From Streptomyces antibioticus (GTDB lineage: Bacteria > Actinomycetota > Actinomycetes > Streptomycetales > Streptomycetaceae): a DNA stretch of 64,000 nucleotides. The position numbers and the translations under genes are program-made. Where the stretch lies: contig NZ_KQ948429.1 of NCBI RefSeq assembly GCF_001514065.1, positions 553,157 through 617,156 of the forward strand, read 5' to 3'. Shown piece by piece: positions 1 to 64,000 of this stretch (its first letter is position 1; every line of letters begins with the position of its first letter). A model generated the notes under the pieces. It saw only the letters and a program-made list of their open reading frames with translations, was not told where the DNA came from and made no database searches.

Positions 1-858
1 CAGGGCCACCCCGAGCGCCACCGAGGACAGCACCACCCGGCGGTGCCGGGGCCATGTCCTGCGCGAGACCAGGGAGGTGCCGCGCTCCCTCACCGGCTCC
101 CGGGTGACGTAGGCCGTTCCGGCCCAGGGCAGCAGCCCCTCCGCCAGTGCCGTGCGAGGGCTGTCGCGCAGGGCGGACAGCTCCTCGTACGCCGCCGTGC
201 AGTGGGCGCAGTGCGCCATGTGGGCCCGCAGATCGGCGCTGTCGCGCGGGCTGTCCGGACGTACCGACTCCTCGATGAGGCGGCGGAAGTCGGCGCAGTC
301 CGGATCGTCGGAGGCGGCGAGGCGGAGTCTCAGACAGGCCTGGGCGAGGGAGTGCAGGGCGGGCTGGGTGTCGTACACCACGTCCTCGCGCGTGAGGCCG
401 AGGAGGGTGGCGGTGCGGGTCTCCGGTTCGCGCTCCACCAGCCCGTACCAGACGAGGCCCTGGGCCCGGGCGGGCAGTGACTGGAACGCGCCGAGCATCG
501 GGGGCGGCGGGCCGCCGGGTGCCGAGGTGTTCAGGAGCAGGAGCAAGCCGGTGTCGAGGCCGGCCGCACGCGCGTCCGTCGCCCACGAGGCCGCCGACCG
601 CACGGTCAGCAGCAGGAGCCGGTGCCGCCAGGGGACACCGGGGTCGACGCCGCCCGCCGTCTCGCGGGCCGCCGTGGTGAAGACCTGCGCGGCCAGCTGC
701 CGGGCGGCGGACTCGCTCGTCGTGCACAGGCGGGCGTACCCGAGGACCGGCTCCCGGTGCCGGGAGCGCAGTTCCAGGAGCGCCGCGTACGCGGTGGCCG
801 TGTCGGCGCGCAGCAGCCCGGTGAGCCGTACGTCGGACGCGTCCGCGGGGACCGCCAT
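1..858 (-). CDS. Sigma-like/zf-HC2 membrane regulator (3' end cut off by window edge)
   Basis: The reading frame is open from an ATG at 858 to the window edge (286 codons, no stop). A GGAGG six bases upstream supports this start. Residues about 20-100 look like a degenerate sigma-70 region 2/4 protein. Around residues 220-230 there is an HMAHCAHC motif, the zinc-binding HxxxCxxC signature of zf-HC2 anti-sigma factors. The last visible residues (RRVVLSSVALGVAL) begin a transmembrane helix. This reads as a sigma-like domain joined to a zinc-finger anti-sigma-type domain and a membrane anchor, so it is probably a signalling protein rather than an active sigma factor. The C-terminal sensor part lies outside the window. 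It lies downstream of, and on the same strand as, the sigma gene at 1032-1961, 173 bases away. Confidence 0.75.
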   Translation of the reverse strand, partial: MAVPADASDVRLTGLLRADTATAYAALLELRSRHREPVLGYARLCTTSESAARQLAAQVFTTAARETAGGVDPGVPWRHRLLLLTVRSAASWATDARAAGLDTGLLLLLNTSAPGGPPPPMLGAFQSLPARAQGLVWYGLVEREPETRTATLLGLTREDVVYDTQPALHSLAQACLRLRLAASDDPDCADFRRLIEESVRPDSPRDSADLRAHMAHCAHCTAAYEELSALRDSPRTALAEGLLPWAGTAYVTREPVRERGTSLVSRRTWPRHRRVVLSSVALGVAL

Positions 859-964
859 CCACAGCCTCCTCGCCGTCGTACCCGCCGGAGTCCTGACCTA
901 CCGGCGGGTATGACGGCTCATAGTGAAGGAAGTGGACTCATGGGGAAAGGGTTTCTGTGGGTAA

Positions 965-992
965 CGGTGGAGAAGACGTCCCTTCTCCACCG
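965..992. terminator. Inverted repeat between the sigma gene and its downstream neighbour
   Basis: A perfect 11-base stem (CGGTGGAGAAG, 965-975, with CTTCTCCACCG, 982-992) closes a six-base loop. It lies 40 bases past the stop of the minus-strand sigma gene, so it may terminate that transcript. It could equally be an operator for the downstream gene: a third copy of TTCTCCACC follows at about 1003-1011. Confidence 0.45.
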
Positions 993-1031
993 CGTGCCAC
1001 GGTTCTCCACCACGGTCACGCCGCAGGGCGC

Positions 1032-1961
1032 TCAATCCTCCACCGTCAGCCCTTTTCGCAGCCGCACCAGCGTCCGCGACAGCAGCCGTGACACATGCAT
1101 CTGCGAGATGCCCAGCTCGTCGCCGATCTCCGACTGGGTCATGCCCGCCACGAAGCGCAGGGACAGGATCTGCCGGTCCCGGGCGGGGAGGTCGGCGATC
1201 AGGGGCTTCAGGGACTCCACGTACTCGATGCCCTCGATGCCGTGGTCCTCGTAACCGATCCGGTCGGCCAGCGCGCCCTCGGCGTCGTCCTCCTCCGGCT
1301 GTGCGTCCAGCGACGACGCGGTGTACGCGTTGGAGGCGGCCATGCCCTCCACGACCTCGTCCTTCGTCAGCTTCAGGCGCTCGGCGAGCTCGGCCACCGT
1401 CGGCGCCCGGTCCAGCTTCTGCGCCAGTTCGTCGCCGGCCTTGGCCAGGTCGAGGCGGAGTTCCTGAAGGCGGCGGGGGACCCGCACCGACCACGAGGTG
1501 TCGCGGAAGAAGCGCTTGATCTCGCCGATGATCGTCGGCATCGCGAAGGTGGGGAACTCCACGCCGCGGCTCAGCTCGAAGCGGTCGATCGCCTTGATCA
1601 GGCCGATCGTGCCGACCTGGATGATGTCCTCCATCGGCTCGCTGCGGGAGCGGAAGCGGGAGGCGGCGAACTTGACCAGGGCCAGGTTGAGCTCGACGAG
1701 CGTGTTGCGGACGTACGAGTATTCGTGGGTGCCCTCCTCCAGCGACTCCAGCCGCGCGAAGAGGGTCTTGGACAGGGCGCGTGCGTCCACCGGCCCCACC
1801 TCGTCGTACGGGGGGATCTCCGGAAGCCCGGCCAGCAGGTCGTCCCGCTGGTCCTGCTCGATCTGTTCCATCTGTTCGAGCTGCTCGATGGGATCCAGCT
1901 GTTCCGGGGGGGATGTCGACGTCGCGATCTGGGTATGCGATGCGTCGAGCCGGGGTGACAT
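1032..1961 (-). CDS. sigI: RNA polymerase sigma factor, SigB/SigF/SigG family (probable SigI)
   Basis: A 309-residue group-3 sigma factor that directs RNA polymerase to stress or developmental promoters. Region 2 carries MEDIIQVGTIGLIKAIDRFE and the FPTFAMPTIIGEIKRFFRD block typical of the family. Region 3 follows. Region 4 ends the protein, with LPARDRQILSLRFVAGMTQSEI and a helix-turn-helix (ISQMHVSRLLSRTLVRLRKG). The ATG at 1961 was chosen because GGAGGA lies five bases upstream; in-frame ATGs further upstream lack this. The N-terminus has an acidic, repetitive LDPIEQLEQMEQIEQ stretch. The gene diverges from a STAS protein and a HATPase anti-sigma gene, as in the SigI/ArsI/PrsI partner-switching set described in S. 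coelicolor (SCO3068-3066 as I recall). Family is certain; the name rests on gene order. Confidence 0.85.
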   Translation of the reverse strand: MSPRLDASHTQIATSTSPPEQLDPIEQLEQMEQIEQDQRDDLLAGLPEIPPYDEVGPVDARALSKTLFARLESLEEGTHEYSYVRNTLVELNLALVKFAASRFRSRSEPMEDIIQVGTIGLIKAIDRFELSRGVEFPTFAMPTIIGEIKRFFRDTSWSVRVPRRLQELRLDLAKAGDELAQKLDRAPTVAELAERLKLTKDEVVEGMAASNAYTASSLDAQPEEDDAEGALADRIGYEDHGIEGIEYVESLKPLIADLPARDRQILSLRFVAGMTQSEIGDELGISQMHVSRLLSRTLVRLRKGLTVED

Positions 1962-2208
1962 GATGTCCTCCATCGTTCTCGGCATGTGGCTGCCGAAGCC
2001 GTCGTGCACTGCGGTGTGCGGCGCCTCCAAAGCCGGCCGTGTCGAGTTCGTGTCCTACTAGCCCTACCCGCTTTCCCGACCTCGCCGCAAGTGCGTTGTG
2101 TGGGGAAATGTCCGTTTGTGTGCGGATGTGCAGGTGTCAGGGTGTGTGAGGAAGGCGTAGTGTTCGAGGGCGTCAGCAGCAGCCACGACGTCGGGAGAGA
2201 GAGACGGC

Positions 2209-2586
2209 ATGGACCGCGGGACGGTCGGTAGCGCACAGTCTGGCCGGCTTTTGGTCGAGGTGCGGGAAGAGGGCGCCAGCGCCGTCGTGACCCCGGCAGG
2301 TGAGCTCGATCACCACACGGCCGATTTGTTGCGTGAGCCACTCGAGGAGTGCCTCGCCAAGGGTTTCAGCCGCCTGGTGGTCGACTGTTCGCGCCTGGAG
2401 TTCTGTGACTCCACGGGCCTGAACGTACTGCTGGGGGCGCGACTGAAGGCGGAGGCCGCCGGAGGCGGGGTGCATCTCGCAGGGATGCTGCCCGTCGTGG
2501 CGCGCGTCTTCGAGATCACGGGCGCGGACGCGGTTTTCACCGTCCATGACACGCTCGCCGCGGCCCTGGCCGACGAGACCGGCTGA
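2209..2586 (+). CDS. arsI: STAS-domain anti-anti-sigma factor (probable ArsI)
   Basis: A 125-residue single-domain STAS protein of the SpoIIAA/RsbV family. It is expected to bind a cognate anti-sigma kinase and free the sigma factor. The phosphorylatable serine lies in the FCDSTGLNVLLGA motif (Ser68), where the anti-sigma kinase would inactivate it. The GELDHHTADLL strand-helix near residue 31 is also characteristic. A purine-rich GGGAGAGAGA precedes the ATG. It is divergent from the sigma gene (248 bases between starts) and followed 230 bases later by a HATPase gene on the same strand. Bacillus-type modules usually form one operon; here the sigma gene is transcribed away from its regulators. 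Confidence 0.9.
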   Translation: MDRGTVGSAQSGRLLVEVREEGASAVVTPAGELDHHTADLLREPLEECLAKGFSRLVVDCSRLEFCDSTGLNVLLGARLKAEAAGGGVHLAGMLPVVARVFEITGADAVFTVHDTLAAALADETG

Positions 2587-2816
2587 GCCGGTCCGTGCCG
2601 GCCGCGCGGAGCGCCCTGCCGTCCCAGGTGGCACGGCGATTTTCCCGTGCGACGCCTTCCGTACCGAAACAGGGGGTGTTCTGCCGGTTCGGTCGGGCAG
2701 GAGACATCCTGGACGTCGCGGAGGCGACATCCGGAAAAGTCGCGCGGGGGACACGCCGCGACGTGACTATTGAATCGTGAATTGATGACTTGGTGAATCG
2801 GTGAGGTGAAGCGCTG

Positions 2817-3332
2817 ATGAGCAGCACCCGGCCTTACTCGCCGGGCGACCGCGGCCAGGAGGCCGACGGCGCTTCCGGGGCGTCCGAAGGGGGTGCGGTC
2901 GTGCCGTCTGAGTCCTCGGCGGGCCGGCAGGTCCGCAGGCTGAGCTTCGACGGTGCGAGCGGGGTGGTCCCGCTGGCCCGGGACTTCGCCCGGCAGGCGC
3001 TGTACGCGTGGGGCTGGCTGCCCGCCGCCACCGCGGACCAGCGGGCCGCCGCCGAGGACGTGCTGCTCGTCGTCTCCGAGCTGGTCACCAACGCCTGTCT
3101 GCATGCCGAGGGGCCGGACGAGCTGTGGATCGCCTGCGACAACAAGGTGATCCGCGTCGAGGTCTCCGACCGCGGCACGGGCCAGCCGGCGCCGCGCACC
3201 CCGCACCGCGCGGGGCGCCCCGGCGGTCACGGCATGTTCATCGTGCAGCGGCTGTGCCTGGACTGGGGGGTCATCCGCAACCCCGGGGCGACGGGCAAGA
3301 AGGTCTGGGCGGAGCTGGGAGCACCGGCGTAA
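2817..3332 (+). CDS. prsI: HATPase_c anti-sigma factor / serine kinase (probable PrsI)
   Basis: A 171-residue SpoIIAB/RsbW-like ATP-binding protein. The N box (ELVTNACLHA, about 88-97), G1 box (VSDRGTG, about 117-122) and G2 box (GGHGMFIVQRL) of the GHKL fold are all present. Such proteins sequester a sigma factor and phosphorylate the STAS antagonist. The first 40 residues are a polar, probably disordered extension not needed for the fold. Its position after the STAS gene and next to the divergent sigma gene makes that sigma the natural target. Streptomyces has many RsbW-like proteins with cross-talk, so partner assignment is inferred. Confidence 0.85.
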   Translation: MSSTRPYSPGDRGQEADGASGASEGGAVVPSESSAGRQVRRLSFDGASGVVPLARDFARQALYAWGWLPAATADQRAAAEDVLLVVSELVTNACLHAEGPDELWIACDNKVIRVEVSDRGTGQPAPRTPHRAGRPGGHGMFIVQRLCLDWGVIRNPGATGKKVWAELGAPA

Positions 3333-3537
3333 GCGCCGTGTGAACGTCAGGACCCGCCGGCCGGCCGACGGCCCTCGCTGTCGGCCCACACCTGGGCCTC
3401 CACCCGAACCCCCTTCAGCACGCGCCGGATCGTCACAACTCCGGCGCGCACCGTCTCTTCCTTCCTCACGACCCCGGGCGTACCTTGACGGCCGAATCTG
3501 ATGTGCCGTCAGGAACCGAGGGAGAGGGAGCGGAACC

Positions 3538-4227
3538 GTGTCGTACCGGAATCGAACCGCCGCGCTCGCGTCCGCCGCGGCTCTGGCCGGCTCGGCGGTG
3601 CTGATGGCCGCCCCCGCCGCCCATGCCGAGGTCGTCGACGTCAAGTACCAGTGCAAGACACCGATCGGCGACAAGAGCGCCGTCTCGCCCATCGACATCA
3701 AGGGCGTCAAGAGCGGCAGCGGCTACAAGATCACCATGTCCTGGCAGAAGGGCGTCTCCTCCAGCCCGGTCGACCTGGGCAAGGGTTCGATGGCCCCGAG
3801 CGCCGTCATCAAGCTGGGCGGCGCCGACAGCGGCACCCTGAGCGTGTCCGGGCCGGCCAACCAGGCGGTCGTCCCCGCCAACACCCCCATCAAGATCAGT
3901 GACTTGAGCGGGACGTACACCCCGAAGAAGACCGGCAAGGTCACCTTCACCGCGGGCGTCCTCACCATCAAGGCCCTCGGCACGACGACCACCTGCACGC
4001 CGACGAACAGTCCCGGCCCGTCGCTCACCCTGGACGTCAAGGCCGCGGGCGGCGGTTCCGGCGGCAGCGGCACCCAGAGCGGCACCGACTCCGGCGCCGA
4101 ACTCCCGCAGACCGGGCCCGAGGACTCGGCGATCGCCCTCGGCACCCTCGGCGGCACGGTCCTGCTCGCGGGCGCGGCCGGCACGCTGTGGCTGACGAGG
4201 AGGCACCAGGCGGCGACCCGCCGCTGA
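3538..4227 (+). CDS. Secreted surface protein with LPQTG sortase-type anchor
   Basis: A 229-residue exported protein starting at GTG 3538 after GGGAG. A signal peptide ends near AAPAAHA (about 30). One beta-rich domain follows, starting VVDVKYQCKTPIG and closing with KALGTTTTC; the two cysteines probably pair. A Gly/Ser linker leads to ELPQTG (about 188-193), then a hydrophobic segment and a basic tail (RRHQAATRR). This is a complete cell-wall sorting signal: LPxTG, membrane helix, positive tail. The domain recurs in the last gene of this cluster, so the two are paralogues. No enzyme function is visible; a structural or adhesive surface role is inferred. Confidence 0.85.
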   Translation: MSYRNRTAALASAAALAGSAVLMAAPAAHAEVVDVKYQCKTPIGDKSAVSPIDIKGVKSGSGYKITMSWQKGVSSSPVDLGKGSMAPSAVIKLGGADSGTLSVSGPANQAVVPANTPIKISDLSGTYTPKKTGKVTFTAGVLTIKALGTTTTCTPTNSPGPSLTLDVKAAGGGSGGSGTQSGTDSGAELPQTGPEDSAIALGTLGGTVLLAGAAGTLWLTRRHQAATRR

Positions 4228-4259
4228 CCCCGTGAGCCGTACGACAGCCGGAGCCGCCG

Positions 4260-5120
4260 ATGCCGTCCGCCGCCCGCGTCCTGGGCCTGACCCTCCTCAC
4301 CCTCCTCGCCCCGCTCGCCGCCGCCCCGGCCGCGCACGCCGTCGCCGGTGACGACGGGTGGTCGGCCGCGCCCGCCGGGGAGGCGCGGCCGTCGTTCTAC
4401 GCCGAGGGCGGGCCCGGCACGGTCCTTGAGGACACCGTGTCCCTGACCAACCGCGGCCGCACCCCCGTGGACGTCTCGCTGCGCGCGGAGGGCGCCGAGG
4501 TCACGTTCGCGGACGCCCGGCTCCGGCTGCCCCCGCGCACCCGCACCGAAGTCCCCTTCACGGTGACCGTCCCGGCCCGCGACGCCACCGCGCGCCTCGT
4601 CGCGCGCGACAGCGAGGGCACCACGCGGCGGGTCGCCGTCCATCTGCGCGCCACCGTCCCCACGGTGGCGGCCCTGACCGTCGAGCACGTCTCCGTGCAC
4701 GCCGACCGCATCACGTACGAGCTGGTCAACCGCGGTACGACCGCCCTCGCCCCCCGGCTCGCCGTGCACGCCGACGGCCTCCTCGGCCCCCTCCTCGACC
4801 GCGCCCCGCGGGCCCTGCCCGTCGCCCTCGCGCCGGGCAGCCGCACCGAGCTGAGCGAGCCCTGGGACGGCCCCGCGCTGGACTCCGTCGAGGTGCGGCT
4901 GACGGTCACGGCGGCGGGCGGTGCGCGGGACGAGGCGCGGGTCTCGGCGGGCATCGGGCCGTGGGGCGCGGTGGCGGGCGGCGCGGGCGCGGTCGTGGCG
5001 GCCGGGGGCGCGCTGTTCGTCGTACGGCTGCTGCCGGCCGTACGACGTCGTCGGCGCCGTACGGCGGTCCTGCCCGAACCCTCGTGTCCGGAAGCCGAGT
5101 TGACGGGAGCGGTGTCGTGA
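4260..5120 (+). CDS. Secreted, C-terminally membrane-anchored protein of unknown function
   Basis: A 286-residue protein with a signal peptide ending near APAAHA. Beta-sandwich-like extracellular regions follow (VLEDTVSLTNRGRTPVDVSLRAEG, with regular T/V-rich strands). One transmembrane helix lies near residues 240-260, and the cytosolic tail is strongly basic (VRRRRRRTA). The pattern resembles the DUF916/COG1470-type proteins found with WxL or sortase-anchored partners, but I do not recognise the exact family. It is 32 bases after the sortase-type gene and overlaps the next gene by four bases (GTGA), so all four genes are probably one operon. Confidence 0.75.
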   Translation: MPSAARVLGLTLLTLLAPLAAAPAAHAVAGDDGWSAAPAGEARPSFYAEGGPGTVLEDTVSLTNRGRTPVDVSLRAEGAEVTFADARLRLPPRTRTEVPFTVTVPARDATARLVARDSEGTTRRVAVHLRATVPTVAALTVEHVSVHADRITYELVNRGTTALAPRLAVHADGLLGPLLDRAPRALPVALAPGSRTELSEPWDGPALDSVEVRLTVTAAGGARDEARVSAGIGPWGAVAGGAGAVVAAGGALFVVRLLPAVRRRRRRTAVLPEPSCPEAELTGAVS

Positions 5121-6190
5121 AGCTGCGGATTCTCGGGGTGGTGGTGCCGGCGCTGCTGCTGCTGGCGTCGGTCTCGGTCGGCCCGGTCCAGGCCGCCGAG
5201 CAGCCCGTCGTCAAGCTGTCCAAGTCACAGGCGGGTACCGGGGGTTCGGTCACCGTCACCGGCAGCGGCTGGCGGGCGAAGGCGCTGCTGATGATTCTCA
5301 TCTGCGGCCAGGCGGTGCCGTCGCGGGGAGTGCCCGGCGGCACCAACTCCTGTGCCAACGCCGACGGTCGGGCCGTCACCACCGACGCCGAGGGCCGCTT
5401 CAGCAGGAAGCTGCCGGTCGCCGAACCCCCGGTGCCCTGCCCCTGCGTGGTGCACGTGGCGACGGTGACCGGGGCGAAGGCGGAAGCGGACGCGATCTTC
5501 CAAGTGGCCGGACACGCCGTGGAGCCGCTGCCCGCCGAGACCTCCGGCGGACGTCTGTCGGTCCTCACCGACACCCGCCTCGACGGCTCCAGTGGGCTGC
5601 TCACCTGGTTCGGGGCACCGCCCGCCCGCACCCTGGTCTTCACTGTCGGCAATGTCGGCACCTCAGCGGTCAAGGACCCCGTCTTCCAAGTCGGCACCTC
5701 CCACGGCGTGTTCGCCCCGCAGTGGGAGGAACAGCAGTGGCGCGGCACGATCGAGCCCGGCAGGAAGGCCCGCGTCGAGCTGCCCGTCGAGCTGGCCGGC
5801 GGCGCGCACGGCGACTACACGGTCTCGCTGAAGTACGGCGGCAAGGTCCTCGCCGAACAGCCCTGGGGGGTGGGCCGCCCCTGGGGCGTGACCCTGTTCT
5901 GGGTGCTGGTCTGCCTGGTCGTGCCCGCCGCGCTGTTCCGTCTCGGAATGGCCGTCGTCGACCGGGTACGGCCGCGCCGCCCGGGCCGCCCGCAGAGGGC
6001 CCCCGCCCGGCTGCGGCTGCCCGAACTCGCCCTGCGGCTCCCGGGGTTGCGCACCGGCCCCGCCGAACAGCCGCCCCCGTCCTCGACCCTGCCGTGGTTC
6101 ACCCCGGACTCCGATCCGGGCGCGGCCGGTCGGCTCTCCGCACCGCACGACGACAGCCCGACGACCCCCACCAGAAAGGGATCCACGTGA
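5117..6190 (+). CDS. Secreted membrane-anchored protein, neocarzinostatin-like N-terminal domain
   Basis: A 357-residue protein from a GTG overlapping the previous stop. A signal peptide ends near VQAAEQ. The next 120 residues (VVKLSKSQAGTGGSVTVTGSGW, and cysteines in ILICGQ, TNSCAN and PCPCVVHV) resemble the immunoglobulin-like neocarzinostatin apoprotein fold. This is a pattern match only. A second beta-rich domain follows (about 170-270), then a transmembrane helix (VTLFWVLVCLVVPAALF, about 275) and a proline/arginine-rich cytosolic tail. It overlaps the next gene by GTGA. The four genes alternate sortase-type anchor, helix anchor, helix anchor, sortase-type anchor, which suggests a surface complex. 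Confidence 0.75.
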   Translation: MKLRILGVVVPALLLLASVSVGPVQAAEQPVVKLSKSQAGTGGSVTVTGSGWRAKALLMILICGQAVPSRGVPGGTNSCANADGRAVTTDAEGRFSRKLPVAEPPVPCPCVVHVATVTGAKAEADAIFQVAGHAVEPLPAETSGGRLSVLTDTRLDGSSGLLTWFGAPPARTLVFTVGNVGTSAVKDPVFQVGTSHGVFAPQWEEQQWRGTIEPGRKARVELPVELAGGAHGDYTVSLKYGGKVLAEQPWGVGRPWGVTLFWVLVCLVVPAALFRLGMAVVDRVRPRRPGRPQRAPARLRLPELALRLPGLRTGPAEQPPPSSTLPWFTPDSDPGAAGRLSAPHDDSPTTPTRKGST

Positions 6191-7455
6191 GCAAGCGAAG
6201 GAGAGCCGTACCCGACCGTGCGAGAGTCGTGCTGGCGCTCTGCGGGGCGGGCGTCCTGATCGGCGTCGCCGTCGCGCCCGCGCAGGCCGCGGAGGTGTCG
6301 TACGCGACCCACTGCGTGCCGCCCGCCGGCGTCGGCCTCGACCCCGTGGACGGCACCACCAAGGTGGAGATCACCGCGCCGGCCACCGCCAAGGTGGGCG
6401 ACGAGGTCGAGGTGGTGTGGAAGTTCGTCCAGGCCGCCTCGAAGAACCCCGACCTCATCGACATCGGGGAGAACCAGGTCAAGCCGACCGGCACCCTCAA
6501 GGCGGCGGGCGCGCAGAGCGCCGACATCGCCATGGCGGGGCCGCAGGAGAACCCGCCCATCCCCAAGGGCGGCGCCATGGTGCTCTCCGACATGAAGGGC
6601 ACGCTGAAGCTGACGACGGCGGGCGAGGTGACGCTGACGCCGGACGCGTACACGGTCACCGCGTACGGCACGGACACCAAGTGCACGCCGAGCGCGCAGG
6701 TGCCGACGGCGGCGACGATCAATGTCCAGGCGGGCGACGGGAGTTCGCCGACCCCGACGACCTCCGGGGAGCCGAGCACGAGCCCGAGCCCCAGCGCGTC
6801 CGGGACCAGCTCGCCGACCCCGACCGCCACGGAGTCCGGCGGCGGACAGACCGACTTCCAGGGCAAGGTCGTCGACATCCCCTACACCTGCAAGTCGCCG
6901 ATCGGCGAGCAGAAGGCGACGTCCACGATCCAGATCAATGCCAAGAAGGACGGCGGGAACTACGGCCTCACGGTGCAGTTCAAGAAGTCCCCGATGAACA
7001 GCCCGGCCAACATCCCGAAGGACTCCATCAAGCCGTCGATGGAGGTCGTCCTGGGCGGTGCCGACAAGGGCTCGGTGCATGTGGAGGGCCCGACCAACGC
7101 GAAGGACATCAAGGCGGGCGACCCGATCGAGATCCCGGACATGACCGGCACCTACAAGCCGGGGGCGACGGGCGAGTCGACGCTGTCACCGGGCGTCCTG
7201 ACGATCAAGGCGCTCGGCACGACGACCACGTGTGAGCCGGACTCGACCGCCGTGTCCCTGAAGCTCGACACCTCGAAGCAGGAGGGCGGGGCGTCCGGCG
7301 GCTCCTCGACCGGCGGAGGCTCGTCCTCGGGCGGCCTGGCGGCGACCGGCGCCGAGGACCACGGCGCCCTGAAGGCCCTGGGCCTGGTGGCCGGCACGGC
7401 CGTACTGCTGGGCGCGGCGGTGTTCACGTTCCTGCCGGGCAGGCGACGCGTCTGA
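6187..7455 (+). CDS. Two-domain secreted protein with LAATG (class E) sortase-type anchor
   Basis: A 422-residue protein from a GTG overlapping the previous stop. It has a signal peptide (to about VAPAQAAE) and a first beta domain (about 35-180) with cysteines at THCVPP and DTKCTP. A Thr/Ser/Pro-rich linker separates this from a second domain (about 228-360) that begins VVDIPYTCKSPIG and ends KALGTTTTCEP. The second domain is clearly paralogous to the domain of the first gene in the cluster. A Gly/Ser spacer leads to LAATG (about 384-388), a helix and a GRRRV tail. LAxTG is the motif preferred by Streptomyces class E sortases, whereas the sister protein carries LPQTG. The Ser/Thr linker is a plausible O-mannosylation site. 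Confidence 0.85.
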   Translation: MSKRRRAVPDRARVVLALCGAGVLIGVAVAPAQAAEVSYATHCVPPAGVGLDPVDGTTKVEITAPATAKVGDEVEVVWKFVQAASKNPDLIDIGENQVKPTGTLKAAGAQSADIAMAGPQENPPIPKGGAMVLSDMKGTLKLTTAGEVTLTPDAYTVTAYGTDTKCTPSAQVPTAATINVQAGDGSSPTPTTSGEPSTSPSPSASGTSSPTPTATESGGGQTDFQGKVVDIPYTCKSPIGEQKATSTIQINAKKDGGNYGLTVQFKKSPMNSPANIPKDSIKPSMEVVLGGADKGSVHVEGPTNAKDIKAGDPIEIPDMTGTYKPGATGESTLSPGVLTIKALGTTTTCEPDSTAVSLKLDTSKQEGGASGGSSTGGGSSSGGLAATGAEDHGALKALGLVAGTAVLLGAAVFTFLPGRRRV

Positions 7456-7460
7456 AACCC

Positions 7461-7498
7461 GAAGGGCCGCCGCACCGGGTGGGGTGCGGCGGCCCTTC
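7461..7498. terminator. Bidirectional intrinsic terminator
   Basis: A perfect 16-base stem (7461-7476 with 7483-7498) closes a six-base loop. It lies six bases after the surface-protein operon and 16 bases before the convergent POT transporter stop, so it probably serves both. Confidence 0.85.
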
Positions 7499-7513
7499 GG
7501 CACGGCTCTCAGG

Positions 7514-9010
7514 TCAGCGGACGCTGCCCATGAGTTCCTTGACGCGGCTGCGGTACATCCAGACCGCGGCACCGGCGACCACGGCGAGCGTGGCCTCCAG
7601 GGCGACGATGCCCGTCTTGTTGAGGTCGACGCCGGCGATGGACAGCAGGCCCGTCGTGGCGTCGCCCGCGGTGACCGCGAGGAACCAGACGCCCATCATC
7701 TGGGAGGCGTACTTCGCCGGGGCCATCTTCGTCGTCACCGACAGGCCGACCGGGGAGAGCAGGAGCTCACCGACGGTCTGGACGAAGTAGATCGCCACCA
7801 GCCAGGCCGCCGCCGCCTTGTGACCGCCGTCGGCGATCGCCAGCGGGGCGAGGAACAGGAAGAAGGACGCGCCGACCAGGACCAGGCCCGAGGCGAACTT
7901 CACCACCGTGCTCGGCTCCTTGCCGCGCCGGTTCAGCGCCAGCCAGATCCAGGCGAAGACCGGGGCCAGCGCCATGATCAGGACCGGGTTGACCGACTGG
8001 TACCAGGAGACCGGGAACTCCCAGCCGAAGATGGTGTTGTCGGCCGAGGAGTCGGCGAAGATCGACAGGGTCGAGCCGCCCTGGTCGTAGATCATCCAGA
8101 ACACGGCCGCGGCGACGAAGAACCAGATGTACGCCGACATCGACTTCTGCTCGCTGCGGTCCAGGTCCTTGTCGCGCTTGATGCGGGCCAGCACCATCAC
8201 CGGGATGATCAGGCCGAGCAGGGTCAGCGGGACCAGGATCCAGTTCAGCGTGTAGTGGCCGGAGAAGCCGACGATCGCGTAGAAGACCACGGCGACACCG
8301 GCCCAGATCGCGGCCTTGCGCAGGGTGGAGGCCTTCTCCTGCTCCGACAGCGGGGTCGGGACGACGCTGGAGCGGTCCGCCAGGTGGCGGGAGCCGATCA
8401 GGAACTGGCCGAGGCCCAGCGCCATGCCGAGCGCGGCGAGCGCGAAGCCCAGGTGCCAGTTGACGTTCTCACCGATGGTGCCGATGACCAGCGGCGCGGC
8501 GAACGCGCCGAGGTTGATGCCCATGTAGAAGACGGTGAAGCCACCGTCCCGGCGCGGGTCGTCCGGACCGTCGTAGAGGTGGCCGACCATCGTGGAGATG
8601 TTGGCCTTGAGGAGGCCGGAGCCGATCGCCACGAGGCCGAGGCCCGCGTAGAAGGTGCCGGAGGACGGCAGGGCCAGCGTGAGGTGGCCGAGCATGATCA
8701 CGCCACCGGCGACGGCGACGGTCTTGCGGGGACCCCAGACGCGGTCGCCGAACCAGCCGCCCGGCAGGGCGAGCAGGTACACCAGCGAGACGTACACGGA
8801 GTAGATCGCGGTCGCGGTCGCGGCGCTGAGGTGGAGGCCGCCGGGGGCGACGAGGTACAGCGGGAGGAGAGCCCTCATGCCGTAGTAGGAGAAACGCTCC
8901 CACATCTCGGTCATGAAGAGAGTGGCCAGTCCGCGGGGGTGGCCGAAGAAGGTCTGCTCGGTGCCGGGGGTGCCCCGGCGGGCCGAGTCCTTCGTCAGGC
9001 TGGACGCCAT
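7514..9010 (-). CDS. POT/PTR2-family proton-coupled oligopeptide transporter
   Basis: A 498-residue integral membrane protein with about 14 predicted helices. The N-terminus holds FMTEMWERFSYYGMRALLPLYL, which contains the ExxERFxYY signature of proton-coupled di/tripeptide symporters. GGWFGDRVWG and the helix-5 region FYMGINLGAF are also typical. It imports small peptides, driven by the proton gradient. AAGGAACG precedes the ATG at 9010. Transcribed alone, it is separated by a 328-base intergenic region from the divergent two-component system. Length is normal for the family. Confidence 0.93.
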   Translation of the reverse strand: MASSLTKDSARRGTPGTEQTFFGHPRGLATLFMTEMWERFSYYGMRALLPLYLVAPGGLHLSAATATAIYSVYVSLVYLLALPGGWFGDRVWGPRKTVAVAGGVIMLGHLTLALPSSGTFYAGLGLVAIGSGLLKANISTMVGHLYDGPDDPRRDGGFTVFYMGINLGAFAAPLVIGTIGENVNWHLGFALAALGMALGLGQFLIGSRHLADRSSVVPTPLSEQEKASTLRKAAIWAGVAVVFYAIVGFSGHYTLNWILVPLTLLGLIIPVMVLARIKRDKDLDRSEQKSMSAYIWFFVAAAVFWMIYDQGGSTLSIFADSSADNTIFGWEFPVSWYQSVNPVLIMALAPVFAWIWLALNRRGKEPSTVVKFASGLVLVGASFFLFLAPLAIADGGHKAAAAWLVAIYFVQTVGELLLSPVGLSVTTKMAPAKYASQMMGVWFLAVTAGDATTGLLSIAGVDLNKTGIVALEATLAVVAGAAVWMYRSRVKELMGSVR

Positions 9011-9338
9011 TGGTCGTTCCTTGCTGGTGGGGACGCACGACGTGTTTCAAGGCTGGCGGTGGCCGGCCCGCACACAAAAGAGACCTTCAGCGTGAACTGC
9101 TCAGCCAAAGGTCCCCGTGCTGCAAAAGGCGTCTTTCACCATACGGCAGGACAGTGCCGGAAATGGAAGGACTTGAGAGATGGATCACAGGTGCCCATGG
9201 AACCGTGCGCACCTTTTCTAAGGTCCTCACCAGGTTCTCACCTGTGGTACGTAGGTTCGCACCAGAACGCCCCATGGTAAGAATCACGGGCTTGCGATCA
9301 CACCCCGGCATCTGCATTCCGCGGTCTACCATCAGCTC
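9011..9338. other. Divergent intergenic region, POT transporter / two-component system
   Basis: These 328 bases hold the promoters of the divergent transporter and response regulator genes. Local composition is lower in GC than the flanking genes (for example around 9110-9210). I could not assign convincing -35/-10 pairs or operators and see no coding potential. Confidence 0.5.
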
Positions 9339-10016
9339 ATGACCCGTGTACTGCTCGCCGAGGACGATGCGTCCATCTCGGAGCCGCTGGCCCGCGCCCT
9401 GCGCCGGGAAGGGTACGAGGTCGAGGTGCGTGAGGACGGCCCCACCGCCCTCGACGCCGGAATGCAGGGCGGTGTCGACCTGGTCGTGCTCGACCTGGGT
9501 CTGCCCGGCATGGACGGCCTGGAGGTCGCCCGCCGGCTGCGCGCCGAGGGCCACGCCGTACCGATCCTCATCCTGACCGCGCGCGCCGACGAGGTGGACA
9601 CCGTCGTCGGTCTGGACGCGGGCGCCGACGACTACGTCACCAAGCCCTTCCGCCTGGCCGAACTGCTCGCCCGGGTCCGGGCCCTGCTCCGGCGCGGCGC
9701 CGCCGAGCCCGCGCAGCCGCCGGCCACCCACGGCGTGCGGATCGACGTCGAGTCGCACCGCGCCTGGATGGGCGACGAGGAGCTCCAGCTCACCGCCAAG
9801 GAGTTCGACCTGCTGCGCGTCCTCGTGCGTGACGCGGGCCGGGTCGTCACCCGCGACCAGCTGATGCGCGAGGTCTGGGACACCACCTGGTGGTCCTCCA
9901 CCAAGACCCTCGACATGCACATCTCCTGGCTGCGCAAGAAGCTCGGCGACGACGCGGCGAACCCCCGCTACATCGCCACCGTGCGCGGTGTCGGCTTCCG
10001 CTTCGAGAAGAGCTAG
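9339..10016 (+). CDS. OmpR/PhoB-family response regulator
   Basis: A 225-residue response regulator. The receiver domain (1-115) has the acidic pair Asp9/Asp10, phosphoacceptor Asp52 in VVLDLGLPGMDG, Thr80 and Lys102 in TKPF. A winged-helix DNA-binding domain (about 130-223) has LTAKEFDLLRVLVRDAGRVVTRDQL and the C-terminal RYIATVRGVGFRFE hairpin. It is followed after nine bases by its sensor kinase, so the pair is an operon. The ortholog in S. coelicolor should be the SCO3062/3063 pair; I know of no signal for it. Confidence 0.93.
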   Translation: MTRVLLAEDDASISEPLARALRREGYEVEVREDGPTALDAGMQGGVDLVVLDLGLPGMDGLEVARRLRAEGHAVPILILTARADEVDTVVGLDAGADDYVTKPFRLAELLARVRALLRRGAAEPAQPPATHGVRIDVESHRAWMGDEELQLTAKEFDLLRVLVRDAGRVVTRDQLMREVWDTTWWSSTKTLDMHISWLRKKLGDDAANPRYIATVRGVGFRFEKS

Positions 10017-10025
10017 CCGACCCCC

Positions 10026-11300
10026 GTGCGCCGCCGCCTCATCCAGTCGACGCTCGCCGTCGTCCTCGTCGTCATCGCCGTGTTCGGGGTCTCGCTCGTC
10101 ATCGTCGAGACCCGGACCATCAGCAACAGCGCCCAGGAACGCGTCGACTCCGAGGCGGTCCGGCTGGCCAGCATCGTCGACAGCCGGCTGCTCGGCGAGC
10201 AGACCGTCGACGCGGAGGTGCTGAAGGAGCAGGTCGCGGGGGAGCGGTTCGCCGAGATCCACATCCCCGGCGAGCCGGTCATCGAGGTCGGCCCCAGGCC
10301 CACCGGTGATGTCATCAGCTCCACCGAGAAGGGCGAGGAGGGCGAGACGGTCACCGTCCAGGAGCCGCGCTCGTCCGTCACCCGGGAGGTCGGCCGGACC
10401 CTGCTGATCATCGGCGCGGTGGCGCTGCTCGCGGTGATCGCCGCCGTCCTGCTCGCCGTGCGGCAGGCCAACAAGCTGGCCTCCCCGCTGACCGACCTCG
10501 CCGAGACCGCCGAGCGGCTCGGCTCCGGCGACCCGCGGCCCCGGCACAAGCGGTACGGCGTCCCCGAGCTGGACCGGGTCGCCGACGTGCTGGACGGCTC
10601 CGCCGAGCGCATCGCCCGCATGCTCACCGCCGAACGGCGCCTCGCCGCCGACGCCTCCCACCAGCTGCGCACCCCGCTGACCGCGCTGTCCATGCGCCTG
10701 GAGGAGATCACCCTCACCGACGATCCGGACACGGTGAAGGAGGAGGCGACGATCGCGCTCACGCAGGTCGAGCGGCTCACGGACGTCGTCGAGCGGCTGC
10801 TCACCAACGCCCGCGACCCCCGCACCGGCTCCGCGGTCTCCTTCGACCTCGACGAGGTCATCCAGCAGCAGCTCGCCGAGTGGCGTCCCGCCTACCGCAG
10901 CGCGGGCCGGGCCATCGTCAGCTCCGGCAAGCGGCATCTGCGGGCGGTCGGCACACCGGGCGCGGTCGCACAGGTGCTGGCGGCGCTCATCGAGAACTCG
11001 CTCATGCACGGCGGCGGCACGGTGGCGCTGCGCACGCGCGTCACCGGCAACCAGGCGGTCATCGAGGTCACCGACGAGGGGCCGGGGGTGCCGGCCGACC
11101 TGGGCGCGCGGATCTTCGAGCGGACGATCAGCGGCCGGAACTCGACCGGCATCGGCCTTGCGGTCGCGCGCGACCTCGCGGAGGCCGACGGGGGGCGCCT
11201 GGAGATGCTTCAGGCGCAGCCGGCGGTGTTCGGGCTGTTCCTGTCCCGTACGCCCCTGAAGAAGCCGACGCTGGACGACCAGGAGCCCACGGTCCGCTAG
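10026..11300 (+). CDS. Membrane sensor histidine kinase
   Basis: A 424-residue kinase starting at GTG 10026, nine bases after the response regulator. A first transmembrane helix (about 5-27) and a second (about 124-146) flank a roughly 95-residue extracytoplasmic sensor domain. A HAMP region follows (NKLASPLTDLAETAERLGSG), then the HisKA box ADASHQLRTPLTALSMRLEEI with His212. The ATPase domain has N box IENSLMHGG, DEGPGVP and STGIGLAVARDLAEADGG. It would phosphorylate the adjacent regulator. The sensor loop is acidic and has no recognisable ligand-binding family. Confidence 0.92.
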   Translation: MRRRLIQSTLAVVLVVIAVFGVSLVIVETRTISNSAQERVDSEAVRLASIVDSRLLGEQTVDAEVLKEQVAGERFAEIHIPGEPVIEVGPRPTGDVISSTEKGEEGETVTVQEPRSSVTREVGRTLLIIGAVALLAVIAAVLLAVRQANKLASPLTDLAETAERLGSGDPRPRHKRYGVPELDRVADVLDGSAERIARMLTAERRLAADASHQLRTPLTALSMRLEEITLTDDPDTVKEEATIALTQVERLTDVVERLLTNARDPRTGSAVSFDLDEVIQQQLAEWRPAYRSAGRAIVSSGKRHLRAVGTPGAVAQVLAALIENSLMHGGGTVALRTRVTGNQAVIEVTDEGPGVPADLGARIFERTISGRNSTGIGLAVARDLAEADGGRLEMLQAQPAVFGLFLSRTPLKKPTLDDQEPTVR

Positions 11301-11325
11301 GACCGGCTCCGGCGGCGGAAGCCGC

Positions 11326-11892
11326 TCAGCTGACCCGCTGCTTCGAACGCGGCCTGCGCTCCGCCTGCGCCAGGATCTCCTCCGCGCTCGCCACCAGCTC
11401 CGGCGCCGGCAGGGCCTTGAACACCCACGTGCGGTACGACCAGAAGCGGAACAGCGTCGCGATGCCGATGCCGAGGAACTTGAAGACGTTGCTCTCCAGC
11501 GGGCTGTCCCAGCCGAAGCCGTACGTCGCCACGTAGAGAACGCCGTTCTCGATCACCAGGCCGACCGCGCTGAACAGCAGGAACAGCGTCAGCTCCTTCG
11601 TACGGCCGCTCTTGTCGCGGTCGCGGTACGTGAAGTAGCGGAAGCCGATGTAGTTCGAGGCGATCGCGACGACCGTCGCGATCACGCTGGCGCGCACCAC
11701 CGGGAGGTCGGTGGTGTGCCGTACCAGGTTGAAGACGAGCAGGTTGACGAGCAGACCGGCACCGCCCACGGCGCCGAACTTGGCGATCTCGTGCACGAGC
11801 CTGCGCAGCCCTGAGGAACCACGTCCCATGGAAGTACAGGCCCCCAGTCGGTCGGTTTCGTCGACGTCGGTCGGTTTCGTCAACCCAGCCAT
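11326..11892 (-). CDS. GtrA-family membrane protein
   Basis: A 188-residue protein with four predicted helices. The GtrA signature is visible in FGAVGGAGLLVNLLVFNLV and in NYIGFRYFTYRDR. GtrA proteins are thought to move polyprenyl-phosphate-linked sugars across the membrane for glycosylation of wall or surface polymers. The ATG at 11892 has AGGGGGGA eight bases upstream; a downstream ATG at 11829 is possible but has a worse site. It converges on the sensor kinase (25-base gap) and diverges from purK. A GtrA gene next to purK/purE also occurs in mycobacteria (Rv3277, from memory), so this is conserved context. Confidence 0.85.
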   Translation of the reverse strand: MAGLTKPTDVDETDRLGACTSMGRGSSGLRRLVHEIAKFGAVGGAGLLVNLLVFNLVRHTTDLPVVRASVIATVVAIASNYIGFRYFTYRDRDKSGRTKELTLFLLFSAVGLVIENGVLYVATYGFGWDSPLESNVFKFLGIGIATLFRFWSYRTWVFKALPAPELVASAEEILAQAERRPRSKQRVS

Positions 11893-12045
11893 GCTAACCA
11901 TCCCCCCTGCCGGTTGCCTGTGCGCGGAGGTACAAGGCCGTAAAGAAGCTGGTATGAGCGGGGGAAACCGGGCCGAAAGCAGGCGCAAAGCGGGCGGAGG
12001 AGGAGCGGAATCCGGCCGCCGTGGCGTGGCCGATACCCTAGGAGC

Positions 12046-13185
12046 GTGACGTTCCCGGTAGTCGGCATGGTCGGCGGGGGCCAGCTCGCTCGTATGACAC
12101 ACGAGGCAGGCATCCCGCTCGGCATCAGGTTCAAGCTTCTCAGTGACACCCCTCAGGACTCCGCCGCGCAGGTCGTGAGCGATGTCGTCATCGGCGACTA
12201 TCGCGACCTCGACACACTGCGCGAGTTCGCGAGGGGCTGCGACGTGATCACCTTCGATCACGAACACGTACCCACCGAGCACCTCAGGGCTCTGGAGGCG
12301 GACGGCATCCCCGTGCGCCCCGGTCCTGACGCTCTCGTGCACGCCCAGGACAAGGGCGTGATGCGGGCGCGGCTCGACGCGATCGGGGTGCCGTGCCCAC
12401 GGCACCGGATCGTGAGCGACCCGGCGGACGTGGCCGCCTTCGCGGAAGAGGGTGATGGCTTCCCGGTCGTGTTGAAGACCGTCCGCGGCGGCTACGACGG
12501 CAAGGGCGTGTGGGTCGTCGACTCCGTCGAGGAGGCCGAGGACCCCTTCCGGGCCGGTGTGCCCGTCCTCGCCGAGGAGAAGGTCGACTACGTCCGCGAG
12601 CTCGCCGCCAACGTCGTCCGCTCCCCGCACGGCCAGGCCGTCGCCTACCCGGTGGTCGAGTCCCAGCAGGTCAACGGCGTCTGCGACACCGTGATCGCCC
12701 CGGCCCCCGACCTGGACCCGGCGCTCGCGCTCCAGGCCGAGGAGATGGCGCTGAGCATCGCCAAGGAACTCGACGTCGTCGGCCACCTCGCCGTCGAGCT
12801 GTTCCAGACCCGCGACGGCCGCATCCTCGTCAACGAGCTGGCGATGCGCCCGCACAACTCCGGCCACTGGTCCATGGACGGCGCGATCACCTCCCAGTTC
12901 GCCAACCACGTCCGGGCCGTCCTCGACCTACCGCTCGGCGATCCGCGCCCGCGCGCGAAGTGGACGGTCATGGTCAACGTCCTCGGCGGCGACTACCCGG
13001 ACATGTACTCCGCGTACCTGCACTGCATGGCCCGCGACCCGCAGCTCAAGATCCACATGTACGGCAAGGACGTGAAGCCCGGCCGCAAGGTCGGCCACGT
13101 CAACACCTACGGCGACGACCTGGACGACGTGCTGGAGCGCGCACGTCACGCTGCCGGTTACCTGAGAGGCACCATCACCGAATGA
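12046..13185 (+). CDS. purK: N5-carboxyaminoimidazole ribonucleotide synthase PurK
   Basis: A 379-residue ATP-grasp enzyme of purine synthesis that carboxylates AIR with ATP and bicarbonate to N5-CAIR. The N-terminal [15 protein letters not shown] and the FDHEHVP segment match PurK. The ATP-grasp core has [16 protein letters not shown], and the metal-binding end has [28 protein letters not shown]. The start is GTG 12046 with CTAGGAGC directly upstream. The coding sequence ends in an ATGA overlap with purE, giving tight translational coupling of consecutive pathway steps. Confidence 0.97.
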
Positions 13186-13706
13186 GCCCTGTCGTAGGCA
13201 TCGTCATGGGGTCGGACAGCGACTGGCCCGTCATGGAGGCCGCCGCCCAGGCCCTCGACGAGTTCGAGATCGAGTACGAGGTCGACGTCGTCTCCGCCCA
13301 CCGCATGCCGCGCGAGATGATCGCGTACGGCGAGGACGCGGCCGGGCGCGGCATCAAGGTGATCATCGCGGGTGCGGGCGGCGCCGCCCACCTTCCCGGC
13401 ATGCTCGCCTCCGTCACCCCGCTGCCGGTCATCGGCGTCCCCGTGCCGCTGAAGTACCTCGACGGCATGGACTCCCTGCTGTCGATCGTGCAGATGCCGG
13501 CCGGTGTGCCCGTCGCGACCGTCTCCGTGGCCGGCGCCCGCAATGCCGGGCTCCTCGCGGCCCGCATCCTCGCCACCTCCGACGAGGAACTCCTCGGCCG
13601 CATGAAGGAGTTCCAGCAGGAACTCAACGACCAGGCCACCGAGAAGGGCAAGCGGCTGCGCGCCAAGGTCGAGGGGGCCGGCAACGGCTTCGGCTTCGGG
13701 AAGTGA
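13182..13706 (+). CDS. purE: N5-CAIR mutase PurE (class I)
   Basis: A 174-residue enzyme that converts N5-CAIR to CAIR. It contains [25 protein letters not shown] with the catalytic histidine, and [16 protein letters not shown], all diagnostic of class I PurE. The ATG overlaps the purK stop by four bases. Its own stop overlaps the GTG of the downstream dipeptidase, so the three genes are almost certainly one transcript. Length is typical. Confidence 0.97.
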
Positions 13707-14890
13707 CGGCCGTGAGCGCACTGGAGAGCGCCCGGGAACTCCTCGCCGAGTTCCCGGTCGTCGACGGCCACAACGACCTGCCCTGGGCGCTGCGCGAACA
13801 GGTCCGCTACGACCTCGACGCCCGTGACATCGCCACCGACCAGAGCGCCCATCTGCACACCGACCTCGCCCGGCTGCGGGCCGGCGGGGTCGGGGCGCAG
13901 TACTGGTCGGTGTACGTCCGCGCGGACCTGCCCGACGCGGTGCCGATGACGCTGGAACAGATCGACTGCGTACGGCAGTTGATCGACCGGCACCCGGCCG
14001 ATCTGCGGGCCGCGCTGACCGCGGCGGACATGGAGGCGGCGCGGTCGGAGGGCCGTATCGCCTCCCTGATGGGGGCCGAGGGCGGCCACTCGATCGCCAA
14101 CTCCCTCGCGACGCTACGCGCGTTGTACGCGCTCGGCGTCCGGTACATGACCCTCACCCACAACTACAACAACGACTGGGCGGACTCGGCGACGGACGAG
14201 CCGAAGGCCGGCGGCCTCACGGCCTTCGGACGGGCGGTCGTGCGGGAGATGAACCGCGAGGGCATGCTCGTCGACCTCTCCCACGTGGCGGCGACGACCA
14301 TGCGGGACGCGCTGGACGCCAGCCGGGCGCCGGTGATCTTCTCGCACTCCTCGTCCCGGGCGGTCTGCGACCATCCGCGCAACATCCCCGACGACGTCCT
14401 GGAGCGGCTGCCCGCCAACGGCGGTGTCGCGATGGTGACGTTCGTGCCGAAGTTCGTCCTCCAGGCGGCCGTGGACTGGACGGCGGCCGCCGACGAGAAC
14501 ATGCGCGAGCACGGCCTGCACCACCTGGACACCACCCCCGAGGCGATGAAGGTGCACCGCGCCTTCGAGGAGCGGCACCCGCGCCCGGTCGCCACGGCCG
14601 CGACGGTCGCCGACCACCTCGACCACATGCGCGAGGTCGCGGGCGTCGACCACCTCGGCATCGGCGGCGACTACGACGGCACGGCGTTCACCCCGGACGG
14701 CCTGGACGACGTGTCCGGCTACCCGAACCTGATCGCGGAGCTTCTCGACCGCGGCTGGTCCAGGCCGGACCTGGCCAAGCTGACCTGGCAGAACTCGGTG
14801 CGGGTGCTGGGCGCGGCGGAGGACGTCGCCCGGGACCTTCAGGCGACGCGCGGCCCGTCCAACGCGACGATCGAGTCGCTGGACGGCTGA
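13703..14890 (+). CDS. Membrane (renal-type) dipeptidase, peptidase family M19
   Basis: A 395-residue amidohydrolase-fold dipeptidase. All binuclear zinc ligands are present: His23 and Asp25 (DGHND), Glu126 (GAEGGH), His194 (DLSHV), His215 (FSHSSS), and the catalytic Asp323 (GGDYDG). The S. coelicolor counterpart Sco3058 has been characterised as the closest bacterial relative of human renal dipeptidase, acting on L-Xaa-D-Xaa dipeptides; transfer of that activity here is by homology and position. The GTG start overlaps the purE stop. The last 52 bases overlap the convergent old yellow enzyme gene. A degenerate paralogue lies at 16499-17629. Confidence 0.93.
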
Positions 14891-15978
14891 GCGCCGGTCT
14901 CGTGCAGGGCGGGGTAGTCGGTGTAGCCGGCCGCCCCGCCCACGTACATCAGATACCGGTCCCGTACGGGGTTCAGGGGCGCCCCGAGCCGCAAACGGTC
15001 CACCAGGTCGGGGTTGGCGAGGAACGGCCGCCCCAGGGCCACCAGGTCGGCGCCCGCGGCCAGCATGTCCCGCGCGGCCCGGGTGACCGCCTCGGTGGTG
15101 AGGTCGGTCAGCACCGGGTTGCCGATCAGGGTGCCGGGCCAGTCGGCGCGGATGCGGCGGTACCAGCCGGTCGCCGGGTCGGCGTGCACGAGGTGCAGAT
15201 AGGCGAGGCCCAGCTCCTTCAGCCGGGCCACCAGCGCCGGGTAGAGGGTCTCGGTGTCGCCCTCGGCGATGCCGTTGACCGTGCCGCCGGGGGAGACCCG
15301 TACGCCCACCCGGTCGGCACCGATCGCGTCCGCGACCGCCTCGGTCACCTCGACGGTGAACCGCACCCTGCGCTCCACGGGGCCGCCGTACGCGTCCGTC
15401 CTGCGGTTCGTGTTCGCCGCCAGGAACTGGTGCAGCAGATGCCCGTTGGCCGAGTGCACCTCCACACCCTCGAACCCCGCCTCGACGGCCCGGCGCGCGG
15501 CCGCGGCGAAGTCGGCGGCGGTGGCGCGGATGTCGTCGCGGCTCATCTCCCGCGGCACGACGGCCGGTCGGTGCCCGCCCGAGGTGAAGATCGTCTCCGG
15601 GAGCGGGACGGCGGAGGGGGCGACGGGACGGAGGCCGGTCGTCTCCGGGTGGCTGACCCGTCCGCCGTGCTGGAGCTGGAGGAACATCCGCCCGCCTGCC
15701 GCCCGCACGGCGTCGGTGACGCGCCGCCAGCCCTCGACGTGCCGGTCGGTGTGGATCGCGGTGATGTTCGGGTACGTCTGCCCGACCGCGTTGGGCGTCG
15801 CCGCCTCGCCGATGATCAGTCCGGCGGAGGCGCGCTGCGTGTAGTGGGTGACCATCAGGTCGGTCGGGGTGCCGTCGGCCTCCGCGCGGTTGCGGGTCAG
15901 CGGGGCCATCACCAGGTGGTGGGGGAGGGCGAGGCGGCCGAGGCGGGCCGGCGCGAGGAAGTCCGTTGAGTTCGTCAT
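14839..15978 (-). CDS. Old yellow enzyme family NADH:flavin oxidoreductase (alkene reductase)
   Basis: A 379-residue FMN-dependent TIM-barrel protein. [33 protein letters not shown], the active-site [16 protein letters not shown] and [10 protein letters not shown] blocks are all those of NemA/OYE-type ene-reductases, and [14 protein letters not shown] closes the barrel. These enzymes reduce activated alkenes, quinones or nitro compounds and are often induced by electrophiles. It is transcribed divergently from a MerR regulator over a palindrome (15993-16018), so it is the likely regulatory target. Its 3' end runs 52 bases antisense into the dipeptidase gene. Confidence 0.93.
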
Positions 15979-15992
15979 GCCGGGACGGTAGA

Positions 15993-16018
15993 ACTTGACA
16001 CTGATGTCAGATTCAAGT
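15993..16018. promoter_or_regulatory. Palindromic MerR-type operator/promoter
   Basis: ACTTGA (15993-15998) and TCAAGT (16013-16018) form inverted arms around an inner TGACA/TGTCA repeat. On the minus strand the arms overlap a TTGAAT -35 element, with an 18-19 base spacer to TCTACC or CTACCG as -10. Such long spacers are what MerR activators remodel. The site lies just 5' of the old yellow enzyme start and 23 bases 5' of the MerR start. Confidence 0.65.
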
Positions 16019-16040
16019 CCGTCGGAGGGGCGCGGCAGAG

Positions 16041-16400
16041 ATGCGGATCGGTGAACTCGCCCGGCACACCGGCGTCAGCGAGCGCTCGCTGCGCTACTAC
16101 GAGACGCAGGGTCTGCTCGCCGCCGACCGCACCCCCGGCGGCCACCGGGACTACCCCGAGGCGGCCGTGGACCGCGTCATCAGGATCCAGGAGCTGTACG
16201 CGGCCGGCCTGCACAGCGAGAAGATCCGGCAGCTGCTCCCCTGCATGCGGGACCAGGACGGCGGCCCCTCCACCGTCGCCACGCCACGCCTCGTCGCCGA
16301 CCTCACCGCCGAACGCGACCGCATCGACCGCATGATCGCCGACCTGGTCCGCTCCCGCGACACCCTGGACGAGGTCATCCAGGCCGCCGAAGCCGGCTAG
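16041..16400 (+). CDS. MerR-family transcriptional regulator
   Basis: A 119-residue regulator. The N-terminal winged helix-turn-helix reads RIGELARHTGVSERSLRYYETQGLL and is followed by the second wing GGHRDYPEAAVDRV. A C-terminal coiled coil (about 80-115) mediates dimerisation. The only cysteine, in LLPCMRDQDGG, is insufficient for a SoxR-type FeS cluster or a mercury site, so the effector is more likely an electrophile or organic ligand. Divergent placement and the shared palindrome identify the old yellow enzyme gene as its target. Confidence 0.9.
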   Translation: MRIGELARHTGVSERSLRYYETQGLLAADRTPGGHRDYPEAAVDRVIRIQELYAAGLHSEKIRQLLPCMRDQDGGPSTVATPRLVADLTAERDRIDRMIADLVRSRDTLDEVIQAAEAG

Positions 16401-16498
16401 TACGCCGAACGCCCCACCCACCAGGAAGCCCCCCGCGCCCCGTGCGACGGTGACCGTACTGCTGATCATGTCGCCGACCACGACGTACGGAGCCCGCC

Positions 16499-17629
16499 AT
16501 GGCAGATCTCCAGGACGAACTGCACACGACGACCGAGGTCGGCGCGCTCGTCGGCCTGCCCGACCCGTTCGGCGAGACGGTGGGGACGGCGGAGCCCTAC
16601 ACGCCCGTCTCCGACCCGGACACCGAGCCCCTGGAGCGGGCGCACGCCATCCTCGCCGCGCACCCCGTCGCCGACGGCTACAGCGGTTTGCCCTGGGCTC
16701 TGCGGCACCTTTCCTGGTTCGACCTCGAACTCGGCGAGAGCTCCGTCGACACCGACGTGCCCCGACTGCGCGAGGGCCACGTGGGCGCCCTGTTCTGGTC
16801 GCTGCACCTGCCCGAGAGCATCGGCGGCGACCGGGCCGTGGGCGCCACCCTGGAACAGCTGGACCTGGTGAAGACGGTCGTCGGGGCGCATCCGGAGGGA
16901 CTCCGTCTCGCCCACACCGCCGGCGAGACCGCCGACGTACGGCACTGCGGCCGCGTCGCCGTCCTGCTCGGCCCCGCCGGCGCGGCCGCCCTCGGCGACT
17001 CCCTCGGCATCCTGCGCTCGCTGCACGCCCTCGGCCTGCGCGTCCTCACCCTGTCCGGCGCCTCCTGGGCGAGCGAGGCGGGTCTCACCCGGTTCGGCGA
17101 GGAGGTGCTGCGCGAGATGAACCGGCTCGGCGTCCTCGCCGATCTGTCCGGCGCCTCCGCCGACACCGTCCGCCGCGCGCTCGCCGTCTCCAAGGCGCCG
17201 GTGCTGTGCAGCCGCTCCGCCGCCCGCGCCCTGCGCCCCCACCCCGCCAACCTCCCCGACGACCTGCTCGCCGAGCTGGGCGCCGCCAGGGGCCTGTGCA
17301 TGGTGCCGCTCACCGCCGAGCAGACCGGCCCGAACGTACGGGACGTCGCCGACCATCTCGACCACGTCCGCGCGGTCGCCGGACCGGAGTGCGTCGGTCT
17401 GTCGGGCACCTACGACGCCGGCACCGCCCACCCGCAGGACCTCGCCGACGCCTCCTGCTACCCCCACCTCGTCGCCGAACTCCTGCGCCGCGACTGGACC
17501 GAGTCCGACATCGCCCTGCTCACCTGGGGCAACGTCCAACGGGTCCTGCGCAGCGCGGACTTCACGGCCCGCGCCGCCCGGGAGCGACGCGAGCCGTCGA
17601 CGGCGAAGATCTCAGAGCTGGACGGGTAG
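16499..17629 (+). CDS. M19 dipeptidase-like protein lacking all metal ligands (probable pseudoenzyme)
   Basis: A 376-residue paralogue of the dipeptidase at 13703-14890. The fold is retained (PWALRH, FGEEVLREMNRLGVLADLS, DVADHLDHVRAVAG, LLTWGNVQRVL). Every metal ligand is replaced: His and Asp of DGHND become Tyr61 and Gly63 (DGYSG), the bridging Glu becomes Ala160 (GPAGAA), the two His become Gly218 (DLSGA) and Arg239 (CSRSA), and the Asp of GGDYDG becomes Thr304 (SGTYDA). The frame is intact with normal codon bias, so it is under selection rather than decaying. About 40 extra N-terminal residues are present. A binding or regulatory role is inferred. Its end overlaps the convergent VOC gene by 18 bases. 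Confidence 0.9.
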   Translation: MADLQDELHTTTEVGALVGLPDPFGETVGTAEPYTPVSDPDTEPLERAHAILAAHPVADGYSGLPWALRHLSWFDLELGESSVDTDVPRLREGHVGALFWSLHLPESIGGDRAVGATLEQLDLVKTVVGAHPEGLRLAHTAGETADVRHCGRVAVLLGPAGAAALGDSLGILRSLHALGLRVLTLSGASWASEAGLTRFGEEVLREMNRLGVLADLSGASADTVRRALAVSKAPVLCSRSAARALRPHPANLPDDLLAELGAARGLCMVPLTAEQTGPNVRDVADHLDHVRAVAGPECVGLSGTYDAGTAHPQDLADASCYPHLVAELLRRDWTESDIALLTWGNVQRVLRSADFTARAARERREPSTAKISELDG

Positions 17630-18019
17630 CCGCCGGTGCGGGTCGATCCGGCAGAGGCAGAAGGGATGCCCCGCCGGATCGGCGTACACCCGGAAGTTCT
17701 CCTTGTCCTCGGCGTGCAGCGGCCGCGCACCGAGCGCCAGCACCTTCCTCTCCGCCTCCTCGATCTCCTCCCATGTCGACCCCGCGTCGAAGTCGAGGTG
17801 GAACTGCTGCGAGTTGCGGTCCGCGCGCGGCCACTCCGGCGGGGTGTACCCCTCGGCCCGCTGGAAGCAGAGCCGGGGGCCGCCCGGCACATCGAGCACC
17901 ACCCACTCGGGATCGTCGTCCTGCACATGGCCGCCGAGCACCCCGGCGTAGAACCGGGCGAGCGCCCGCGCGTCGGGGCAGTCGAGGACGACGGAACGGA
18001 AGCGGGTCACGGCGGTCAT
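17612..18019 (-). CDS. VOC (glyoxalase/bleomycin resistance) family protein
   Basis: A 135-residue single VOC module: a beta-alpha-beta-beta-beta repeat starting FRSVVLDCPDARALARFYAGVLGG and ending VYADPAGHPFCLC. The ATG at 18019 follows GGGAGG. The family includes metal-dependent lyases, dioxygenases and drug-binding proteins; the substrate cannot be read from sequence. It lies 16 bases downstream of a second VOC gene with the same FYAxVLGG, SQQFHLD and ADPAGHPFCLC motifs, so the pair arose by tandem duplication. Confidence 0.88.
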   Translation of the reverse strand: MTAVTRFRSVVLDCPDARALARFYAGVLGGHVQDDDPEWVVLDVPGGPRLCFQRAEGYTPPEWPRADRNSQQFHLDFDAGSTWEEIEEAERKVLALGARPLHAEDKENFRVYADPAGHPFCLCRIDPHRRLPVQL

Positions 18020-18035
18020 GGGGATACCTCCCGGC

Positions 18036-18395
18036 TCAGCAGGCACAGAGGCAGAACGGGTGCCCCGCCGGGTCCGCGTACACACGCCAGGCGCGGGTGC
18101 GGTCCGCCGCGTCCAGGGTCTTCGCGCCGAGCGCCAGGACCTCCTTCTCGGCCGCGTCCAGGTCCTCCACGGTCAGGTCCAGATGGAACTGCTGCGAGTG
18201 GTCCGGAGACGGCCACCGCGGGGGTACGTGGTCGGCGGCGGCCTGGAACGCGAGCGCCTGTCCGCCGGGCACCTCCACGTCCACCCACTCCCCGTCCCCC
18301 TCCACCGTGCCGCCCAGCACCTCGGCGTAGAAACCGGCCAGTGCGCGGGGGTCGGGACAGTCCAGAACGACGACGCCCAGCTTGGCGAGAGCCAT
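18036..18395 (-). CDS. VOC family protein, tandem paralogue
   Basis: A 119-residue VOC protein beginning LGVVVLDCPDPRALAGFYAEVLGG and ending VYADPAGHPFCLCAC, with a GGAGG optimally placed before the ATG. It is first in a two-gene operon with the other VOC gene. It diverges from the CGNR regulator at 18480 across an 84-base region with repeated GGTAAC half-sites, so the CGNR protein may control the operon. Confidence 0.88.
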   Translation of the reverse strand: MALAKLGVVVLDCPDPRALAGFYAEVLGGTVEGDGEWVDVEVPGGQALAFQAAADHVPPRWPSPDHSQQFHLDLTVEDLDAAEKEVLALGAKTLDAADRTRAWRVYADPAGHPFCLCAC

Positions 18396-18408
18396 GACTT
18401 CCTCCGGT

Positions 18409-18470
18409 GTTACCTGTAGAAGCGGTCAACGAGTAACGCGGTTACCGCATACTCCCCCATAAGAGGTAAC
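18409..18470. promoter_or_regulatory. Clustered GGTAAC/GTTACC half-sites between VOC operon and CGNR gene
   Basis: The divergent region holds GTTACC (18409-18414), a GTAAC-GCG-GTTAC palindrome (18433-18445) and GGTAAC (18465-18470). Repetition in both orientations in so short a space suggests binding sites for a dimeric regulator. Which protein binds is unknown. Confidence 0.5.
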
Positions 18471-18479
18471 GTCGCAAGC

Positions 18480-18980
18480 ATGAGTGAGAGATCGGCCGCC
18501 CCCGGCAGCCTGGCGCTGGTCGAGTCCCTGGTGAACACGCTGGACATCGAGTCGGGCGCCGACGCCCTCGACACGGCGGACGGCCGGGCGAGCTTCGGGC
18601 TCACGGAGGCGGAGGTCCCCGAGGCGCGCGAGCTGCGGGAGTCGCTGCGCGCGGCGCTGCTCGCGCACGCGGGCCATCCGGCCCACGCCCCGGTCACGCC
18701 CCTCGGTGAGCTGCTGGCATCGGCCCCGCTGCGGGTGACGGTCGACCCGGCGGACGGCTCCGCAGCGCTCGGGGCCGCCGACGAGGGGCGCCTTCACTCC
18801 CGTATCGCCGAAGCCGTCGCGGCCGCCCTGATCGACGGCACCTGGCTGCGCCTCAAGGCCTGTGAGAGTGACACCTGCCACTGGGCGTACTACGACCGCA
18901 GCCCCGCCGGACGCGGCCGCTGGTGCTCGATGCAGGTGTGCGGGGCGCGCGCGAAGATGCGGCGCTACCGGGCCAAGTAG
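18480..18980 (+). CDS. ABATE/CGNR zinc-finger protein
   Basis: A 166-residue protein with an N-terminal ABATE (putative stress-induced regulator) domain: LVESLVNTLDIES, about 10-110. The C-terminal CGNR-type zinc finger has LKACESDTCHWAYYDRS and WCSMQVCGARAKMRRYR, with four cysteines as CxxxxC and CxxxC; the family's CGNR reads CGAR here. Such proteins are predicted transcription factors. The ATG has only a weak ribosome site, so a leaderless or near-leaderless transcript is possible. Confidence 0.85.
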   Translation: MSERSAAPGSLALVESLVNTLDIESGADALDTADGRASFGLTEAEVPEARELRESLRAALLAHAGHPAHAPVTPLGELLASAPLRVTVDPADGSAALGAADEGRLHSRIAEAVAAALIDGTWLRLKACESDTCHWAYYDRSPAGRGRWCSMQVCGARAKMRRYRAK

Positions 18981-19022
18981 TTCGCCGGATGCCGCACAGG
19001 CCGGTGGTGCAGAATGCAACCA

Positions 19023-19063
19023 GACGCCGGTTCGGCCGACTGAGCCTCGGCCGAACCGGCGTC
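19023..19063. terminator. Bidirectional intrinsic terminator
   Basis: A perfect 17-base stem (19023-19039 with 19047-19063) with a seven-base loop, between the convergent CGNR and UDP-glucose dehydrogenase genes. A TTCTT run follows on the plus strand. Confidence 0.88.
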
Positions 19064-19091
19064 GCCTTCTTGAGAAGGGATGCAGAAGGGA

Positions 19092-20435
19092 TCAGGCGGT
19101 GGGGCGTCCCATAGCCCGGTACGTCCACCCGGCCTTCCGCCACAGCACCGGGTCGAGGCTGTTGCGCCCGTCCAGGATCAGCCGTACCGCCGCGGCCTCG
19201 CCCAGCGCCGCCGGGTCCAGCTCGCGGAACTCCCGCCACTCCGTCAGATGCAGGACGACGTCGGCGCCGCGCACCGCCTCCACGGCGGAGTCGGCGTAGC
19301 CGAGGGTCGGGAAGACACGGCGGGCGTTCTCCATGCCCATCGGGTCGTAGACGGTCACCTGGCCGCCCTGGAGATGGATCTGCCCGGCCACGTTCAGCGC
19401 GGGCGAGTCCCGGACGTCGTCCGTGTCGGGCTTGAAGGTGGCACCGAGCACCGCGACCCGCTTGCCGAGGAACGGCCCGCCGCCCAGCGCCTCCCGCGCC
19501 AGCTCCACCATCTGCCCGCGCTGGCGCATGTTGATCGAGTCGATCTCGCGGAGGAAGGTCAGCGCCTGGTCCGCGCCCAGCTCACCGGCGCGCGCCATGA
19601 AGGCACGGATGTCCTTGGGCAGGCAGCCGCCGCCGAAGCCGATGCCGGCCCGTAGGAACTTCCGGCCGATCCGGTCGTCGTAGCCGATGGCCTCCGCCAG
19701 CTTGGCGACATCGCCGCCAGAGGCCTCGCACATCTCCGCCATCGCGTTGATGAAGGAGATCTTGGTGGCGAGGAAGGAGTTCGCCGAGGTCTTCACCAGC
19801 TCGGCGGTGGGGAAGTCGGTGACGACGAACGGCGTGCCCTCCGACATCGGCGTCGCGTACACCTCGCGCAGCAGCTTCTCGGCCCGCTCGCTGCGCACCC
19901 CGACCACGATCCGGTCCGGGTGCAGCGTGTCCTGCACGGCGAAGCCCTCCCGCAGGAACTCCGGGTTCCAGGCCAGCTCGGCGTCGGCCCCGGCGGGGGA
20001 GTGGTCCGCGAGGTAACGGGCCAGCCGGTCGGCGGAGCCGACGGGCACGGTGGACTTGCCGACGACGAGGGCGGGCCCGGTCAGGTGCGGCGCGAGGGAG
20101 GCGATCGCGGAATCGACGTACGACATGTCGCAGGCGTACTCGCCGTGCTTCTGCGGTGTGTTGATGCACAGGAAGTGGACATCGCCGAAGGCACCGACCT
20201 CGGCCCAGTCCTGGGTGAAGCGCAGCCGCCCGCTGGACCCCTCGATCCCGGCGACGTGCTTGCGCAGCAGCTCCTCCAGACCGGGCTCGAACATCGGGGC
20301 CTCGCCGCGCTGGAGCATGGCGATCTTCTCGGGTACGACGTCAAGGCCCAGCACCTCGAAACCGAGCTCGGCCATCGCCGCCGCGTGGGTGGCGCCGAGA
20401 TAGCCGGTGCCGATCACGGTGATCTTGAGGGCCAT
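19092..20435 (-). CDS. UDP-glucose 6-dehydrogenase
   Basis: A 447-residue NAD-dependent enzyme that oxidises UDP-glucose to UDP-glucuronate in two steps. A Rossmann motif (VIGTGYLGATHAAAMAE) opens the protein. The catalytic cysteine is Cys271 in GFGGGCLPKD. STVPVGS, WNPEFLREGFA and the C-terminal GATFKPDTDDVRDSPAL motif are family hallmarks. Length is typical. It stands alone between a terminator and a divergent acyl-CoA dehydrogenase. UDP-glucuronate would feed exopolysaccharide or wall polymer synthesis, fitting the envelope genes further on. UDP-ManNAc dehydrogenases share this fold, so the sugar is assigned by best resemblance. Confidence 0.88.
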   Translation of the reverse strand: MALKITVIGTGYLGATHAAAMAELGFEVLGLDVVPEKIAMLQRGEAPMFEPGLEELLRKHVAGIEGSSGRLRFTQDWAEVGAFGDVHFLCINTPQKHGEYACDMSYVDSAIASLAPHLTGPALVVGKSTVPVGSADRLARYLADHSPAGADAELAWNPEFLREGFAVQDTLHPDRIVVGVRSERAEKLLREVYATPMSEGTPFVVTDFPTAELVKTSANSFLATKISFINAMAEMCEASGGDVAKLAEAIGYDDRIGRKFLRAGIGFGGGCLPKDIRAFMARAGELGADQALTFLREIDSINMRQRGQMVELAREALGGGPFLGKRVAVLGATFKPDTDDVRDSPALNVAGQIHLQGGQVTVYDPMGMENARRVFPTLGYADSAVEAVRGADVVLHLTEWREFRELDPAALGEAAAVRLILDGRNSLDPVLWRKAGWTYRAMGRPTA

Positions 20436-20625
20436 GGATGCTCCAGAGGTGGACGGAGTTGGTGCGCTGCCCGAGCATAGTCGGGGCGTGACAGCGCCCC
20501 TCGTCGGGCAGCCTTTCCCCTGTCGCCAAGCTCACGTATCACTCCCGTGGGCGGGCCTCTAAAATTTGAGTTACTTAACGGTAATTAGCGTCGACCATCG
20601 CAGCGCACTGGGAGCGTGAGACACC

Positions 20626-21783
20626 TTGGCCGGATCGGCTGACTTCGACCTGTACCGCCCGTCCGAGGAGCACGACATGCTCAGGGACGCCATCCGCTCG
20701 CTGGCCGAGGCGAAGATCGCGCCGTACGCCGCCGCGGTGGACGAGGAGGCCCGCTTCCCGCGCGAGGCCCTCGAGGCGCTGGTCGCGAACGACCTGCACG
20801 CCGTCCACGTGCCCGAGGAGTACGGCGGCGCCGGTGCGGACGCGCTGGCCACGGTGATCGTGATCGAGGAGGTGGCGCGCGTCTGCGTCTCGTCCTCCCT
20901 GATCCCCGCGGTGAACAAGCTGGGCTCGCTCCCGGTGATCCTCTCCGGCTCCGAGGAGCTGAAGAAGAAGTACATGACCCCGCTCGCCAAGGGCGAGGGC
21001 ATGTTCTCCTACTGCCTCTCCGAGCCCGACGCGGGCTCCGACGCGGCCGGCATGAAGACCAAGGCGGTCCGCGACGGCGACCACTGGATCCTCAACGGCG
21101 TGAAGCGCTGGATCACCAACGCGGGCGAGTCCGAGTACTACACGGTGATGGCCGTGACGGACCCGGCGAAGCGCTCGAAGGGCATCTCGGCCTTCGTCGT
21201 CGAGAAGTCCGACGAGGGCGTCTCCTTCGGCGCCCCCGAGAAGAAGCTCGGCATCAAGGGCTCCCCGACCCGCGAGGTCTACCTCGACAACGTCCGCATC
21301 CCCGCCGACCGCATGATCGGCGAGGAGGGCACCGGCTTCGCCACGGCGATGAAGACCCTGGACCACACCCGCATCACCATCGCGGCCCAGGCCCTCGGCG
21401 TCGCCCAGGGCGCCCTCGACTACGCCAAGGGCTACGTCCAGGAGCGCAAGCAGTTCGGCAAGGCCATCGCCGACTTCCAGGGCATCCAGTTCATGCTCGC
21501 CGACATGGCCATGAAGATCGCCGCCGCCCGCGCCCTGACCTACCAGGCCGCGGCCGCCTCCGAGCGCGGCGACAAGGACCTCACCTTCCAGGGCGCGGCG
21601 GCCAAGTGCTTCGCCTCGGACGTGGCGATGGAGGTCACCACGGACGCGGTCCAGCTGCTGGGCGGCTACGGCTACACCCGTGACTACCCGGTGGAGCGCA
21701 TGATGCGCGACGCCAAGATCACACAGATCTACGAGGGCACGAACCAGGTCCAGCGCATCGTGATGGCGCGCAACCTGCCGTAA
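20626..21783 (+). CDS. Acyl-CoA dehydrogenase (FadE25-like)
   Basis: A 385-residue FAD flavoenzyme of fatty-acid or branched-chain acyl-CoA beta-oxidation. The family motifs CLSEPDAGSDAAGMKT and RKQFGKAIADFQ are present, as are LLGGYGYTRDYPVERMMRD and the catalytic Glu370 in QIYEGTNQVQR. The start appears to be TTG 20626 with GGAG 11 bases upstream; no better in-frame ATG precedes the conserved region. Mycobacterial FadE25 (Rv3274c) also lies next to purE/purK, so the position is conserved though here several genes intervene. Confidence 0.93.
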   Translation: MAGSADFDLYRPSEEHDMLRDAIRSLAEAKIAPYAAAVDEEARFPREALEALVANDLHAVHVPEEYGGAGADALATVIVIEEVARVCVSSSLIPAVNKLGSLPVILSGSEELKKKYMTPLAKGEGMFSYCLSEPDAGSDAAGMKTKAVRDGDHWILNGVKRWITNAGESEYYTVMAVTDPAKRSKGISAFVVEKSDEGVSFGAPEKKLGIKGSPTREVYLDNVRIPADRMIGEEGTGFATAMKTLDHTRITIAAQALGVAQGALDYAKGYVQERKQFGKAIADFQGIQFMLADMAMKIAAARALTYQAAAASERGDKDLTFQGAAAKCFASDVAMEVTTDAVQLLGGYGYTRDYPVERMMRDAKITQIYEGTNQVQRIVMARNLP

Positions 21784-21793
21784 CGGCTCATGA

Positions 21794-21829
21794 GGAAGGG
21801 GCGCCCGGTGGCATCCGGGCGCCCCTTCC
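21794..21829. terminator. Bidirectional intrinsic terminator
   Basis: A perfect 15-base stem (21794-21808 with 21815-21829) and six-base loop between the convergent acyl-CoA dehydrogenase and thioesterase stops. Confidence 0.88.
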
Positions 21830-21840
21830 CCATGTCCGGA

Positions 21841-22389
21841 TCAGTCCTCGAACCCCTCCGCCGCCCGCTTCTCCCGCAGCTCCATGATCGCGCGGCGTCG
21901 GGCCAGCCGGTGGGTGCGGCGGATCTGGGCCTCCTGGTTGCGGCGCTTGTCCTTCTCCGTCTCCGGGATCACCGGCGGCACCGCGCGGGGCTTGCCGTCG
22001 GCGTCGACCGCGGCGAAGACGAGATAGGCCGAGCCGACCTGGGTCGCCGGGTTCGACTCGTTCCAGCGCTCCGCCAGCACCCGCACCCCGACCTCCATCG
22101 AGGTCCGGCCGGTCCAGTTGACCTGGGCCTTCACATGGACGAGGTCGCCGACCCGGACCGGCTCCAGGAACACCATCTCGTCCATGGAGGCGGTCACCGC
22201 GGGCCCGCCGCTGTGCCGGCCGGCCACCGCGCCCGCCGCGTCGTCGACGAGCTTCATGATCACACCGCCGTGCACCGTGCCCAGAAGGTTGGTGTCGTTG
22301 TGGGTCATGATGTGGCTGAGGGTGGTGCGGGACGCCGACGTGGGCTTGCCGGGGATGTCGGACTCCGCTGCGGGGGCCTGGTCTGTCAT
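21841..22389 (-). CDS. Hotdog-fold acyl-CoA thioesterase
   Basis: A 182-residue thioesterase of the cytosolic/brown-fat type. LLGTVHGGVIMKLVDDAAGAVA carries the HGG and catalytic Asp of this group, and the VHVKAQVNWTGRTSMEVGVRV strand pair completes the fold. A basic helical C-terminal extension (residues about 145-182) is rich in Arg and Glu. The ATG at 22389 is preferred over an in-frame GTG nine bases earlier because the ribosome site overlaps that GTG. It would hydrolyse acyl-CoA; chain length is not predictable. Confidence 0.88.
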   Translation of the reverse strand: MTDQAPAAESDIPGKPTSASRTTLSHIMTHNDTNLLGTVHGGVIMKLVDDAAGAVAGRHSGGPAVTASMDEMVFLEPVRVGDLVHVKAQVNWTGRTSMEVGVRVLAERWNESNPATQVGSAYLVFAAVDADGKPRAVPPVIPETEKDKRRNQEAQIRRTHRLARRRAIMELREKRAAEGFED

Positions 22390-22508
22390 GCCCTCCACCT
22401 TATTCCGCAGCCTCAGGCGCGGACTTTGTGTTGGGTTCGCAACAGCAGTGCCCTGATTTTCCTACGACCCTTGTAAAGGGCACAGCCGTTCCCTGCACAC
22501 TGGGCCCC

Positions 22509-23801
22509 ATGAACGATTGGCCCGAGGCATGGTCCGACGAGAACCGCGGCAACCGCTACGGACGCGGCAGCGCGAGCGCACAGCCCGAAGGCGCCCGCGC
22601 CATGCGGCAGGTCCGCAGGCCCGCCTCGGGCGCGTACGGGGGCGGCCCCGGCCAGTCCGCGCCGCCCTACGGCGGCGGAGTGCCGCAGCAGCCCTCCTAC
22701 GGCGGCGGCTACACCGACGCCCCCGCCGGCGACGGGTACGACAGCGGCTACAACACCGGCCAGGTCTACGGCACCGGCGGCCCGGGCGGTCCAGGTGGCC
22801 GGAGCCGCGGCGAGCGGCCCGCGCCGAACTGGCGCCGCCGTATCAAGTGGACGGCGATCACCGTCGTGACCGTCCTCGTCGTGACGACGATCGGCACGTA
22901 CTTCTGGGCCGACTCCAAGCTCAACCGCGAGGTCGACCTGTCGAAGGTCATCGACCGGCCGGACTCGGGCGAGGGCACCAACTACCTGATCGTCGGCTCC
23001 GACAGCCGTGAGGGCATGTCCGCCGAGGAGAAGAAGAAGCTGCACACCGGGTCCGCCGAGGGCAAGCGCACGGACTCGATGATGATCCTGCACACCGGTG
23101 ACAACGGCGACACGCTGATCTCCCTGCCGCGTGACTCCAACGTGACGATCCCGCAGTTCAAGGGCTCGGAGTCCGGCAAGATCAGGGCGTCCCTGGGCGA
23201 GAACAAGCTGAACGCCGCGTACGCCATCGACGGTCCGACGCTCCTGGTGCGCACCATCGAGTACAACACCGGTCTGCACATCGACCACTACGTCGAGATC
23301 GGCTTCGCCGGCTTCGCCAACATCGTGGACGCGGTCGGCGGCGTCGACATCACCATCCCGAAGGGCGGCATGAAGGACACCAAGTCCGGCGCCGACTTCG
23401 AGGCGGGCAAGCAGACCCTGAACGGCGAGGAGGCCCTGGCCTTCGTCCGTACCCGGTACGCCCTCAAGCGTTCCGACCTGGACCGCACGAAGAACCAGCA
23501 GCAGTTCCTCTCGGCCCTCGCCAACAAGGTCGCGACCCCGTCGACCGTGCTCAACCCCTTCAAGCTCTACCCGACCATGAGCGCCGGCCTCGACACCCTC
23601 ATCGTCGACAAGGACATGGGCCTGTTCGACCTCGCGGACATGTTCTGGGCGATGAAGAGCGTCAACGGCGGCGACGGCAAGTCGATGAACATGCCGATCT
23701 CCGGCTCGGTCAACGGCAACCTCGTCTGGGACAAGGCGAAGGTGAAGACTCTGGTGGACGAGCTGAAGAACGACGAGAAGGTCACCGTCTCCGGCAACTG
23801 A
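22509..23801 (+). CDS. LytR-CpsA-Psr (LCP) family cell-wall glycopolymer ligase
   Basis: A 430-residue type II membrane protein. A cytosolic N-terminus of about 110 residues is low in complexity, with Gly/Tyr/Gln repeats. A single helix follows (WTAITVVTVLVVTTIGTYFW). The LCP domain has NYLIVGSDSRE, the diphosphate-binding SLPRDSNV, KLNAAYAIDGP, and EEALAFVRTRY. LCP enzymes transfer polyprenyl-linked polymers (teichoic or teichuronic acids, capsule) onto peptidoglycan. There is no LytR_C domain after the core. It is the only one of the six LCP genes in this window on the plus strand. Confidence 0.93.
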   Translation: MNDWPEAWSDENRGNRYGRGSASAQPEGARAMRQVRRPASGAYGGGPGQSAPPYGGGVPQQPSYGGGYTDAPAGDGYDSGYNTGQVYGTGGPGGPGGRSRGERPAPNWRRRIKWTAITVVTVLVVTTIGTYFWADSKLNREVDLSKVIDRPDSGEGTNYLIVGSDSREGMSAEEKKKLHTGSAEGKRTDSMMILHTGDNGDTLISLPRDSNVTIPQFKGSESGKIRASLGENKLNAAYAIDGPTLLVRTIEYNTGLHIDHYVEIGFAGFANIVDAVGGVDITIPKGGMKDTKSGADFEAGKQTLNGEEALAFVRTRYALKRSDLDRTKNQQQFLSALANKVATPSTVLNPFKLYPTMSAGLDTLIVDKDMGLFDLADMFWAMKSVNGGDGKSMNMPISGSVNGNLVWDKAKVKTLVDELKNDEKVTVSGN

Positions 23802-23811
23802 ACCGGCGCGA

Positions 23812-23841
23812 CTCAGGGGCACCCCTCGGGGTGCCCCTGAG
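23812..23841. terminator. Bidirectional intrinsic terminator
   Basis: A perfect 14-base stem (23812-23825 with 23828-23841) with a minimal loop, between the convergent LCP and Cys/Met-rich protein genes. Confidence 0.85.
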
Positions 23842-23860
23842 CCGTTTCAGGCCGCCGTGC

Positions 23861-24232
23861 TCACATCGTGGCGCCCGCCATGCTGCGGCACATCTCCGCG
23901 CAGCGGCGACACGCCTCCGCACAGCGCATCATCATCGGATCGTCCGGCATGGCCATACACGCCTCGGCGCACATGTCGCACGCCTTGGCGCACATCGCGC
24001 ACATCTCGGCCGACATCGGCGAGCGGCGCATCATCATGTCCGCGCACATGCGGGTCATCTCGGAGCAGTCCATGAGCGCGCGCATGACCTGCATCTGGGC
24101 CTGGCCGCCCATCTGCATGCAGGAGCTCATGGTCTCCTCGCACATGCTGTGGCAGGACATGCAGGCCTCGACGCAGTCCTGCATCTCCTTGCTCATGGCG
24201 GTCATTCCGGTCATTCCGGGCTTGGTGGTCAT
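23861..24232 (-). CDS. DUF326/Csp-like four-helix copper-binding protein, Cys- and Met-rich
   Basis: A 123-residue protein with 16 cysteines and about 30 methionines. The cysteines occur as repeated CxxxC/CxxC units on predicted helices (DCVEACMSCHSMC, MCAMCAKACDMCAEAC, RCAEACRRCAEMC). This is the pattern of Csp copper-storage proteins, whose four-helix core binds many Cu(I) ions; assignment is by resemblance. The ATG at 24232 follows GAGGAGGA. No signal peptide is visible, so storage would be cytosolic. It is monocistronic, ending at a terminator shared with the convergent LCP gene. Confidence 0.87.
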   Translation of the reverse strand: MTTKPGMTGMTAMSKEMQDCVEACMSCHSMCEETMSSCMQMGGQAQMQVMRALMDCSEMTRMCADMMMRRSPMSAEMCAMCAKACDMCAEACMAMPDDPMMMRCAEACRRCAEMCRSMAGATM

Positions 24233-24400
24233 GGCTCCTCCTCGGGGGGTGCGGAGCCCGGGACGGGCCCCGTGCGCTTCCGTCCTACGCCCGCCCACCG
24301 CCCGGCGCCATCGGGCGGACGGTAATAATCCGGAACGTAACCGACGCACACGCACGGTCTCCGCCATTTCACCCGGGCGACCCGGTCGCCGCCATAAGGG

Positions 24401-25225
24401 TTACGGCTTCCTGCCCACCCCTGCGAAGTGCGTGACCTCGGCGATCTCGCCCTCCGCCGGCTCCGGCCGCCAGCGCGAGCAGGAGACGATGCCGGGTTCG
24501 AGGAGCTCGACGTCCTCGAAGAGGCGGGCGAGGTCGGCGCGGCTGCGCAGGGTCATCGGGGCCGAGCCCTGGCTGTTCCAGTACTCGACCGCCGTCTTCA
24601 TCGCCTCGCCGTCGACCTCGGTGGTGGGGTGGGAGATCACCAGGTGGCTGCCCGAGGGGAGGGCCGCCAGCAGCTTGCGCACGATCCCGACCGCCTCGTC
24701 GGTGTCCATGACGAAGTTGATGATGCCGAGCATCGTGACCGCGACGGGGCGGGTGAGGTCGAGGGTCTCGGCGGCGCCCCGCAGGATCGCCTCCGGGTTG
24801 TGGACGTCGGCCTCGATGTAGTCGGTGGCGCCCTCGGGCGTGCTGGTGAGCAGGGCGTGCGCGTGGGTGAGGACGAGGGGGTCGTTGTCGACGTAGACGA
24901 TCCGGCACGTGGGGTCGACGCGCTGGGCGACCTCGTGGGTGTTGTCGGCGGTCGGCAGACCGGTGCCGATGTCGAGGAACTGCCGTATGCCGGCCTCCTC
25001 GGCCAGATACCGGACCGCGCGGGACAGGAAGGCGCGGTCCGCGACGGCCGAGCGCGGCAGGGCCGGGACGAAGGACAGGATCTGGTCCCCGACCTCCTCG
25101 TCCACGGGGTAGTGGTCCTTGCCGCCGAGCCAGTAGTTCCAGATCCGGGCCGAGTGGGACACGTCGGTCCGGAGCCTGGTCACGCGTGCTACGCCTTCGT
25201 CACGGGGCACTGCGGGGTCGGACAT
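24401..25225 (-). CDS. SAM-dependent methyltransferase, DUF574 (Methyltransf_19) family
   Basis: A 274-residue protein of a family much expanded in Streptomyces. SARIWNYWLGGKDHYPVDEEVGD is the family signature near residue 30. The SAM-binding motif I is FLDIGTGLPTADNTHEVAQ, with the acidic YVDNDPLV further on. AAGGAG lies ten bases before the ATG at 25225; upstream in-frame starts lack a site. The substrate is unknown. It sits between envelope genes but no operon partner is evident. Confidence 0.85.
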   Translation of the reverse strand: MSDPAVPRDEGVARVTRLRTDVSHSARIWNYWLGGKDHYPVDEEVGDQILSFVPALPRSAVADRAFLSRAVRYLAEEAGIRQFLDIGTGLPTADNTHEVAQRVDPTCRIVYVDNDPLVLTHAHALLTSTPEGATDYIEADVHNPEAILRGAAETLDLTRPVAVTMLGIINFVMDTDEAVGIVRKLLAALPSGSHLVISHPTTEVDGEAMKTAVEYWNSQGSAPMTLRSRADLARLFEDVELLEPGIVSCSRWRPEPAEGEIAEVTHFAGVGRKP

Positions 25226-25347
25226 GAGCCTGGTCTCCTTCGGGCGGCACTGACCGGACATCACCGGTCGGGTTTGGCACCAAACTAGACACAAGTCCGT
25301 CGCCATGGCCGGAAGTTGACCGAAGTTCCGGTCTCACGGGCACCGGT

Positions 25348-26799
25348 TCACAGGCAGCCCACCTCGTCCCCGGTCACCACCCCGAACTCACCCTGATACG
25401 GGTCCTCCGCCCGTACCTTCCGCACCTGTGTGAAGTCCGCCCCGGCGATCACCTTCAGCACCGCTCCCTGCCCCCGTACCGCCCGCAGCTCGCTGCCCGG
25501 CAGCGCCGCCGCCAGTGACTTCGCGGAGCGGTCCCAGCGGGGGTCGTAGGCGACGACCGTGCGCTTGACGGCGCGGTTCGCCGAGGTGACCGGCTGGTGG
25601 GTGGTGCGGAAGCCGGTCGCGGCGAGCTGGGCGTCGACGCGCTTGCCGAGGCCGGCGGTCGCGGTGCCGTTCTCGACCTGGACGCGGATCTGCTGCGGGG
25701 CGACGGCGACCCGTACGGCCTTGCTCTTCGGCTTGTGCACGGCCAGCGGCTTGTCCTCGCGCAGCGCCTGGAAGAGCCGGCCCGCCTTCCGCGCGTCCCA
25801 TTTCAGGGTGGAGCCCACGCCCTGGACGGCGTACCCCATCTGCCCGATCGGGACCGTCGTGAACTCGGAGGAGGACGGCGAGAAGTTCCGCATCGCCCGC
25901 CCCAGGTCCAGGAGTTCGTCCGTGCCGAACTCCCGGTCCGCCCGCACCGAGCCCAGGACCGCCCGTGTCACGTCCCGGAACTTGAGCGGGTTGAGGAGGA
26001 TGCCGGAGGACGTCGCCCGGTCGATCAGCGCCGCCATGAAGCGCTGCTGGCGCTTCATCCGCCCCAGGTCCGCCGCCCCGTCGATGTGCCGCGAGCGGAC
26101 GTACTGGAGGGCCTCGCCGCCCATCAGGGTGTGTGAGCCGGCGGGCAGGTCCAGGCCGGTGTAGGTGTCCTTCAGCGGCTCGGCGGTGCAGATCTTCACG
26201 CCGCCCACGACGTCCACCGTCTTCATGAAGCTGGTGAAGTCGACCTCCAGATAGTGGTCGATCTTCACATGCGTCATCGTCTCGACGGTCCGCACGGTCA
26301 GCTGCGGGCCGCCCTCCGCGTACGCCGCGTTCAGCTTGATGGGGTGGCCGTGGTGCGCGGTGCCGCTGATCTGGTCGGTGTGCGGGGGCGTCATCGCGTA
26401 CGAGTCGCGCGGCAGGCTCACCACGCTGGCCCGCTCCCGGTCCTCCGAGATGTGGACGATCATGATCGTGTCGGTGCAGTGGCAGGGCGCGCCGCCGAGG
26501 TGGTACTTCCGCCGCTCGGCCTCGGTGATCTTGTCCCGGCCGTCGGTGCCGACCAGCAGCACGTTCATGCCGTGCCCGGCTCTGGGCCGGTTCTTCATGT
26601 CCTTGAAGGGGTCCACGCGCGCGATGTCCGCGTCGAGGCTGGAGAGCACCGCGTGCCCGATGCCGGCCGAGGCGAGGATCACCACGGAGAGCGTGGTCAC
26701 CACCCGTGCGGCCCAACGCGGCTTCCGCCGCCGAACGGGTGGCCGCGGCCTCGGTCGGGGCCGGGGGGCGGTGGGGGAGCGGCGGGGCGGCGTGGACAT
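25348..26799 (-). CDS. LCP-family protein with C-terminal LytR_C domain
   Basis: A 483-residue protein. A Pro/Arg-rich cytosolic N-terminus (PRPRPRPPVRRRKPR) precedes a helix (about 33-52). The LCP domain has NVLLVGTDGRD, SLPRDSYAM, KLNAAYAEGGP, KIDHYLEVDF and EALQYVRSRH. A LytR_C domain occupies about 375-465 (IRVQVENGTATAGLGKRVDAQLAATGF). The CHC motif in GGAPCHCTD within the LCP domain is unusual. The ATG at 26799 has GGAGGT upstream. It diverges from a family-2 glycosyltransferase, hinting that the two act on one polymer. Confidence 0.92.
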   Translation of the reverse strand: MSTPPRRSPTAPRPRPRPRPPVRRRKPRWAARVVTTLSVVILASAGIGHAVLSSLDADIARVDPFKDMKNRPRAGHGMNVLLVGTDGRDKITEAERRKYHLGGAPCHCTDTIMIVHISEDRERASVVSLPRDSYAMTPPHTDQISGTAHHGHPIKLNAAYAEGGPQLTVRTVETMTHVKIDHYLEVDFTSFMKTVDVVGGVKICTAEPLKDTYTGLDLPAGSHTLMGGEALQYVRSRHIDGAADLGRMKRQQRFMAALIDRATSSGILLNPLKFRDVTRAVLGSVRADREFGTDELLDLGRAMRNFSPSSSEFTTVPIGQMGYAVQGVGSTLKWDARKAGRLFQALREDKPLAVHKPKSKAVRVAVAPQQIRVQVENGTATAGLGKRVDAQLAATGFRTTHQPVTSANRAVKRTVVAYDPRWDRSAKSLAAALPGSELRAVRGQGAVLKVIAGADFTQVRKVRAEDPYQGEFGVVTGDEVGCL

Positions 26800-26939
26800 G
26801 GGGGACACCTCCGCTGAGACCGGACCTGAGGGCCGTACATGGGATCTTCAGCACCGTAGGCCGATACGATCTGCGGCCCGGGACGCCGCCCCGGGCGGGG
26901 CGCACCGGTGTCCCCCGTTCGCGGTAACGTGAGCCCCCT

Positions 26940-27977
26940 ATGAACGCCAAGCCCGACGTGCAGCTCCCCGCCGTGTCTGTGATCATGCCCGTCCTCGACG
27001 AGGAACGGCATCTGCGCGGAGCCGTCCAAGCGATCCTCGCGCAGGAGTACGCCGGCGAGATGGAGGTCGTGATCGCCCTCGGTCCGTCCAAGGACCGCAC
27101 GGACGAGATCGCCGCCGAGCTCGTACGCGAAGACCCCCGCGTCCACACCGTCCCCAACCCGACCGGCCGCACGCCCGCGGCCCTGAACGCCGCGATCAAG
27201 GCCTCCCGCCATCCGGTCGTGGTCCGCGTCGACGGCCACGGCATGCTCTCGCCGAACTACATCGCCACCGCCGTACGGCTCCTGGAGGAGACCGGCGCGC
27301 AGAACGTCGGCGGCATCATGCACGCCGAGGGCGAGAACGCCTGGGAGGACGCGGTCGCCGCCGCGATGACCTCGAAGATCGGCGTCGGCAACGCGGCCTT
27401 CCACACGGGCGGCCAGGCGGGCCCCGCCGACACCGTCTACCTCGGTGTCTTCCGCCGCGAGGCCCTCGAACAACAGGGCGGCTACAACGAGGAGTTCATC
27501 CGCGCCCAGGACTGGGAGCTGAACTTCCGCATCCGCGAGGCCGGCGGCCTGATCTGGTTCTCGCCGGAGCTGCGGGTGTCGTACCGCCCGAGGCCGTCGG
27601 TGAAGGCGCTGGCCAAGCAGTACAAGGACTACGGCCGCTGGCGGCACGTCGTCGCCCGCTACCACTCCGGCTCGATCAACCTGCGCTACCTCGCCCCGCC
27701 CGTCGCCGTCTGCGCGATCGCGGCCGGCCTCGTGGTCGGCGCGGCCCTGACCCCGCTCGCCTTCGTGATCCCGGGCGGCTACCTCGCGGCGATAGCCCTG
27801 GGCTCACTCCCGGCCGGCAAGGGCCTGTCCCTCAAGGCCCGCCTCCAGATCCCGGTCGCCCTCGCCACGATGCACATGTCGTGGGGGTACGGCTTCCTGA
27901 CCAGCCCCAAGTCGCTGGCACGGAAGGTCATCGCGTCGCGGCGGCCGGCGGTGCGCAGGGTCGACGCGGCTTCGTGA
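26940..27977 (+). CDS. Family 2 glycosyltransferase
   Basis: A 345-residue GT-A enzyme. VSVIMPVLDEERHLRGAVQAIL begins the nucleotide-binding half; the acidic VRVDGHG and the QDWELNFRIREAGG motif (acid/base region) complete the active site. Two hydrophobic helices (about 250-300) anchor the C-terminus to the membrane. It probably adds a sugar to a lipid carrier or wall polymer. Divergent from an LCP gene and bounded by a terminator, it fits the surrounding envelope-polymer genes. Confidence 0.9.
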   Translation: MNAKPDVQLPAVSVIMPVLDEERHLRGAVQAILAQEYAGEMEVVIALGPSKDRTDEIAAELVREDPRVHTVPNPTGRTPAALNAAIKASRHPVVVRVDGHGMLSPNYIATAVRLLEETGAQNVGGIMHAEGENAWEDAVAAAMTSKIGVGNAAFHTGGQAGPADTVYLGVFRREALEQQGGYNEEFIRAQDWELNFRIREAGGLIWFSPELRVSYRPRPSVKALAKQYKDYGRWRHVVARYHSGSINLRYLAPPVAVCAIAAGLVVGAALTPLAFVIPGGYLAAIALGSLPAGKGLSLKARLQIPVALATMHMSWGYGFLTSPKSLARKVIASRRPAVRRVDAAS

Positions 27978-27998
27978 GGGAACGGTCGTCATAAAAGA

Positions 27999-28035
27999 GT
28001 GAGGGTTGCCGCGGCTGTGCCACGGCAACCCTCAC
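27999..28035. terminator. Bidirectional intrinsic terminator
   Basis: A 13-base perfect stem (27999-28011 with 28023-28035) with an 11-base loop between the glycosyltransferase and the first convergent small secreted-protein gene. Confidence 0.82.
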
Positions 28036-28046
28036 TGCCCCGGACG

Positions 28047-28514
28047 TCAGCCGCAGTGGAAGTAGCCCGACACTGGGACGTGGTCCTGCAGGAAGTTGCT
28101 GCCACCGTTGGGCTTCCACATGTCCAGCTCGAAGTTGATGCAGGTGTTCCTGCCGTACACCGTGACGGGACCCGCCTCGTAGCTGAAGTTGCCGTTGTCG
28201 TTGTCGTGCCCGCCGGCCTTGGACCACAGGTCCAGGTTCATGCGGGAACTGACGCCGTAGTAGGAGCCCGCCTTGACGGACCTCGCACAGTTGTTGGTGC
28301 CGTCCCAGTACAGGTAGGTCGTGGCGACGTGCGGGTGGGAGCTCACCGAGTAGTCGTAGTGGTTGATCTGGTCGATCAAGGTCCCGCTGCAGCCGGCGGT
28401 AGCGGCGGCGGACGCGGTGGGGGCGACGGCCATGGGGACCGCGACACCCAGGCCGACGGTCATCGCCGCGGTGGTGATCCAACGGGTGGTTCTGAACTTG
28501 ACGTGCTTGGACAT
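28047..28514 (-). CDS. Small secreted four-cysteine protein, SapA-like family, ends HCG
   Basis: A 155-residue precursor. The signal peptide (KHVKFRTTRWITTAAMTVGL to about TASAAA) is followed by a roughly 115-residue mature domain with four cysteines: AGCSGT, NNCARS, NTCINFE and the terminal FHCG. Aromatic-rich segments YLYWDGTNNC and GSYYGVSSRMNLDLW, and QDHVPVSGYFHCG, match the proteins at 29458 and 29922, defining one subfamily. A distant resemblance to Streptomyces spore-associated protein A (YLTY, NC, AGPV, CG pattern) is from memory. The function is unknown; surface or spore-wall location is likely. Confidence 0.8.
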   Translation of the reverse strand: MSKHVKFRTTRWITTAAMTVGLGVAVPMAVAPTASAAATAGCSGTLIDQINHYDYSVSSHPHVATTYLYWDGTNNCARSVKAGSYYGVSSRMNLDLWSKAGGHDNDNGNFSYEAGPVTVYGRNTCINFELDMWKPNGGSNFLQDHVPVSGYFHCG

Positions 28515-28583
28515 CAGTTGGAGACCTCTCATATCAAGACGTAATGGAGCCGGCCCTCGTCATGGGCCGATGGCCGATGGGGC

Positions 28584-28880
28584 TCAGCCGCAGTGGACGC
28601 CGTAGTCGGCGCGCGTGTAGCTGGAGTCGGCGGCGCCGCCCCAGTCGACCTCGACGCCCTGCTTCCACACCGTGTCGGTGCGGTGCAGACGCAGCCGGGC
28701 GCCCAGGCCCGTGGGCGTGCCCGTCCTGTCGGGGACGGTGACGACGCAGTTCTTGCCGGTGGAGCCGTTGTAGGTGAGGTAGGCAGTTCCCTCACCGACG
28801 TCCATGGTGTCGATCACGCTCCGGCGGCGGTGATGCCGATGACGGCGGCGACCGAGCCAAGTCGCTTCATGGTGAGCATG
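28584..28880 (-). pseudogene. Broken copy of the SapA-like secreted protein gene
   Basis: The first 20 codons (MLTMKRLGSVAAVIGITAAG) match the signal peptide of the intact gene at 28942-29361. The frame then meets a TGA, and the homologous sequence resumes in another frame at SVIDTMDVGEGTAYLTY. About 60 bases, covering the signal cleavage site and first cysteine region, have been deleted. A second, in-frame loss of about 20 codons removes the segment matching YYAGPVYASAAGRC. The end, DWGGAADSSYTRADYGVHCG, still aligns. Upstream sequence (TTGAGTCTCTGTCAG on the plus strand) is also shared, so a recent tandem duplicate has decayed. Confidence 0.82.
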
Positions 28881-28941
28881 GTTGAGTCTCTGTCAGCGCC
28901 TGGGGGTACGAGCGTGATCATTTCCTGGGCGCCGGCGGGGC

Positions 28942-29361
28942 TCAGCCGCAGTGCACGTTGTAGTTGACATGCCAGGTTTCGGTGCCTGCATTGCCGCCCC
29001 AGTCGATGCACCTGCCTGCGGCGGAGGCGTAGACCGGCCCGGCGTAGTACTTGAAGAAGCCCGCGTCGTACTCGCTGTCCGACCAGTCGAGGTTGGTGCG
29101 GTGCAGCCGCACGCGGGCGTCCAGGAGCATGGTGGTGCCCGGTGTGTCGGAGACGGTGACCACACAGTTCTTGCCGGTGGAGCCGCTGTAGGTGAGATAG
29201 GCGGTTCCGGTGCCGACGTCCTTCGTGTCGATCACGCTGTAGCCGGACCCGCAGGCGCCGTTGTAGGTGGCCGCTGAGGCGGTGCCGGTGGCGGCGATCG
29301 TTCCGGCGGCGGCGAGGCCGATGACGGTCGCGACGGAGCCAAGTCGCTTTATTTTGAGCAC
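28942..29361 (-). CDS. SapA-like secreted protein
   Basis: A 139-residue precursor beginning at GTG 29361. The signal peptide ends near GTASAA; the mature domain of about 105 residues starts ATYNGACGSGYSVIDTKDVG. It continues with TAYLTYSGSTGKNCVVTV, YYAGPVYASAAGRCIDWGG and ends VHCG. This is the member most like spore-associated protein A as I remember it. Four cysteines suggest two disulfides. A broken tandem copy lies directly downstream. The gene follows a terminator at 29415-29444, so it probably has its own promoter. Confidence 0.82.
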   Translation of the reverse strand: MLKIKRLGSVATVIGLAAAGTIAATGTASAATYNGACGSGYSVIDTKDVGTGTAYLTYSGSTGKNCVVTVSDTPGTTMLLDARVRLHRTNLDWSDSEYDAGFFKYYAGPVYASAAGRCIDWGGNAGTETWHVNYNVHCG

Positions 29362-29414
29362 GTTTGAGTCCCTGTCAGTGTCCCGCGTGACGGGTCTGGT
29401 CAGTGCATGAGAGG

Positions 29415-29444
29415 CAAGGCCCCTACCGAGGGGAAGGGGCCTTG
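29415..29444 (-). terminator. Intrinsic terminator after the 29458-30365 operon
   Basis: A ten-base stem, CAAGGCCCCT (29415-29424) with AGGGGCCTTG (29435-29444), lies 14 bases past the stop of the minus-strand gene at 29458. Confidence 0.7.
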
Positions 29445-29457
29445 GTCATGGCCAAGT

Positions 29458-29907
29458 TCAGCCGCAGTGGTTGAAGCCGCCGGCCGGAACGCGGTCCTGG
29501 AGCATGTCCGCGCCGCTGGTGTTCCACATGTCGAGCTCGAAGGCGATGCAGGTGTTCTGGCCGTTCACCTTGACCGGGCCCGCGTAGTACTTGAAGTACC
29601 CGCTGTCCGGGTCCGCGCCGCCCTTCTGGCTGTAGAGGGTCAACGACATGCGCGAGCTGACGCCGTAGTACGAGCCGACCTTGTCCGCGCGGACACAGTT
29701 GTTGGTGCCGTCCCAGTACACGTAGGACGTCGCCACATGGGTGCCGCTGTAGTTGTAGTGCTTGATGGTGTCGATGACGCTGCCGGAGCAGGTGCCCGAC
29801 GCGGCCGAGGCGGCCGGTGCGGTGGCCACCGGACCCGCCACGGCGACACCGAGCAGGACGGTGGTGCTCGCCAGCCAGCGGGCGGCCTTGGACTTGAGGA
29901 CACTCAT
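29458..29907 (-). CDS. Small secreted four-cysteine protein, SapA-like family, ends HCG
   Basis: A 149-residue precursor: signal peptide (VLKSKAARWLASTTVLLGVA to about AASAAS), then a mature domain with GTCSGS, NNCVRA, NTCIAFE and NHCG. It shares HVATxYxYWDGTNNC, GSYYGVSSRM and FELDMW with the 28047 protein. GGAG lies six bases before the ATG at 29907. It starts 14 bases after the stop of the 29922 gene, so the two are co-transcribed. The signal peptide shares KSKAAR-LAS with that neighbour, evidence of tandem duplication. Confidence 0.8.
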   Translation of the reverse strand: MSVLKSKAARWLASTTVLLGVAVAGPVATAPAASAASGTCSGSVIDTIKHYNYSGTHVATSYVYWDGTNNCVRADKVGSYYGVSSRMSLTLYSQKGGADPDSGYFKYYAGPVKVNGQNTCIAFELDMWNTSGADMLQDRVPAGGFNHCG

Positions 29908-29921
29908 GTCGGACTCCGATC

Positions 29922-30365
29922 TCAGCCGCAGTGGAAGTAGCCGGAGTTCGGCACGTGGTCCTGGATGATGTTGTTGCCGTTCAGGTTCCACATGTCGGTC
30001 TCGACGGCGATGCAGCGGCCCTTGCCGTAGAACTTGAAGCTCGCGTAGTAGAGGTACTGGCCGTCGTCGCCGGGCGAGACGTAGCCGTCCTTGTCCGTCC
30101 AGGCGTCCACCGCGATACGCGAACGGACCCCGTAGTAGGAGCCCTGCTTCACGGCGGCGACGCAGTTGTACGTGCCGTCCCAGAACAAATAGGTCTTGGC
30201 GACGGTGCCGTTGTAGTTGTTGTTCCAGCTGTCGATCTGGGACCCGTTGCAGCCGTAGGTGGCGGCGCTGGCGGCCGGAGCCGTGACCAGTGAGTAGCCG
30301 GCGATCGTGGACAGCATCATCGCCATGGACGCGAGGTATCTGGCGGCTTTGCTCTTGCGCTTCAA
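29922..30365 (-). CDS. Small secreted four-cysteine protein, SapA-like family, ends HCG
   Basis: A 147-residue precursor starting at TTG 30365 after AGGGGGAG. The signal peptide (KRKSKAARYLASMAMMLSTI to about AASAAT) precedes a mature domain with YGCNGS, YNCVAA, GRCIAVE and FHCG. It has the subfamily motifs YLFWDGTYNC, GSYYGVRSRI and VPNSGYFHCG. It is first of a two-gene operon and lies 147 bases downstream of an LCP gene on the same strand; that gap has an AT-richer stretch (about 30425-30450) that may hold its promoter. Confidence 0.8.
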   Translation of the reverse strand: MKRKSKAARYLASMAMMLSTIAGYSLVTAPAASAATYGCNGSQIDSWNNNYNGTVAKTYLFWDGTYNCVAAVKQGSYYGVRSRIAVDAWTDKDGYVSPGDDGQYLYYASFKFYGKGRCIAVETDMWNLNGNNIIQDHVPNSGYFHCG

Positions 30366-30512
30366 CTTCTCCCCCTGGAGCGCTTGTTGCTTCGGTCGTG
30401 ATCGAGGATCGCTCGAGATCCTGTCATGTTCCGGTAACAAATATGATCACGGCGTAAAGCATTGGCCAGAAATTGATCACCCTGGCCGAAAGCGCTCTCA
30501 GGGGGAAGGCCG

Positions 30513-32120
30513 CTACCAGGTGTAGTCGGGATCGACGTGCATACAGGCCTTGGTGTCCGCGCCGTTGAAGGTGTCGTCCGACTTGGGCAACGAGTCGTCC
30601 TCCTTCGCGGCCTTGTACTTCGTCCCCGAGCGCCAGTCCGCACCGACGACCAGCGTGACCCCGGAGACCTCCGTCGACTTCTTCACCGAACTCATAGGGA
30701 TGCCAAGGGACTTGGCGACCCGCTGGGCGTCGCCCTCCAGGTCGGCGCTCGGATAGCGGACGAGGGTCTTGTCCTCGCTGAGGATCACCGAGGAGTCCGC
30801 CTTGGCTGCGGTGAAGCCCTTGCCGACGAGCAACTCGGTCACATCGGTGGCGCGTCCGGGCGCTGCCGCCGCCGCACCGGTCCGGGTGCCGTTCTGCACC
30901 TGTACGGCGATTTTATCGTCCGCGGCCGCCGGGTCGTCGGAGGTCGCGTCCTCCGTCGTGGTCTTCTTCTTGTCCTTGCCGTCGAGCGCGATGTCCTCAC
31001 GGACGAGCCGGAAGACCTTCTTCGCCTCCTCCGGCTTGGGCACCACCCGGTTGCCGTCCGGGGCGTACTGCCACGGCATCGTCGTCATGGTGATGCGCTT
31101 CGTGGGGACCTTCCGCAGCTCTTTGCTCAGGTCGTACAACTTGGTCACGGTGCCGAGCCCGTCATCCACCGTGACCGCCTCGGTGGCCGTCTCGGCGAGC
31201 TTGCGCAGCTTGTTCGGGCTGCCCAGCGTCGCGTTCTCACGCAGCTGACGGACCATCGAGTTCATGTACTGGTGCTGGGCCTTGGCCCGCGCGATGTCGG
31301 TGCCGTCCTCGAAGCCGTACCGGGTGCGCAGCCACTGGAGGGCCTGCTTGCCCTTGACGGGGGTGGTGCCCTCTTTCAGCCGCAGGCCGGAGCCGTGACC
31401 GGTTCTGGTGTGCGAGTAGATGTTGGCGTCCACGCAGACCGGCACGCCGCCGATCGCGTCGGCCATCGACACCACACCCGCGAAGTCGACCATGATGAAG
31501 TGGTCGATGTGGATGTCGGTCAGCTTCTCCCAGGTCGCGACCGTGCAGCCGGGGCCGCCGCGACCGAGGGAGTCGTTGGTCATCGCCGAGGTGAGTGCCG
31601 AGTAGACCTTGTCGTTGTCGGGGTCGGTGCACTTCGGTATGTCGAGCAGGGTGTCGCGCGGCATGCTGACGACCGACATGTTGGAGCGGTCCGCCGAGAG
31701 GTGCAGCAGCATCTGGACGTCCGCGCGCGGCGGGGTGTTGTACGTCTCCTTGGCGCCACCGAGCTTCTGGTTCTCGGCGTTGTCCCGGGCGTCGGAGCCG
31801 ATCAGCAGGATGTTCAGCGGCGTCTGACCGGCGGCGTTCGCCTTCGTCTCGGCCGCCCTGTCCTTCTCGTCGCCGATGTTCAGGTCGTCCTTCTTGATGT
31901 TGCCGTTGAGGTGCCGGTAGTAGAGGTACCCGGCGCCCGCGGTGCCGACTATGACCACCGCCAGCACGATCGCCGCCCAGCGCAGGAACCGCCTGCCCCG
32001 CCTGCGGTCCCCTTTGCCGCGCCGCCCCCTGCCGTGACCGGCGGGCGGTCTCGGGCCCTGCGGTGTGAGGGACATCGTGTCCTCGACCGCGGGCACCTCG
32101 CCGCGCACGCTCTGCGTCAA
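30513..32120 (-). CDS. LCP-family protein with LytR_C domain (paralogue pair member 1)
   Basis: A 535-residue type II membrane protein. The cytosolic N-terminus is basic (GRGRRGKGDRRRGRR), then a helix (about 45-65). The LCP core has NILLIGSDARD, SMPRDTLLDIP, HIDHFIMVDFAGVVSMADAIGG and QALQWLRTRYGF. LytR_C follows (IAVQVQNGTRTGAAA to GADWRSG). TTG 32120 is preferred over ATG 32075: GGGGAGG precedes it, the 15 intervening codons all end in G or C, and its N-terminus (TQSVRGE) matches that of the paralogue starting at 34612. The C-terminal tail ends in a single-Cys ACMHVDPDYTW. Confidence 0.92.
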   Translation of the reverse strand: MTQSVRGEVPAVEDTMSLTPQGPRPPAGHGRGRRGKGDRRRGRRFLRWAAIVLAVVIVGTAGAGYLYYRHLNGNIKKDDLNIGDEKDRAAETKANAAGQTPLNILLIGSDARDNAENQKLGGAKETYNTPPRADVQMLLHLSADRSNMSVVSMPRDTLLDIPKCTDPDNDKVYSALTSAMTNDSLGRGGPGCTVATWEKLTDIHIDHFIMVDFAGVVSMADAIGGVPVCVDANIYSHTRTGHGSGLRLKEGTTPVKGKQALQWLRTRYGFEDGTDIARAKAQHQYMNSMVRQLRENATLGSPNKLRKLAETATEAVTVDDGLGTVTKLYDLSKELRKVPTKRITMTTMPWQYAPDGNRVVPKPEEAKKVFRLVREDIALDGKDKKKTTTEDATSDDPAAADDKIAVQVQNGTRTGAAAAAPGRATDVTELLVGKGFTAAKADSSVILSEDKTLVRYPSADLEGDAQRVAKSLGIPMSSVKKSTEVSGVTLVVGADWRSGTKYKAAKEDDSLPKSDDTFNGADTKACMHVDPDYTW

Positions 32121-32305
32121 TTCCCTGTCCTCCCCACCCTGCGGACTGCCGAGCCTCCCCAAGCCCGACGACCGGCCTTTATGCCTCGTCCGCCTGGTCG
32201 GAAAGCGTACGCGAGAACCACTGTCGAATGCGGCGTCGAATGCCGATCGAGCTCTCGGACGTGAGCACGCTTCATCATTCTGCGGGGAGTTAGGAGTTTG
32301 CTGTG

Positions 32306-32342
32306 GGGTGCGACCTCGGCGCGCGCCCGCCGGGCCGCACCC
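32306..32342 (-). terminator. GC-rich hairpin after the 32349 gene
   Basis: GGGTGCG (32306-32312) pairs with CGCACCC (32336-32342) around a GC-rich interior that can pair further. It lies a few bases past the stop of the minus-strand secreted-protein gene. Confidence 0.5.
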
Positions 32343-32348
32343 GCCGGG

Positions 32349-32786
32349 TCAGTTACAGCCCATGGCGTTGCTGGTCCACGTGAGCTCGGGTGAGGTGAGG
32401 CGGAGGTAGACGCAGGTGCTGGGCGCGTAGACGTACACGGGACCCGCGTACTTCGTGTAGTTGCCCAGGTCTTCGTGCCAGCTGCCACCGGCCGCCCTGA
32501 TACCCATGCCGATGCCGCTGGGATTGCCGTAGTCGGTGTTGTTGCTGTCCTTGACGTTGACGGCGCAGTTGTAGCCGGAGGACGGGTTGTAGAGCAGGAC
32601 GCTCCAGTAGTACTGCTTCGGGATGCCCATGTCGCCGGCGTCGACGGTGACCGTGTACCCGGATCCGCACACCGATCTCGCCAGGCTCACGACGTCGCTC
32701 TTGGTCGACGCGCTCGCGTTCGTCGCCAGTGGGGCGACGACGAGGGCCAGTGCCGAGAGTATGACGGCGGCCAGTCTTCTGCGCAT
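32349..32786 (-). CDS. Small secreted four-cysteine protein, divergent SapA-like member
   Basis: A 145-residue precursor with ATG 32786 seven bases after GGAG. The signal peptide ends near NASAST. The mature domain shows SVCGSGYTVTVD, YWSVLLYNPSSGYNCAVNV, NYTKYAGPVYVYAPSTCVYL and ends AMGCN instead of HCG. The YxxYAGPVYVYA block and cysteine spacing place it with the 34728 protein and with SapA-like proteins generally. It lies between two paralogous LCP genes, all on the minus strand. Confidence 0.78.
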   Translation of the reverse strand: MRRRLAAVILSALALVVAPLATNASASTKSDVVSLARSVCGSGYTVTVDAGDMGIPKQYYWSVLLYNPSSGYNCAVNVKDSNNTDYGNPSGIGMGIRAAGGSWHEDLGNYTKYAGPVYVYAPSTCVYLRLTSPELTWTSNAMGCN

Positions 32787-32962
32787 GGGTGTGCTCCTCG
32801 GTAGAGGGGGAAAGATCGTCCGGGCGATCTCACCATCGAACACTCGTCGCAACTTTGCTGTGAGGCGGGCGTGACCATTAATTGATCATGGAATGGCTTG
32901 TTCCGGGCGCCCGCGACCGCATCCACCGCACGCTTGACGGGCCGCTGGTGGCCGCCAACGGT

Positions 32963-34612
32963 TCACCAGCGATACCGCTTGTACACGTCCATGCACTGAT
33001 CGCCGTCCGCGCCGTTCATCTCGTCGGCGTTACCCGGAAGGTCCCCGGCCTTCGGAGAGGACTGCTTCGGATAGGTCGTACCCGAGCGCCAGTCGGCGCC
33101 CACGACGACGGTGACACCGGAGACGTCGGTCGACCGGTTCACCGAACTCAGCGGAATTCCGAGCGACTTGGCGACCCGCTGGGCGTCGCCCTCGAGGTCT
33201 GCGCTCGGGAACCTCACCACGGTCCGGTCCTCGGCGAGCGCCGCTGAGGTGTCCGCAGTGGCCCGGGCGAAGCCCTTCCGCACGAGCAGCCCGCTGATTG
33301 CCCCCGCCCGCCCGGAGACCGGACCGAGCGTGCTGGACCTCGTCGCGTTCCGTACCAGGACGCCGATCTGATCGTCGGCTGCCGCAGGGTCCTTGGAGAC
33401 CCTCTCCTCGGCCGACTTCATCTTCTCCGAAGGCGTGCTCTTGTCGTCGAACGGCACGTCATCGCGGAGCATTTGCCACATCTTCTCGGCTCCAGCGCCG
33501 TCTGGGACCAGATGGTTCCTATTCTGGTCGTCCTCGACGGTCGGCAGAGTCGTCATGGTGATCCGGTCCGCCGGGACCGACTTGAGCTGCATGCCCAGGT
33601 CGTACAGCTTCTTGACGCTGCCGACCTCCTCGGAGACGGTCAGCGACTTCGTAGCCGCCTCGGCCAGCTTCATCAGCCGCCCGGTGTCCGTGAAGACGTT
33701 CTGCTTCTTCAGTGTGCGGATCATCGAGTTCATGTACATGTGCTGGGCCTTGGCTCGGCCCAGATCGCTGTAGAAGGCGTGGCGTGTGCGCAGCCACTGC
33801 AACGCCTGCTTGCCCTTGACCTCTTTCCGGCCGGCCGTCATCTTCAAGCCGGAACCTCCGGGCACGCCGGGCATCGGGCGGTCCCACACGTTCTGCTTCA
33901 CACAGACTTCGACGCCGCCGATGGCGTCCGCCATGCTCACCACGCCGGCGAAGTCGATCGTCATCCAGTGGTCGATGTAGATCCCCGTGAGGTTCTGCCA
34001 GGTGGCCAGGGTGCAGCCGGCCCCGCCGCGGGCCAGCGACGTGTTGATGATGTCGTTGGTCGCCGGGTATGTGGTGCCCGTCTGCGGATCCGTGCACTTG
34101 GGAATGTCGACGCGGGTGTCCCGCGGGATGCTCACCACCGCGGCACTTTTTCGGTCCGCGGACAGGTGGATGAGCATCTGCACGTCGCCCAGTGGCGGGT
34201 TGCCGCGGGTGTCCTTGCTGCCACCGAGCTTCACGTTCTCGTCGGAGTCGCGGCTGTCGGAGCCGATGAGAAGAATGTTCAGCGGAGTCTGGCCGGCGGC
34301 GTTGGGCGCGGCCTTGTTCGCCTTGGAGTCACCGCTGCTGCGCTCACCCTTCTCGATGTTGCCGTTGAGGTGCTGGTAGTACAGGTAACCGGCGCCCGCC
34401 GTGCCCAATATCAGCACTGCGAGTGTGGTCGCGGACCATCTGAGCACGCGATGACCGCGTCGCGGTCGCCGTCTCCCGTGTTGGCCTCCGCTCTTCGGCT
34501 CTGCAGCCTGGTCCCTGCCCTCGGACGGGCTGTCGGTCCGACCCCGTCCGAGAGGGGGGCCGGTGCCCGAAAACGTCCCTCTTCCCTGCCCCCGCACACT
34601 GTTCTGCGGCAC
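32963..34612 (-). CDS. LCP-family protein with LytR_C domain (paralogue pair member 2)
   Basis: A 549-residue protein starting at GTG 34612 after GGGGAGGG. It is a close paralogue of the LCP protein at 30513: both share GTAGAGYLYY-HLNGNI, NAAGQTPLNILLIGSD, DFAGVVSMADAIGG, KGKQALQWLRTR, SADLEGDAQRVAKSLGIP and VVGADWRSGT. The helix is about 60-80, the LCP domain about 110-330, LytR_C about 400-510. The tails also correspond (NGADGDQCMDVYKRYRW and NGADTKACMHVDPDYTW). The two arose by duplication, possibly together with the secreted-protein genes between them. Confidence 0.92.
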   Translation of the reverse strand: MPQNSVRGQGRGTFSGTGPPLGRGRTDSPSEGRDQAAEPKSGGQHGRRRPRRGHRVLRWSATTLAVLILGTAGAGYLYYQHLNGNIEKGERSSGDSKANKAAPNAAGQTPLNILLIGSDSRDSDENVKLGGSKDTRGNPPLGDVQMLIHLSADRKSAAVVSIPRDTRVDIPKCTDPQTGTTYPATNDIINTSLARGGAGCTLATWQNLTGIYIDHWMTIDFAGVVSMADAIGGVEVCVKQNVWDRPMPGVPGGSGLKMTAGRKEVKGKQALQWLRTRHAFYSDLGRAKAQHMYMNSMIRTLKKQNVFTDTGRLMKLAEAATKSLTVSEEVGSVKKLYDLGMQLKSVPADRITMTTLPTVEDDQNRNHLVPDGAGAEKMWQMLRDDVPFDDKSTPSEKMKSAEERVSKDPAAADDQIGVLVRNATRSSTLGPVSGRAGAISGLLVRKGFARATADTSAALAEDRTVVRFPSADLEGDAQRVAKSLGIPLSSVNRSTDVSGVTVVVGADWRSGTTYPKQSSPKAGDLPGNADEMNGADGDQCMDVYKRYRW

Positions 34613-34727
34613 CCGGCCCACCCTCCCCGCCCCACACCTGACATGGCTCTGTCTCGCGTCAAGTGAGACGTGGGACAGAGCCACTTGGTGCATTCAAGAT
34701 TCATCATTCTGCGGTGGGCTGCGAGGC

Positions 34728-35204
34728 TCAGCCGCAGTGCACGTCTTCGTAGATGGTCCTGCCGCCGCCGGCCCCCGTGCCACCGCTCGTGTAGTTGAGC
34801 TCGCCGTAGATGTCGATGCAGCTACCGGCGGCGTAGACGTACAACGGGCCCGCGTAGGAGGTGTAGTTGGAGTTGGTCCCGTCGAGCTTCCAGGTGCTGG
34901 AACCGCTCTTGCGCAGGCCGGCGATGATGTGGTTCGCGCCGCCGACCTCGCTGTCGTTCGCTCGGGTGATGACGCAGTTGTTCCCGTTCGAGCTGCTGTA
35001 GTAGACGTCGATGTAGCCGACGGTGGGATTGGGGTACCAGCCGTCCTTGATCGCCCAGGACTTCAGGAAGCCGTAGGAGCTACCGCAGTAGTTGACCCGG
35101 GACATCGCGTCAGCCTGTCCGGCTGAAAGGCCTATCAGTCCGGCCGTCAGCAGAGTGACTGCTCCAGCCGCCGAAGTGATCCGCGTGCGCAACATGCCGC
35201 GCAA
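34728..35204 (-). CDS. Small secreted four-cysteine protein, divergent SapA-like member, ends HCG
   Basis: A 158-residue precursor. TTG 35204 has AGGAGG six bases upstream; the ATG nine bases later is too far from it. The signal peptide ends near GQADA. Mature motifs: VNYCGSSYGFLKS, VGYIDVYYSSSNGNNCVITR, YTSYAGPLYVYAAGSCIDIYGE, and the terminal YEDVHCG. It precedes the LCP gene at 32963 on the same strand with a 115-base gap, so secreted-protein and LCP genes alternate along the strand. Confidence 0.8.
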   Translation of the reverse strand: MRGMLRTRITSAAGAVTLLTAGLIGLSAGQADAMSRVNYCGSSYGFLKSWAIKDGWYPNPTVGYIDVYYSSSNGNNCVITRANDSEVGGANHIIAGLRKSGSSTWKLDGTNSNYTSYAGPLYVYAAGSCIDIYGELNYTSGGTGAGGGRTIYEDVHCG

Positions 35205-35322
35205 GGCAACCTCCTAGGAGTTTCAAAGGATTGACGCGCGATCAGTTAACCCTCGGACGGTTCGGCTAGGCGATCAAGGTCGTGTTTTGTGACCTTCACC
35301 TCACATGGGGCGGGGCAGCCGA

Positions 35323-35364
35323 ACGGGCCTGCCACGCGGCCGGGTTGACGTGTGGCAGGCCCGT
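35323..35364 (-). terminator. Intrinsic terminator after the LCP gene at 35379
   Basis: A 13-base perfect stem (ACGGGCCTGCCAC at 35323-35335 with 35352-35364) lies 15 bases past the stop of the minus-strand LCP gene. Confidence 0.8.
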
Positions 35365-35378
35365 GAGGTCGCGGTTGG

Positions 35379-37130
35379 TTACTTAGCGCACTTGACCTCG
35401 TTCGCCGTGGTCTTGTCGACGTTCGACGCCACCGCGGTGGAGTTCATCTTCACCCCGGCCCCCTTGAAGTCCTCGCCCAGCGTCAGCGTCATCGTCGGCA
35501 GCCCCTGGGAGTTGGTGACGCTCTTGCCGGGCTTCATCATCGAGCCCTTCAGCCCCAGGATCGAGGCCAGCCGACGGGCCTGGTCGGCCTGGTCCGGGGC
35601 GTACTCCAGGGTCGTCTTCGCCTGTGACGCGCCGGCGTTGCCCGCGTTCTCGGACTTGGTCACGCCCGCCTCGGTCTGGAGGTAGGTGAGCTCCTCCTGC
35701 GCGCTGCCACCGGGAGCGCCACCGTTGAGGATCCGCACCCGCACCTCGGAGGCGTCCGACTTGGTGCCCTTCAACCGGGCGGCGACGGCTGCCTTCTCCT
35801 TCTTCTCCTTGGCCTTGACCTCGGTGAAGGAGGTGTCGCTCTTGATCATGTTGAAGACCTGGGAGGCGTTCGGCTCAAGGGGCACCACGGTCGCCTTGAC
35901 GACCTCGGCGGGGTTGTCCTTGACCGGGACCGTGGTGAAGGTGATGTTCTTCATCGGCACCTTCTTCAGCTCCAGCGCCACGTCCTTGAGTGTGCTGGCC
36001 TTCCCTATGCCGGTGTCGACGGTGAGCGCCTTGGTGGCCGCGTTGGCCAGCTTGATCAGCTTGGTCGGGCTGGTGAGGGTGTCGCCGGAGGTCATCTTGC
36101 GCATCAGCGAACTCATGAACTGCTGCTGGACCTTGATGCGGTCCAGGTCGCCCTGGTTGCCGAAGCTGTGCCGGGTGCGGACGAAGGCGAGTGCTTCCTC
36201 GCCCTCGATCGTGTGCTTGCCGGCCGACAGGTTCAGATGCGAGTCGGGGTCGTTCACGTTCTTGGCCAGGCAGACCTCCACACCGCCCACCGCGCTCGTC
36301 AGCGTCTTCACCGCGTTGAAGTCGGCCATCGCGAAGTGGTTCACGTCGATGCCGGTGAGCTCCTCGACCGTCTTCATGGTGCAGCCGGGGTTGCGGCCGA
36401 ACTGGCCGAGGCTGGTGTTGAATCGCTTGTTCTGGGTGCCCGGGATGATCTTCTTGGTGCCGTCGTCCTCGGTGATCTCGCAGTCCGGCACGTTGACGAT
36501 CAGGTCCCGGGGGATGCTCATCGCGGTCGCGTTCGTCCGGTCCTTGGAGACGTGCAGCAGGATGTTGGTGTCGGCGTGGCCGATGCTGCCCTTGTCGCCG
36601 TAGCCCTCGTTGCCCGCCCCGGTCCGCTTGTCGGTGCCGATGATCAGGATGTTGAAGGCCTCGTCCTTGCTGAACCCGTCGTCGGCCACATTGCCGACGT
36701 CCTCGGTCGTGACGTTGCCTTCGAGGTGCTTCAGATACAGATACGCGGCACCGGCCGTGCCGACCAGCACGAAGGCCATCACGCCGCCGGTCCACAGCAG
36801 TATTTTCTTGCCGCGCGCCTTCTTCTTGACCGGCCGCCGGTTGCGGCGCCCGGGCGGCGGCTCCTCGGGCGCACCGCGCCGACGCCGTGGCGGCGGTACG
36901 TCACGGCCGGGGGCGTCGGCGGGCGACGTCCGTCCTGGCGCGGCCGTTCCGCCGCGCGGCCCCCCTGAAGAGCCCGCCGGTCGCGGGGTCGTTCTGCTGC
37001 GAGGCCCCGGGACCGCTGATTGCGGTGCGGAAGGAGTCAGTCGCAGTTCGTATTCGCCAGTGTTCGGATTGAGTACCCACTGGTCTGCGGGGTCGATGTC
37101 GTCCGCCCGCCCACGGCCTTGCGCGTCCAC
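35379..37130 (-). CDS. LCP-family protein with long disordered N-terminus and LytR_C domain
   Basis: A 583-residue protein from GTG 37130, about 12 bases after GGAGG. The first 105 residues are Pro/Arg/Gly-rich, but begin with a DQWVLNPNTGEYELRL segment. A helix at about 110-130 is followed by the LCP core: NILIIGTDKRTG, SIPRDLIVNVP, GIDVNHFAMADFNAVKTLTSAVGG and EEALAFVRTRHSFG. LytR_C lies about 460-560 (VRVRILNGGAPGGSAQEEL). Its terminus VKCAK carries a lone cysteine. It is 223 bases downstream of another LCP gene on the same strand. Confidence 0.92.
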   Translation of the reverse strand: MDAQGRGRADDIDPADQWVLNPNTGEYELRLTPSAPQSAVPGPRSRTTPRPAGSSGGPRGGTAAPGRTSPADAPGRDVPPPRRRRGAPEEPPPGRRNRRPVKKKARGKKILLWTGGVMAFVLVGTAGAAYLYLKHLEGNVTTEDVGNVADDGFSKDEAFNILIIGTDKRTGAGNEGYGDKGSIGHADTNILLHVSKDRTNATAMSIPRDLIVNVPDCEITEDDGTKKIIPGTQNKRFNTSLGQFGRNPGCTMKTVEELTGIDVNHFAMADFNAVKTLTSAVGGVEVCLAKNVNDPDSHLNLSAGKHTIEGEEALAFVRTRHSFGNQGDLDRIKVQQQFMSSLMRKMTSGDTLTSPTKLIKLANAATKALTVDTGIGKASTLKDVALELKKVPMKNITFTTVPVKDNPAEVVKATVVPLEPNASQVFNMIKSDTSFTEVKAKEKKEKAAVAARLKGTKSDASEVRVRILNGGAPGGSAQEELTYLQTEAGVTKSENAGNAGASQAKTTLEYAPDQADQARRLASILGLKGSMMKPGKSVTNSQGLPTMTLTLGEDFKGAGVKMNSTAVASNVDKTTANEVKCAK

Positions 37131-37353
37131 GGTTGTCTGAATCCTCCGTCGGGGCCACGCGGCGCCTTCCCCCTCAAAGGCGCTCGGGTCTCGGTCAAAC
37201 AGTGCGCAAGCCTAACTACGGCCGGGTGCACCGGATCGCTCACACTATCCGGCCGGTCCCCTGGCAAGCGACGACGGTGACAAATTCCACGTCCCTACAA
37301 CTGGGCAATCCACCCATTTCCTTGAACGTATGTGCGTCGCCTTGGTAATCGCT

Positions 37354-38610
37354 TTACTTGCAGGTGTCCTCGGCGGCCGTGTTTCCACGAAATGTGGGCG
37401 CGGGCGTAACGGCCACGACGGGCCCTTCGGGTCGCTCGGCGCCGGACTTCCCGTCCCCGAGACCCGGTTCTTCTTGCGAACCATCGCTCGAATTGAGGTT
37501 TTTTGTCGTGGAATCCCGCGGAAATTCCTCGGCGACCGCCACCGGCGCGTCCGTGCGCAGCTGGGTGAACAGCTTCTCCGCCTCGGCTTCGACGAGTTGA
37601 TCGCGGTTGGCGTCGTAGGTGTACGACTCCCGCGGCACGGTCAGGAATTGCACACGTTCGGTGGGGATGTCGCGCAGTCCGCGCACGAGGTCGTACAAAC
37701 CGCGCAAGTTCGCCAGATCCGGATCGGTCGTGAGCGAGGACGTGGCCGCGTCCAGCACCGGATAGAGCTTCACCGGATTGAGCAGGACGTCGTTGCTCTG
37801 CACTTTGTTGACGAGCGCCCCGAGGAACCGTTGCTGCCGGTCCATCCGGTCGGTGTCGCTGCCGTCGCCGATCGACTTGCGGGCGCGGACGTAGCCGAGG
37901 GCCTGCTCCCCGTCGAGCGTCACCTTGCCCGCCGGGAGCTTCAGCTTGGCGGCCTTGTCGTTGATCGGCTTCGTCAGGCAGATCTCGACGCCGTCCACCG
38001 CGTCGACCATGTCCTTGAAGCCGTGGAAGTCGACGACCATGTGATGGTCGATCCGGATGCCGGTCAGCTTCTCCACGGTCCGGATGGTGCAGGCCGAACC
38101 GCCCTTCTGAAAGGCGGAGTTGAACATCGCGAACATGGGCTCGGTCCGGCTGCCGTCCGCCTGGAGACAGGCCGGTACGTCCACCATCAGATCGCGGGGG
38201 AGCGAGACGGCGGTGGCGGTGTGCCGCCCGGCGGAGAGGTGCAGCAGGATCGTCGTGTCCGAGCGCTCGGTCCCCGAGTCCCGCCCGTAGCGCGCGTTGC
38301 CGTCCCCGGAGCGCGAGTCCGACCCGATCAGCAGGATGTTCTGCGCGTCCTTGACGAGCGCCGTGGGCCGCTCCTTCTCGTACCGGGCGAGTTCGGCGGC
38401 GGCGGCGTTGTCGGGCGTGATGTTCCCGTCGAGCTTGGCGTAGAGCGCCCACCCGGTCCCGACGGCCGCCACGAGGACGACGCCCACCCCGATCGCCCCG
38501 CCCCGCAGCCAGCGCCGCCGACGCCGCCGTATCAGCCCCCGCCCGGTGGCAGAAGCCCCCGCTCCCGGACCGAGGGTGCCTTTGGGGGGCGTACCTGCGG
38601 TGTCGGTCAC
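37354..38610 (-). CDS. LCP-family protein without LytR_C domain
   Basis: A 418-residue protein. GTG 38610 (TDTAGTPPKG...) is preferred because AGGGG lies about 11 bases upstream; a GTG four codons earlier overlaps that site. The N-terminus is basic with five to six consecutive arginines before a helix (about 38-57). The LCP core has NILLIGSDSRSGDG, SLPRDLMVDVP, RIDHHMVVDFHGFKDMVDAVDG and EQALGYVRARKS. After the core is a disordered tail ending EDTCK, again with a single penultimate-region cysteine. It heads the row of minus-strand LCP and secreted-protein genes. Confidence 0.92.
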   Translation of the reverse strand: MTDTAGTPPKGTLGPGAGASATGRGLIRRRRRRWLRGGAIGVGVVLVAAVGTGWALYAKLDGNITPDNAAAAELARYEKERPTALVKDAQNILLIGSDSRSGDGNARYGRDSGTERSDTTILLHLSAGRHTATAVSLPRDLMVDVPACLQADGSRTEPMFAMFNSAFQKGGSACTIRTVEKLTGIRIDHHMVVDFHGFKDMVDAVDGVEICLTKPINDKAAKLKLPAGKVTLDGEQALGYVRARKSIGDGSDTDRMDRQQRFLGALVNKVQSNDVLLNPVKLYPVLDAATSSLTTDPDLANLRGLYDLVRGLRDIPTERVQFLTVPRESYTYDANRDQLVEAEAEKLFTQLRTDAPVAVAEEFPRDSTTKNLNSSDGSQEEPGLGDGKSGAERPEGPVVAVTPAPTFRGNTAAEDTCK

Positions 38611-38752
38611 GATTCGGTCCACCCCTCATGGCGTACGAGCGTGTGGTGCGGTTCGCTCTTACGACGATGGCGTGGATGGGAGGCGGGGGCGTGTCGGGTT
38701 GGGCCGGACGGGGGACTGACGGGTTCTTCTTGAGGGCGCTGAGGACGGCGCC

Positions 38753-38797
38753 GCCAGGGGCGCGGGGAACTGCGCGACCAGCCCCCACGCACCCGCA
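38753..38797. repeat. Dispersed Streptomyces intergenic repeat (GGGGCGCGGGGAACTGCGCG type)
   Basis: The core at 38757-38776 (GGGGCGCGGGGAACTGCGCG) followed by ACCAGCCCCCACGCACCCGC is one I recognise as recurring between genes in many Streptomyces genomes. It lies in the 196-base gap between the LCP and TIGR03089 genes. Function unknown; recognition is from memory. Confidence 0.65.
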
Positions 38798-38806
38798 CCC
38801 GCACCC

Positions 38807-39562
38807 TCAGCGCGCAGTAACACTCACCCGCTCACTCTCCACCCGCTTCGCCAGCCCTTCCTCCCCCAACCGCTCCAGGTTCCGGCACAACACCACGGAC
38901 CCCCCGGTGGCCAGCGGCGAGTACAACCCCGCGCACAGCCCCTCCCACGTGTCGTACGGCAACCCCGACAGCAACCGGGACCCGGGCCCCGTGAGCCCGA
39001 GCCCGGAGGCCTCGGCCGCAGCCCGCTCCACGACCTCCGCCCCGCTGAACTCCCGCCCGGCCACGACCAGCGCCGGCTCATCGGGGTCGACCGGCGCGAA
39101 CGGCGCGAACCGGTCGCCCTGCCCCGGCACCTCGACCGCGTAGTCGGCGAAGCCGTCCGGCGTCTGCGGGAAGCGTCCGCCGAGCGGCCGCAGGGCGAGC
39201 GCGATCCGGGAGCCGGAGCAGGCGCGCGCCGCGTCGAGGGTGTCCGGGCCGCTCACCACGAGGTCGGCCGCCTTGGGGTCCCCGGCGACATCGGCGACCA
39301 CGCCCACCGAGGAGCACGCCAGCAGCCACACGGCCGTCTGCCAGTGCGCGGGCAGCAGCAGCGCGACCCGGTCGCCGGGCTCCGCGGAGAGCTCGCCCTG
39401 GAGCAGGTTGGCGGTCTTAGCCACCCAATTGGCGAAGGTGGCGACGGAGAGTTCGACGCGTTCGCCCGTGGCGTCGTCATAGAAGGTCACCAGGGGGCGT
39501 CCGGCATCCGCGGCGAGCGCGGAACGCAGCAGGTCGGCAGGGGTGCGATCGGTGGCGTTCAC
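38807..39562 (-). CDS. TIGR03089 family protein (truncated AMP-binding-like)
   Basis: A 251-residue actinobacterial protein of unknown role resembling the N-terminal part of acyl-CoA synthetases: ELSVATFANWVAKTANLLQGEL, GDRVALLLPAHWQTAVWLLACSSVG, and LPYDTWEGLCAGLYSPLATGGSVVL. The P-loop-like adenylate signature and the C-terminal lid domain of active synthetases are absent, so catalysis is doubtful. GTG 39562 is the likely start, with a weak ribosome site. Next to an LCP gene and close to manC, its position mirrors Rv3268 in M. tuberculosis (from memory). Confidence 0.85.
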   Translation of the reverse strand: MNATDRTPADLLRSALAADAGRPLVTFYDDATGERVELSVATFANWVAKTANLLQGELSAEPGDRVALLLPAHWQTAVWLLACSSVGVVADVAGDPKAADLVVSGPDTLDAARACSGSRIALALRPLGGRFPQTPDGFADYAVEVPGQGDRFAPFAPVDPDEPALVVAGREFSGAEVVERAAAEASGLGLTGPGSRLLSGLPYDTWEGLCAGLYSPLATGGSVVLCRNLERLGEEGLAKRVESERVSVTAR

Positions 39563-39678
39563 CCGGGCAAGCGTACGCGGGCGCACGGCGCGGCGGCGAG
39601 GGACCGGCCCGCCGCCGGCTCACCGGTTCGGGGGAACGCGAGCCGACGCTCCGTCAATTCCCGGATAGACAGAAATGT

Positions 39679-41058
39679 ATGACTATGTCCAACATCGTTC
39701 ACATGCGTGGATTTCTTGCTTCCTCGATCGGTGTCACGTGTGCGGCCGCCCTCGCCCTTCCGCTGACCCCACCCGCCGCCGCGACCGTCGCGCGCCCGGC
39801 GCCGAGCGCGGAGGCGGCCGTCCCGGGCAGTACGCAGTCGCTGCCCCTCGCCCCGCTCGGCGCCGCCCGCTCCCTGGGCTCCACCCCCGTTCAGGGCCTG
39901 CCCCGCCGCGATGTGCACCCCTTCTCGATGGTCGGCGTCGTCTGGGACGACCCGGACACCGCCCTGCACGGCCGCGTCCAGGTACGCGCGCGTGCGCTCG
40001 ACTCCGGTACGTGGTCCCCCTGGCAGGACGTCGAGACGCACTACGGCGACGACGGCGCCGACCCCGACACGGCCGAGCGCTCCTCGGGCCGGGTGCGCGG
40101 CGCGACGGCACCGCTGTGGGTGGGGGACTCGGACGGCGTGGAGGTAAGGGTGCGGGCAGGCGCCGAGACACGGGAGGTCGGTGCCACGCCGACCGCGCTG
40201 CCGTCGGGGCTGCGCCTCGAACTCGTCGACCCCGGCGCGGCCGCCCTCCCGCAGGGCAGCCCGGCCGGCGGCCCGCGGGCCCGTGGCGGGCTCCGCGTCG
40301 AGGCCCCCGAGGCCGTGGCCGCCTCCGCCGCCAACGCCGGACTCGCGCCGCTCGGCGCCCTCGAGATCCCCGCACTCGACCGCGCGCGGACCGAGCGGGA
40401 GCTGCTCACCCTGCGGGCCGGCGAACTGACGGAGAGCCAGCGGGTGAAGCCGTTGATCGGCCCGCGCCCGAAGATCGTGACGCGCCGCGGCTGGGGGGCG
40501 GACGAGACGCTGCGCGAGAAGAACTTCGTCTACACGAAGAAGGTGAAGGCGGCCTTCGTGCACCACACGGCCACCGGCAACGGCTACCGCTGCTCGCAGG
40601 CCCCCTCCGTCATTCGCGGTATCTACCGCTACCACGTCGAGAGCATGGGCTGGCGAGACATCGGCTACAACTTCCTCGTCGACAAGTGCGGAAAGATCTA
40701 CGAGGGCCGCGCCGGGGGAGTGGCGAAGGCCGTCCTCGGCGCCCACACCCTCGGCTTCAACACCAACAGCATGGGGATCGCCGTCCTCGGCTCCTTCGGC
40801 TACACCCGCCCCAAGTCCGCGGCGGTGAAGGCCATCGCCCGGCTGACGGCCTGGAAACTCGGTCTCTACGGTGCCGATCCGCGCGGAAAGACATACCTGA
40901 AGTCGGGCGGTGGCAACCTCTACCGCAAAGGCACGAAGGCTCGGCTGAACGTCATCTCCGGCCACCGCGACGGCTACTCCACGGCCTGTCCCGGCGGGGA
41001 GCTCTACCGCAAACTCGGCAAGGCCCGCTCGACCGCGGCGCGCTACCAGGGGAGGTAG
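39679..41058 (+). CDS. Secreted PGRP-type N-acetylmuramoyl-L-alanine amidase
   Basis: A 459-residue exported amidase. A signal peptide (to about AAATVARP) is followed by a roughly 200-residue beta-rich region (FSMVGVVWDDPDTALHGRVQVRAR). The peptidoglycan-recognition/amidase_2 domain occupies about 265-455. Zinc ligands are visible in FVHHTATG, SGHRDG and ACPGGELY, and IGYNFLVDKCGKIYEGRAGG is the family signature. It cleaves the lactyl-amide bond between muramic acid and stem peptide. The start among clustered ATGs at 39679, 39685 and 39703 is uncertain; none has a good ribosome site. It precedes manC on the same strand. Confidence 0.93.
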   Translation: MTMSNIVHMRGFLASSIGVTCAAALALPLTPPAAATVARPAPSAEAAVPGSTQSLPLAPLGAARSLGSTPVQGLPRRDVHPFSMVGVVWDDPDTALHGRVQVRARALDSGTWSPWQDVETHYGDDGADPDTAERSSGRVRGATAPLWVGDSDGVEVRVRAGAETREVGATPTALPSGLRLELVDPGAAALPQGSPAGGPRARGGLRVEAPEAVAASAANAGLAPLGALEIPALDRARTERELLTLRAGELTESQRVKPLIGPRPKIVTRRGWGADETLREKNFVYTKKVKAAFVHHTATGNGYRCSQAPSVIRGIYRYHVESMGWRDIGYNFLVDKCGKIYEGRAGGVAKAVLGAHTLGFNTNSMGIAVLGSFGYTRPKSAAVKAIARLTAWKLGLYGADPRGKTYLKSGGGNLYRKGTKARLNVISGHRDGYSTACPGGELYRKLGKARSTAARYQGR

Positions 41059-41217
41059 GACAGGCCCCAGGGGCACGAAGAAGCCAGGAGGGACGGACAG
41101 AGAACCATACTGCCGTCGAATCCGTCGATGCTGTCGAAAGCGCCGCACAACGGTCTGCATACACTGACCAGCCGAAAGACAGTTCGGCCGGTCACCGGCA
41201 GGAAGCAGAGACGACAG

Positions 41218-42300
41218 GTGACAGAAGCGATCCTCCTGGTCGGAGGCAAGGGCACGAGGCTGCGCCCGCTGACGGTGCACACCCCGAAACCCATGGTCCG
41301 CGCGGCCGGCGTCCCGTTCCTCACACATCAGCTGGCGAGAGCCAGAGCCGCGGGCGTGGACCACATCGTCCTGGCCACGTCCTATCTGGCCGAGGTCTTC
41401 GAACCGTACTTCGGCGACGGCTCGGCCCTCGGCCTGCACATCGAGTACGTCACCGAGGAGGAGCCGCTCGGCACGGGCGGGGCGATCCGCAACGTGGCCT
41501 CCCGCCTCCACTCGGGCCCCGACGACCCGGTCCTGATCTTCAACGGCGACATCCTGACGGGCCTGGACATCAGGGCGCTGGTGGCCACGCACGAGGCGAC
41601 GGACGCGGACGTCTCCCTGCACCTGACGAAGGTGACCGACCCGCGCGCCTACGGCCTGGTGCCCACGGACGAGACCGGAAAGGTCCTGGCCTTCCTGGAG
41701 AAGCCCCAGACCCCCGAGGAGATCGTCACCGACCAGATCAACGCGGGCGCGTACGTCTTCCGCCGCTCCCTGATCGACACGATCCCGACGGGACGCCCGG
41801 TGTCGGTCGAACGCGAGACCTTCCCCGAGCTGCTGGCGGCCGGCGCCCACCTCCAGGGCATGGTCGACTCCACGTACTGGCTGGACCTGGGCACCCCGGC
41901 GGCCTTCGTCCGCGGCTCGGCCGACCTGGTCCTGGGCCGCGCCCCGTCCCCGGCGGTCCCCGGCCGCTGCGGCGACCGGCTGATCCTCCCCACGGCCCAG
42001 GTGGCCCCCGACGCCAAACTCACCGGCGGCACGGTGGTCGGCGAGGGCGCCTTCGTGGCCGAGGGTGCCCGCGTCTTCGGCAGCACGATCCTGCCGGGCG
42101 CGGTCATCGAACCGGGCGCGATCATCACGGACTCCCTCATCGGCACCCGCGCGAGGGTGGGCGAACGCTCCGTCCTCACCGGCACGGTCATCGGGGACGG
42201 CGCGGTGGTGGGCCCCGACAACGAACTGCGCGACGGCGCCCGGATCTGGTGCGACGCCAGGATCCCGGCGGGGGCGGTCCGCTTCTCCTCGGACCAGTAA
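41218..42300 (+). CDS. manC: Sugar-phosphate nucleotidyltransferase, probable mannose-1-phosphate guanylyltransferase (ManC)
   Basis: A 360-residue enzyme. The N-terminal pyrophosphorylase domain opens with AILLVGGKGTRLRPLTVHTPKPM and holds VLIFNGDILTGLD (metal-binding Asp) and FLEKPQ. A C-terminal left-handed beta-helix (about 255-350) shows hexapeptide repeats (GGTVVGEGAFVAEGARVFGS). GTG 41218 is chosen because the conserved domain begins at once; an in-frame ATG 30 codons upstream would add non-conserved sequence. The S. coelicolor ortholog is, as I recall, SCO3039, treated as ManC; with manA and manB further on it would make GDP-mannose for glycoprotein and lipid mannosylation. Confidence 0.85.
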   Translation: MTEAILLVGGKGTRLRPLTVHTPKPMVRAAGVPFLTHQLARARAAGVDHIVLATSYLAEVFEPYFGDGSALGLHIEYVTEEEPLGTGGAIRNVASRLHSGPDDPVLIFNGDILTGLDIRALVATHEATDADVSLHLTKVTDPRAYGLVPTDETGKVLAFLEKPQTPEEIVTDQINAGAYVFRRSLIDTIPTGRPVSVERETFPELLAAGAHLQGMVDSTYWLDLGTPAAFVRGSADLVLGRAPSPAVPGRCGDRLILPTAQVAPDAKLTGGTVVGEGAFVAEGARVFGSTILPGAVIEPGAIITDSLIGTRARVGERSVLTGTVIGDGAVVGPDNELRDGARIWCDARIPAGAVRFSSDQ

Positions 42301-42312
42301 GCGACTTCGCCT

Positions 42313-42480
42313 CTCAAACGCCGGTCCGTGTCATTCAGCCCGTTGCCTCTTCATCGCGGGCCAGTGTCATCCAGCCCGTCCGGCGTTTGAGGACGAGGCC
42401 CTTTCGGGGCCGAAGCGGGGGTCTGGGGGCGGCAGCCCCCAGGACGCGGGGTCGAAGGGGCGGCAGCCCCTGGGGATGGG
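42313..42480. repeat. Dispersed Streptomyces intergenic repeat with inverted ends and GGCA-loop hairpins
   Basis: CTCAAACGCCGG (42313-42324) and its inverse CCGGCGTTTGAG (42380-42391) flank two near-identical copies of GTGTCATYCAGCCCGT. Then come two hairpins with the same GGCA loop: CTGGGGGC/GCCCCCAG (42423-42442) and AGGGGC/GCCCCT (42456-42471). GTCCGGCGTTTGAGGAC followed by GGGGGTCTGGGGGCGGCAGCCCC is a motif I recognise as scattered between genes in Streptomyces. It fills the 235-base gap between manC and the convergent glycosylase gene and could act as a terminator. Confidence 0.7.
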
Positions 42481-42535
42481 ACGGGTAGGGGCGGCGGGGG
42501 CGAAAACCCTTGGTGCGAACCCCCACTGCCCCCCG

Positions 42536-43543
42536 TCACAACCGCCCGATGTCCCCCCGAGGCATCCGAGGCGCCCGCCGCGCCGGCGTCCGCCCGCTCA
42601 GCAGGATCAGCCGAGCCGCCCGATGCCGCTGCCCCGCGTAAGGCTCCAGCAGCGACAGCATCGCCTCGTCATCCGCGTCCCGGTCCCCCGCCAGCGCCCA
42701 TCCCACGATCCCCGGCAGATGCAGATCCCCCACGGTCACCGCGTCCGCCGCCCCGTGGCTGCGCTGCACCACCTCCGCGGACGTCCACGGCCCGATCCCC
42801 GGCACGACCTCCAACCGCGCCTGCGCCTCCTGCGCGGACATGCCCATCGCCTGCTCCAGCCGCGCGGCAACCCGCACGGCCCGCAGGATCGTGGACGCCC
42901 GCTTGTTGTCGACGCCGGCCCGATGCCACTCCCACGACGGGATCAGCGCCCACGTCCGAGGCGCCGGCATCACCCACAGCCGCCCCCCGGCGGCGGGCCC
43001 CGGCGCCGGCTCCCCGAACTTCCGCACCAGCGACCGCCACGCCCGGTACGCCTCGTCGGTCGTGACCTTCTGCTCCAGGATCGACGGGATCAAGGATTCC
43101 AGCACCAGCCCGGTCCGCGTCAGCCGCAATCCCGGCCGCCGATGGCGGGTCACCGCCAGCAACCGGTGCCGCGGCACGAAGACGGACGGATCGTCGGCGG
43201 CCCCGAGCAGCTCGGGCAGCCGGTCGAGCAGCCACTCCGCCCCCGGCCCCCACGCCTCCCCGCGCACCTCTCCGTCGCGCCGTGCGGCGACCCGCAGGGT
43301 GCCCGGCCCGGCCGGCGTCAGACTGGCCCGCCACACCGACCCGTCCGGCATCGCCCGGAACGTCGGATCGGCGGGCCCGCGCCGCAACGGCCCGAGCACC
43401 AGCCCCAGATCCAACGGCCACTCCGGCACGAATGTCCGCACCCGCCCCGGCGCGGGAGCGGGCCGGGGCACGCCTCCCGGCACGGCGACATGCCCACCGC
43501 GCACCGTCGTACGCGTGGGCCGCGGAGCGAACCGTCCAGCCAC
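42536..43543 (-). CDS. HhH-GPD DNA glycosylase, AlkA-like (3-methyladenine glycosylase II family)
   Basis: A 335-residue base-excision repair enzyme. The C-terminal half has LIPSILEQKVTTDEAYRAWRSL, the helix-hairpin-helix LEVVPGIGPWTSAEVVQRS and the catalytic aspartate in AVTVGDLHLPG. The N-terminal half is beta-rich, as in AlkA. It would remove alkylated purines from DNA. ATG 43543 has no strong ribosome site and the first 30 residues are Arg/Pro-rich, so the true start may be internal. It is convergent with manC. Confidence 0.88.
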   Translation of the reverse strand: MAGRFAPRPTRTTVRGGHVAVPGGVPRPAPAPGRVRTFVPEWPLDLGLVLGPLRRGPADPTFRAMPDGSVWRASLTPAGPGTLRVAARRDGEVRGEAWGPGAEWLLDRLPELLGAADDPSVFVPRHRLLAVTRHRRPGLRLTRTGLVLESLIPSILEQKVTTDEAYRAWRSLVRKFGEPAPGPAAGGRLWVMPAPRTWALIPSWEWHRAGVDNKRASTILRAVRVAARLEQAMGMSAQEAQARLEVVPGIGPWTSAEVVQRSHGAADAVTVGDLHLPGIVGWALAGDRDADDEAMLSLLEPYAGQRHRAARLILLSGRTPARRAPRMPRGDIGRL

Positions 43544-43556
43544 GAATGAGTCCCGG

Positions 43557-43640
43557 GAAAGCCGAAAGCCGAAAGCCGAAAGAACAGGGCCCTACGAGAG
43601 TAGAAGGGCCTACCGGAGTTGCAGGGCCCTACGAGAGTAG
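43557..43640. repeat. Short tandem and direct repeats
   Basis: Three GAAAGCC heptamers plus a partial unit (43557-43582) are followed by two identical 19-base copies of CAGGGCCCTACGAGAGTAG (43585-43603 and 43622-43640), with a related AGGGCCTACCGGAG between them. The block fills the gap between the glycosylase and fbiB genes and does not encode protein. Confidence 0.85.
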
Positions 43641-43681
43641 AGGGACGGAAGCCGCCCCCACCCCCGAGTCACCCCAACCCG

Positions 43682-44983
43682 TCACCGCACCTCGATGAAC
43701 ATCCCCGCGTCCCGCTCCGCCCGGGCCTTCGGCTCCTCCGCCGGATGCCCGACCGCCACGGCCCCCATCGGATCCCAGTCCTCCGGCAGCCCCAGCACCT
43801 CCCGGACCACGTCCCGGCAGAACATCGTCGACGACACCCACGCCGACCCCAGCCGCTCCCCGGCCAGCGCGACGAGGAAGTTCTGCACCCCGGCCCCGGT
43901 CGCGACGACGAACATCTCCCGCTCGGCCCCGTCCCGCCGCGGATCGCCGTACGTGTGCGAGCCGTCCATCACGAGACACGGCACCACCAGATAGGGCGCG
44001 TTGCGCAGCACGTCCCCGCGCCGCACCCGCTTGGCGATCGACTCCTCGGTCTTGCCGTCCCGCCGCAGATCCGCGATCCACGCGTCCCGCATCGCGTCCA
44101 GCAGCTCGGTCCGCGAGGCCTCGGACTCCAGCAGCACGAAACGCCACGGCGTCGTGTGATGCGGCGCCGGCGCGGTCACCGCCGCGGCGACGGCCCGCCG
44201 CACGGCACCCCCGTCGACCGGCTCGTCCGTGAAGGCTCGGACCGTACGCCGCTGGGTCACCGCCAGTCGGACCGCCTCGGAGGTGCCCAGCCGGAACATG
44301 TCGTCGCGCGCGCCGCGCACCATGGCGCCCGCCCCCTCCCCGTGCCCGTCGCAGACCACGTGGGGGAGCCCGCGCACCACGGCGACGGGCAGCCCGGCGG
44401 CCTTGCCCTTGACCAGGTCACCGGCCGCGGCCAGTTCGTCGGCCGTGGCCACGACGGTGGCGCTGAGCGGATTGCCGTACGCGTCCGTGCCCCCGCGCAG
44501 GTCGTCGAGGACCCGCACCCCGGCGGCGCCGATCGCCACGTCCGTGAGCCCCGCGCGCCACGGCCGCCCGAAGGTGTCGGTGACGATCACGCCGACGTCG
44601 ACCCCGAGCAGCTCCCGCAGCCCCTCGCGGATCGCGCGCGCGGAGGCGTCGGGGTCCTCGGGCAGCAGCAGGACCGTCCCGGCCGGGGTGTTGGAGGCGT
44701 CGACGCCCGCCGCGGCCATGATGAGCCCCTGCCGGTTCTCGACGATCCGCAGCGCACCGCGCCGGGCCACCACGCGGACCGTCTCGGCGTCGATCGCCGC
44801 CTCCCGGTCGGCCGCCTCGACGATCCGGCCCTCCGCCTTGGAGACGATCTTCGAGGTGACGAGCAGCACGTCACCGTCCGCGAGGCCGGGCTCGGCGGCG
44901 GCGATGAGCTTGGCGAGGTCGTCCCCGGCCGCGATCTCGGGCAGCCCGGGCACGGCCCACGCGCGGAAGCCGTCCGTACTCAT
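43682..44983 (-). CDS. fbiB: Coenzyme F420:L-glutamate ligase FbiB (CofE plus nitroreductase domain)
   Basis: A 433-residue bifunctional enzyme. The N-terminal CofE domain (about 1-245) shows [32 protein letters not shown] and [13 protein letters not shown]. The C-terminal FMN-binding nitroreductase domain (about 248-433) has [23 protein letters not shown] and [17 protein letters not shown]. This fusion is the actinobacterial form that adds the polyglutamate tail to F420 and reduces dehydro-F420. The ATG overlaps the fbiA stop by ATGA, so translation is coupled. Confidence 0.95.
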
Positions 44984-45939
44984 CGGGCCCGGACCTCCTC
45001 CGCCAGCGCCAGCGCCTCGCGGGCCATCTGCGCGCTCGCGTCGAGGTCCGTCATCATCAGCGGCACGGCCCGGCAGCGGATGCCGGCCGTCTCGACGCGC
45101 TCCACGGAGGCCGCGTCGACGGTGTCGACGAGCCAGCCGTCCAGCAGCCCCGAGCCGTAGTGCTCGGCCACCGCCGCGGCCGTCGACTCCACGCCCACCG
45201 CCGCCAGCACCTTGTCGGCCATGCCGCGCACGGGCGCGTCCCCGACGATGGGGGAGAGGCCGACGACGGGGACGCCCGCCTCGGCGATCGCCTCACGGAT
45301 GCCGGGCACGGCCAGGATCGTGCCGACCGAGACGACCGGGTTGGACGGCGGGAAGAGGATGACGTCCGCCGCGGCGATCGCCTCCAGGACACCGGGCGCG
45401 GGCTTCGCCTGCTCGGCGCCGACCGGCACGATCGCCTCCGCCGGGACCGAGGCGCGCAGCCGTACCCAGTACTCCTGGAAGTGGACCGCCTTGCGCTCGC
45501 CGTCCACCTCGACGGCGACATGGGTCTCCACGCGGTCGTCGGACATCGGGATCAGCTTCACGCCCGGCTTCCACCGGTCGCAGAGCGCCTCGGTGACCGC
45601 GCTGAGCGGGTACCCGGCGCCGAGCATCTGGGTCCGCACGATGTGCGTGGCGAAGTCCCGGTCGCCGAGTCCGAACCACTCGGGCCCGACGCCGTACGCC
45701 GCGAGCTCCTCCTTGAGGTGGAAGGTCTCGTCGGCCCGGCCCCAGCCCTGTTCCTCGTTGATGCCGCCGCCGAGCGTGTACATCACCGTGTCGAGGTCCG
45801 GGCAGACCTTCAGTCCGAAGAGGTGGATGTCGTCGCCGGTGTTGCCGATGACCGTGATGTCCGCGTCCGGCACGGCCTGCTTCAGACCGCGCAGGAAACG
45901 GGCACCGCCGATGCCGCCTGCCAGAACCACGATTCGCAT
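44980..45939 (-). CDS. fbiA: F420 biosynthesis phospho(enol)pyruvate/phospholactate transferase FbiA (CofD)
   Basis: A 319-residue enzyme that joins the lactyl/PEP-derived phosphate moiety to the deazaflavin Fo. [49 protein letters not shown] and [23 protein letters not shown] are CofD signatures. ATG 45939 begins exactly at the conserved MRIVVLAGG; an upstream in-frame start would add ten unconserved residues. It is the first gene of the fbiA-fbiB operon, and these genes sit next to whiB in mycobacteria too (Rv3260c-3262, from memory). Confidence 0.95.
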
Positions 45940-45973
45940 GGGCCCAAGTCTTGCAGGCGGGTGCGACAACGCG

Positions 45974-46468
45974 TCAGGCAGTCACCGGACGGGCCGTGCA
46001 GGCGTGGGACGTGTGCATCGGCATCTCGGTCAGGCCGGGGTAGTAGACGTGCAGGCTGACCGCCGGCTCCAGCGCGTCGTTGACGACCTCGTGCACATAG
46101 CCCGGCGCGAACACCCGCTGCGTGCCGGCCGCCAACGCGCGCGTGCCGCGGTCGGTGCGCTCGGTCAGCTCGCCGTCCAGGACCGTCAGCACGCCGGAGG
46201 AACGGCCGTGGTCGTGCAGTCCGCTGCCCTGACCGGGCACCCAGGACAGCAGCCAGACCTCGTAGCCGGGGCCGGTGCGCAGCCGGTGGTACCAGCGCGA
46301 CGTGGCGTCGTACTCCACGAGGTGCTCCCACTGCGAGCGGTCCGCGGCGATGGAGCGGGCCAGGCCGACGAACTCCGCGACGGTGACGGGGTGCTCGCGC
46401 GGGGCCTGGAGCAGGTGGGGGACCTCGAGGATGTCGCCGGCGATCTGGAGGTCGTTGTCGCTGTTCAT
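45974..46468 (-). CDS. Cysteine dioxygenase (type I, cupin)
   Basis: A 164-residue single-cupin protein. His85 and His87 (SGLHDHGRSSG) and His126 (PGYVHEV) form the iron-binding triad. Bacterial CDOs oxidise L-cysteine to cysteine sulfinate, or related thiols such as 3-mercaptopropionate. The Gly/Arg in HDHGRSSG fits the cysteine type, but I cannot exclude a mercaptopropionate enzyme. It is upstream of fbiA on the same strand (34-base gap). Confidence 0.88.
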   Translation of the reverse strand: MNSDNDLQIAGDILEVPHLLQAPREHPVTVAEFVGLARSIAADRSQWEHLVEYDATSRWYHRLRTGPGYEVWLLSWVPGQGSGLHDHGRSSGVLTVLDGELTERTDRGTRALAAGTQRVFAPGYVHEVVNDALEPAVSLHVYYPGLTEMPMHTSHACTARPVTA

Positions 46469-46520
46469 GGATGCGGTGGTTCCTCAGTGAAAGAAGGTCA
46501 GTCAGACAGAGGGAACGAGA

Positions 46521-46548
46521 AAGGCCGAGTCCCGGGGGATTCGGCCTT
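46521..46548 (-). promoter_or_regulatory. Leader hairpin upstream of cysteine dioxygenase
   Basis: AAGGCCGA (46521-46528) and TCGGCCTT (46541-46548) form an eight-base stem, about 50 bases upstream of the cysteine dioxygenase ATG on the minus strand. It may be in the mRNA leader and act in attenuation, or be a terminator for transcripts arriving from whiB's side. No leader peptide was identified. Confidence 0.35.
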
Positions 46549-46975
46549 CAGCTGGAGCGGGTGACGTTCACCGGGGCTCAACAGCTGTGACAGCAACAGC
46601 TACAGCGAGCGCGGGCAGCACCGTGGGACCCGGCGGTGCGGGTCGAGGTGAGTGCCAAGTTCGCGAGCATGCCCACAAGGACAGCGGTTCACACCCCCAC
46701 TGTCAACTCGACACCGGCATGTGGGACCGGTTTCACCTCATCCGGTTCATCTGTGAGGTGAAAGGTTTGTTCAGAGGGCTACCGGGACACATGGCGCACA
46801 ACCGGCGCGCACGGAACGGGAACGAGCTCCTGGGCGTCCTTCTCCGTACAGGTCCTGCACGGGTCGGACGACCCCGCGGACCCCGTCTGCTTGTCAAGGT
46901 TTATGGCGATTTGAACACTTTCCGCTAGGCCTTGGTTCCGCAGAGTGAATAAGGGGCCCAATAGCAGATCTCGGC

Positions 46976-47005
46976 TTGACTCGCCCGGAGCAGCACACTT
47001 GTAAT
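46976..47005 (+). promoter_or_regulatory. whiB: Probable whiB promoter
   Basis: TTGACT (46976-46981) and TGTAAT (47000-47005) with an 18-base spacer form the best sigma-70-type promoter seen in the window. It sits about 75 bases upstream of the whiB ATG, leaving a roughly 65-base leader. In S. coelicolor, whiB is transcribed from a vegetative and a developmental promoter; this match would fit one of them. Confidence 0.65.
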
Positions 47006-47078
47006 TTCACTCGTGTCGTTCAGCCGACATCGGTAACGGCTAGATCACGGGGACGCGAAAGACAGACGAGGGGCGCAC

Positions 47079-47342
47079 ATGACCGAGCTGGTGCAGCAAC
47101 TGCTGGTCGACGACGCGGACGAGGAACTCGGCTGGCAGGAGCGCGCGCTGTGCGCCCAGACCGACCCCGAGTCCTTCTTCCCCGAGAAGGGTGGCTCCAC
47201 CCGTGAGGCCAAGAAGGTCTGCCTGGCTTGTGAGGTCCGTTCCGAGTGCCTCGAGTACGCCCTCGCCAACGACGAGCGCTTCGGCATCTGGGGCGGCCTG
47301 TCCGAACGCGAGCGGCGCCGCCTGAAGAAGGCCGCGATCTGA
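47079..47342 (+). CDS. whiB: Sporulation regulator WhiB
   Basis: An 87-residue iron-sulfur transcription factor. Four cysteines (Cys25, Cys48, Cys51, Cys57) in the C...CxxCxxxxxC arrangement bind a [4Fe-4S] cluster. GIWGGLSERERRRLKKAAI gives the G[IV]WGG turn and the basic DNA-binding tail. GAGGGGCGC precedes the ATG. WhiB works with WhiA to switch on septation genes in aerial hyphae. The length and sequence match the founding S. coelicolor WhiB (SCO3034) as I remember it, and the fbiA/fbiB-whiB-manB context is conserved in actinobacteria. Confidence 0.95.
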   Translation: MTELVQQLLVDDADEELGWQERALCAQTDPESFFPEKGGSTREAKKVCLACEVRSECLEYALANDERFGIWGGLSERERRRLKKAAI

Positions 47343-47535
47343 ACCGACCGGGTCCGTGAAGGATCCGGATCCGCACGCGCATACGGGACTTACGGCCCGT
47401 CGCAGGTGGGTTGTCCACAGGCGGCGGGCCGCTGCCATGCCCAGCCGATAGTGTGGTCGCTCGTCCGAGACGCCCCGCTGCCCCCTCGGGGCACAGGCGT
47501 CCACCGCAGTCCACCGAACCGGGGCCCGTACCTCG

Positions 47536-50500
47536 ATGTCCGTGCACAGCCACACGGCAGCTCACGACGCTGCCACTCCTGAGTTCCCGCGTCATGTGGT
47601 GACCGCGGTCCTCGTCTCGCATGACGGCGCCCGCTGGCTGCCCGACGCGCTCGCCGGGCTGCTCGGCCAGGAGCGCCCCGTCCAGTTCGCGATGGCCGCC
47701 GACACCGGCAGCGCGGACACCTCCGCGCAGCTGGTCACCGACGCCCTCGGCGCCGACCGGGTGCTGCACCTCGCCCGCCGCACCGGCTTCGGCCAGGCCG
47801 TCGAGGAGGCCAACCGCACCGCGCCCGTCCTCACGCCGGACGAACTGCCGTACCTGAAGCGGCCCAGCGGCTGGGACCCGGTCACGCGCACCTGGCGCGA
47901 CGACGCCTACGACCTGCCCGAGCTCCCGCACGGCGAGCCGGTCCAGTGGCTGTGGCTGCTGCACGACGACTGCGCCCCCGAACCCGACGCCCTCGCCCAG
48001 CTGCTGCGCGTCGTCGACCAGGAACTGGAGCTCGGCCGCGACGACGTGGCGGTCGTCGGCCCCAAGCTCCGCGGCTGGTACGACAAGCGGCAGCTCCTGG
48101 AGGTCGGCGTCACCATCGCCCACTCCGGGCGCCGCTGGACCGGCCTCGACCGCCGCGAACAGGACCAGGGCCAGCACGACCACGTCCGGCCCGTGCTCTC
48201 GGTCTCCACCGCCGGCATGCTCGTCCGGCGCGACGTCTTCGAGGAGCTCGGCGGCTTCGACCGGCACCTGCCCCTGATGCGCGACGACGTCGACCTGTGC
48301 TGGCGCGCCACCGCCGCCGGCCACCGCGTCCTGATCGCCCCCGAGGCGGTCGTACGGCACGCGGAGGCGGCCTCGCGCGAGCGCCGCGCCGTCGACTGCG
48401 TGGGCCGCACCGCGGCCTCCCCGCACAAGGTCGACAAGGCGGGCGCCGCCTACACCCTGCTCGTCAACAGCCGTACGGCCGTACTGCCCTGGGTGCTCAT
48501 CCGGCTCGTCGTCGGCACCGTGCTCAGGACGGTCGCCAACCTCGTCGGCAAGGTCCCCGGACAGGCCCTCGACGAGATCCGCGGCCTGCTCGGCACCCTG
48601 CTGCGGCCCGAGCGGATCATCACCGGGCGCCGCAGGCGCGGCACATCGGTGGTCGACAAGGACGAGCTGCGCCCGCTGTTCCCGCCGCCCGGCGCGACCG
48701 TGCGGGCCACCGTCGAGCAGGCCGCCGGCAGCTTCTTCGGCAGCTCCGACCCCGAGCAGACCTCGGGCGCCGGACGCCATGGCGGCGCGGTCGAGTCCGG
48801 ACCCGGCGGCGACGACGCCGACTTCCTGGAGATCGAGCAGTTCGCGCGCGTGAAGCGCATCGCCCGCAAGCCAGGGCCGGTGCTGTTCCTGGTGCTGCTG
48901 CTGGTCTCGCTCGTCGCCTGCCGTGAACTCCTCGGCGCCGGCGCGCTCGCGGGCGGCGCCCTGCTGCCCGCCCCGGCCGACTCCGGTGAGCTGTGGTCCC
49001 GTTACCTCGACGCCTGGCACGGCGTGGGCGCCGGTGGCACCTCCTCCGCGCCGCCCTACCTGGCGATCGTGGCGATGCTCGCCTCCGTGCTGTTCGGCTC
49101 CACCGGGCTCGCGGTCACCGTCCTGCTCGTCTGCTCGGTGCCGCTGGCCGGCTTCACCGCGTACTTCGCCTCCCGGCCCCTGGTGGAGTCGCGGCTGCTG
49201 CGCGCGTGGGCGGCCGTCGTCTACGCCTTCCTGCCCGCCGCCACCGGCGCCCTCGCCGGCGGCCGCATCGGCACCGCCGTCCTCGCGATCCTGCTGCCGC
49301 TCCTCGCGCGCGCGGGCATCGCCGCCAGCGGCCTCGCGATCACCTCCGACGCGCGCGGCAGCTGGCGCGCCACCTGGGCGTACGCCCTGCTCCTGACGAT
49401 CACCACCGCGTTCACGCCGATCATCTGGCCGATCGCGCTGCTGCTCGGCCTCGCTGTCCTGGCCGTGCGCCGCACCGACATCACCGCCTACGGCCTGCGC
49501 TTCCTGGCCCAGCTCGGCACACCCCTGCTGATCCTCGCGCCCTGGTCGCTGACCCTGCTGCCGTTCGGCTTCTTCGACGAGGCCGGACTCGCGTACGGCT
49601 CCTCGGCCGCCTCCGCCACCGACCTGCTCGGCGCCAGCCCCGGCGGCCCCGGCACGGTCAGCGGACTGATGCTCATCGGCGTCGTCCTGGCGGCGCTGGC
49701 CGCCCTGCTGCGCTCGGAGCGCCAGTTCGGCATCTGGACGGCCTGGGCGGTCGCCCTCGTGGGCCTCGTCTTCGCCGTCCTGTCCAACAACTCCACCTGG
49801 GCGGGCCCCGCCACCCTCGTCTACGGCCTCGCCCTCCTGGCTGCCGCCGTGCTCGGCGCCGACGGGGCCCGCGCGCGGGTGGCCGAGCAGTCCTTCGGCT
49901 GGCGCCAGCCGGTCGCCGCGCTGATCGCCTTCGCCGCCGCGGCGGGCCCGCTGCTCGTCGCCGCCGGCTGGATGATCCGCGGGGCCGACGGCCCCCTGGA
50001 GCGCCGCGACCCGGTGCAGGTGCCCGCGTTCGTCGCCGAGGACGGCAACAACCGCGACCGGGCCCGCACCCTCGTGCTCGACAGCGACTCCGCCGCCCAC
50101 GTCGGCTACATGCTGGTCCGCGGCTCCGGCGCCCGCCTCGGCGACGGCGAACTGGCCTCCGCCAACGGCGAGAACACCGCGCTCGACAAGGTCGTCGCCA
50201 ACCTCGTCGCCGGCTCCGGCGCCGACCAGGCCGACCAGCTCGGCAAGTTCGCGGTGCGTTACGTCCTCGTCCACAAGGGCGCCTCGCGCGAGGTGACCCG
50301 GGTCCTGGACGCCACCCCGGGCCTGTCCCGGCTGAGCCAGCAGCACGGCAGCGCCCTGTGGCGCGTCGACCAGGACGTCGCCCGCGCCACCATCGTCGGC
50401 GGCTCCGGCGCCCCGACGCTCGTCGCCGCGGGCCCCGTCGAGATCCACACCACGATCCCGGCCGGCGCCGACGGCCGCACTCTGCGCCTCGCCGACACCG

Positions 50501-51171
50501 CCGCCGAGGGCTGGACGGCCACCTTGAACGGCGAGCCGCTCACCCCGACCACGGTCGACGGCTGGGCCCAGGGCTTCGAACTCCCCGCCTCCGGCGGCAA
50601 GCTCGACGTCGTCTACGACGAACCGATCACCCACACCGCCTGGCTGTGGACCCAGGGCGCCCTCGCCCTCGTCCTCGTGGTGCTGGCCCTGCCCGGCCGC
50701 CGCCGCGACATCGACGACGACCTCCCCGAGGAGGAGCGGGCGATCCCCGCCCAGGCGACCGAGGGCGAGGGCCGCCGCGCCCGCCGCCTGCGCGCCCAGG
50801 CCGAGGCAGAGGAGGCCGCCCAGGGCGACGACCCCACGTCTCCTCCTTCGGAGGAGACCCCGGTACCGGTCCCGCAGCAGCAGTCCTACGGCGACTGGGA
50901 CCAGTCGGCCTACCAGGGCTCCGGCTACGACGCCTACGCCAATGACCAGTACCAGCCCGCCCAGCAGTACCCGGCGGGCGGCTACGACCAGCAGGGCTAC
51001 GCGGACCCGTACCAGGGCGGCCAGTACGACCCGTACGCCTACGGAGGCCAGGCGCAGCAACCGTCGTACGACCAGTACGGGCAGCCGTACGACCAGGGTT
51101 ACGACGCGACGTACGACCCGGCGCAGCCGCACCAGCACGGCGGCGAGCGTCCCGACGGGAGCCAGCAGTGA
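47536..51171 (+). CDS. Large membrane glycosyltransferase (GT2) with Tyr/Gln-rich tail
   Basis: A 1211-residue protein. Residues about 20-300 are a GT-A domain: VTAVLVSHDGARWLPDALAGLL, acidic LHDDCAPEPDAL, and RDDVDLCWRATAAGH. A basic cytosolic segment (to about 450) is followed by roughly 12 hydrophobic helices (about 455-830). Then comes an extracytoplasmic domain (about 840-1030) like the C-terminal region of membrane mannosyl/arabinosyl transferases, and one more helix (TAWLWTQGALALVLVVLAL). The last 95 residues are a low-complexity Gln/Tyr/Gly/Pro tail. It may transfer sugar to lipid carrier or wall. The next gene overlaps by ATGA, so they are coupled. Confidence 0.85.
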   Translation: MSVHSHTAAHDAATPEFPRHVVTAVLVSHDGARWLPDALAGLLGQERPVQFAMAADTGSADTSAQLVTDALGADRVLHLARRTGFGQAVEEANRTAPVLTPDELPYLKRPSGWDPVTRTWRDDAYDLPELPHGEPVQWLWLLHDDCAPEPDALAQLLRVVDQELELGRDDVAVVGPKLRGWYDKRQLLEVGVTIAHSGRRWTGLDRREQDQGQHDHVRPVLSVSTAGMLVRRDVFEELGGFDRHLPLMRDDVDLCWRATAAGHRVLIAPEAVVRHAEAASRERRAVDCVGRTAASPHKVDKAGAAYTLLVNSRTAVLPWVLIRLVVGTVLRTVANLVGKVPGQALDEIRGLLGTLLRPERIITGRRRRGTSVVDKDELRPLFPPPGATVRATVEQAAGSFFGSSDPEQTSGAGRHGGAVESGPGGDDADFLEIEQFARVKRIARKPGPVLFLVLLLVSLVACRELLGAGALAGGALLPAPADSGELWSRYLDAWHGVGAGGTSSAPPYLAIVAMLASVLFGSTGLAVTVLLVCSVPLAGFTAYFASRPLVESRLLRAWAAVVYAFLPAATGALAGGRIGTAVLAILLPLLARAGIAASGLAITSDARGSWRATWAYALLLTITTAFTPIIWPIALLLGLAVLAVRRTDITAYGLRFLAQLGTPLLILAPWSLTLLPFGFFDEAGLAYGSSAASATDLLGASPGGPGTVSGLMLIGVVLAALAALLRSERQFGIWTAWAVALVGLVFAVLSNNSTWAGPATLVYGLALLAAAVLGADGARARVAEQSFGWRQPVAALIAFAAAAGPLLVAAGWMIRGADGPLERRDPVQVPAFVAEDGNNRDRARTLVLDSDSAAHVGYMLVRGSGARLGDGELASANGENTALDKVVANLVAGSGADQADQLGKFAVRYVLVHKGASREVTRVLDATPGLSRLSQQHGSALWRVDQDVARATIVGGSGAPTLVAAGPVEIHTTIPAGADGRTLRLADTAAEGWTATLNGEPLTPTTVDGWAQGFELPASGGKLDVVYDEPITHTAWLWTQGALALVLVVLALPGRRRDIDDDLPEEERAIPAQATEGEGRRARRLRAQAEAEEAAQGDDPTSPPSEETPVPVPQQQSYGDWDQSAYQGSGYDAYANDQYQPAQQYPAGGYDQQGYADPYQGGQYDPYAYGGQAQQPSYDQYGQPYDQGYDATYDPAQPHQHGGERPDGSQQ

Positions 51172-52676
51172 ACCGCACGACCGTGTCCCTGATCGCCTGC
51201 GCGACCGCTCTCGCCGCCGTCACCGGCTTCGCCTCGCTCAGCGCGCCCGACGCGTCCGGCACGGACACCGCCAAGGCGGCCGCCGAGCTGCCCGTGGAGC
51301 GGACCAGCCTGCTCTGCCCGAGCCCCAGCCTCTCCGACATCGCCGACACGTCCTACACGTCCTACACGCCCGTCACCAAGGGCACGGGCGGCGACGGCAA
51401 GGCCGAACTCGTCTCCGTGGCAAAGGAGTCGGAGACCGGCGACAAAAAGGCCGGTGACAAGAAAGCCGGCGGCAAGAAGGCCGACAAGCCGGTCCTCACC
51501 GCCAAGGAGCCCGGCACGCCCGACACGGAGGACACCTCCGGCGGCGACTCGCCCGCGCTCATCGGCACCGCAGAGGGCAGGTTCGCGCCCGGCTGGACCG
51601 TCCAGGAGACCACCGAGGTCGCCGCGGGCACCGGACGCGGCCTCCAGGGCGTCAACTGCTCCGCCGCCGACACCGCGTTCTGGTTCCCCGGCGCCAGCAC
51701 CGCCGCCGACCGCACCGACTACGTGCACCTGACCAACCCCGACGACTCGGCGGCCGTCGTCGACATCGAGCTGTACGGCAAGGACGGCGCCGTGGCGACC
51801 ACGGCCGGCGAGGACATCACCGTCCCGCCGAGGTCCAGCGAGCCGATCCTGCTGTCCACGCTCACCGGCGAGAAGCAGACCAACCTTACCGTGCACGTCA
51901 ACGTCCGCAGCGGCCGCGTCGGCGCCGCCGTGCAGGCCCTCGACGACAAGATCGGCGGCGACTGGCTGGCCGCGTCCACGGACCCCACGGGCAGCCTGGT
52001 CCTGCCGGGCATCCCCAAGGACGCCACCGCCGTGCGCCTGGTCGCCTTCGCGCCCGGCGACGAGGACGCCGACCTGAAGGTGCGCCTCGCCTCGCCGTCC
52101 GGGTCGATCACCCCGGCCGGCAACGAGACGCTGCACGTCAAGGCCGGCATGACCACCGCGGTCGACCTGGGCGCCGTCACGCGCGGGGAGGCCGGTTCGC
52201 TGGTCCTGACGCCGACCGGCGACTCCGCGCCGGTGGTGGCCGCACTGCGGGTCACCCGGGGCAAGGGCGACAAGCAGGAGACGGCGTTCATCCCGGCCAC
52301 CCGCCCGGTCGGCACCCGCGCGACGGCCGCCGACAACAGCGCCAAGGGCACCACGCTGTCCCTGGTGGCGCCCAGCGGCACCGCGCAGGTCAAGGTGACC
52401 GCGTCGGCGGGCAGCGACGGCGGCACGGCGGCCTCGAAGACGTACACGATCAAGGGCGGCACCACCCAGGACGTGGAGCTTCCCGAGCCGAGCGGCCTCA
52501 AGGGCACGTACGCGCTGACGGTGGAGCCGGTCTCGGGCGGCCCGGTCTACGCCGCCCGGACCCTGGCGGCCACCGAGGACGGCATCCCCGGCTTCACGGT
52601 GCAGACGCTGCCGGACGACCGGGGGATGGTCGCCGTGCCGGAGGCGGACGAGGACCTGTCGGTGCTGCAGAAGTAG
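51168..52676 (+). CDS. DUF5719 family secreted protein
   Basis: A 502-residue exported protein whose ATG overlaps the stop of the glycosyltransferase. After an N-terminal helix (VSLIACATALAAVTGFASL) comes a Lys/Gly/Asp-rich repeat (GDKKAGDKKAGGKKADK, about 85-105). A repetitive beta-sandwich region follows (WFPGASTAADRTDYVHLTNPDDSAAVVDIEL and similar), typical of DUF5719. No catalytic motif is visible. Coupling to the membrane glycosyltransferase suggests it is the extracytoplasmic partner of that enzyme. Confidence 0.82.
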   Translation: MNRTTVSLIACATALAAVTGFASLSAPDASGTDTAKAAAELPVERTSLLCPSPSLSDIADTSYTSYTPVTKGTGGDGKAELVSVAKESETGDKKAGDKKAGGKKADKPVLTAKEPGTPDTEDTSGGDSPALIGTAEGRFAPGWTVQETTEVAAGTGRGLQGVNCSAADTAFWFPGASTAADRTDYVHLTNPDDSAAVVDIELYGKDGAVATTAGEDITVPPRSSEPILLSTLTGEKQTNLTVHVNVRSGRVGAAVQALDDKIGGDWLAASTDPTGSLVLPGIPKDATAVRLVAFAPGDEDADLKVRLASPSGSITPAGNETLHVKAGMTTAVDLGAVTRGEAGSLVLTPTGDSAPVVAALRVTRGKGDKQETAFIPATRPVGTRATAADNSAKGTTLSLVAPSGTAQVKVTASAGSDGGTAASKTYTIKGGTTQDVELPEPSGLKGTYALTVEPVSGGPVYAARTLAATEDGIPGFTVQTLPDDRGMVAVPEADEDLSVLQK

Positions 52677-52692
52677 CCCGTAGGGGCGCTTC

Positions 52693-53136
52693 TCAGTCCT
52701 CGCCGTAGCGCGGGTCGACCGTCTCCGGCGTCAGCCCGAGGAGCTCGGCGACCTGCTCGACGACGACCTCGTGCACCAGGGCCGCGCGCTCGTCGCGGCC
52801 CTTGGTGCGGATCTCCACCGGGCGGCGGTAGATCACCACGCGCGCGGGGCGTCCCTCGCGCGCGGCGATCGTGCCGCCCAGGGGGACCGCGTCGTCGCTG
52901 AAACCCCGGCCGTCGAGGTGCGGCACCTCCAGGACGAGGAAGTCGATGTCGGCGAGCTGCGGCCAGCGCCGCTCCAGCCGCTCCACGGAGTCCTGCACCA
53001 GATCCGCGAACGCCTCGGCACGGCTCGCCGCGAGCGGGACCTGGGGCGGCGCGATCGGGCCGCGCATGCCCCGGCCGTGGCGATCACGTCTGCGGGGCCC
53101 GGGGCCGGCGGCACGGGGCGGTACGGGGTTGTCCAT
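52693..53136 (-). CDS. Zincin-like metallopeptidase family protein with atypical HExxx motif
   Basis: A 147-residue protein of the small actinobacterial metallopeptidase-like family (PF06262 type). SRAEAFADLVQDSVERLERRWPQL and VVIYRRPVEIRTKGRDERAALVHEVVVEQVAELLGL mark it. The zinc motif reads HEVVV: the His-Glu is present but the second histidine of HExxH is valine, so activity is uncertain. ATG 53136 lacks a clear ribosome site; ATG 53067, preceded by GGGGC, is an alternative that keeps the conserved region. It is the likely counterpart of Rv3259 beside the DUF3499 gene. Confidence 0.8.
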   Translation of the reverse strand: MDNPVPPRAAGPGPRRRDRHGRGMRGPIAPPQVPLAASRAEAFADLVQDSVERLERRWPQLADIDFLVLEVPHLDGRGFSDDAVPLGGTIAAREGRPARVVIYRRPVEIRTKGRDERAALVHEVVVEQVAELLGLTPETVDPRYGED

Positions 53137-53430
53137 CACTGGTGAAGCGTAGTCCCCGGCGAGGCCTGGTGCCGGGGGCCCACGCGGGCCCCGGGGGCTC
53201 TTCGGCCACCTCTCACGGCATGTCGCCGGATGACCATTCCAGCCAAGGTTGGGCTCGATTCCGTATCTCTCCGAGACCGGTGATCTCACGCCAATTGACC
53301 TTGTTTGTACGGAGTGATGACGGGGCCCCTGTCGTTCGATATCTCGGTGAACAGTGTCCGTGCAGGTCAGCAAGGTGTGCCCAAAGGGGCGTGTGGGGCG
53401 TTTCACACCACGACACGGTGGAGTGACCTG

Positions 53431-53853
53431 ATGGAGAGTCGTCGCGGCCCGCTCAAGAGTGCGGTACCGTCCAACGTCGTGAGCCCTGTACGTCGCTGTT
53501 CGCGCACCGCTTGCGGCCGCCCCGCCGTCGCGACGCTGACGTACGTCTACGCCGACTCGACCGCGGTCCTCGGCCCGCTCGCCACCTACGCCGAACCCCA
53601 CTGCTACGACCTGTGCGCCGAGCACTCCGAGCGCCTCACCGCCCCGCGCGGCTGGGAGGTCGTCCGGCTGCTCGACGGTTCGGCCCCCGCCCGCCCCAGC
53701 GGCGACGACCTGGAAGCGCTGGCCAACGCGGTCCGCGAGGCGGCCCGTCCGCAGGAGCGCGCCGCCCAGGCCGGCGGCGGGGGACGCGGGGCGGACCCGA
53801 TGGAGGTCGCGCGGCGCGGGCATCTGCGCGTGCTGCGCTCGCCCGACAACTGA
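53431..53853 (+). CDS. DUF3499 family protein
   Basis: A 140-residue actinobacterial protein. CSRTACGRPAVATLTYVYADSTAVLGPL and HCYDLCAEHSERLTAPRGWEVVRL carry four cysteines and two histidines in a zinc-ribbon-like arrangement. ATG 53431 has GGAG seven bases upstream. The C-terminal 50 residues are variable and Ala/Arg-rich. The gene is always seen next to manB in actinobacteria as far as I recall (Rv3258c), but has no known function; nucleic-acid binding is a guess from the cysteine pattern. Confidence 0.88.
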   Translation: MESRRGPLKSAVPSNVVSPVRRCSRTACGRPAVATLTYVYADSTAVLGPLATYAEPHCYDLCAEHSERLTAPRGWEVVRLLDGSAPARPSGDDLEALANAVREAARPQERAAQAGGGGRGADPMEVARRGHLRVLRSPDN

Positions 53854-54048
53854 CCTTCCGGTCGGCAACCACCCCTTCTTCGTATGCATTTGACGCGCGT
53901 CCCGCGTCGGGCAGAGCTCCTCGCGCCGACCTGGATGCCGCCCTGACCTGAGGTTACGTTCTTGGGTCCACTCGGCGGACGGACGGCGGGCTGTCGGCGG
54001 CTACGGGTAGTTTGAGGCGACCGACAGGACTTTTGGAGGGGTTAGGCA

Positions 54049-55413
54049 GTGGCTTCTGATCTGTCACAGCTCGTGAAGGCTTACGACGTGCGCGGGGTCG
54101 TTCCGGACCAGTGGGACGAGACGCTCGCCGAGCTCTTCGGAGCGGCCTTCGTGCAGGTGGTCGACGCGAGCGCGATCGTGATCGGCCACGACATGCGGCC
54201 CTCGTCCCCGGGCCTGTCGCGGGCCTTCGCGCGCGGGGCCGCCGCCCAGGGCGTCGACGTGACCGAGATCGGCCTGTGCTCCACCGACCAGCTCTACTAC
54301 GCCTCCGGCGCACTGAACCTGCCGGGCGCGATGTTCACGGCCTCGCACAACCCCGCGCAGTACAACGGGATCAAGCTGTGCCGCGCGGGCGCCGCCCCGG
54401 TCGGCCAGGACACCGGACTCACCGAGATCCGCGAACTGGTCGAGCGCTGGACAGACACGGGCGCCCCGGCCCCGGCGGGGACGCAGGGCACGATCACGCA
54501 GCGCGAGACCCTGGACGACTACGCGGCGCATCTGCGGGGCCTGGTCGACCTGACCTCGATCCGCCCCCTGAAGGTCGTGGTCGACGCGGGCAACGGCATG
54601 GGCGGGCACACGGTTCCGACGGTCTTCGCGGGCCTTCCGCTCGACCTCGTCCCGATGTACTTCGAGCTGGACGGCACGTTCCCGAACCACGAGGCCAACC
54701 CCCTCGACCCGGCGAACCTCGTGGACCTGCAGAAGCGCGTCCAAGAAGAGTCCGCCGACCTCGGTATCGCCTTCGACGGCGACGCCGACCGCTGCTTCGT
54801 CGTCGACGAGCACGGCGACCCGGTCTCCCCGTCGGCCATCACCGCCCTGGTGGCCGCGCGCGAACTGGCCAGGAACGGCGGCGAGGGCGTGATCATCCAC
54901 AACCTGATCACGTCCTGGTCGGTCCCGGAGGTCGTCAAGGAGAACGGCGGCACCCCGGTCCGCACGCGCGTGGGCCACTCCTTCATCAAGGCCGAGATGG
55001 CGAAGTCCGGCGCGATCTTCGGCGGCGAGCACTCCGCGCACTACTACTTCAAGGACTTCTGGAACGCCGACACCGGCATGCTGGCCGCCCTCCACGTCCT
55101 CGCCGCCCTCGGCGGCCAGGAGGGCCCGCTGTCCGGCCTCGTGGCCGCGTACGACCGCTACACGGGCTCCGGCGAGATCAACTCCACGGTCGCCGACCAG
55201 GCGGACCGCCTCGCCGCGATCCGCTCCGCGTACGAGGGCCAGGAGGGCGTCACGCTCGACAACCTGGACGGCCTCACGATCACGACCGCCGACTGGTGGT
55301 TCAACGTCCGCCCGTCCAACACCGAGCCCCTGCTGCGCCTGAACGCGGAGGCGAGGGACGAGGCGACGATGACGAAGGTGCGGGACGAGGTACTGGCGAT
55401 CATCAGGGCGTGA
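54049..55413 (+). CDS. manB: Phosphomannomutase ManB
   Basis: A 454-residue alpha-D-phosphohexomutase that interconverts mannose-6-phosphate and mannose-1-phosphate. The phosphoserine is Ser99 in [11 protein letters not shown], the magnesium loop is FDGDADRC (about 241), the sugar-specificity loop is [10 protein letters not shown] and the phosphate-binding loop is [13 protein letters not shown]. It starts at GTG 54049 after GGAGGGG. From memory the S. coelicolor ortholog is SCO3028. It works between manA and manC to give GDP-mannose. Confidence 0.95.
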
Positions 55414-55687
55414 GGTCGATGAGGTGCCGCTGCACTCATGCCTCGTCCTGGCTGCGGGCAGTCGTGCCGCTGGGGCGGCACGGGGCGCAACGGCACCCCG
55501 CGAGCGCGGGCGAGCGAAACCCCGCCACCCGCACACCGACGCCGGTCACCCGCGAACCCTGCTCAGCCCAACCCCGCGCACCCACCGACCCCGGTTGTCC
55601 ACAACCCCGGCACCCACCCCCCACCGGCGGTACGCTGACCAGGCACATCCGCGCAAGCAGCCGTACCGCCCCCGAAGGGAACCCCTC

Positions 55688-55858
55688 ATGCCGCTCGAAG
55701 CCGGCCTCCTGGAGATCCTCGCCTGCCCGGCCTGTCACGCCCCCCTCAAGGAGCAGGACGCCGAGCTGATCTGCACCGGTCAGGACTGCGGCCTGGCGTA
55801 CCCGGTCCGCGACGGCATCCCCGTCCTCCTCGTCGACGAGGCCCGCCGCCCCGCGTGA
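55688..55858 (+). CDS. Trm112-like small zinc protein
   Basis: A 56-residue protein with [12 protein letters not shown] and [25 protein letters not shown]: two CxxC/CxxxxC pairs forming a zinc ribbon. It belongs to the Trm112/YcaR family, which in other organisms activates methyltransferases. The ATG at 55688 is preceded by GAAGGGA. It sits between manB and the SIS protein on the same strand, 274 bases after manB and 73 before the SIS gene. Confidence 0.88.
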
Positions 55859-55931
55859 CCCCCACGCCCACGCCCGACGGGGCCACGCGCGCGTAATCGA
55901 CGAATCCGGTGATCGGAGGAGCCTGCCGCCC

Positions 55932-57062
55932 ATGCTCGACGAATCGCTGCTCGACACCCCTGAGGCACTCTCGGAGGCCGACCGCCGCGGCCTGCTGCGC
56001 GGCGCCGCCGAGGCAGGCGCCCGCGTCCGCACCGCGGCCCGCCACGCCGCCGAGGCCGGTGTCAACGACCTCAAGCCCGACGGCCGCCCCCGCGCGGTCC
56101 TCATCGCGGGCCCCGGCGCCGCCGCCATCTGCGTCGCCGACCTCCTCGGCACGCTCGCCGGCGCCGGCAGCCCCGTCATTCGCCTCGCCCCCACCGGCGT
56201 CGCCCCCGCCGCGGGCGCCCTGCGCTGGGAGCTCCCGGGCTGGACCGGCTCGGTCGACCTGCTCCTGATCGCCACCCCGGACGGCACCGAACCAGGCCTG
56301 TCCCTCCTCGCCGACCAGGCCTACCGCCGCGGCTGCACGGTCGTCGCGGTGGCCCCCGCCGGCACCCCGCTCACCGAGGCGGTCGAGGGCGCCCACGGCC
56401 TCTTCGTACCGCTCGCGACAGCCCCGTACGAGCAGGACGAACAGCAGCTCACCGCTTCCGCCCCGGGCGTCCTGTGGGCGCTGTTCACCCCGCTGCTCGC
56501 GATCCTCGACCGCACCGGTCTGCTCGCCGCCCCGCCGGACGCCCTGGAGAAGGTCGCCGACCGGCTCGACCACATCGCCGAACGCTGCGGGCCCGCCATC
56601 GCGACGTACAGCAACCCGGCGAAGACCCTCGCCGCCGAACTCGCCGACGCGCTCCCGGTGATCTGGACGGAGGGCGTCTCGGCCGGTCCGGCGGGCCGCC
56701 GTTTCGCCGCCGCGCTCGCCGAGCTCTCCGGCCGCCCCGCGCTGGTCGCCGAACTGCCCGAGGCGCTCGCCGCCCACAGCGCCCTGCTCGCCGGACCGCT
56801 GGCCGCCAGCGCCGACCCCGACGACTTCTTCCGCGACCGCGTGGAGGAGCCTCCCGCGCTCCACGCGCGCGTGGTGCTGCTCCGCGACCGCCCCCTCGGC
56901 GGCCTCACCGCCGCGCCCACCGCCCGGGACCTGGCGCTGAGCCACGACACCCCGATCAGCGAGCTGGAACCGGAGGAAGGCGCCGAACTGGAGACCCTCG
57001 CGGAACTGATCGCCATCACGGATTTCGCCGCGGTTTACCTGGCGCTCGCCTCGGGCGCCTGA
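55932..57062 (+). CDS. SIS-domain phosphosugar isomerase-like protein
   Basis: A 376-residue protein with the two SIS-type lobes of bifunctional phosphoglucose/phosphomannose isomerases: AVLIAGPGAAAICVADLLGTLAGAGSPV in the first and ERCGPAIATYSNPAKTLAAELADALPVIW in the second. The C-terminal DFAAVYLALASG matches the bact-PGI_C end. Conserved catalytic Glu/His residues are hard to place, so activity is uncertain. It lies between manB and manA, as in M. tuberculosis (Rv3256c), implying a role in mannose supply. The S. coelicolor gene would be SCO3026. Confidence 0.85.
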   Translation: MLDESLLDTPEALSEADRRGLLRGAAEAGARVRTAARHAAEAGVNDLKPDGRPRAVLIAGPGAAAICVADLLGTLAGAGSPVIRLAPTGVAPAAGALRWELPGWTGSVDLLLIATPDGTEPGLSLLADQAYRRGCTVVAVAPAGTPLTEAVEGAHGLFVPLATAPYEQDEQQLTASAPGVLWALFTPLLAILDRTGLLAAPPDALEKVADRLDHIAERCGPAIATYSNPAKTLAAELADALPVIWTEGVSAGPAGRRFAAALAELSGRPALVAELPEALAAHSALLAGPLAASADPDDFFRDRVEEPPALHARVVLLRDRPLGGLTAAPTARDLALSHDTPISELEPEEGAELETLAELIAITDFAAVYLALASGA

Positions 57063-57136
57063 TCATGCCCAGGAAGACCTGACCGCCGTAGCGCAACGGA
57101 CGGGCAGCGCCCTGACCGTCGTACAGAAAGAACCCG

Positions 57137-58288
57137 ATGGACCGCCTCGACAACACCATCCGCCCCTACGCCTGGGGTTCCACCACCGCCATCCCCGAGC
57201 TCCTGGGCGTCGCACCGAGCGGCGAGCCGCAGGCGGAGATGTGGATGGGCGCCCACCCCGGCGCGCCCTCGCGCACCGCGCGCGGCACTCTCGTCGAGGT
57301 CATCGAGGCCGCCCCGGAACGGGAGTTGGGCGCGGCGGCCGTCGCGAAGTTCGGCCCGCGGCTGCCCTTCCTGCTCAAGATCCTCGCCGCGGGCGCCCCG
57401 CTCTCCCTCCAGGTGCACCCCAACCTCGCGCAGGCGAAGGAGGGTTACGACGACGAGGAGCGCCGCGGCATCCCCGTGGACGCCGGGCACCGCAACTACA
57501 AGGACGCCAACCACAAGCCCGAACTCATCTGCGCGCTCACCGAGTTCGACGGCCTGTGCGGCTTCCGCGACCCGAACCAGGCCGCCGCACTGCTGGCCGG
57601 CCTCGGCGTCGACTCCCTCAAGCCGTACGTCGACCTGCTGCACGCCCACCCCGAGGACGCCGCCCTGCGCGAGGTCCTCACGGCCGTCCTCAGCGCCGAC
57701 CCCGAGGAGATGGCCCGTACGGTCACGGAGGCGGCCGCCGCCTGCGCGCGCCTCGGCGGTGAGTACGCGCCCTACGCGGACATCGCCCACCACTACCCGG
57801 GCGACCCGGGCGTCATCGCGGCCATGCTGCTGAACTTCGTCCGACTCCAGCCCGGCGAGGCCCTGTTCCTCGGCGCCGGCATCCCGCACGCCTACCTGAG
57901 CGGCCTCGGCGTCGAGATCATGGCCAACTCCGACAACGTCCTGCGCTGCGGCCTGACCCCCAAGCACGTCGACGTCCCCGAACTCCTGCGCATCGTCCGC
58001 TTCGAGGCCGCCGACCCCGGCGTGCTGCGCCCGGAGGCGTCCCCCGACGGCGAGGAGGTCTACGAGACCCCCATCGACGAGTTCCGGCTGTCGCGCTACG
58101 TCCTCCCCGAGGGCGGCGCCGCCCACGACCTGACCCGCGCGACCCCGCAGATCCTGCTCTGCACCGCCGGCGCGATCCGGGCGGGGGAGCACCAGCTGAG
58201 CCCCGGTCAGTCGGTGTTCGTCCCGGCGGGCGAGAAGGCCGAGGTGTCCGGTACGGGCACGGTCTTCCGGGCAACTGTGATCGTATGA
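57137..58288 (+). CDS. manA: Mannose-6-phosphate isomerase ManA (type I)
   Basis: A 383-residue cupin metalloenzyme that interconverts fructose-6-phosphate and mannose-6-phosphate. It has YAWGSTTAIPELLG, the zinc motifs LQVHPN, NHKPELICALT and GAGIPHAYLSGLGVEIMANSDNVLR, with the catalytic Arg in the last. A C-terminal cupin (VFVPAGEKAEVSG) completes it. GAAAGAA precedes the ATG. It links central metabolism to manB and manC and hence GDP-mannose. Confidence 0.95.
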   Translation: MDRLDNTIRPYAWGSTTAIPELLGVAPSGEPQAEMWMGAHPGAPSRTARGTLVEVIEAAPERELGAAAVAKFGPRLPFLLKILAAGAPLSLQVHPNLAQAKEGYDDEERRGIPVDAGHRNYKDANHKPELICALTEFDGLCGFRDPNQAAALLAGLGVDSLKPYVDLLHAHPEDAALREVLTAVLSADPEEMARTVTEAAAACARLGGEYAPYADIAHHYPGDPGVIAAMLLNFVRLQPGEALFLGAGIPHAYLSGLGVEIMANSDNVLRCGLTPKHVDVPELLRIVRFEAADPGVLRPEASPDGEEVYETPIDEFRLSRYVLPEGGAAHDLTRATPQILLCTAGAIRAGEHQLSPGQSVFVPAGEKAEVSGTGTVFRATVIV

Positions 58289-58413
58289 CCGGTCCTGTGG
58301 GCACCTGACGAGGTGACACCCGGCGAGGCTGCAACAATGGCCCACCGGCAAAGCACGGGCAAAGGCGGAAAGGGCCGCGCCCGGCACGGCGTACGAAGGG
58401 ACAACGCGAACAC

Positions 58414-59397
58414 ATGAGCGCGTCAGGCGGCACCAAGGCGATCGTGGCGGCACTCGGCGCCAACCTCGCGATCGCGGCATCCAAGTTCGTGGCGTTCGCG
58501 TTCAGCGGTTCCTCGTCGATGCTCGCCGAGGGCGTCCACTCGCTCGCCGACTCCGGCAACCAGTTCCTGCTCCTGCTCGGCGGCAAGAAGGCCCAGCGCG
58601 AGGCCACCCCGCAACACCCGTTCGGCTACGGCCGCGAGCGCTACATCTACGCCTTCCTCGTCTCCATCGTCCTGTTCTCGGTCGGCGGCATGTTCGCCAT
58701 CTACGAGGGCTACGAGAAGATCAAGCACCCGCACGAGGTCGAGCACTGGTACTGGCCGGTCGGCGTCCTCGTCTTCGCGATCATCGCCGAGGGCTTCTCC
58801 TTCCGGACCGCCATCAAGGAGTCCAACGAGCTGCGGGGCTCCCAGACCTGGACCCAGTTCGTCCGCCGCGCCAAGGCGCCCGAGCTGCCCGTCGTCCTCC
58901 TGGAGGACTTCGGCGCGCTCATCGGTCTGGTCCTCGCTCTCGGCGGCGTCGGACTGGCCCTGATCACCGGCGACGGCGTCTGGGACGGCATCGGCACCCT
59001 CTGCATCGGCATCCTGCTCATCCTGATCGCGCTCGTCCTGGCCGCCGAGACCAAGTCCCTGCTGCTCGGCGAGGCCGCGGGCACCGACGAGGTCAAGAAG
59101 ATCGAGACGGCGATCGTCGACGGCGACACCGTCACCGGCATCATCCACATGCGCACGCTCCACCTCGGTCCCGAGGAGCTCCTGGTGGCCGCCAAGATCG
59201 CCGTCCAGCACGACGACACGGCCGCCGAGGTGGCCAACGCCATCAACGCTGCCGAGGCCCGTATCCGCGAGGCCGTCCCGATCGCCCGGGTCATCTACCT
59301 GGAGCCGGACATCTACAGCGAGGCCGAGGCCGCCAAGGGCCCCGACCGCGAGGCCACGCCCGGGGGACCGGCCCAGCAGCCCACCGCCGGACACTGA
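58414..59397 (+). CDS. Cation diffusion facilitator (CDF) metal transporter
   Basis: A 327-residue protein with six predicted helices. HSLADSGNQ in helix 2 (HxxxD) and LLEDFGALIGL in helix 5 carry the metal-site acidic and histidine residues, though the helix-5 HxxxD pair is ED here, seen in the FieF-like/other CDF branch. The cytosolic C-terminal domain (about 225-300) is the dimerising ferredoxin-like fold. It would export Zn, Co or Mn by proton antiport. The variable tail is Pro/Gly-rich. It follows manA by 125 bases. Confidence 0.9.
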   Translation: MSASGGTKAIVAALGANLAIAASKFVAFAFSGSSSMLAEGVHSLADSGNQFLLLLGGKKAQREATPQHPFGYGRERYIYAFLVSIVLFSVGGMFAIYEGYEKIKHPHEVEHWYWPVGVLVFAIIAEGFSFRTAIKESNELRGSQTWTQFVRRAKAPELPVVLLEDFGALIGLVLALGGVGLALITGDGVWDGIGTLCIGILLILIALVLAAETKSLLLGEAAGTDEVKKIETAIVDGDTVTGIIHMRTLHLGPEELLVAAKIAVQHDDTAAEVANAINAAEARIREAVPIARVIYLEPDIYSEAEAAKGPDREATPGGPAQQPTAGH

Positions 59398-59427
59398 CAC
59401 CGAGCCACACCGCCGGACACTGACGAC

Positions 59428-59458
59428 CGAGGGCCCGCCGGATTCCGGCGGGCCCTCG
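59428..59458. terminator. Bidirectional intrinsic terminator
   Basis: A perfect 14-base stem (59428-59441 with 59445-59458) with a three-base loop between the CDF transporter and the convergent signal peptidase gene. Confidence 0.88.
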
Positions 59459-59472
59459 ACTCCTTCCTGCAC

Positions 59473-60156
59473 CTATACCTGCACGGCCCACGGCGGCGGA
59501 GGCGGCACCGCGGCCCGCGCTCTCCGCCGAACCACCACCGCCGCGATCCCCAACCCGACACCCACCAGCACCATCACCGCACCAGCCATGACCGCCGTGC
59601 CCAGCAGCGCGGGCATGGTGTGGTCGCCGAGGACCCGTCCCCGGACCGCGGATGCGGGAAGCGTCCCGCCGTGGTCGTCCAGGAACGCCCGGGAGTCCCG
59701 GGCGTTCGCACGATGATCCCCCAGCAGGAACAGCCGCCCCTCGGGCACCTGTACGTCGTAGGACGGGGGATATCCGCCGTGCACGTCCCCGCCCTTCACA
59801 TACGGCTCCTCCAGCGGCTCCCCGTTCACGGTGACGCGCGCCTCCGCACCGTCCCCCGTGCAGCACTTCACCCGGTCGCCGCCCACACCGACGACCCGCT
59901 CCATCACCAGACCGTCAAAGCCGTACCGGTTCGGCGCCGAGAACAGCACGACGTCCCCGCGCCGCAACTCGCTCGCGTCGACCCGCTCGTAGACCACCCG
60001 CTCACCCGGCTCGTACGTAGGCGTCATGCTCTCGCTCGACACGACGGCGCCGCCGAAGGCGTGCCGCGCATAGCCGAAGCCCCCCAGCGCCAACAGCAAG
60101 CCCACCAGCCCCACTACGACGGCTGCGATCCCCAGTCCCCGCCCCTTGCCGGACAT
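59473..60156 (-). CDS. Signal peptidase I-like protein (S26), catalytic Lys replaced by Glu
   Basis: A 227-residue membrane protein. An N-terminal helix (IAAVVVGLVGLLLALGGFGY) is followed by the serine motif VVSSESMTPTYEPGE (nucleophile Ser43). Box D reads VMERVVGVGGDRVKCC, where the usual catalytic Lys (KRVVG) is Glu86. Box E is LLGDHRANARDSR. A second helix lies near the C-terminus, then a Pro-rich tail. Ser-Lys chemistry looks unavailable; a Ser-His type or inactive enzyme are alternatives. GC third-position use is normal, so it is not decaying. Confidence 0.85.
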   Translation of the reverse strand: MSGKGRGLGIAAVVVGLVGLLLALGGFGYARHAFGGAVVSSESMTPTYEPGERVVYERVDASELRRGDVVLFSAPNRYGFDGLVMERVVGVGGDRVKCCTGDGAEARVTVNGEPLEEPYVKGGDVHGGYPPSYDVQVPEGRLFLLGDHRANARDSRAFLDDHGGTLPASAVRGRVLGDHTMPALLGTAVMAGAVMVLVGVGLGIAAVVVRRRARAAVPPPPPWAVQV

Positions 60157-60313
60157 TGCGTTCCTCTCCGTGCGGTCCCTCCGCGGGCGCAGAGCGTAAC
60201 GGGTGACTGTGAACCGGCTGTGGTGCTGGGGTGACCAGGAAGGAGTGGGGGCCCGGGCGACGCCCCGACGATTCCGTGCCGCCTGACGAACAGAGGGCCC
60301 CCGGGAGCGACCG

Positions 60314-62476
60314 CTACCCGACCTCGCGCAACACCCCGAGCACCGCTGCCTCGTCCGCGGCAGCCGAGAGCCGCTCCCGGAACCCGGTGTCCATCAGCTT
60401 CCGGGACAGCAGCGCCAGAATCCGCAGATGTTCGTCCCCGGCGGCCGCCTCCGGCACCGCGATCATGAACACCAGCTTCGCCCGCGTACCGTCCAGGGAA
60501 CCCCACTCGATCCCCTCCGCGGACCGCGCGAACCCGACGACGGGCGCGGTCACCGCATCCGTCTTGGCATGCGGGATCGCGATCTCCTCACCGAGCCCGG
60601 TCGTGCCCTGCTCCTCCCGCCGCAACGCGCTCGCCACGAGTTCGTCCACATCCGCGACATGGCCGCTCCGCGCCAGCAGCCCCGCCATCTCCCGGATGGC
60701 GGCCTCCTTGTCGCCCGCACCGAGCCCGACGCTCACGGTCTCCTCGGTGAGATACCCGGAGAGCACCTCGGCGTCGACCGATGCGGCGGGCTCGACTGAC
60801 TCCTCAGGCTGGGCCGAATCAGCAGGCTGGGCCGAAGCAGCGGGCTCGACGGCGGCAGCAGGCTCGGCCGGCGTGGCAGACGAGGCGGCCGGTGCCGGTG
60901 CCGGTGCTGTGGCCGTGCTCCTCTGCGCCACGATGCCGACGGCACCCGGAGCCGCTCCCGCGCCCGCTCCCACCAACACCGGTTCGCGCCCGGCCGGCGC
61001 TGTCCCGACGCCCGATTCCCCGCCCTGCCTCCGCTCACTCAGGTCGACGAGGGCCACCGTGCTCAGCGCGGTGACCACCGTGCCGATCACCACGGCCACG
61101 AAGAACATCGGCACCCCGCTCACCGCGCCCAGCACCGCCACGATCGGCCCGCCGTGCGGCACCGCGTCCTCGACCCCGGCGACCCCGGCGATCGCACCGG
61201 CCACCGCGCCGCCGAGCATGTTGGCCGGGATGACCTGCGCGGGCCGCGCCGCCGCGAACGGGATCGCGCCCTCGGAGATGCCGAAGCAGCCCATGAAGAG
61301 CGAGGCGAGCCCGGTCTCCCGCTCCTGCTCGGTGTAGAGCCCCTTGCGGATCAGCGTCGCGAGACCCTGACCCAGCGGCATCACCGGGATCGCGGCGGCA
61401 CACATGCCCATGACCGTCTGGTTGCCGGTCGCGATGAGGCCCGCGCCGAAGAGGAACGCCGTCTTGTTGACCGGCCCGCCCATGTCGAACGCGATCATCA
61501 GCCCGAGGATCGCGCCGAGCAGGATCGCGCTGGTTCCGGTCATGCCGCTGAGCCAGTCGGTCAGGTGCTCGAACACCCAGGAGATCGGTTTCCCGAGGAC
61601 GTAGATGAAGAACAGCCCGAGCGCCGTGGTCGCCAGGATCGGGATCACGATGATCGGCATGATCGGCTGCGCGAACTTCGGGACCTTGACCTTCTTGATC
61701 CACAGCACCAGATACCCGGCGAGGAAGCCGGTCACGATGGCCCCGATGAAGCCCGCGCCCGCCTTCGAGTCGTACAACTCACCGGTGTTGGCTATCCAGC
61801 CGCCGATCATGCCGGGGACGAGGGCGGGGCGGTCGCCGATGGCGTACGCGATGTATCCGGACAGGATCGGCACCATCAGCGTGAAACCGATGACGCCGAT
61901 GTTGTTCACGTCCATCCAGAAGGAGTCCTTCGGGATGACCAGACCGCCGGACGGGTCCGTGTGCCCGCCGAGCGAGAGCGAGATCGCGATCAGCAGCCCG
62001 CCGACCACCACGAACGGGATCATGTAACTGACCCCGTTCATCAGCGCCTTGTACCCGACGCTGCGTTCCTTGCCGCCGGACGACGACGCCACCGCCGCCG
62101 CTCCGCCGGGCTGGTGCACCGGCGCCGACCGCACTCGCTCGATCAGTTGCCCGGGATGGTGGATGCCCTCCGCCACCCCGACCTTGAGGACCCGCTTGCC
62201 GACGAAACGGCTCAGGTCCACGTCCTTGTCCGCGGCGACGATGATGCCGTCCGCGGTGCTGACATCGTTGTCATCGAGGACGTTTTCGGCCCCGATCGAT
62301 CCCTGCGTCTCCACCTTCATGTCGATGCCGCGGCTCTCGGCGGCCTGCTGCAGCTTCTCCGCCGCCATGTACGTGTGTGCGATGCCGGTCGGACACGCGG
62401 TCACCGCGAGCAGCCTCACCCTCTGCTGCTCGCCACTGCCGCTGCCCGTGGGGGGAGGGCCGGCCGGACTGGTCAC
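60314..62476 (-). CDS. fruA: Fructose-type PTS permease, EIIB-EIIC-EIIA fusion
   Basis: A 720-residue phosphotransferase transporter. EIIB (about 20-115) has AVTACPTGIAHTYMAAE with phosphocysteine Cys28. EIIC (about 140-480) has some ten helices including IAFDMGGPVNKTAFLFGA and GISEGAIPFAA. An Ala/Pro-rich linker (about 490-565) leads to EIIA with phosphohistidine near His636 (EEIAIPHAKTD). It imports and phosphorylates fructose, giving fructose-1-phosphate. The domain order B-C-A differs from A-B-C forms. The usual partners (fruR, fruK) are not on the right side here; the gene appears monocistronic within the window. Confidence 0.93.
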   Translation of the reverse strand: MTSPAGPPPTGSGSGEQQRVRLLAVTACPTGIAHTYMAAEKLQQAAESRGIDMKVETQGSIGAENVLDDNDVSTADGIIVAADKDVDLSRFVGKRVLKVGVAEGIHHPGQLIERVRSAPVHQPGGAAAVASSSGGKERSVGYKALMNGVSYMIPFVVVGGLLIAISLSLGGHTDPSGGLVIPKDSFWMDVNNIGVIGFTLMVPILSGYIAYAIGDRPALVPGMIGGWIANTGELYDSKAGAGFIGAIVTGFLAGYLVLWIKKVKVPKFAQPIMPIIVIPILATTALGLFFIYVLGKPISWVFEHLTDWLSGMTGTSAILLGAILGLMIAFDMGGPVNKTAFLFGAGLIATGNQTVMGMCAAAIPVMPLGQGLATLIRKGLYTEQERETGLASLFMGCFGISEGAIPFAAARPAQVIPANMLGGAVAGAIAGVAGVEDAVPHGGPIVAVLGAVSGVPMFFVAVVIGTVVTALSTVALVDLSERRQGGESGVGTAPAGREPVLVGAGAGAAPGAVGIVAQRSTATAPAPAPAASSATPAEPAAAVEPAASAQPADSAQPEESVEPAASVDAEVLSGYLTEETVSVGLGAGDKEAAIREMAGLLARSGHVADVDELVASALRREEQGTTGLGEEIAIPHAKTDAVTAPVVGFARSAEGIEWGSLDGTRAKLVFMIAVPEAAAGDEHLRILALLSRKLMDTGFRERLSAAADEAAVLGVLREVG

Positions 62477-64000
<1,524 letters not shown>

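Follow-up and report, generated by a model that had tools for sequence, protein, structure and literature searches.

The window analysed here, a stretch of 64,000 nucleotides from Streptomyces antibioticus, carries on its minus strand, between positions 28047 and 38622, four LCP genes and the genes for six intact and one broken small secreted four-cysteine proteins, hereafter called SAPs. The gene coordinates bear out the order given in the initial annotation, namely LCP, LCP, SAP, LCP, SAP, LCP, SAP, SAP, SAP, broken SAP, SAP. A glycosyltransferase gene and two further LCP genes lie at lower coordinates. The features of the locus are the following (window coordinates; profile E-values refer to the profile built from the six intact SAPs):

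LCPa, 37354-38622, minus strand: LCP domain only (PF03816, 8e-49); by position, S. venezuelae vnz_13685 (synteny and the gene list of PMC11481543)
LCPb, 35379-37130, minus strand: LCP and LytR_C domains (PF03816, 1.6e-46; PF13399, 1.9e-10); by position and architecture, CglA (vnz_13690)
SAP7, 34728-35195, minus strand: 155 aa; profile E 6e-52; counterpart in locus L042 97% identical
LCPc, 32963-34693, minus strand: LCP domain protein (TIGR00350, 2e-36)
SAP6, 32349-32801, minus strand: possible upstream start extending it to 32843; ends in GCN; profile E 1e-45; counterparts in L041 and L127
LCPd, 30513-32108, minus strand: LCP domain protein (TIGR00350, 5e-37); paralogue of LCPc by alignment
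ACCGGAACATGACA element, 30422-30435, minus strand: located in the leader of SAP5; five other loci have nearly identical elements ahead of their SAP1 or SAP5 genes
SAP5, 29922-30365, minus strand: TTG start, with SAP4 close downstream; profile E 4e-58; counterparts in five other loci
SAP4, 29458-29907, minus strand: 149 aa; profile E 2e-61; counterparts in L041-L043 93% identical
SAP3, 28942-29361, minus strand: 139 aa; profile E 2e-49
SAP2, 28584-28892, minus strand: broken copy, paralogue of SAP3; partial profile match, 5.9e-9
SAP1, 28047-28514, minus strand: 155 aa; profile E 2e-64
GT2 glycosyltransferase, 26940-27977, plus strand: conserved anchor of the locus (PF00535, 2e-20); by position, vnz_13700
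LCPe, 25348-26808, minus strand: LCP and LytR_C domains (PF03816, 4e-45; PF13399, 6e-13); by position, vnz_13705
LCPf, 22428-23801, plus strand: LCP domain only (PF03816, 3e-45); by position, vnz_13715

All six LCP proteins of the window carry the LytR_cpsA_psr domain over the curated cut-off (Pfam/NCBIfam), and they account for half of the 12 PF03816 matches in the genome. Their alignment reveals a set of invariant Arg and Asp residues (D89, R91, R134, D135, R238, R240, D247, and R250), among which we take the catalytic residues to be. As for the broken copy SAP2, a stop codon follows the first part of the signal peptide and the block of the third cysteine is missing; intact apparent orthologues, recognized by position and sequence, are found in L041-L043, the loci of three close relatives.

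The LCP part of the locus is not new, being by gene order the Streptomyces LCP cluster, with vnz_13685/cglA/13695 in S. venezuelae and SCO3042-3048 in S. coelicolor (review, PMC7831098). The S. venezuelae hot spot consists of vnz_13685, cglA (13690), 13695, the glycosyltransferase gene 13700, 13705, and 13715 (Bhowmick et al., PMC11481543); in the window, LCPa, LCPb, LCPc/d, GT2, LCPe, and LCPf agree with it in gene order and domain make-up, an assignment made by position rather than by direct comparison with the S. venezuelae sequences. The order of the LCP genes around the glycosyltransferase gene is the same in the three species, whereas the published passages on the SCO and vnz genes mention no small secreted genes between them. 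Loss of cglA in S. venezuelae results in misplaced septa and misshaped spores (PMC11481543), and disruption of SCO3043 gives non-sporulating colonies and slightly more open pellets, which its authors propose to reflect an attenuated adhesion system (PMC4391728). The latter report conflicts with the review, according to which the ten LCPs that S. coelicolor has besides PdtA showed no severe phenotype (PMC7831098). The linked system had been annotated as undescribed. This does not hold for the LCP cluster (PMC11481543, PMC7831098), but it stands for the SAPs, since the open-licence literature yielded no account joining SAPs, spore-associated or other small secreted proteins to Streptomyces LCP genes.

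A family of small secreted proteins and its distribution

The six intact SAPs belong to one family. Each has a Sec-type signal region (judged by eye) followed by a domain of about 105 residues, in which the four conserved cysteines are aligned. Given the conservation of these cysteines, the proteins presumably form two disulphides. Five of the six end in HCG and the sixth in GCN. The signal peptide, the cysteines, and the His-Cys-Gly terminus had all been recognized in the initial annotation, together with a YAGPV-like block; the latter varies within the array, reading YAS in 29922-30365 (SAP5), YAGPL in 34728-35195 (SAP7), and EAGPV in 28047-28514 (SAP1). Direct similarity between members can be low: the two pairs compared by BLAST gave E-values of 3e-10 and only 0.032. 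The profile of the six recovers its members at E-values of at most 1e-45 and the broken copy at 6e-9. Since the six are the training set of this profile, the independent evidence for the family comes from four further copies elsewhere in the same genome, which the profile detects at E-values from 5e-25 to 7e-6. None of the six intact SAPs matches a Pfam or NCBIfam family over cut-off, Inhibitor_I36 and DUF2690 of Pfam included, and a sequence search of the PDB returned nothing better than chance level (best E 0.43 and 0.34).

Strong relatives, found with the same profile at an E-value of 1e-27 or better, occur in 10 of 392 genomes of the genus, own genome included. The other nine all place their SAPs among the same LCP genes beside GT2. 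A cut-off of 1e-27 favours sequences close to the query, and the fixed location is therefore in part a matter of common descent. A scan of named genomes with a single-protein query returned nine loci, four of which are the LCP locus (Streptomyces sp. S3(2020), WM6386, S. justiciae, and S. sindenensis) and five of which lie elsewhere. At a looser threshold (E up to 1e-5) SAP matches appear in 30 of 61 genomes, and with profile A5, which excludes the signal peptide, 64 of 246 sampled genomes in the class prove to contain the domain, spread over 18 of 103 genera, 20 of the 64 genomes being of the window's own genus.

The more distant loci have a different setting. We assembled 60 of them (51 stretches from other genomes, the four own-genome copies, and the five named loci outside the LCP cluster), and no LCP gene was detected in their flanks at 1e-15 or even at 1e-3. 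Contig ends cut some of these flanks; among the 59 loci whose flanks were measured, both sides reach 8 kb or more in 43 and 5 kb or more in 50. The surroundings of the four own-genome copies, about 20 kb each, are likewise free of LCP matches. On these results a general SAP-LCP linkage across the family was rejected. Scattered homologues lacking LCP linkage, which the initial annotation had named as evidence against its linked system, are therefore what the family as a whole presents; its close subfamilies, on the other hand, do lie at the LCP locus, in 10 of 10 genomes of the genus and in the four named ones. LCP linkage is a property of these subfamilies and not of the whole SAP family.

Conversely, the LCP locus can be followed irrespective of the SAPs by using GT2 as an anchor, found in 105 of 111 genomes of the genus. 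From the 105 we took the 60 loci with the highest GT2 scores, which are not a random sample and from which the own genome, two genomes with known SAPs, and six loci near contig ends were left out. Only one of them (L158) contains a SAP. The remaining 59 have LCP genes and no SAP, so that the LCPs do not need the SAPs; three of these hold insertion-type or unrelated genes (by eye), and the rest LCP genes only.

A resemblance to SapA, noted in the initial annotation, is borne out by annotated relatives. In a tblastn search SAP7 matches two RefSeq plasmid records, one carrying the annotation "spore-associated protein A" (4e-10) and the other "spore-associated protein" (2e-5); the other 10 of the 12 records carry a hypothetical protein (six), no feature (three), or no annotation (one). 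The 4e-10 match, WP_100834333.1 of Kitasatospora fiedleri, whose annotation is a name only, shares with SAP7 the pattern CGS..NC..C..HCG, and in the SAP tree described below it falls nearest to the SAP7 group, on long branches in a weak clade. SapA of S. coelicolor (SCO0409) is located on the outer surface of the spore (PMC7042404). Like the SAPs, SapA is a small, Sec-exported protein with four cysteines; the multi-copy array inside an LCP locus is, in contrast, a point of difference, and the likeness runs through the annotated member and not through SCO0409 itself. A surface role like that of SapA would fit the SAPs.

Turnover of SAP genes at the LCP locus

The alternation of LCP and SAP genes that was noted initially is true of this genome, but it is not conserved. 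In L043 (S. justiciae) four LCP genes are followed by five SAP genes, and L042 and L041 show other interleavings, so that all three close relatives differ in order. L119, L120, and L126 have one SAP each. On a tree of the locus built from GT2, LCPb, and LCPe (74 loci, i.e., 15 chosen for their SAPs and 59 SAP-free), the presence of SAPs needs ten changes. A second tree was made from the SAP domains themselves, 39 linked to LCP genes and 74 others (72 profile hits plus the two annotated plasmid proteins). Here the linked members form about four groups separated by unlinked ones, five changes of the label "linked" are required, two or more of them forced by the starred branches, and the AU test disfavours one clade for all linked members (p 0.040). 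This p-value is marginal for a group that was named after its linkage had been seen. Several SAP lineages probably entered the locus, although only two of the changes are firmly supported; as the tree has few columns and some of its branches are long, several entries are likely rather than proven.

The divergence of the SAPs was also compared with that of their neighbours, using frames that include some upstream bases. In L119, L120, and L122-L127 the pS of the SAPs is mostly like that of the neighbouring genes, while in L041, L042, and L121 several SAPs have pS values of 0.08-0.22 against 0.20-0.34 for GT2 and LCPe. Long residence at the locus with many losses would be the best fit to these patterns, and the lower values in L041, L042, and L121 make local exchange possible. 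In every pair listed pN is below pS, sometimes narrowly, which gives no clear indication of diversifying change.

Extra LCP copies appeared at first sight to accompany the SAPs, being present in 5 of 12 loci with SAPs and 6 of 58 without (Fisher p 0.017, LCP counts entered by hand). Four of the five SAP loci with expanded LCP sets are sisters, however, and among seven independent pairs about one is for the association, one is against it, and five are equal. The idea of LCP numbers growing with SAPs was thus dropped, the signal being lost once relatedness is counted.

SAPs are not the only small secreted cargo of this interval. Other families occur in 4 of the 15 SAP-bearing loci: DUF2690 in L122, L123, and, by phmmer, L125, and Inhibitor_I36 in L124, where the match exceeds the cut-off, and in L125, where it does not. 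No cargo genes of these two types were found in the 59 SAP-free loci, either by a mechanical scan or by phmmer with those proteins. The mechanical scan missed 4 of the 39 linked SAPs (L043, L044, L123, and L158), and phmmer was added. The association of this cargo with SAP presence has a Fisher p of 0.0012 by locus count, but no more than three independent pairs differ (p 0.25). In some lineages this interval acts as a home for small secreted proteins. The profile also gave weak hits (1e-4) in L123 and L125, which were read as shared signal peptides and not as SAPs.

Much of this turnover could be explained if the gaps of the LCP cluster simply tolerated insertions and small secreted genes landed and multiplied there, the linkage resulting from inheritance, local exchange, and duplication rather than from any shared task with the LCPs. 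The ten changes on the locus tree, the unstable gene order, the decay of SAP2, the insertion-type or unrelated genes in three SAP-free loci, the failure of LCP copy number to track the SAPs in independent pairs, and the low SAP pS in L041, L042, and L121, such as local exchange could give, would all follow from a neutral site of this kind. We nevertheless consider this explanation rather unlikely. The cargo is not random, given the distribution of the other small secreted families (4 of 15 against 0 of 59, with the p of 0.25 for independent pairs); the changes between linked and unlinked SAPs number at least two and probably five, with linked groups confined to the interval in the loci examined; and six of the seven SAP copies in the window are intact.

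Domain fusions and the possible role of the SAPs

The SAP domain is also found as part of larger proteins in other actinomycetes. We collected 31 fusions, namely 17 with Pkinase, four with Peptidase_M23, two with Amidase_2, two with CHAP, and six without a Pfam family. Of 34 long frames, chosen because the domain starts after residue 200 or is present more than once, 27 were judged true fusions, and four further proteins were added; the remaining seven long frames, all without a Pfam match, were discarded by eye as chance frames. The collection includes counterparts from related genomes and does not represent 31 independent events. The SAP domain is C-terminal in all 31. In the kinase fusions it is placed behind a membrane span and a long linker (by eye), and this part is presumably extracellular. 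The two CHAP proteins have three SAP repeats each, and the six proteins without a Pfam family look membrane-anchored with a linker (by eye). The enzyme partners seen among the 31 all relate to the wall or to signalling; the fusions lie in other genera, and none of them involves an LCP-linked SAP. Weak Pfam hits of the fused repeats to NOMO_3rd and TIG fell below cut-off and were not used.

This architecture recalls that of PASTA domains, which are also C-terminal extracellular modules of Ser/Thr kinases and wall enzymes. The outer PASTA domains of PknB bind muropeptides (PMC3145798). The SAP domain stands where PASTA stands in PknB and has four conserved cysteines; PASTA is not among the 11 Pfam families matched by the 31 fusions, nor is it matched by the SAPs of the window. 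A second parallel is offered by SH3b, LysM, and PG_binding_1, the wall-binding repeats of autolysins. The SAP domain is likewise C-terminal on CHAP, M23, and amidase enzymes, in triplicate in the two CHAP proteins, and none of the 31 fusions has a Pfam match to these three repeats.

From the fusion to wall hydrolases and kinases in a PASTA-like architecture we infer wall binding, and we give an even chance to the reading that the SAPs are secreted-domain proteins which bind the cell wall non-covalently and make up a variable layer at the LCP locus. Sortase anchoring relies on a C-terminal LPxTG-type motif; by eye, such a signal and its hydrophobic tail are absent from the C-termini of the SAPs, which end directly in HCG or GCN. 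The proteins would leave the cell by Sec export, bind peptidoglycan or the glycopolymers attached to it, and stay on the wall by this binding, with neither sortase nor LCP chemistry. They may in this way form a coat on hyphae or spores or alter their surface. Their location could be due to their acting on the wall surface that the LCP locus finishes, and the variation in their number and kinds among lineages would then correspond to an exchangeable outer coat on top of an invariant machinery for polymer attachment. Against wall binding it can be said that the sensor domains of kinases need not bind the wall. The initial annotation had considered wall or spore-coat components; a wall role is favoured by the domain fusions.

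A role in competition or protection, in which SAPs mask phage receptors or inhibit foreign wall enzymes and are kept beside the genes for the receptor polymers, seems improbable to us. It could account for the lineage-specific presence of the SAPs, for tandem paralogues accompanied by a decayed copy, and for the neighbours in L124 that match a peptidase-inhibitor family; it is at odds with pN lying below pS, with fusions that point to wall anchoring or sensing, and with the outcome of dedicated searches, in which none of the six SAPs matched a PADLOC model (E up to 1) and PHROG gave only chance-level matches (E 0.085 or more). Even more doubtful is that they are coat proteins of spores or aerial hyphae in the sense of SapA, with surface structure as their function and wall binding as an incidental property. 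The tblastn match of SAP7 and the position of SCO0409 on the spore surface agree with such a role, but the annotation of the matched protein is no more than a name. To our knowledge, no protein substrate of LCP enzymes has been found. That the SAPs are modified by LCP activity or attached through it, as was proposed when the array was first noted, is very improbable, for nothing beyond adjacency was found in its favour, LCP enzymes are described as glycopolymer transferases (PMC7831098), the more distant relatives have no LCP gene in their flanks (0 of 60 loci), and the fusion forms bring their own membrane span or enzyme. Between the two, non-covalent wall binding is most likely the better account.

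Building on the wall-binding reading, we tentatively propose a broader one, in which the SAP domain would be an undescribed wall-recognition module of actinomycetes, playing the part of PASTA and of SH3b or LysM: on kinases it would sense, and on hydrolases it would target. Free copies would have been recruited several times into the main LCP locus of Streptomyces, where they might form a changeable layer that reads or caps the glycopolymers attached by the LCP enzymes. We know of no reader or binder of the polymers attached by Streptomyces LCP ligases. The SAP domain, which matches no Pfam or NCBIfam family, is present on Ser/Thr kinases and on wall hydrolases as well as at the LCP locus. Wall binding by this domain would supply a set of these kinases with a ligand; moreover, polymer binders are of interest in view of the disturbed cell shape and sporulation that follow the loss of an LCP ligase such as CglA (PMC11481543).

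Sequence elements upstream of the genes

The hexamer TGATCA was found upstream of 17 of the 40 linked SAPs and of 3 of the 63 unlinked ones. As it is also present near the 5' end of 19 of 78 LCP frames, no regulon is claimed. Both sco3044 and whiB stand in a published list of sigma-E promoters (PMC6767563). A sigma-E type pattern (GGAAC, 15-19 bases, then CGTT, CGTC, GGTC, or GGTT), narrower than that list, is absent from the 260 bp ahead of each of 12 genes in the locus. Finally, in six loci an element of the form ACYGGAACATG stands ahead of SAP1 or SAP5 genes; the scan placed it before none of the LCP frames. With up to three mismatches the 14-mer of the SAP5 leader occurs nine times in the window, against 7.9 expected by chance, and its only exact occurrence is at the SAP5 site.

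Leader element of SAP5

The leader of SAP5, one of the small secreted four-cysteine proteins (SAPs) of the array, carries the following motifs:

30422-30479, (-): two copies of TGATCA plus ACCGGAACATGACA

An ACYGGAACATG element is also found upstream of SAP1 or SAP5 in five SAP-bearing LCP loci of other genomes (L041, L042, L119, L120, and L121), where it is preceded by TGATCA, or by CGATCA instead in the case of L119.

Genes adjoining LCPe and LCPf

Two genes lie near the wall-polymer ligase genes LCPe and LCPf:

23861-24367, (-): small cysteine-rich protein, Csp-like in look, with a DUF326 match barely above cut-off
24401-25306, (-): SAM-dependent methyltransferase-like protein (named by eye), between the cysteine-rich gene and LCPe

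In the locus gene-order comparison, the cysteine-rich gene has a counterpart adjoining LCPf in several relatives; the methyltransferase-like gene is shown for the window and L043 only.

Additional genes at LCP loci of other genomes

L123:8961-10920: two DUF2690 genes, oriented opposite to the nearby SAP
L124:12689-16085 and L125:6159-9630: three-gene efflux-like cassette
L170:4188-5294 (genome G011): terpene-synthase-like frame (by eye), between the glycosyltransferase gene GT2 and the LCPs

The LCP locus L123 encodes an additional small secreted protein (L123:11168-11593), which has no Pfam match and whose strong phmmer relative lies within a long frame, L124:16160-18454. Judging from this similarity, these relatives may constitute a third secreted family sharing the LCP locus. 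The cassette, whose genes were identified by eye as an HlyD-like protein, an ABC ATPase and an FtsX/MacB-like permease, is inserted into the LCP locus in two genomes, both with small secreted proteins at the same locus. L170 contains six LCP genes and is devoid of SAPs.

SAP-fusion kinases

L226:2430-8080 (genome G529): two Ser/Thr kinases, close together, each with a C-terminal SAP domain

The profile search returned 12 SAP matches in the G529 genome.
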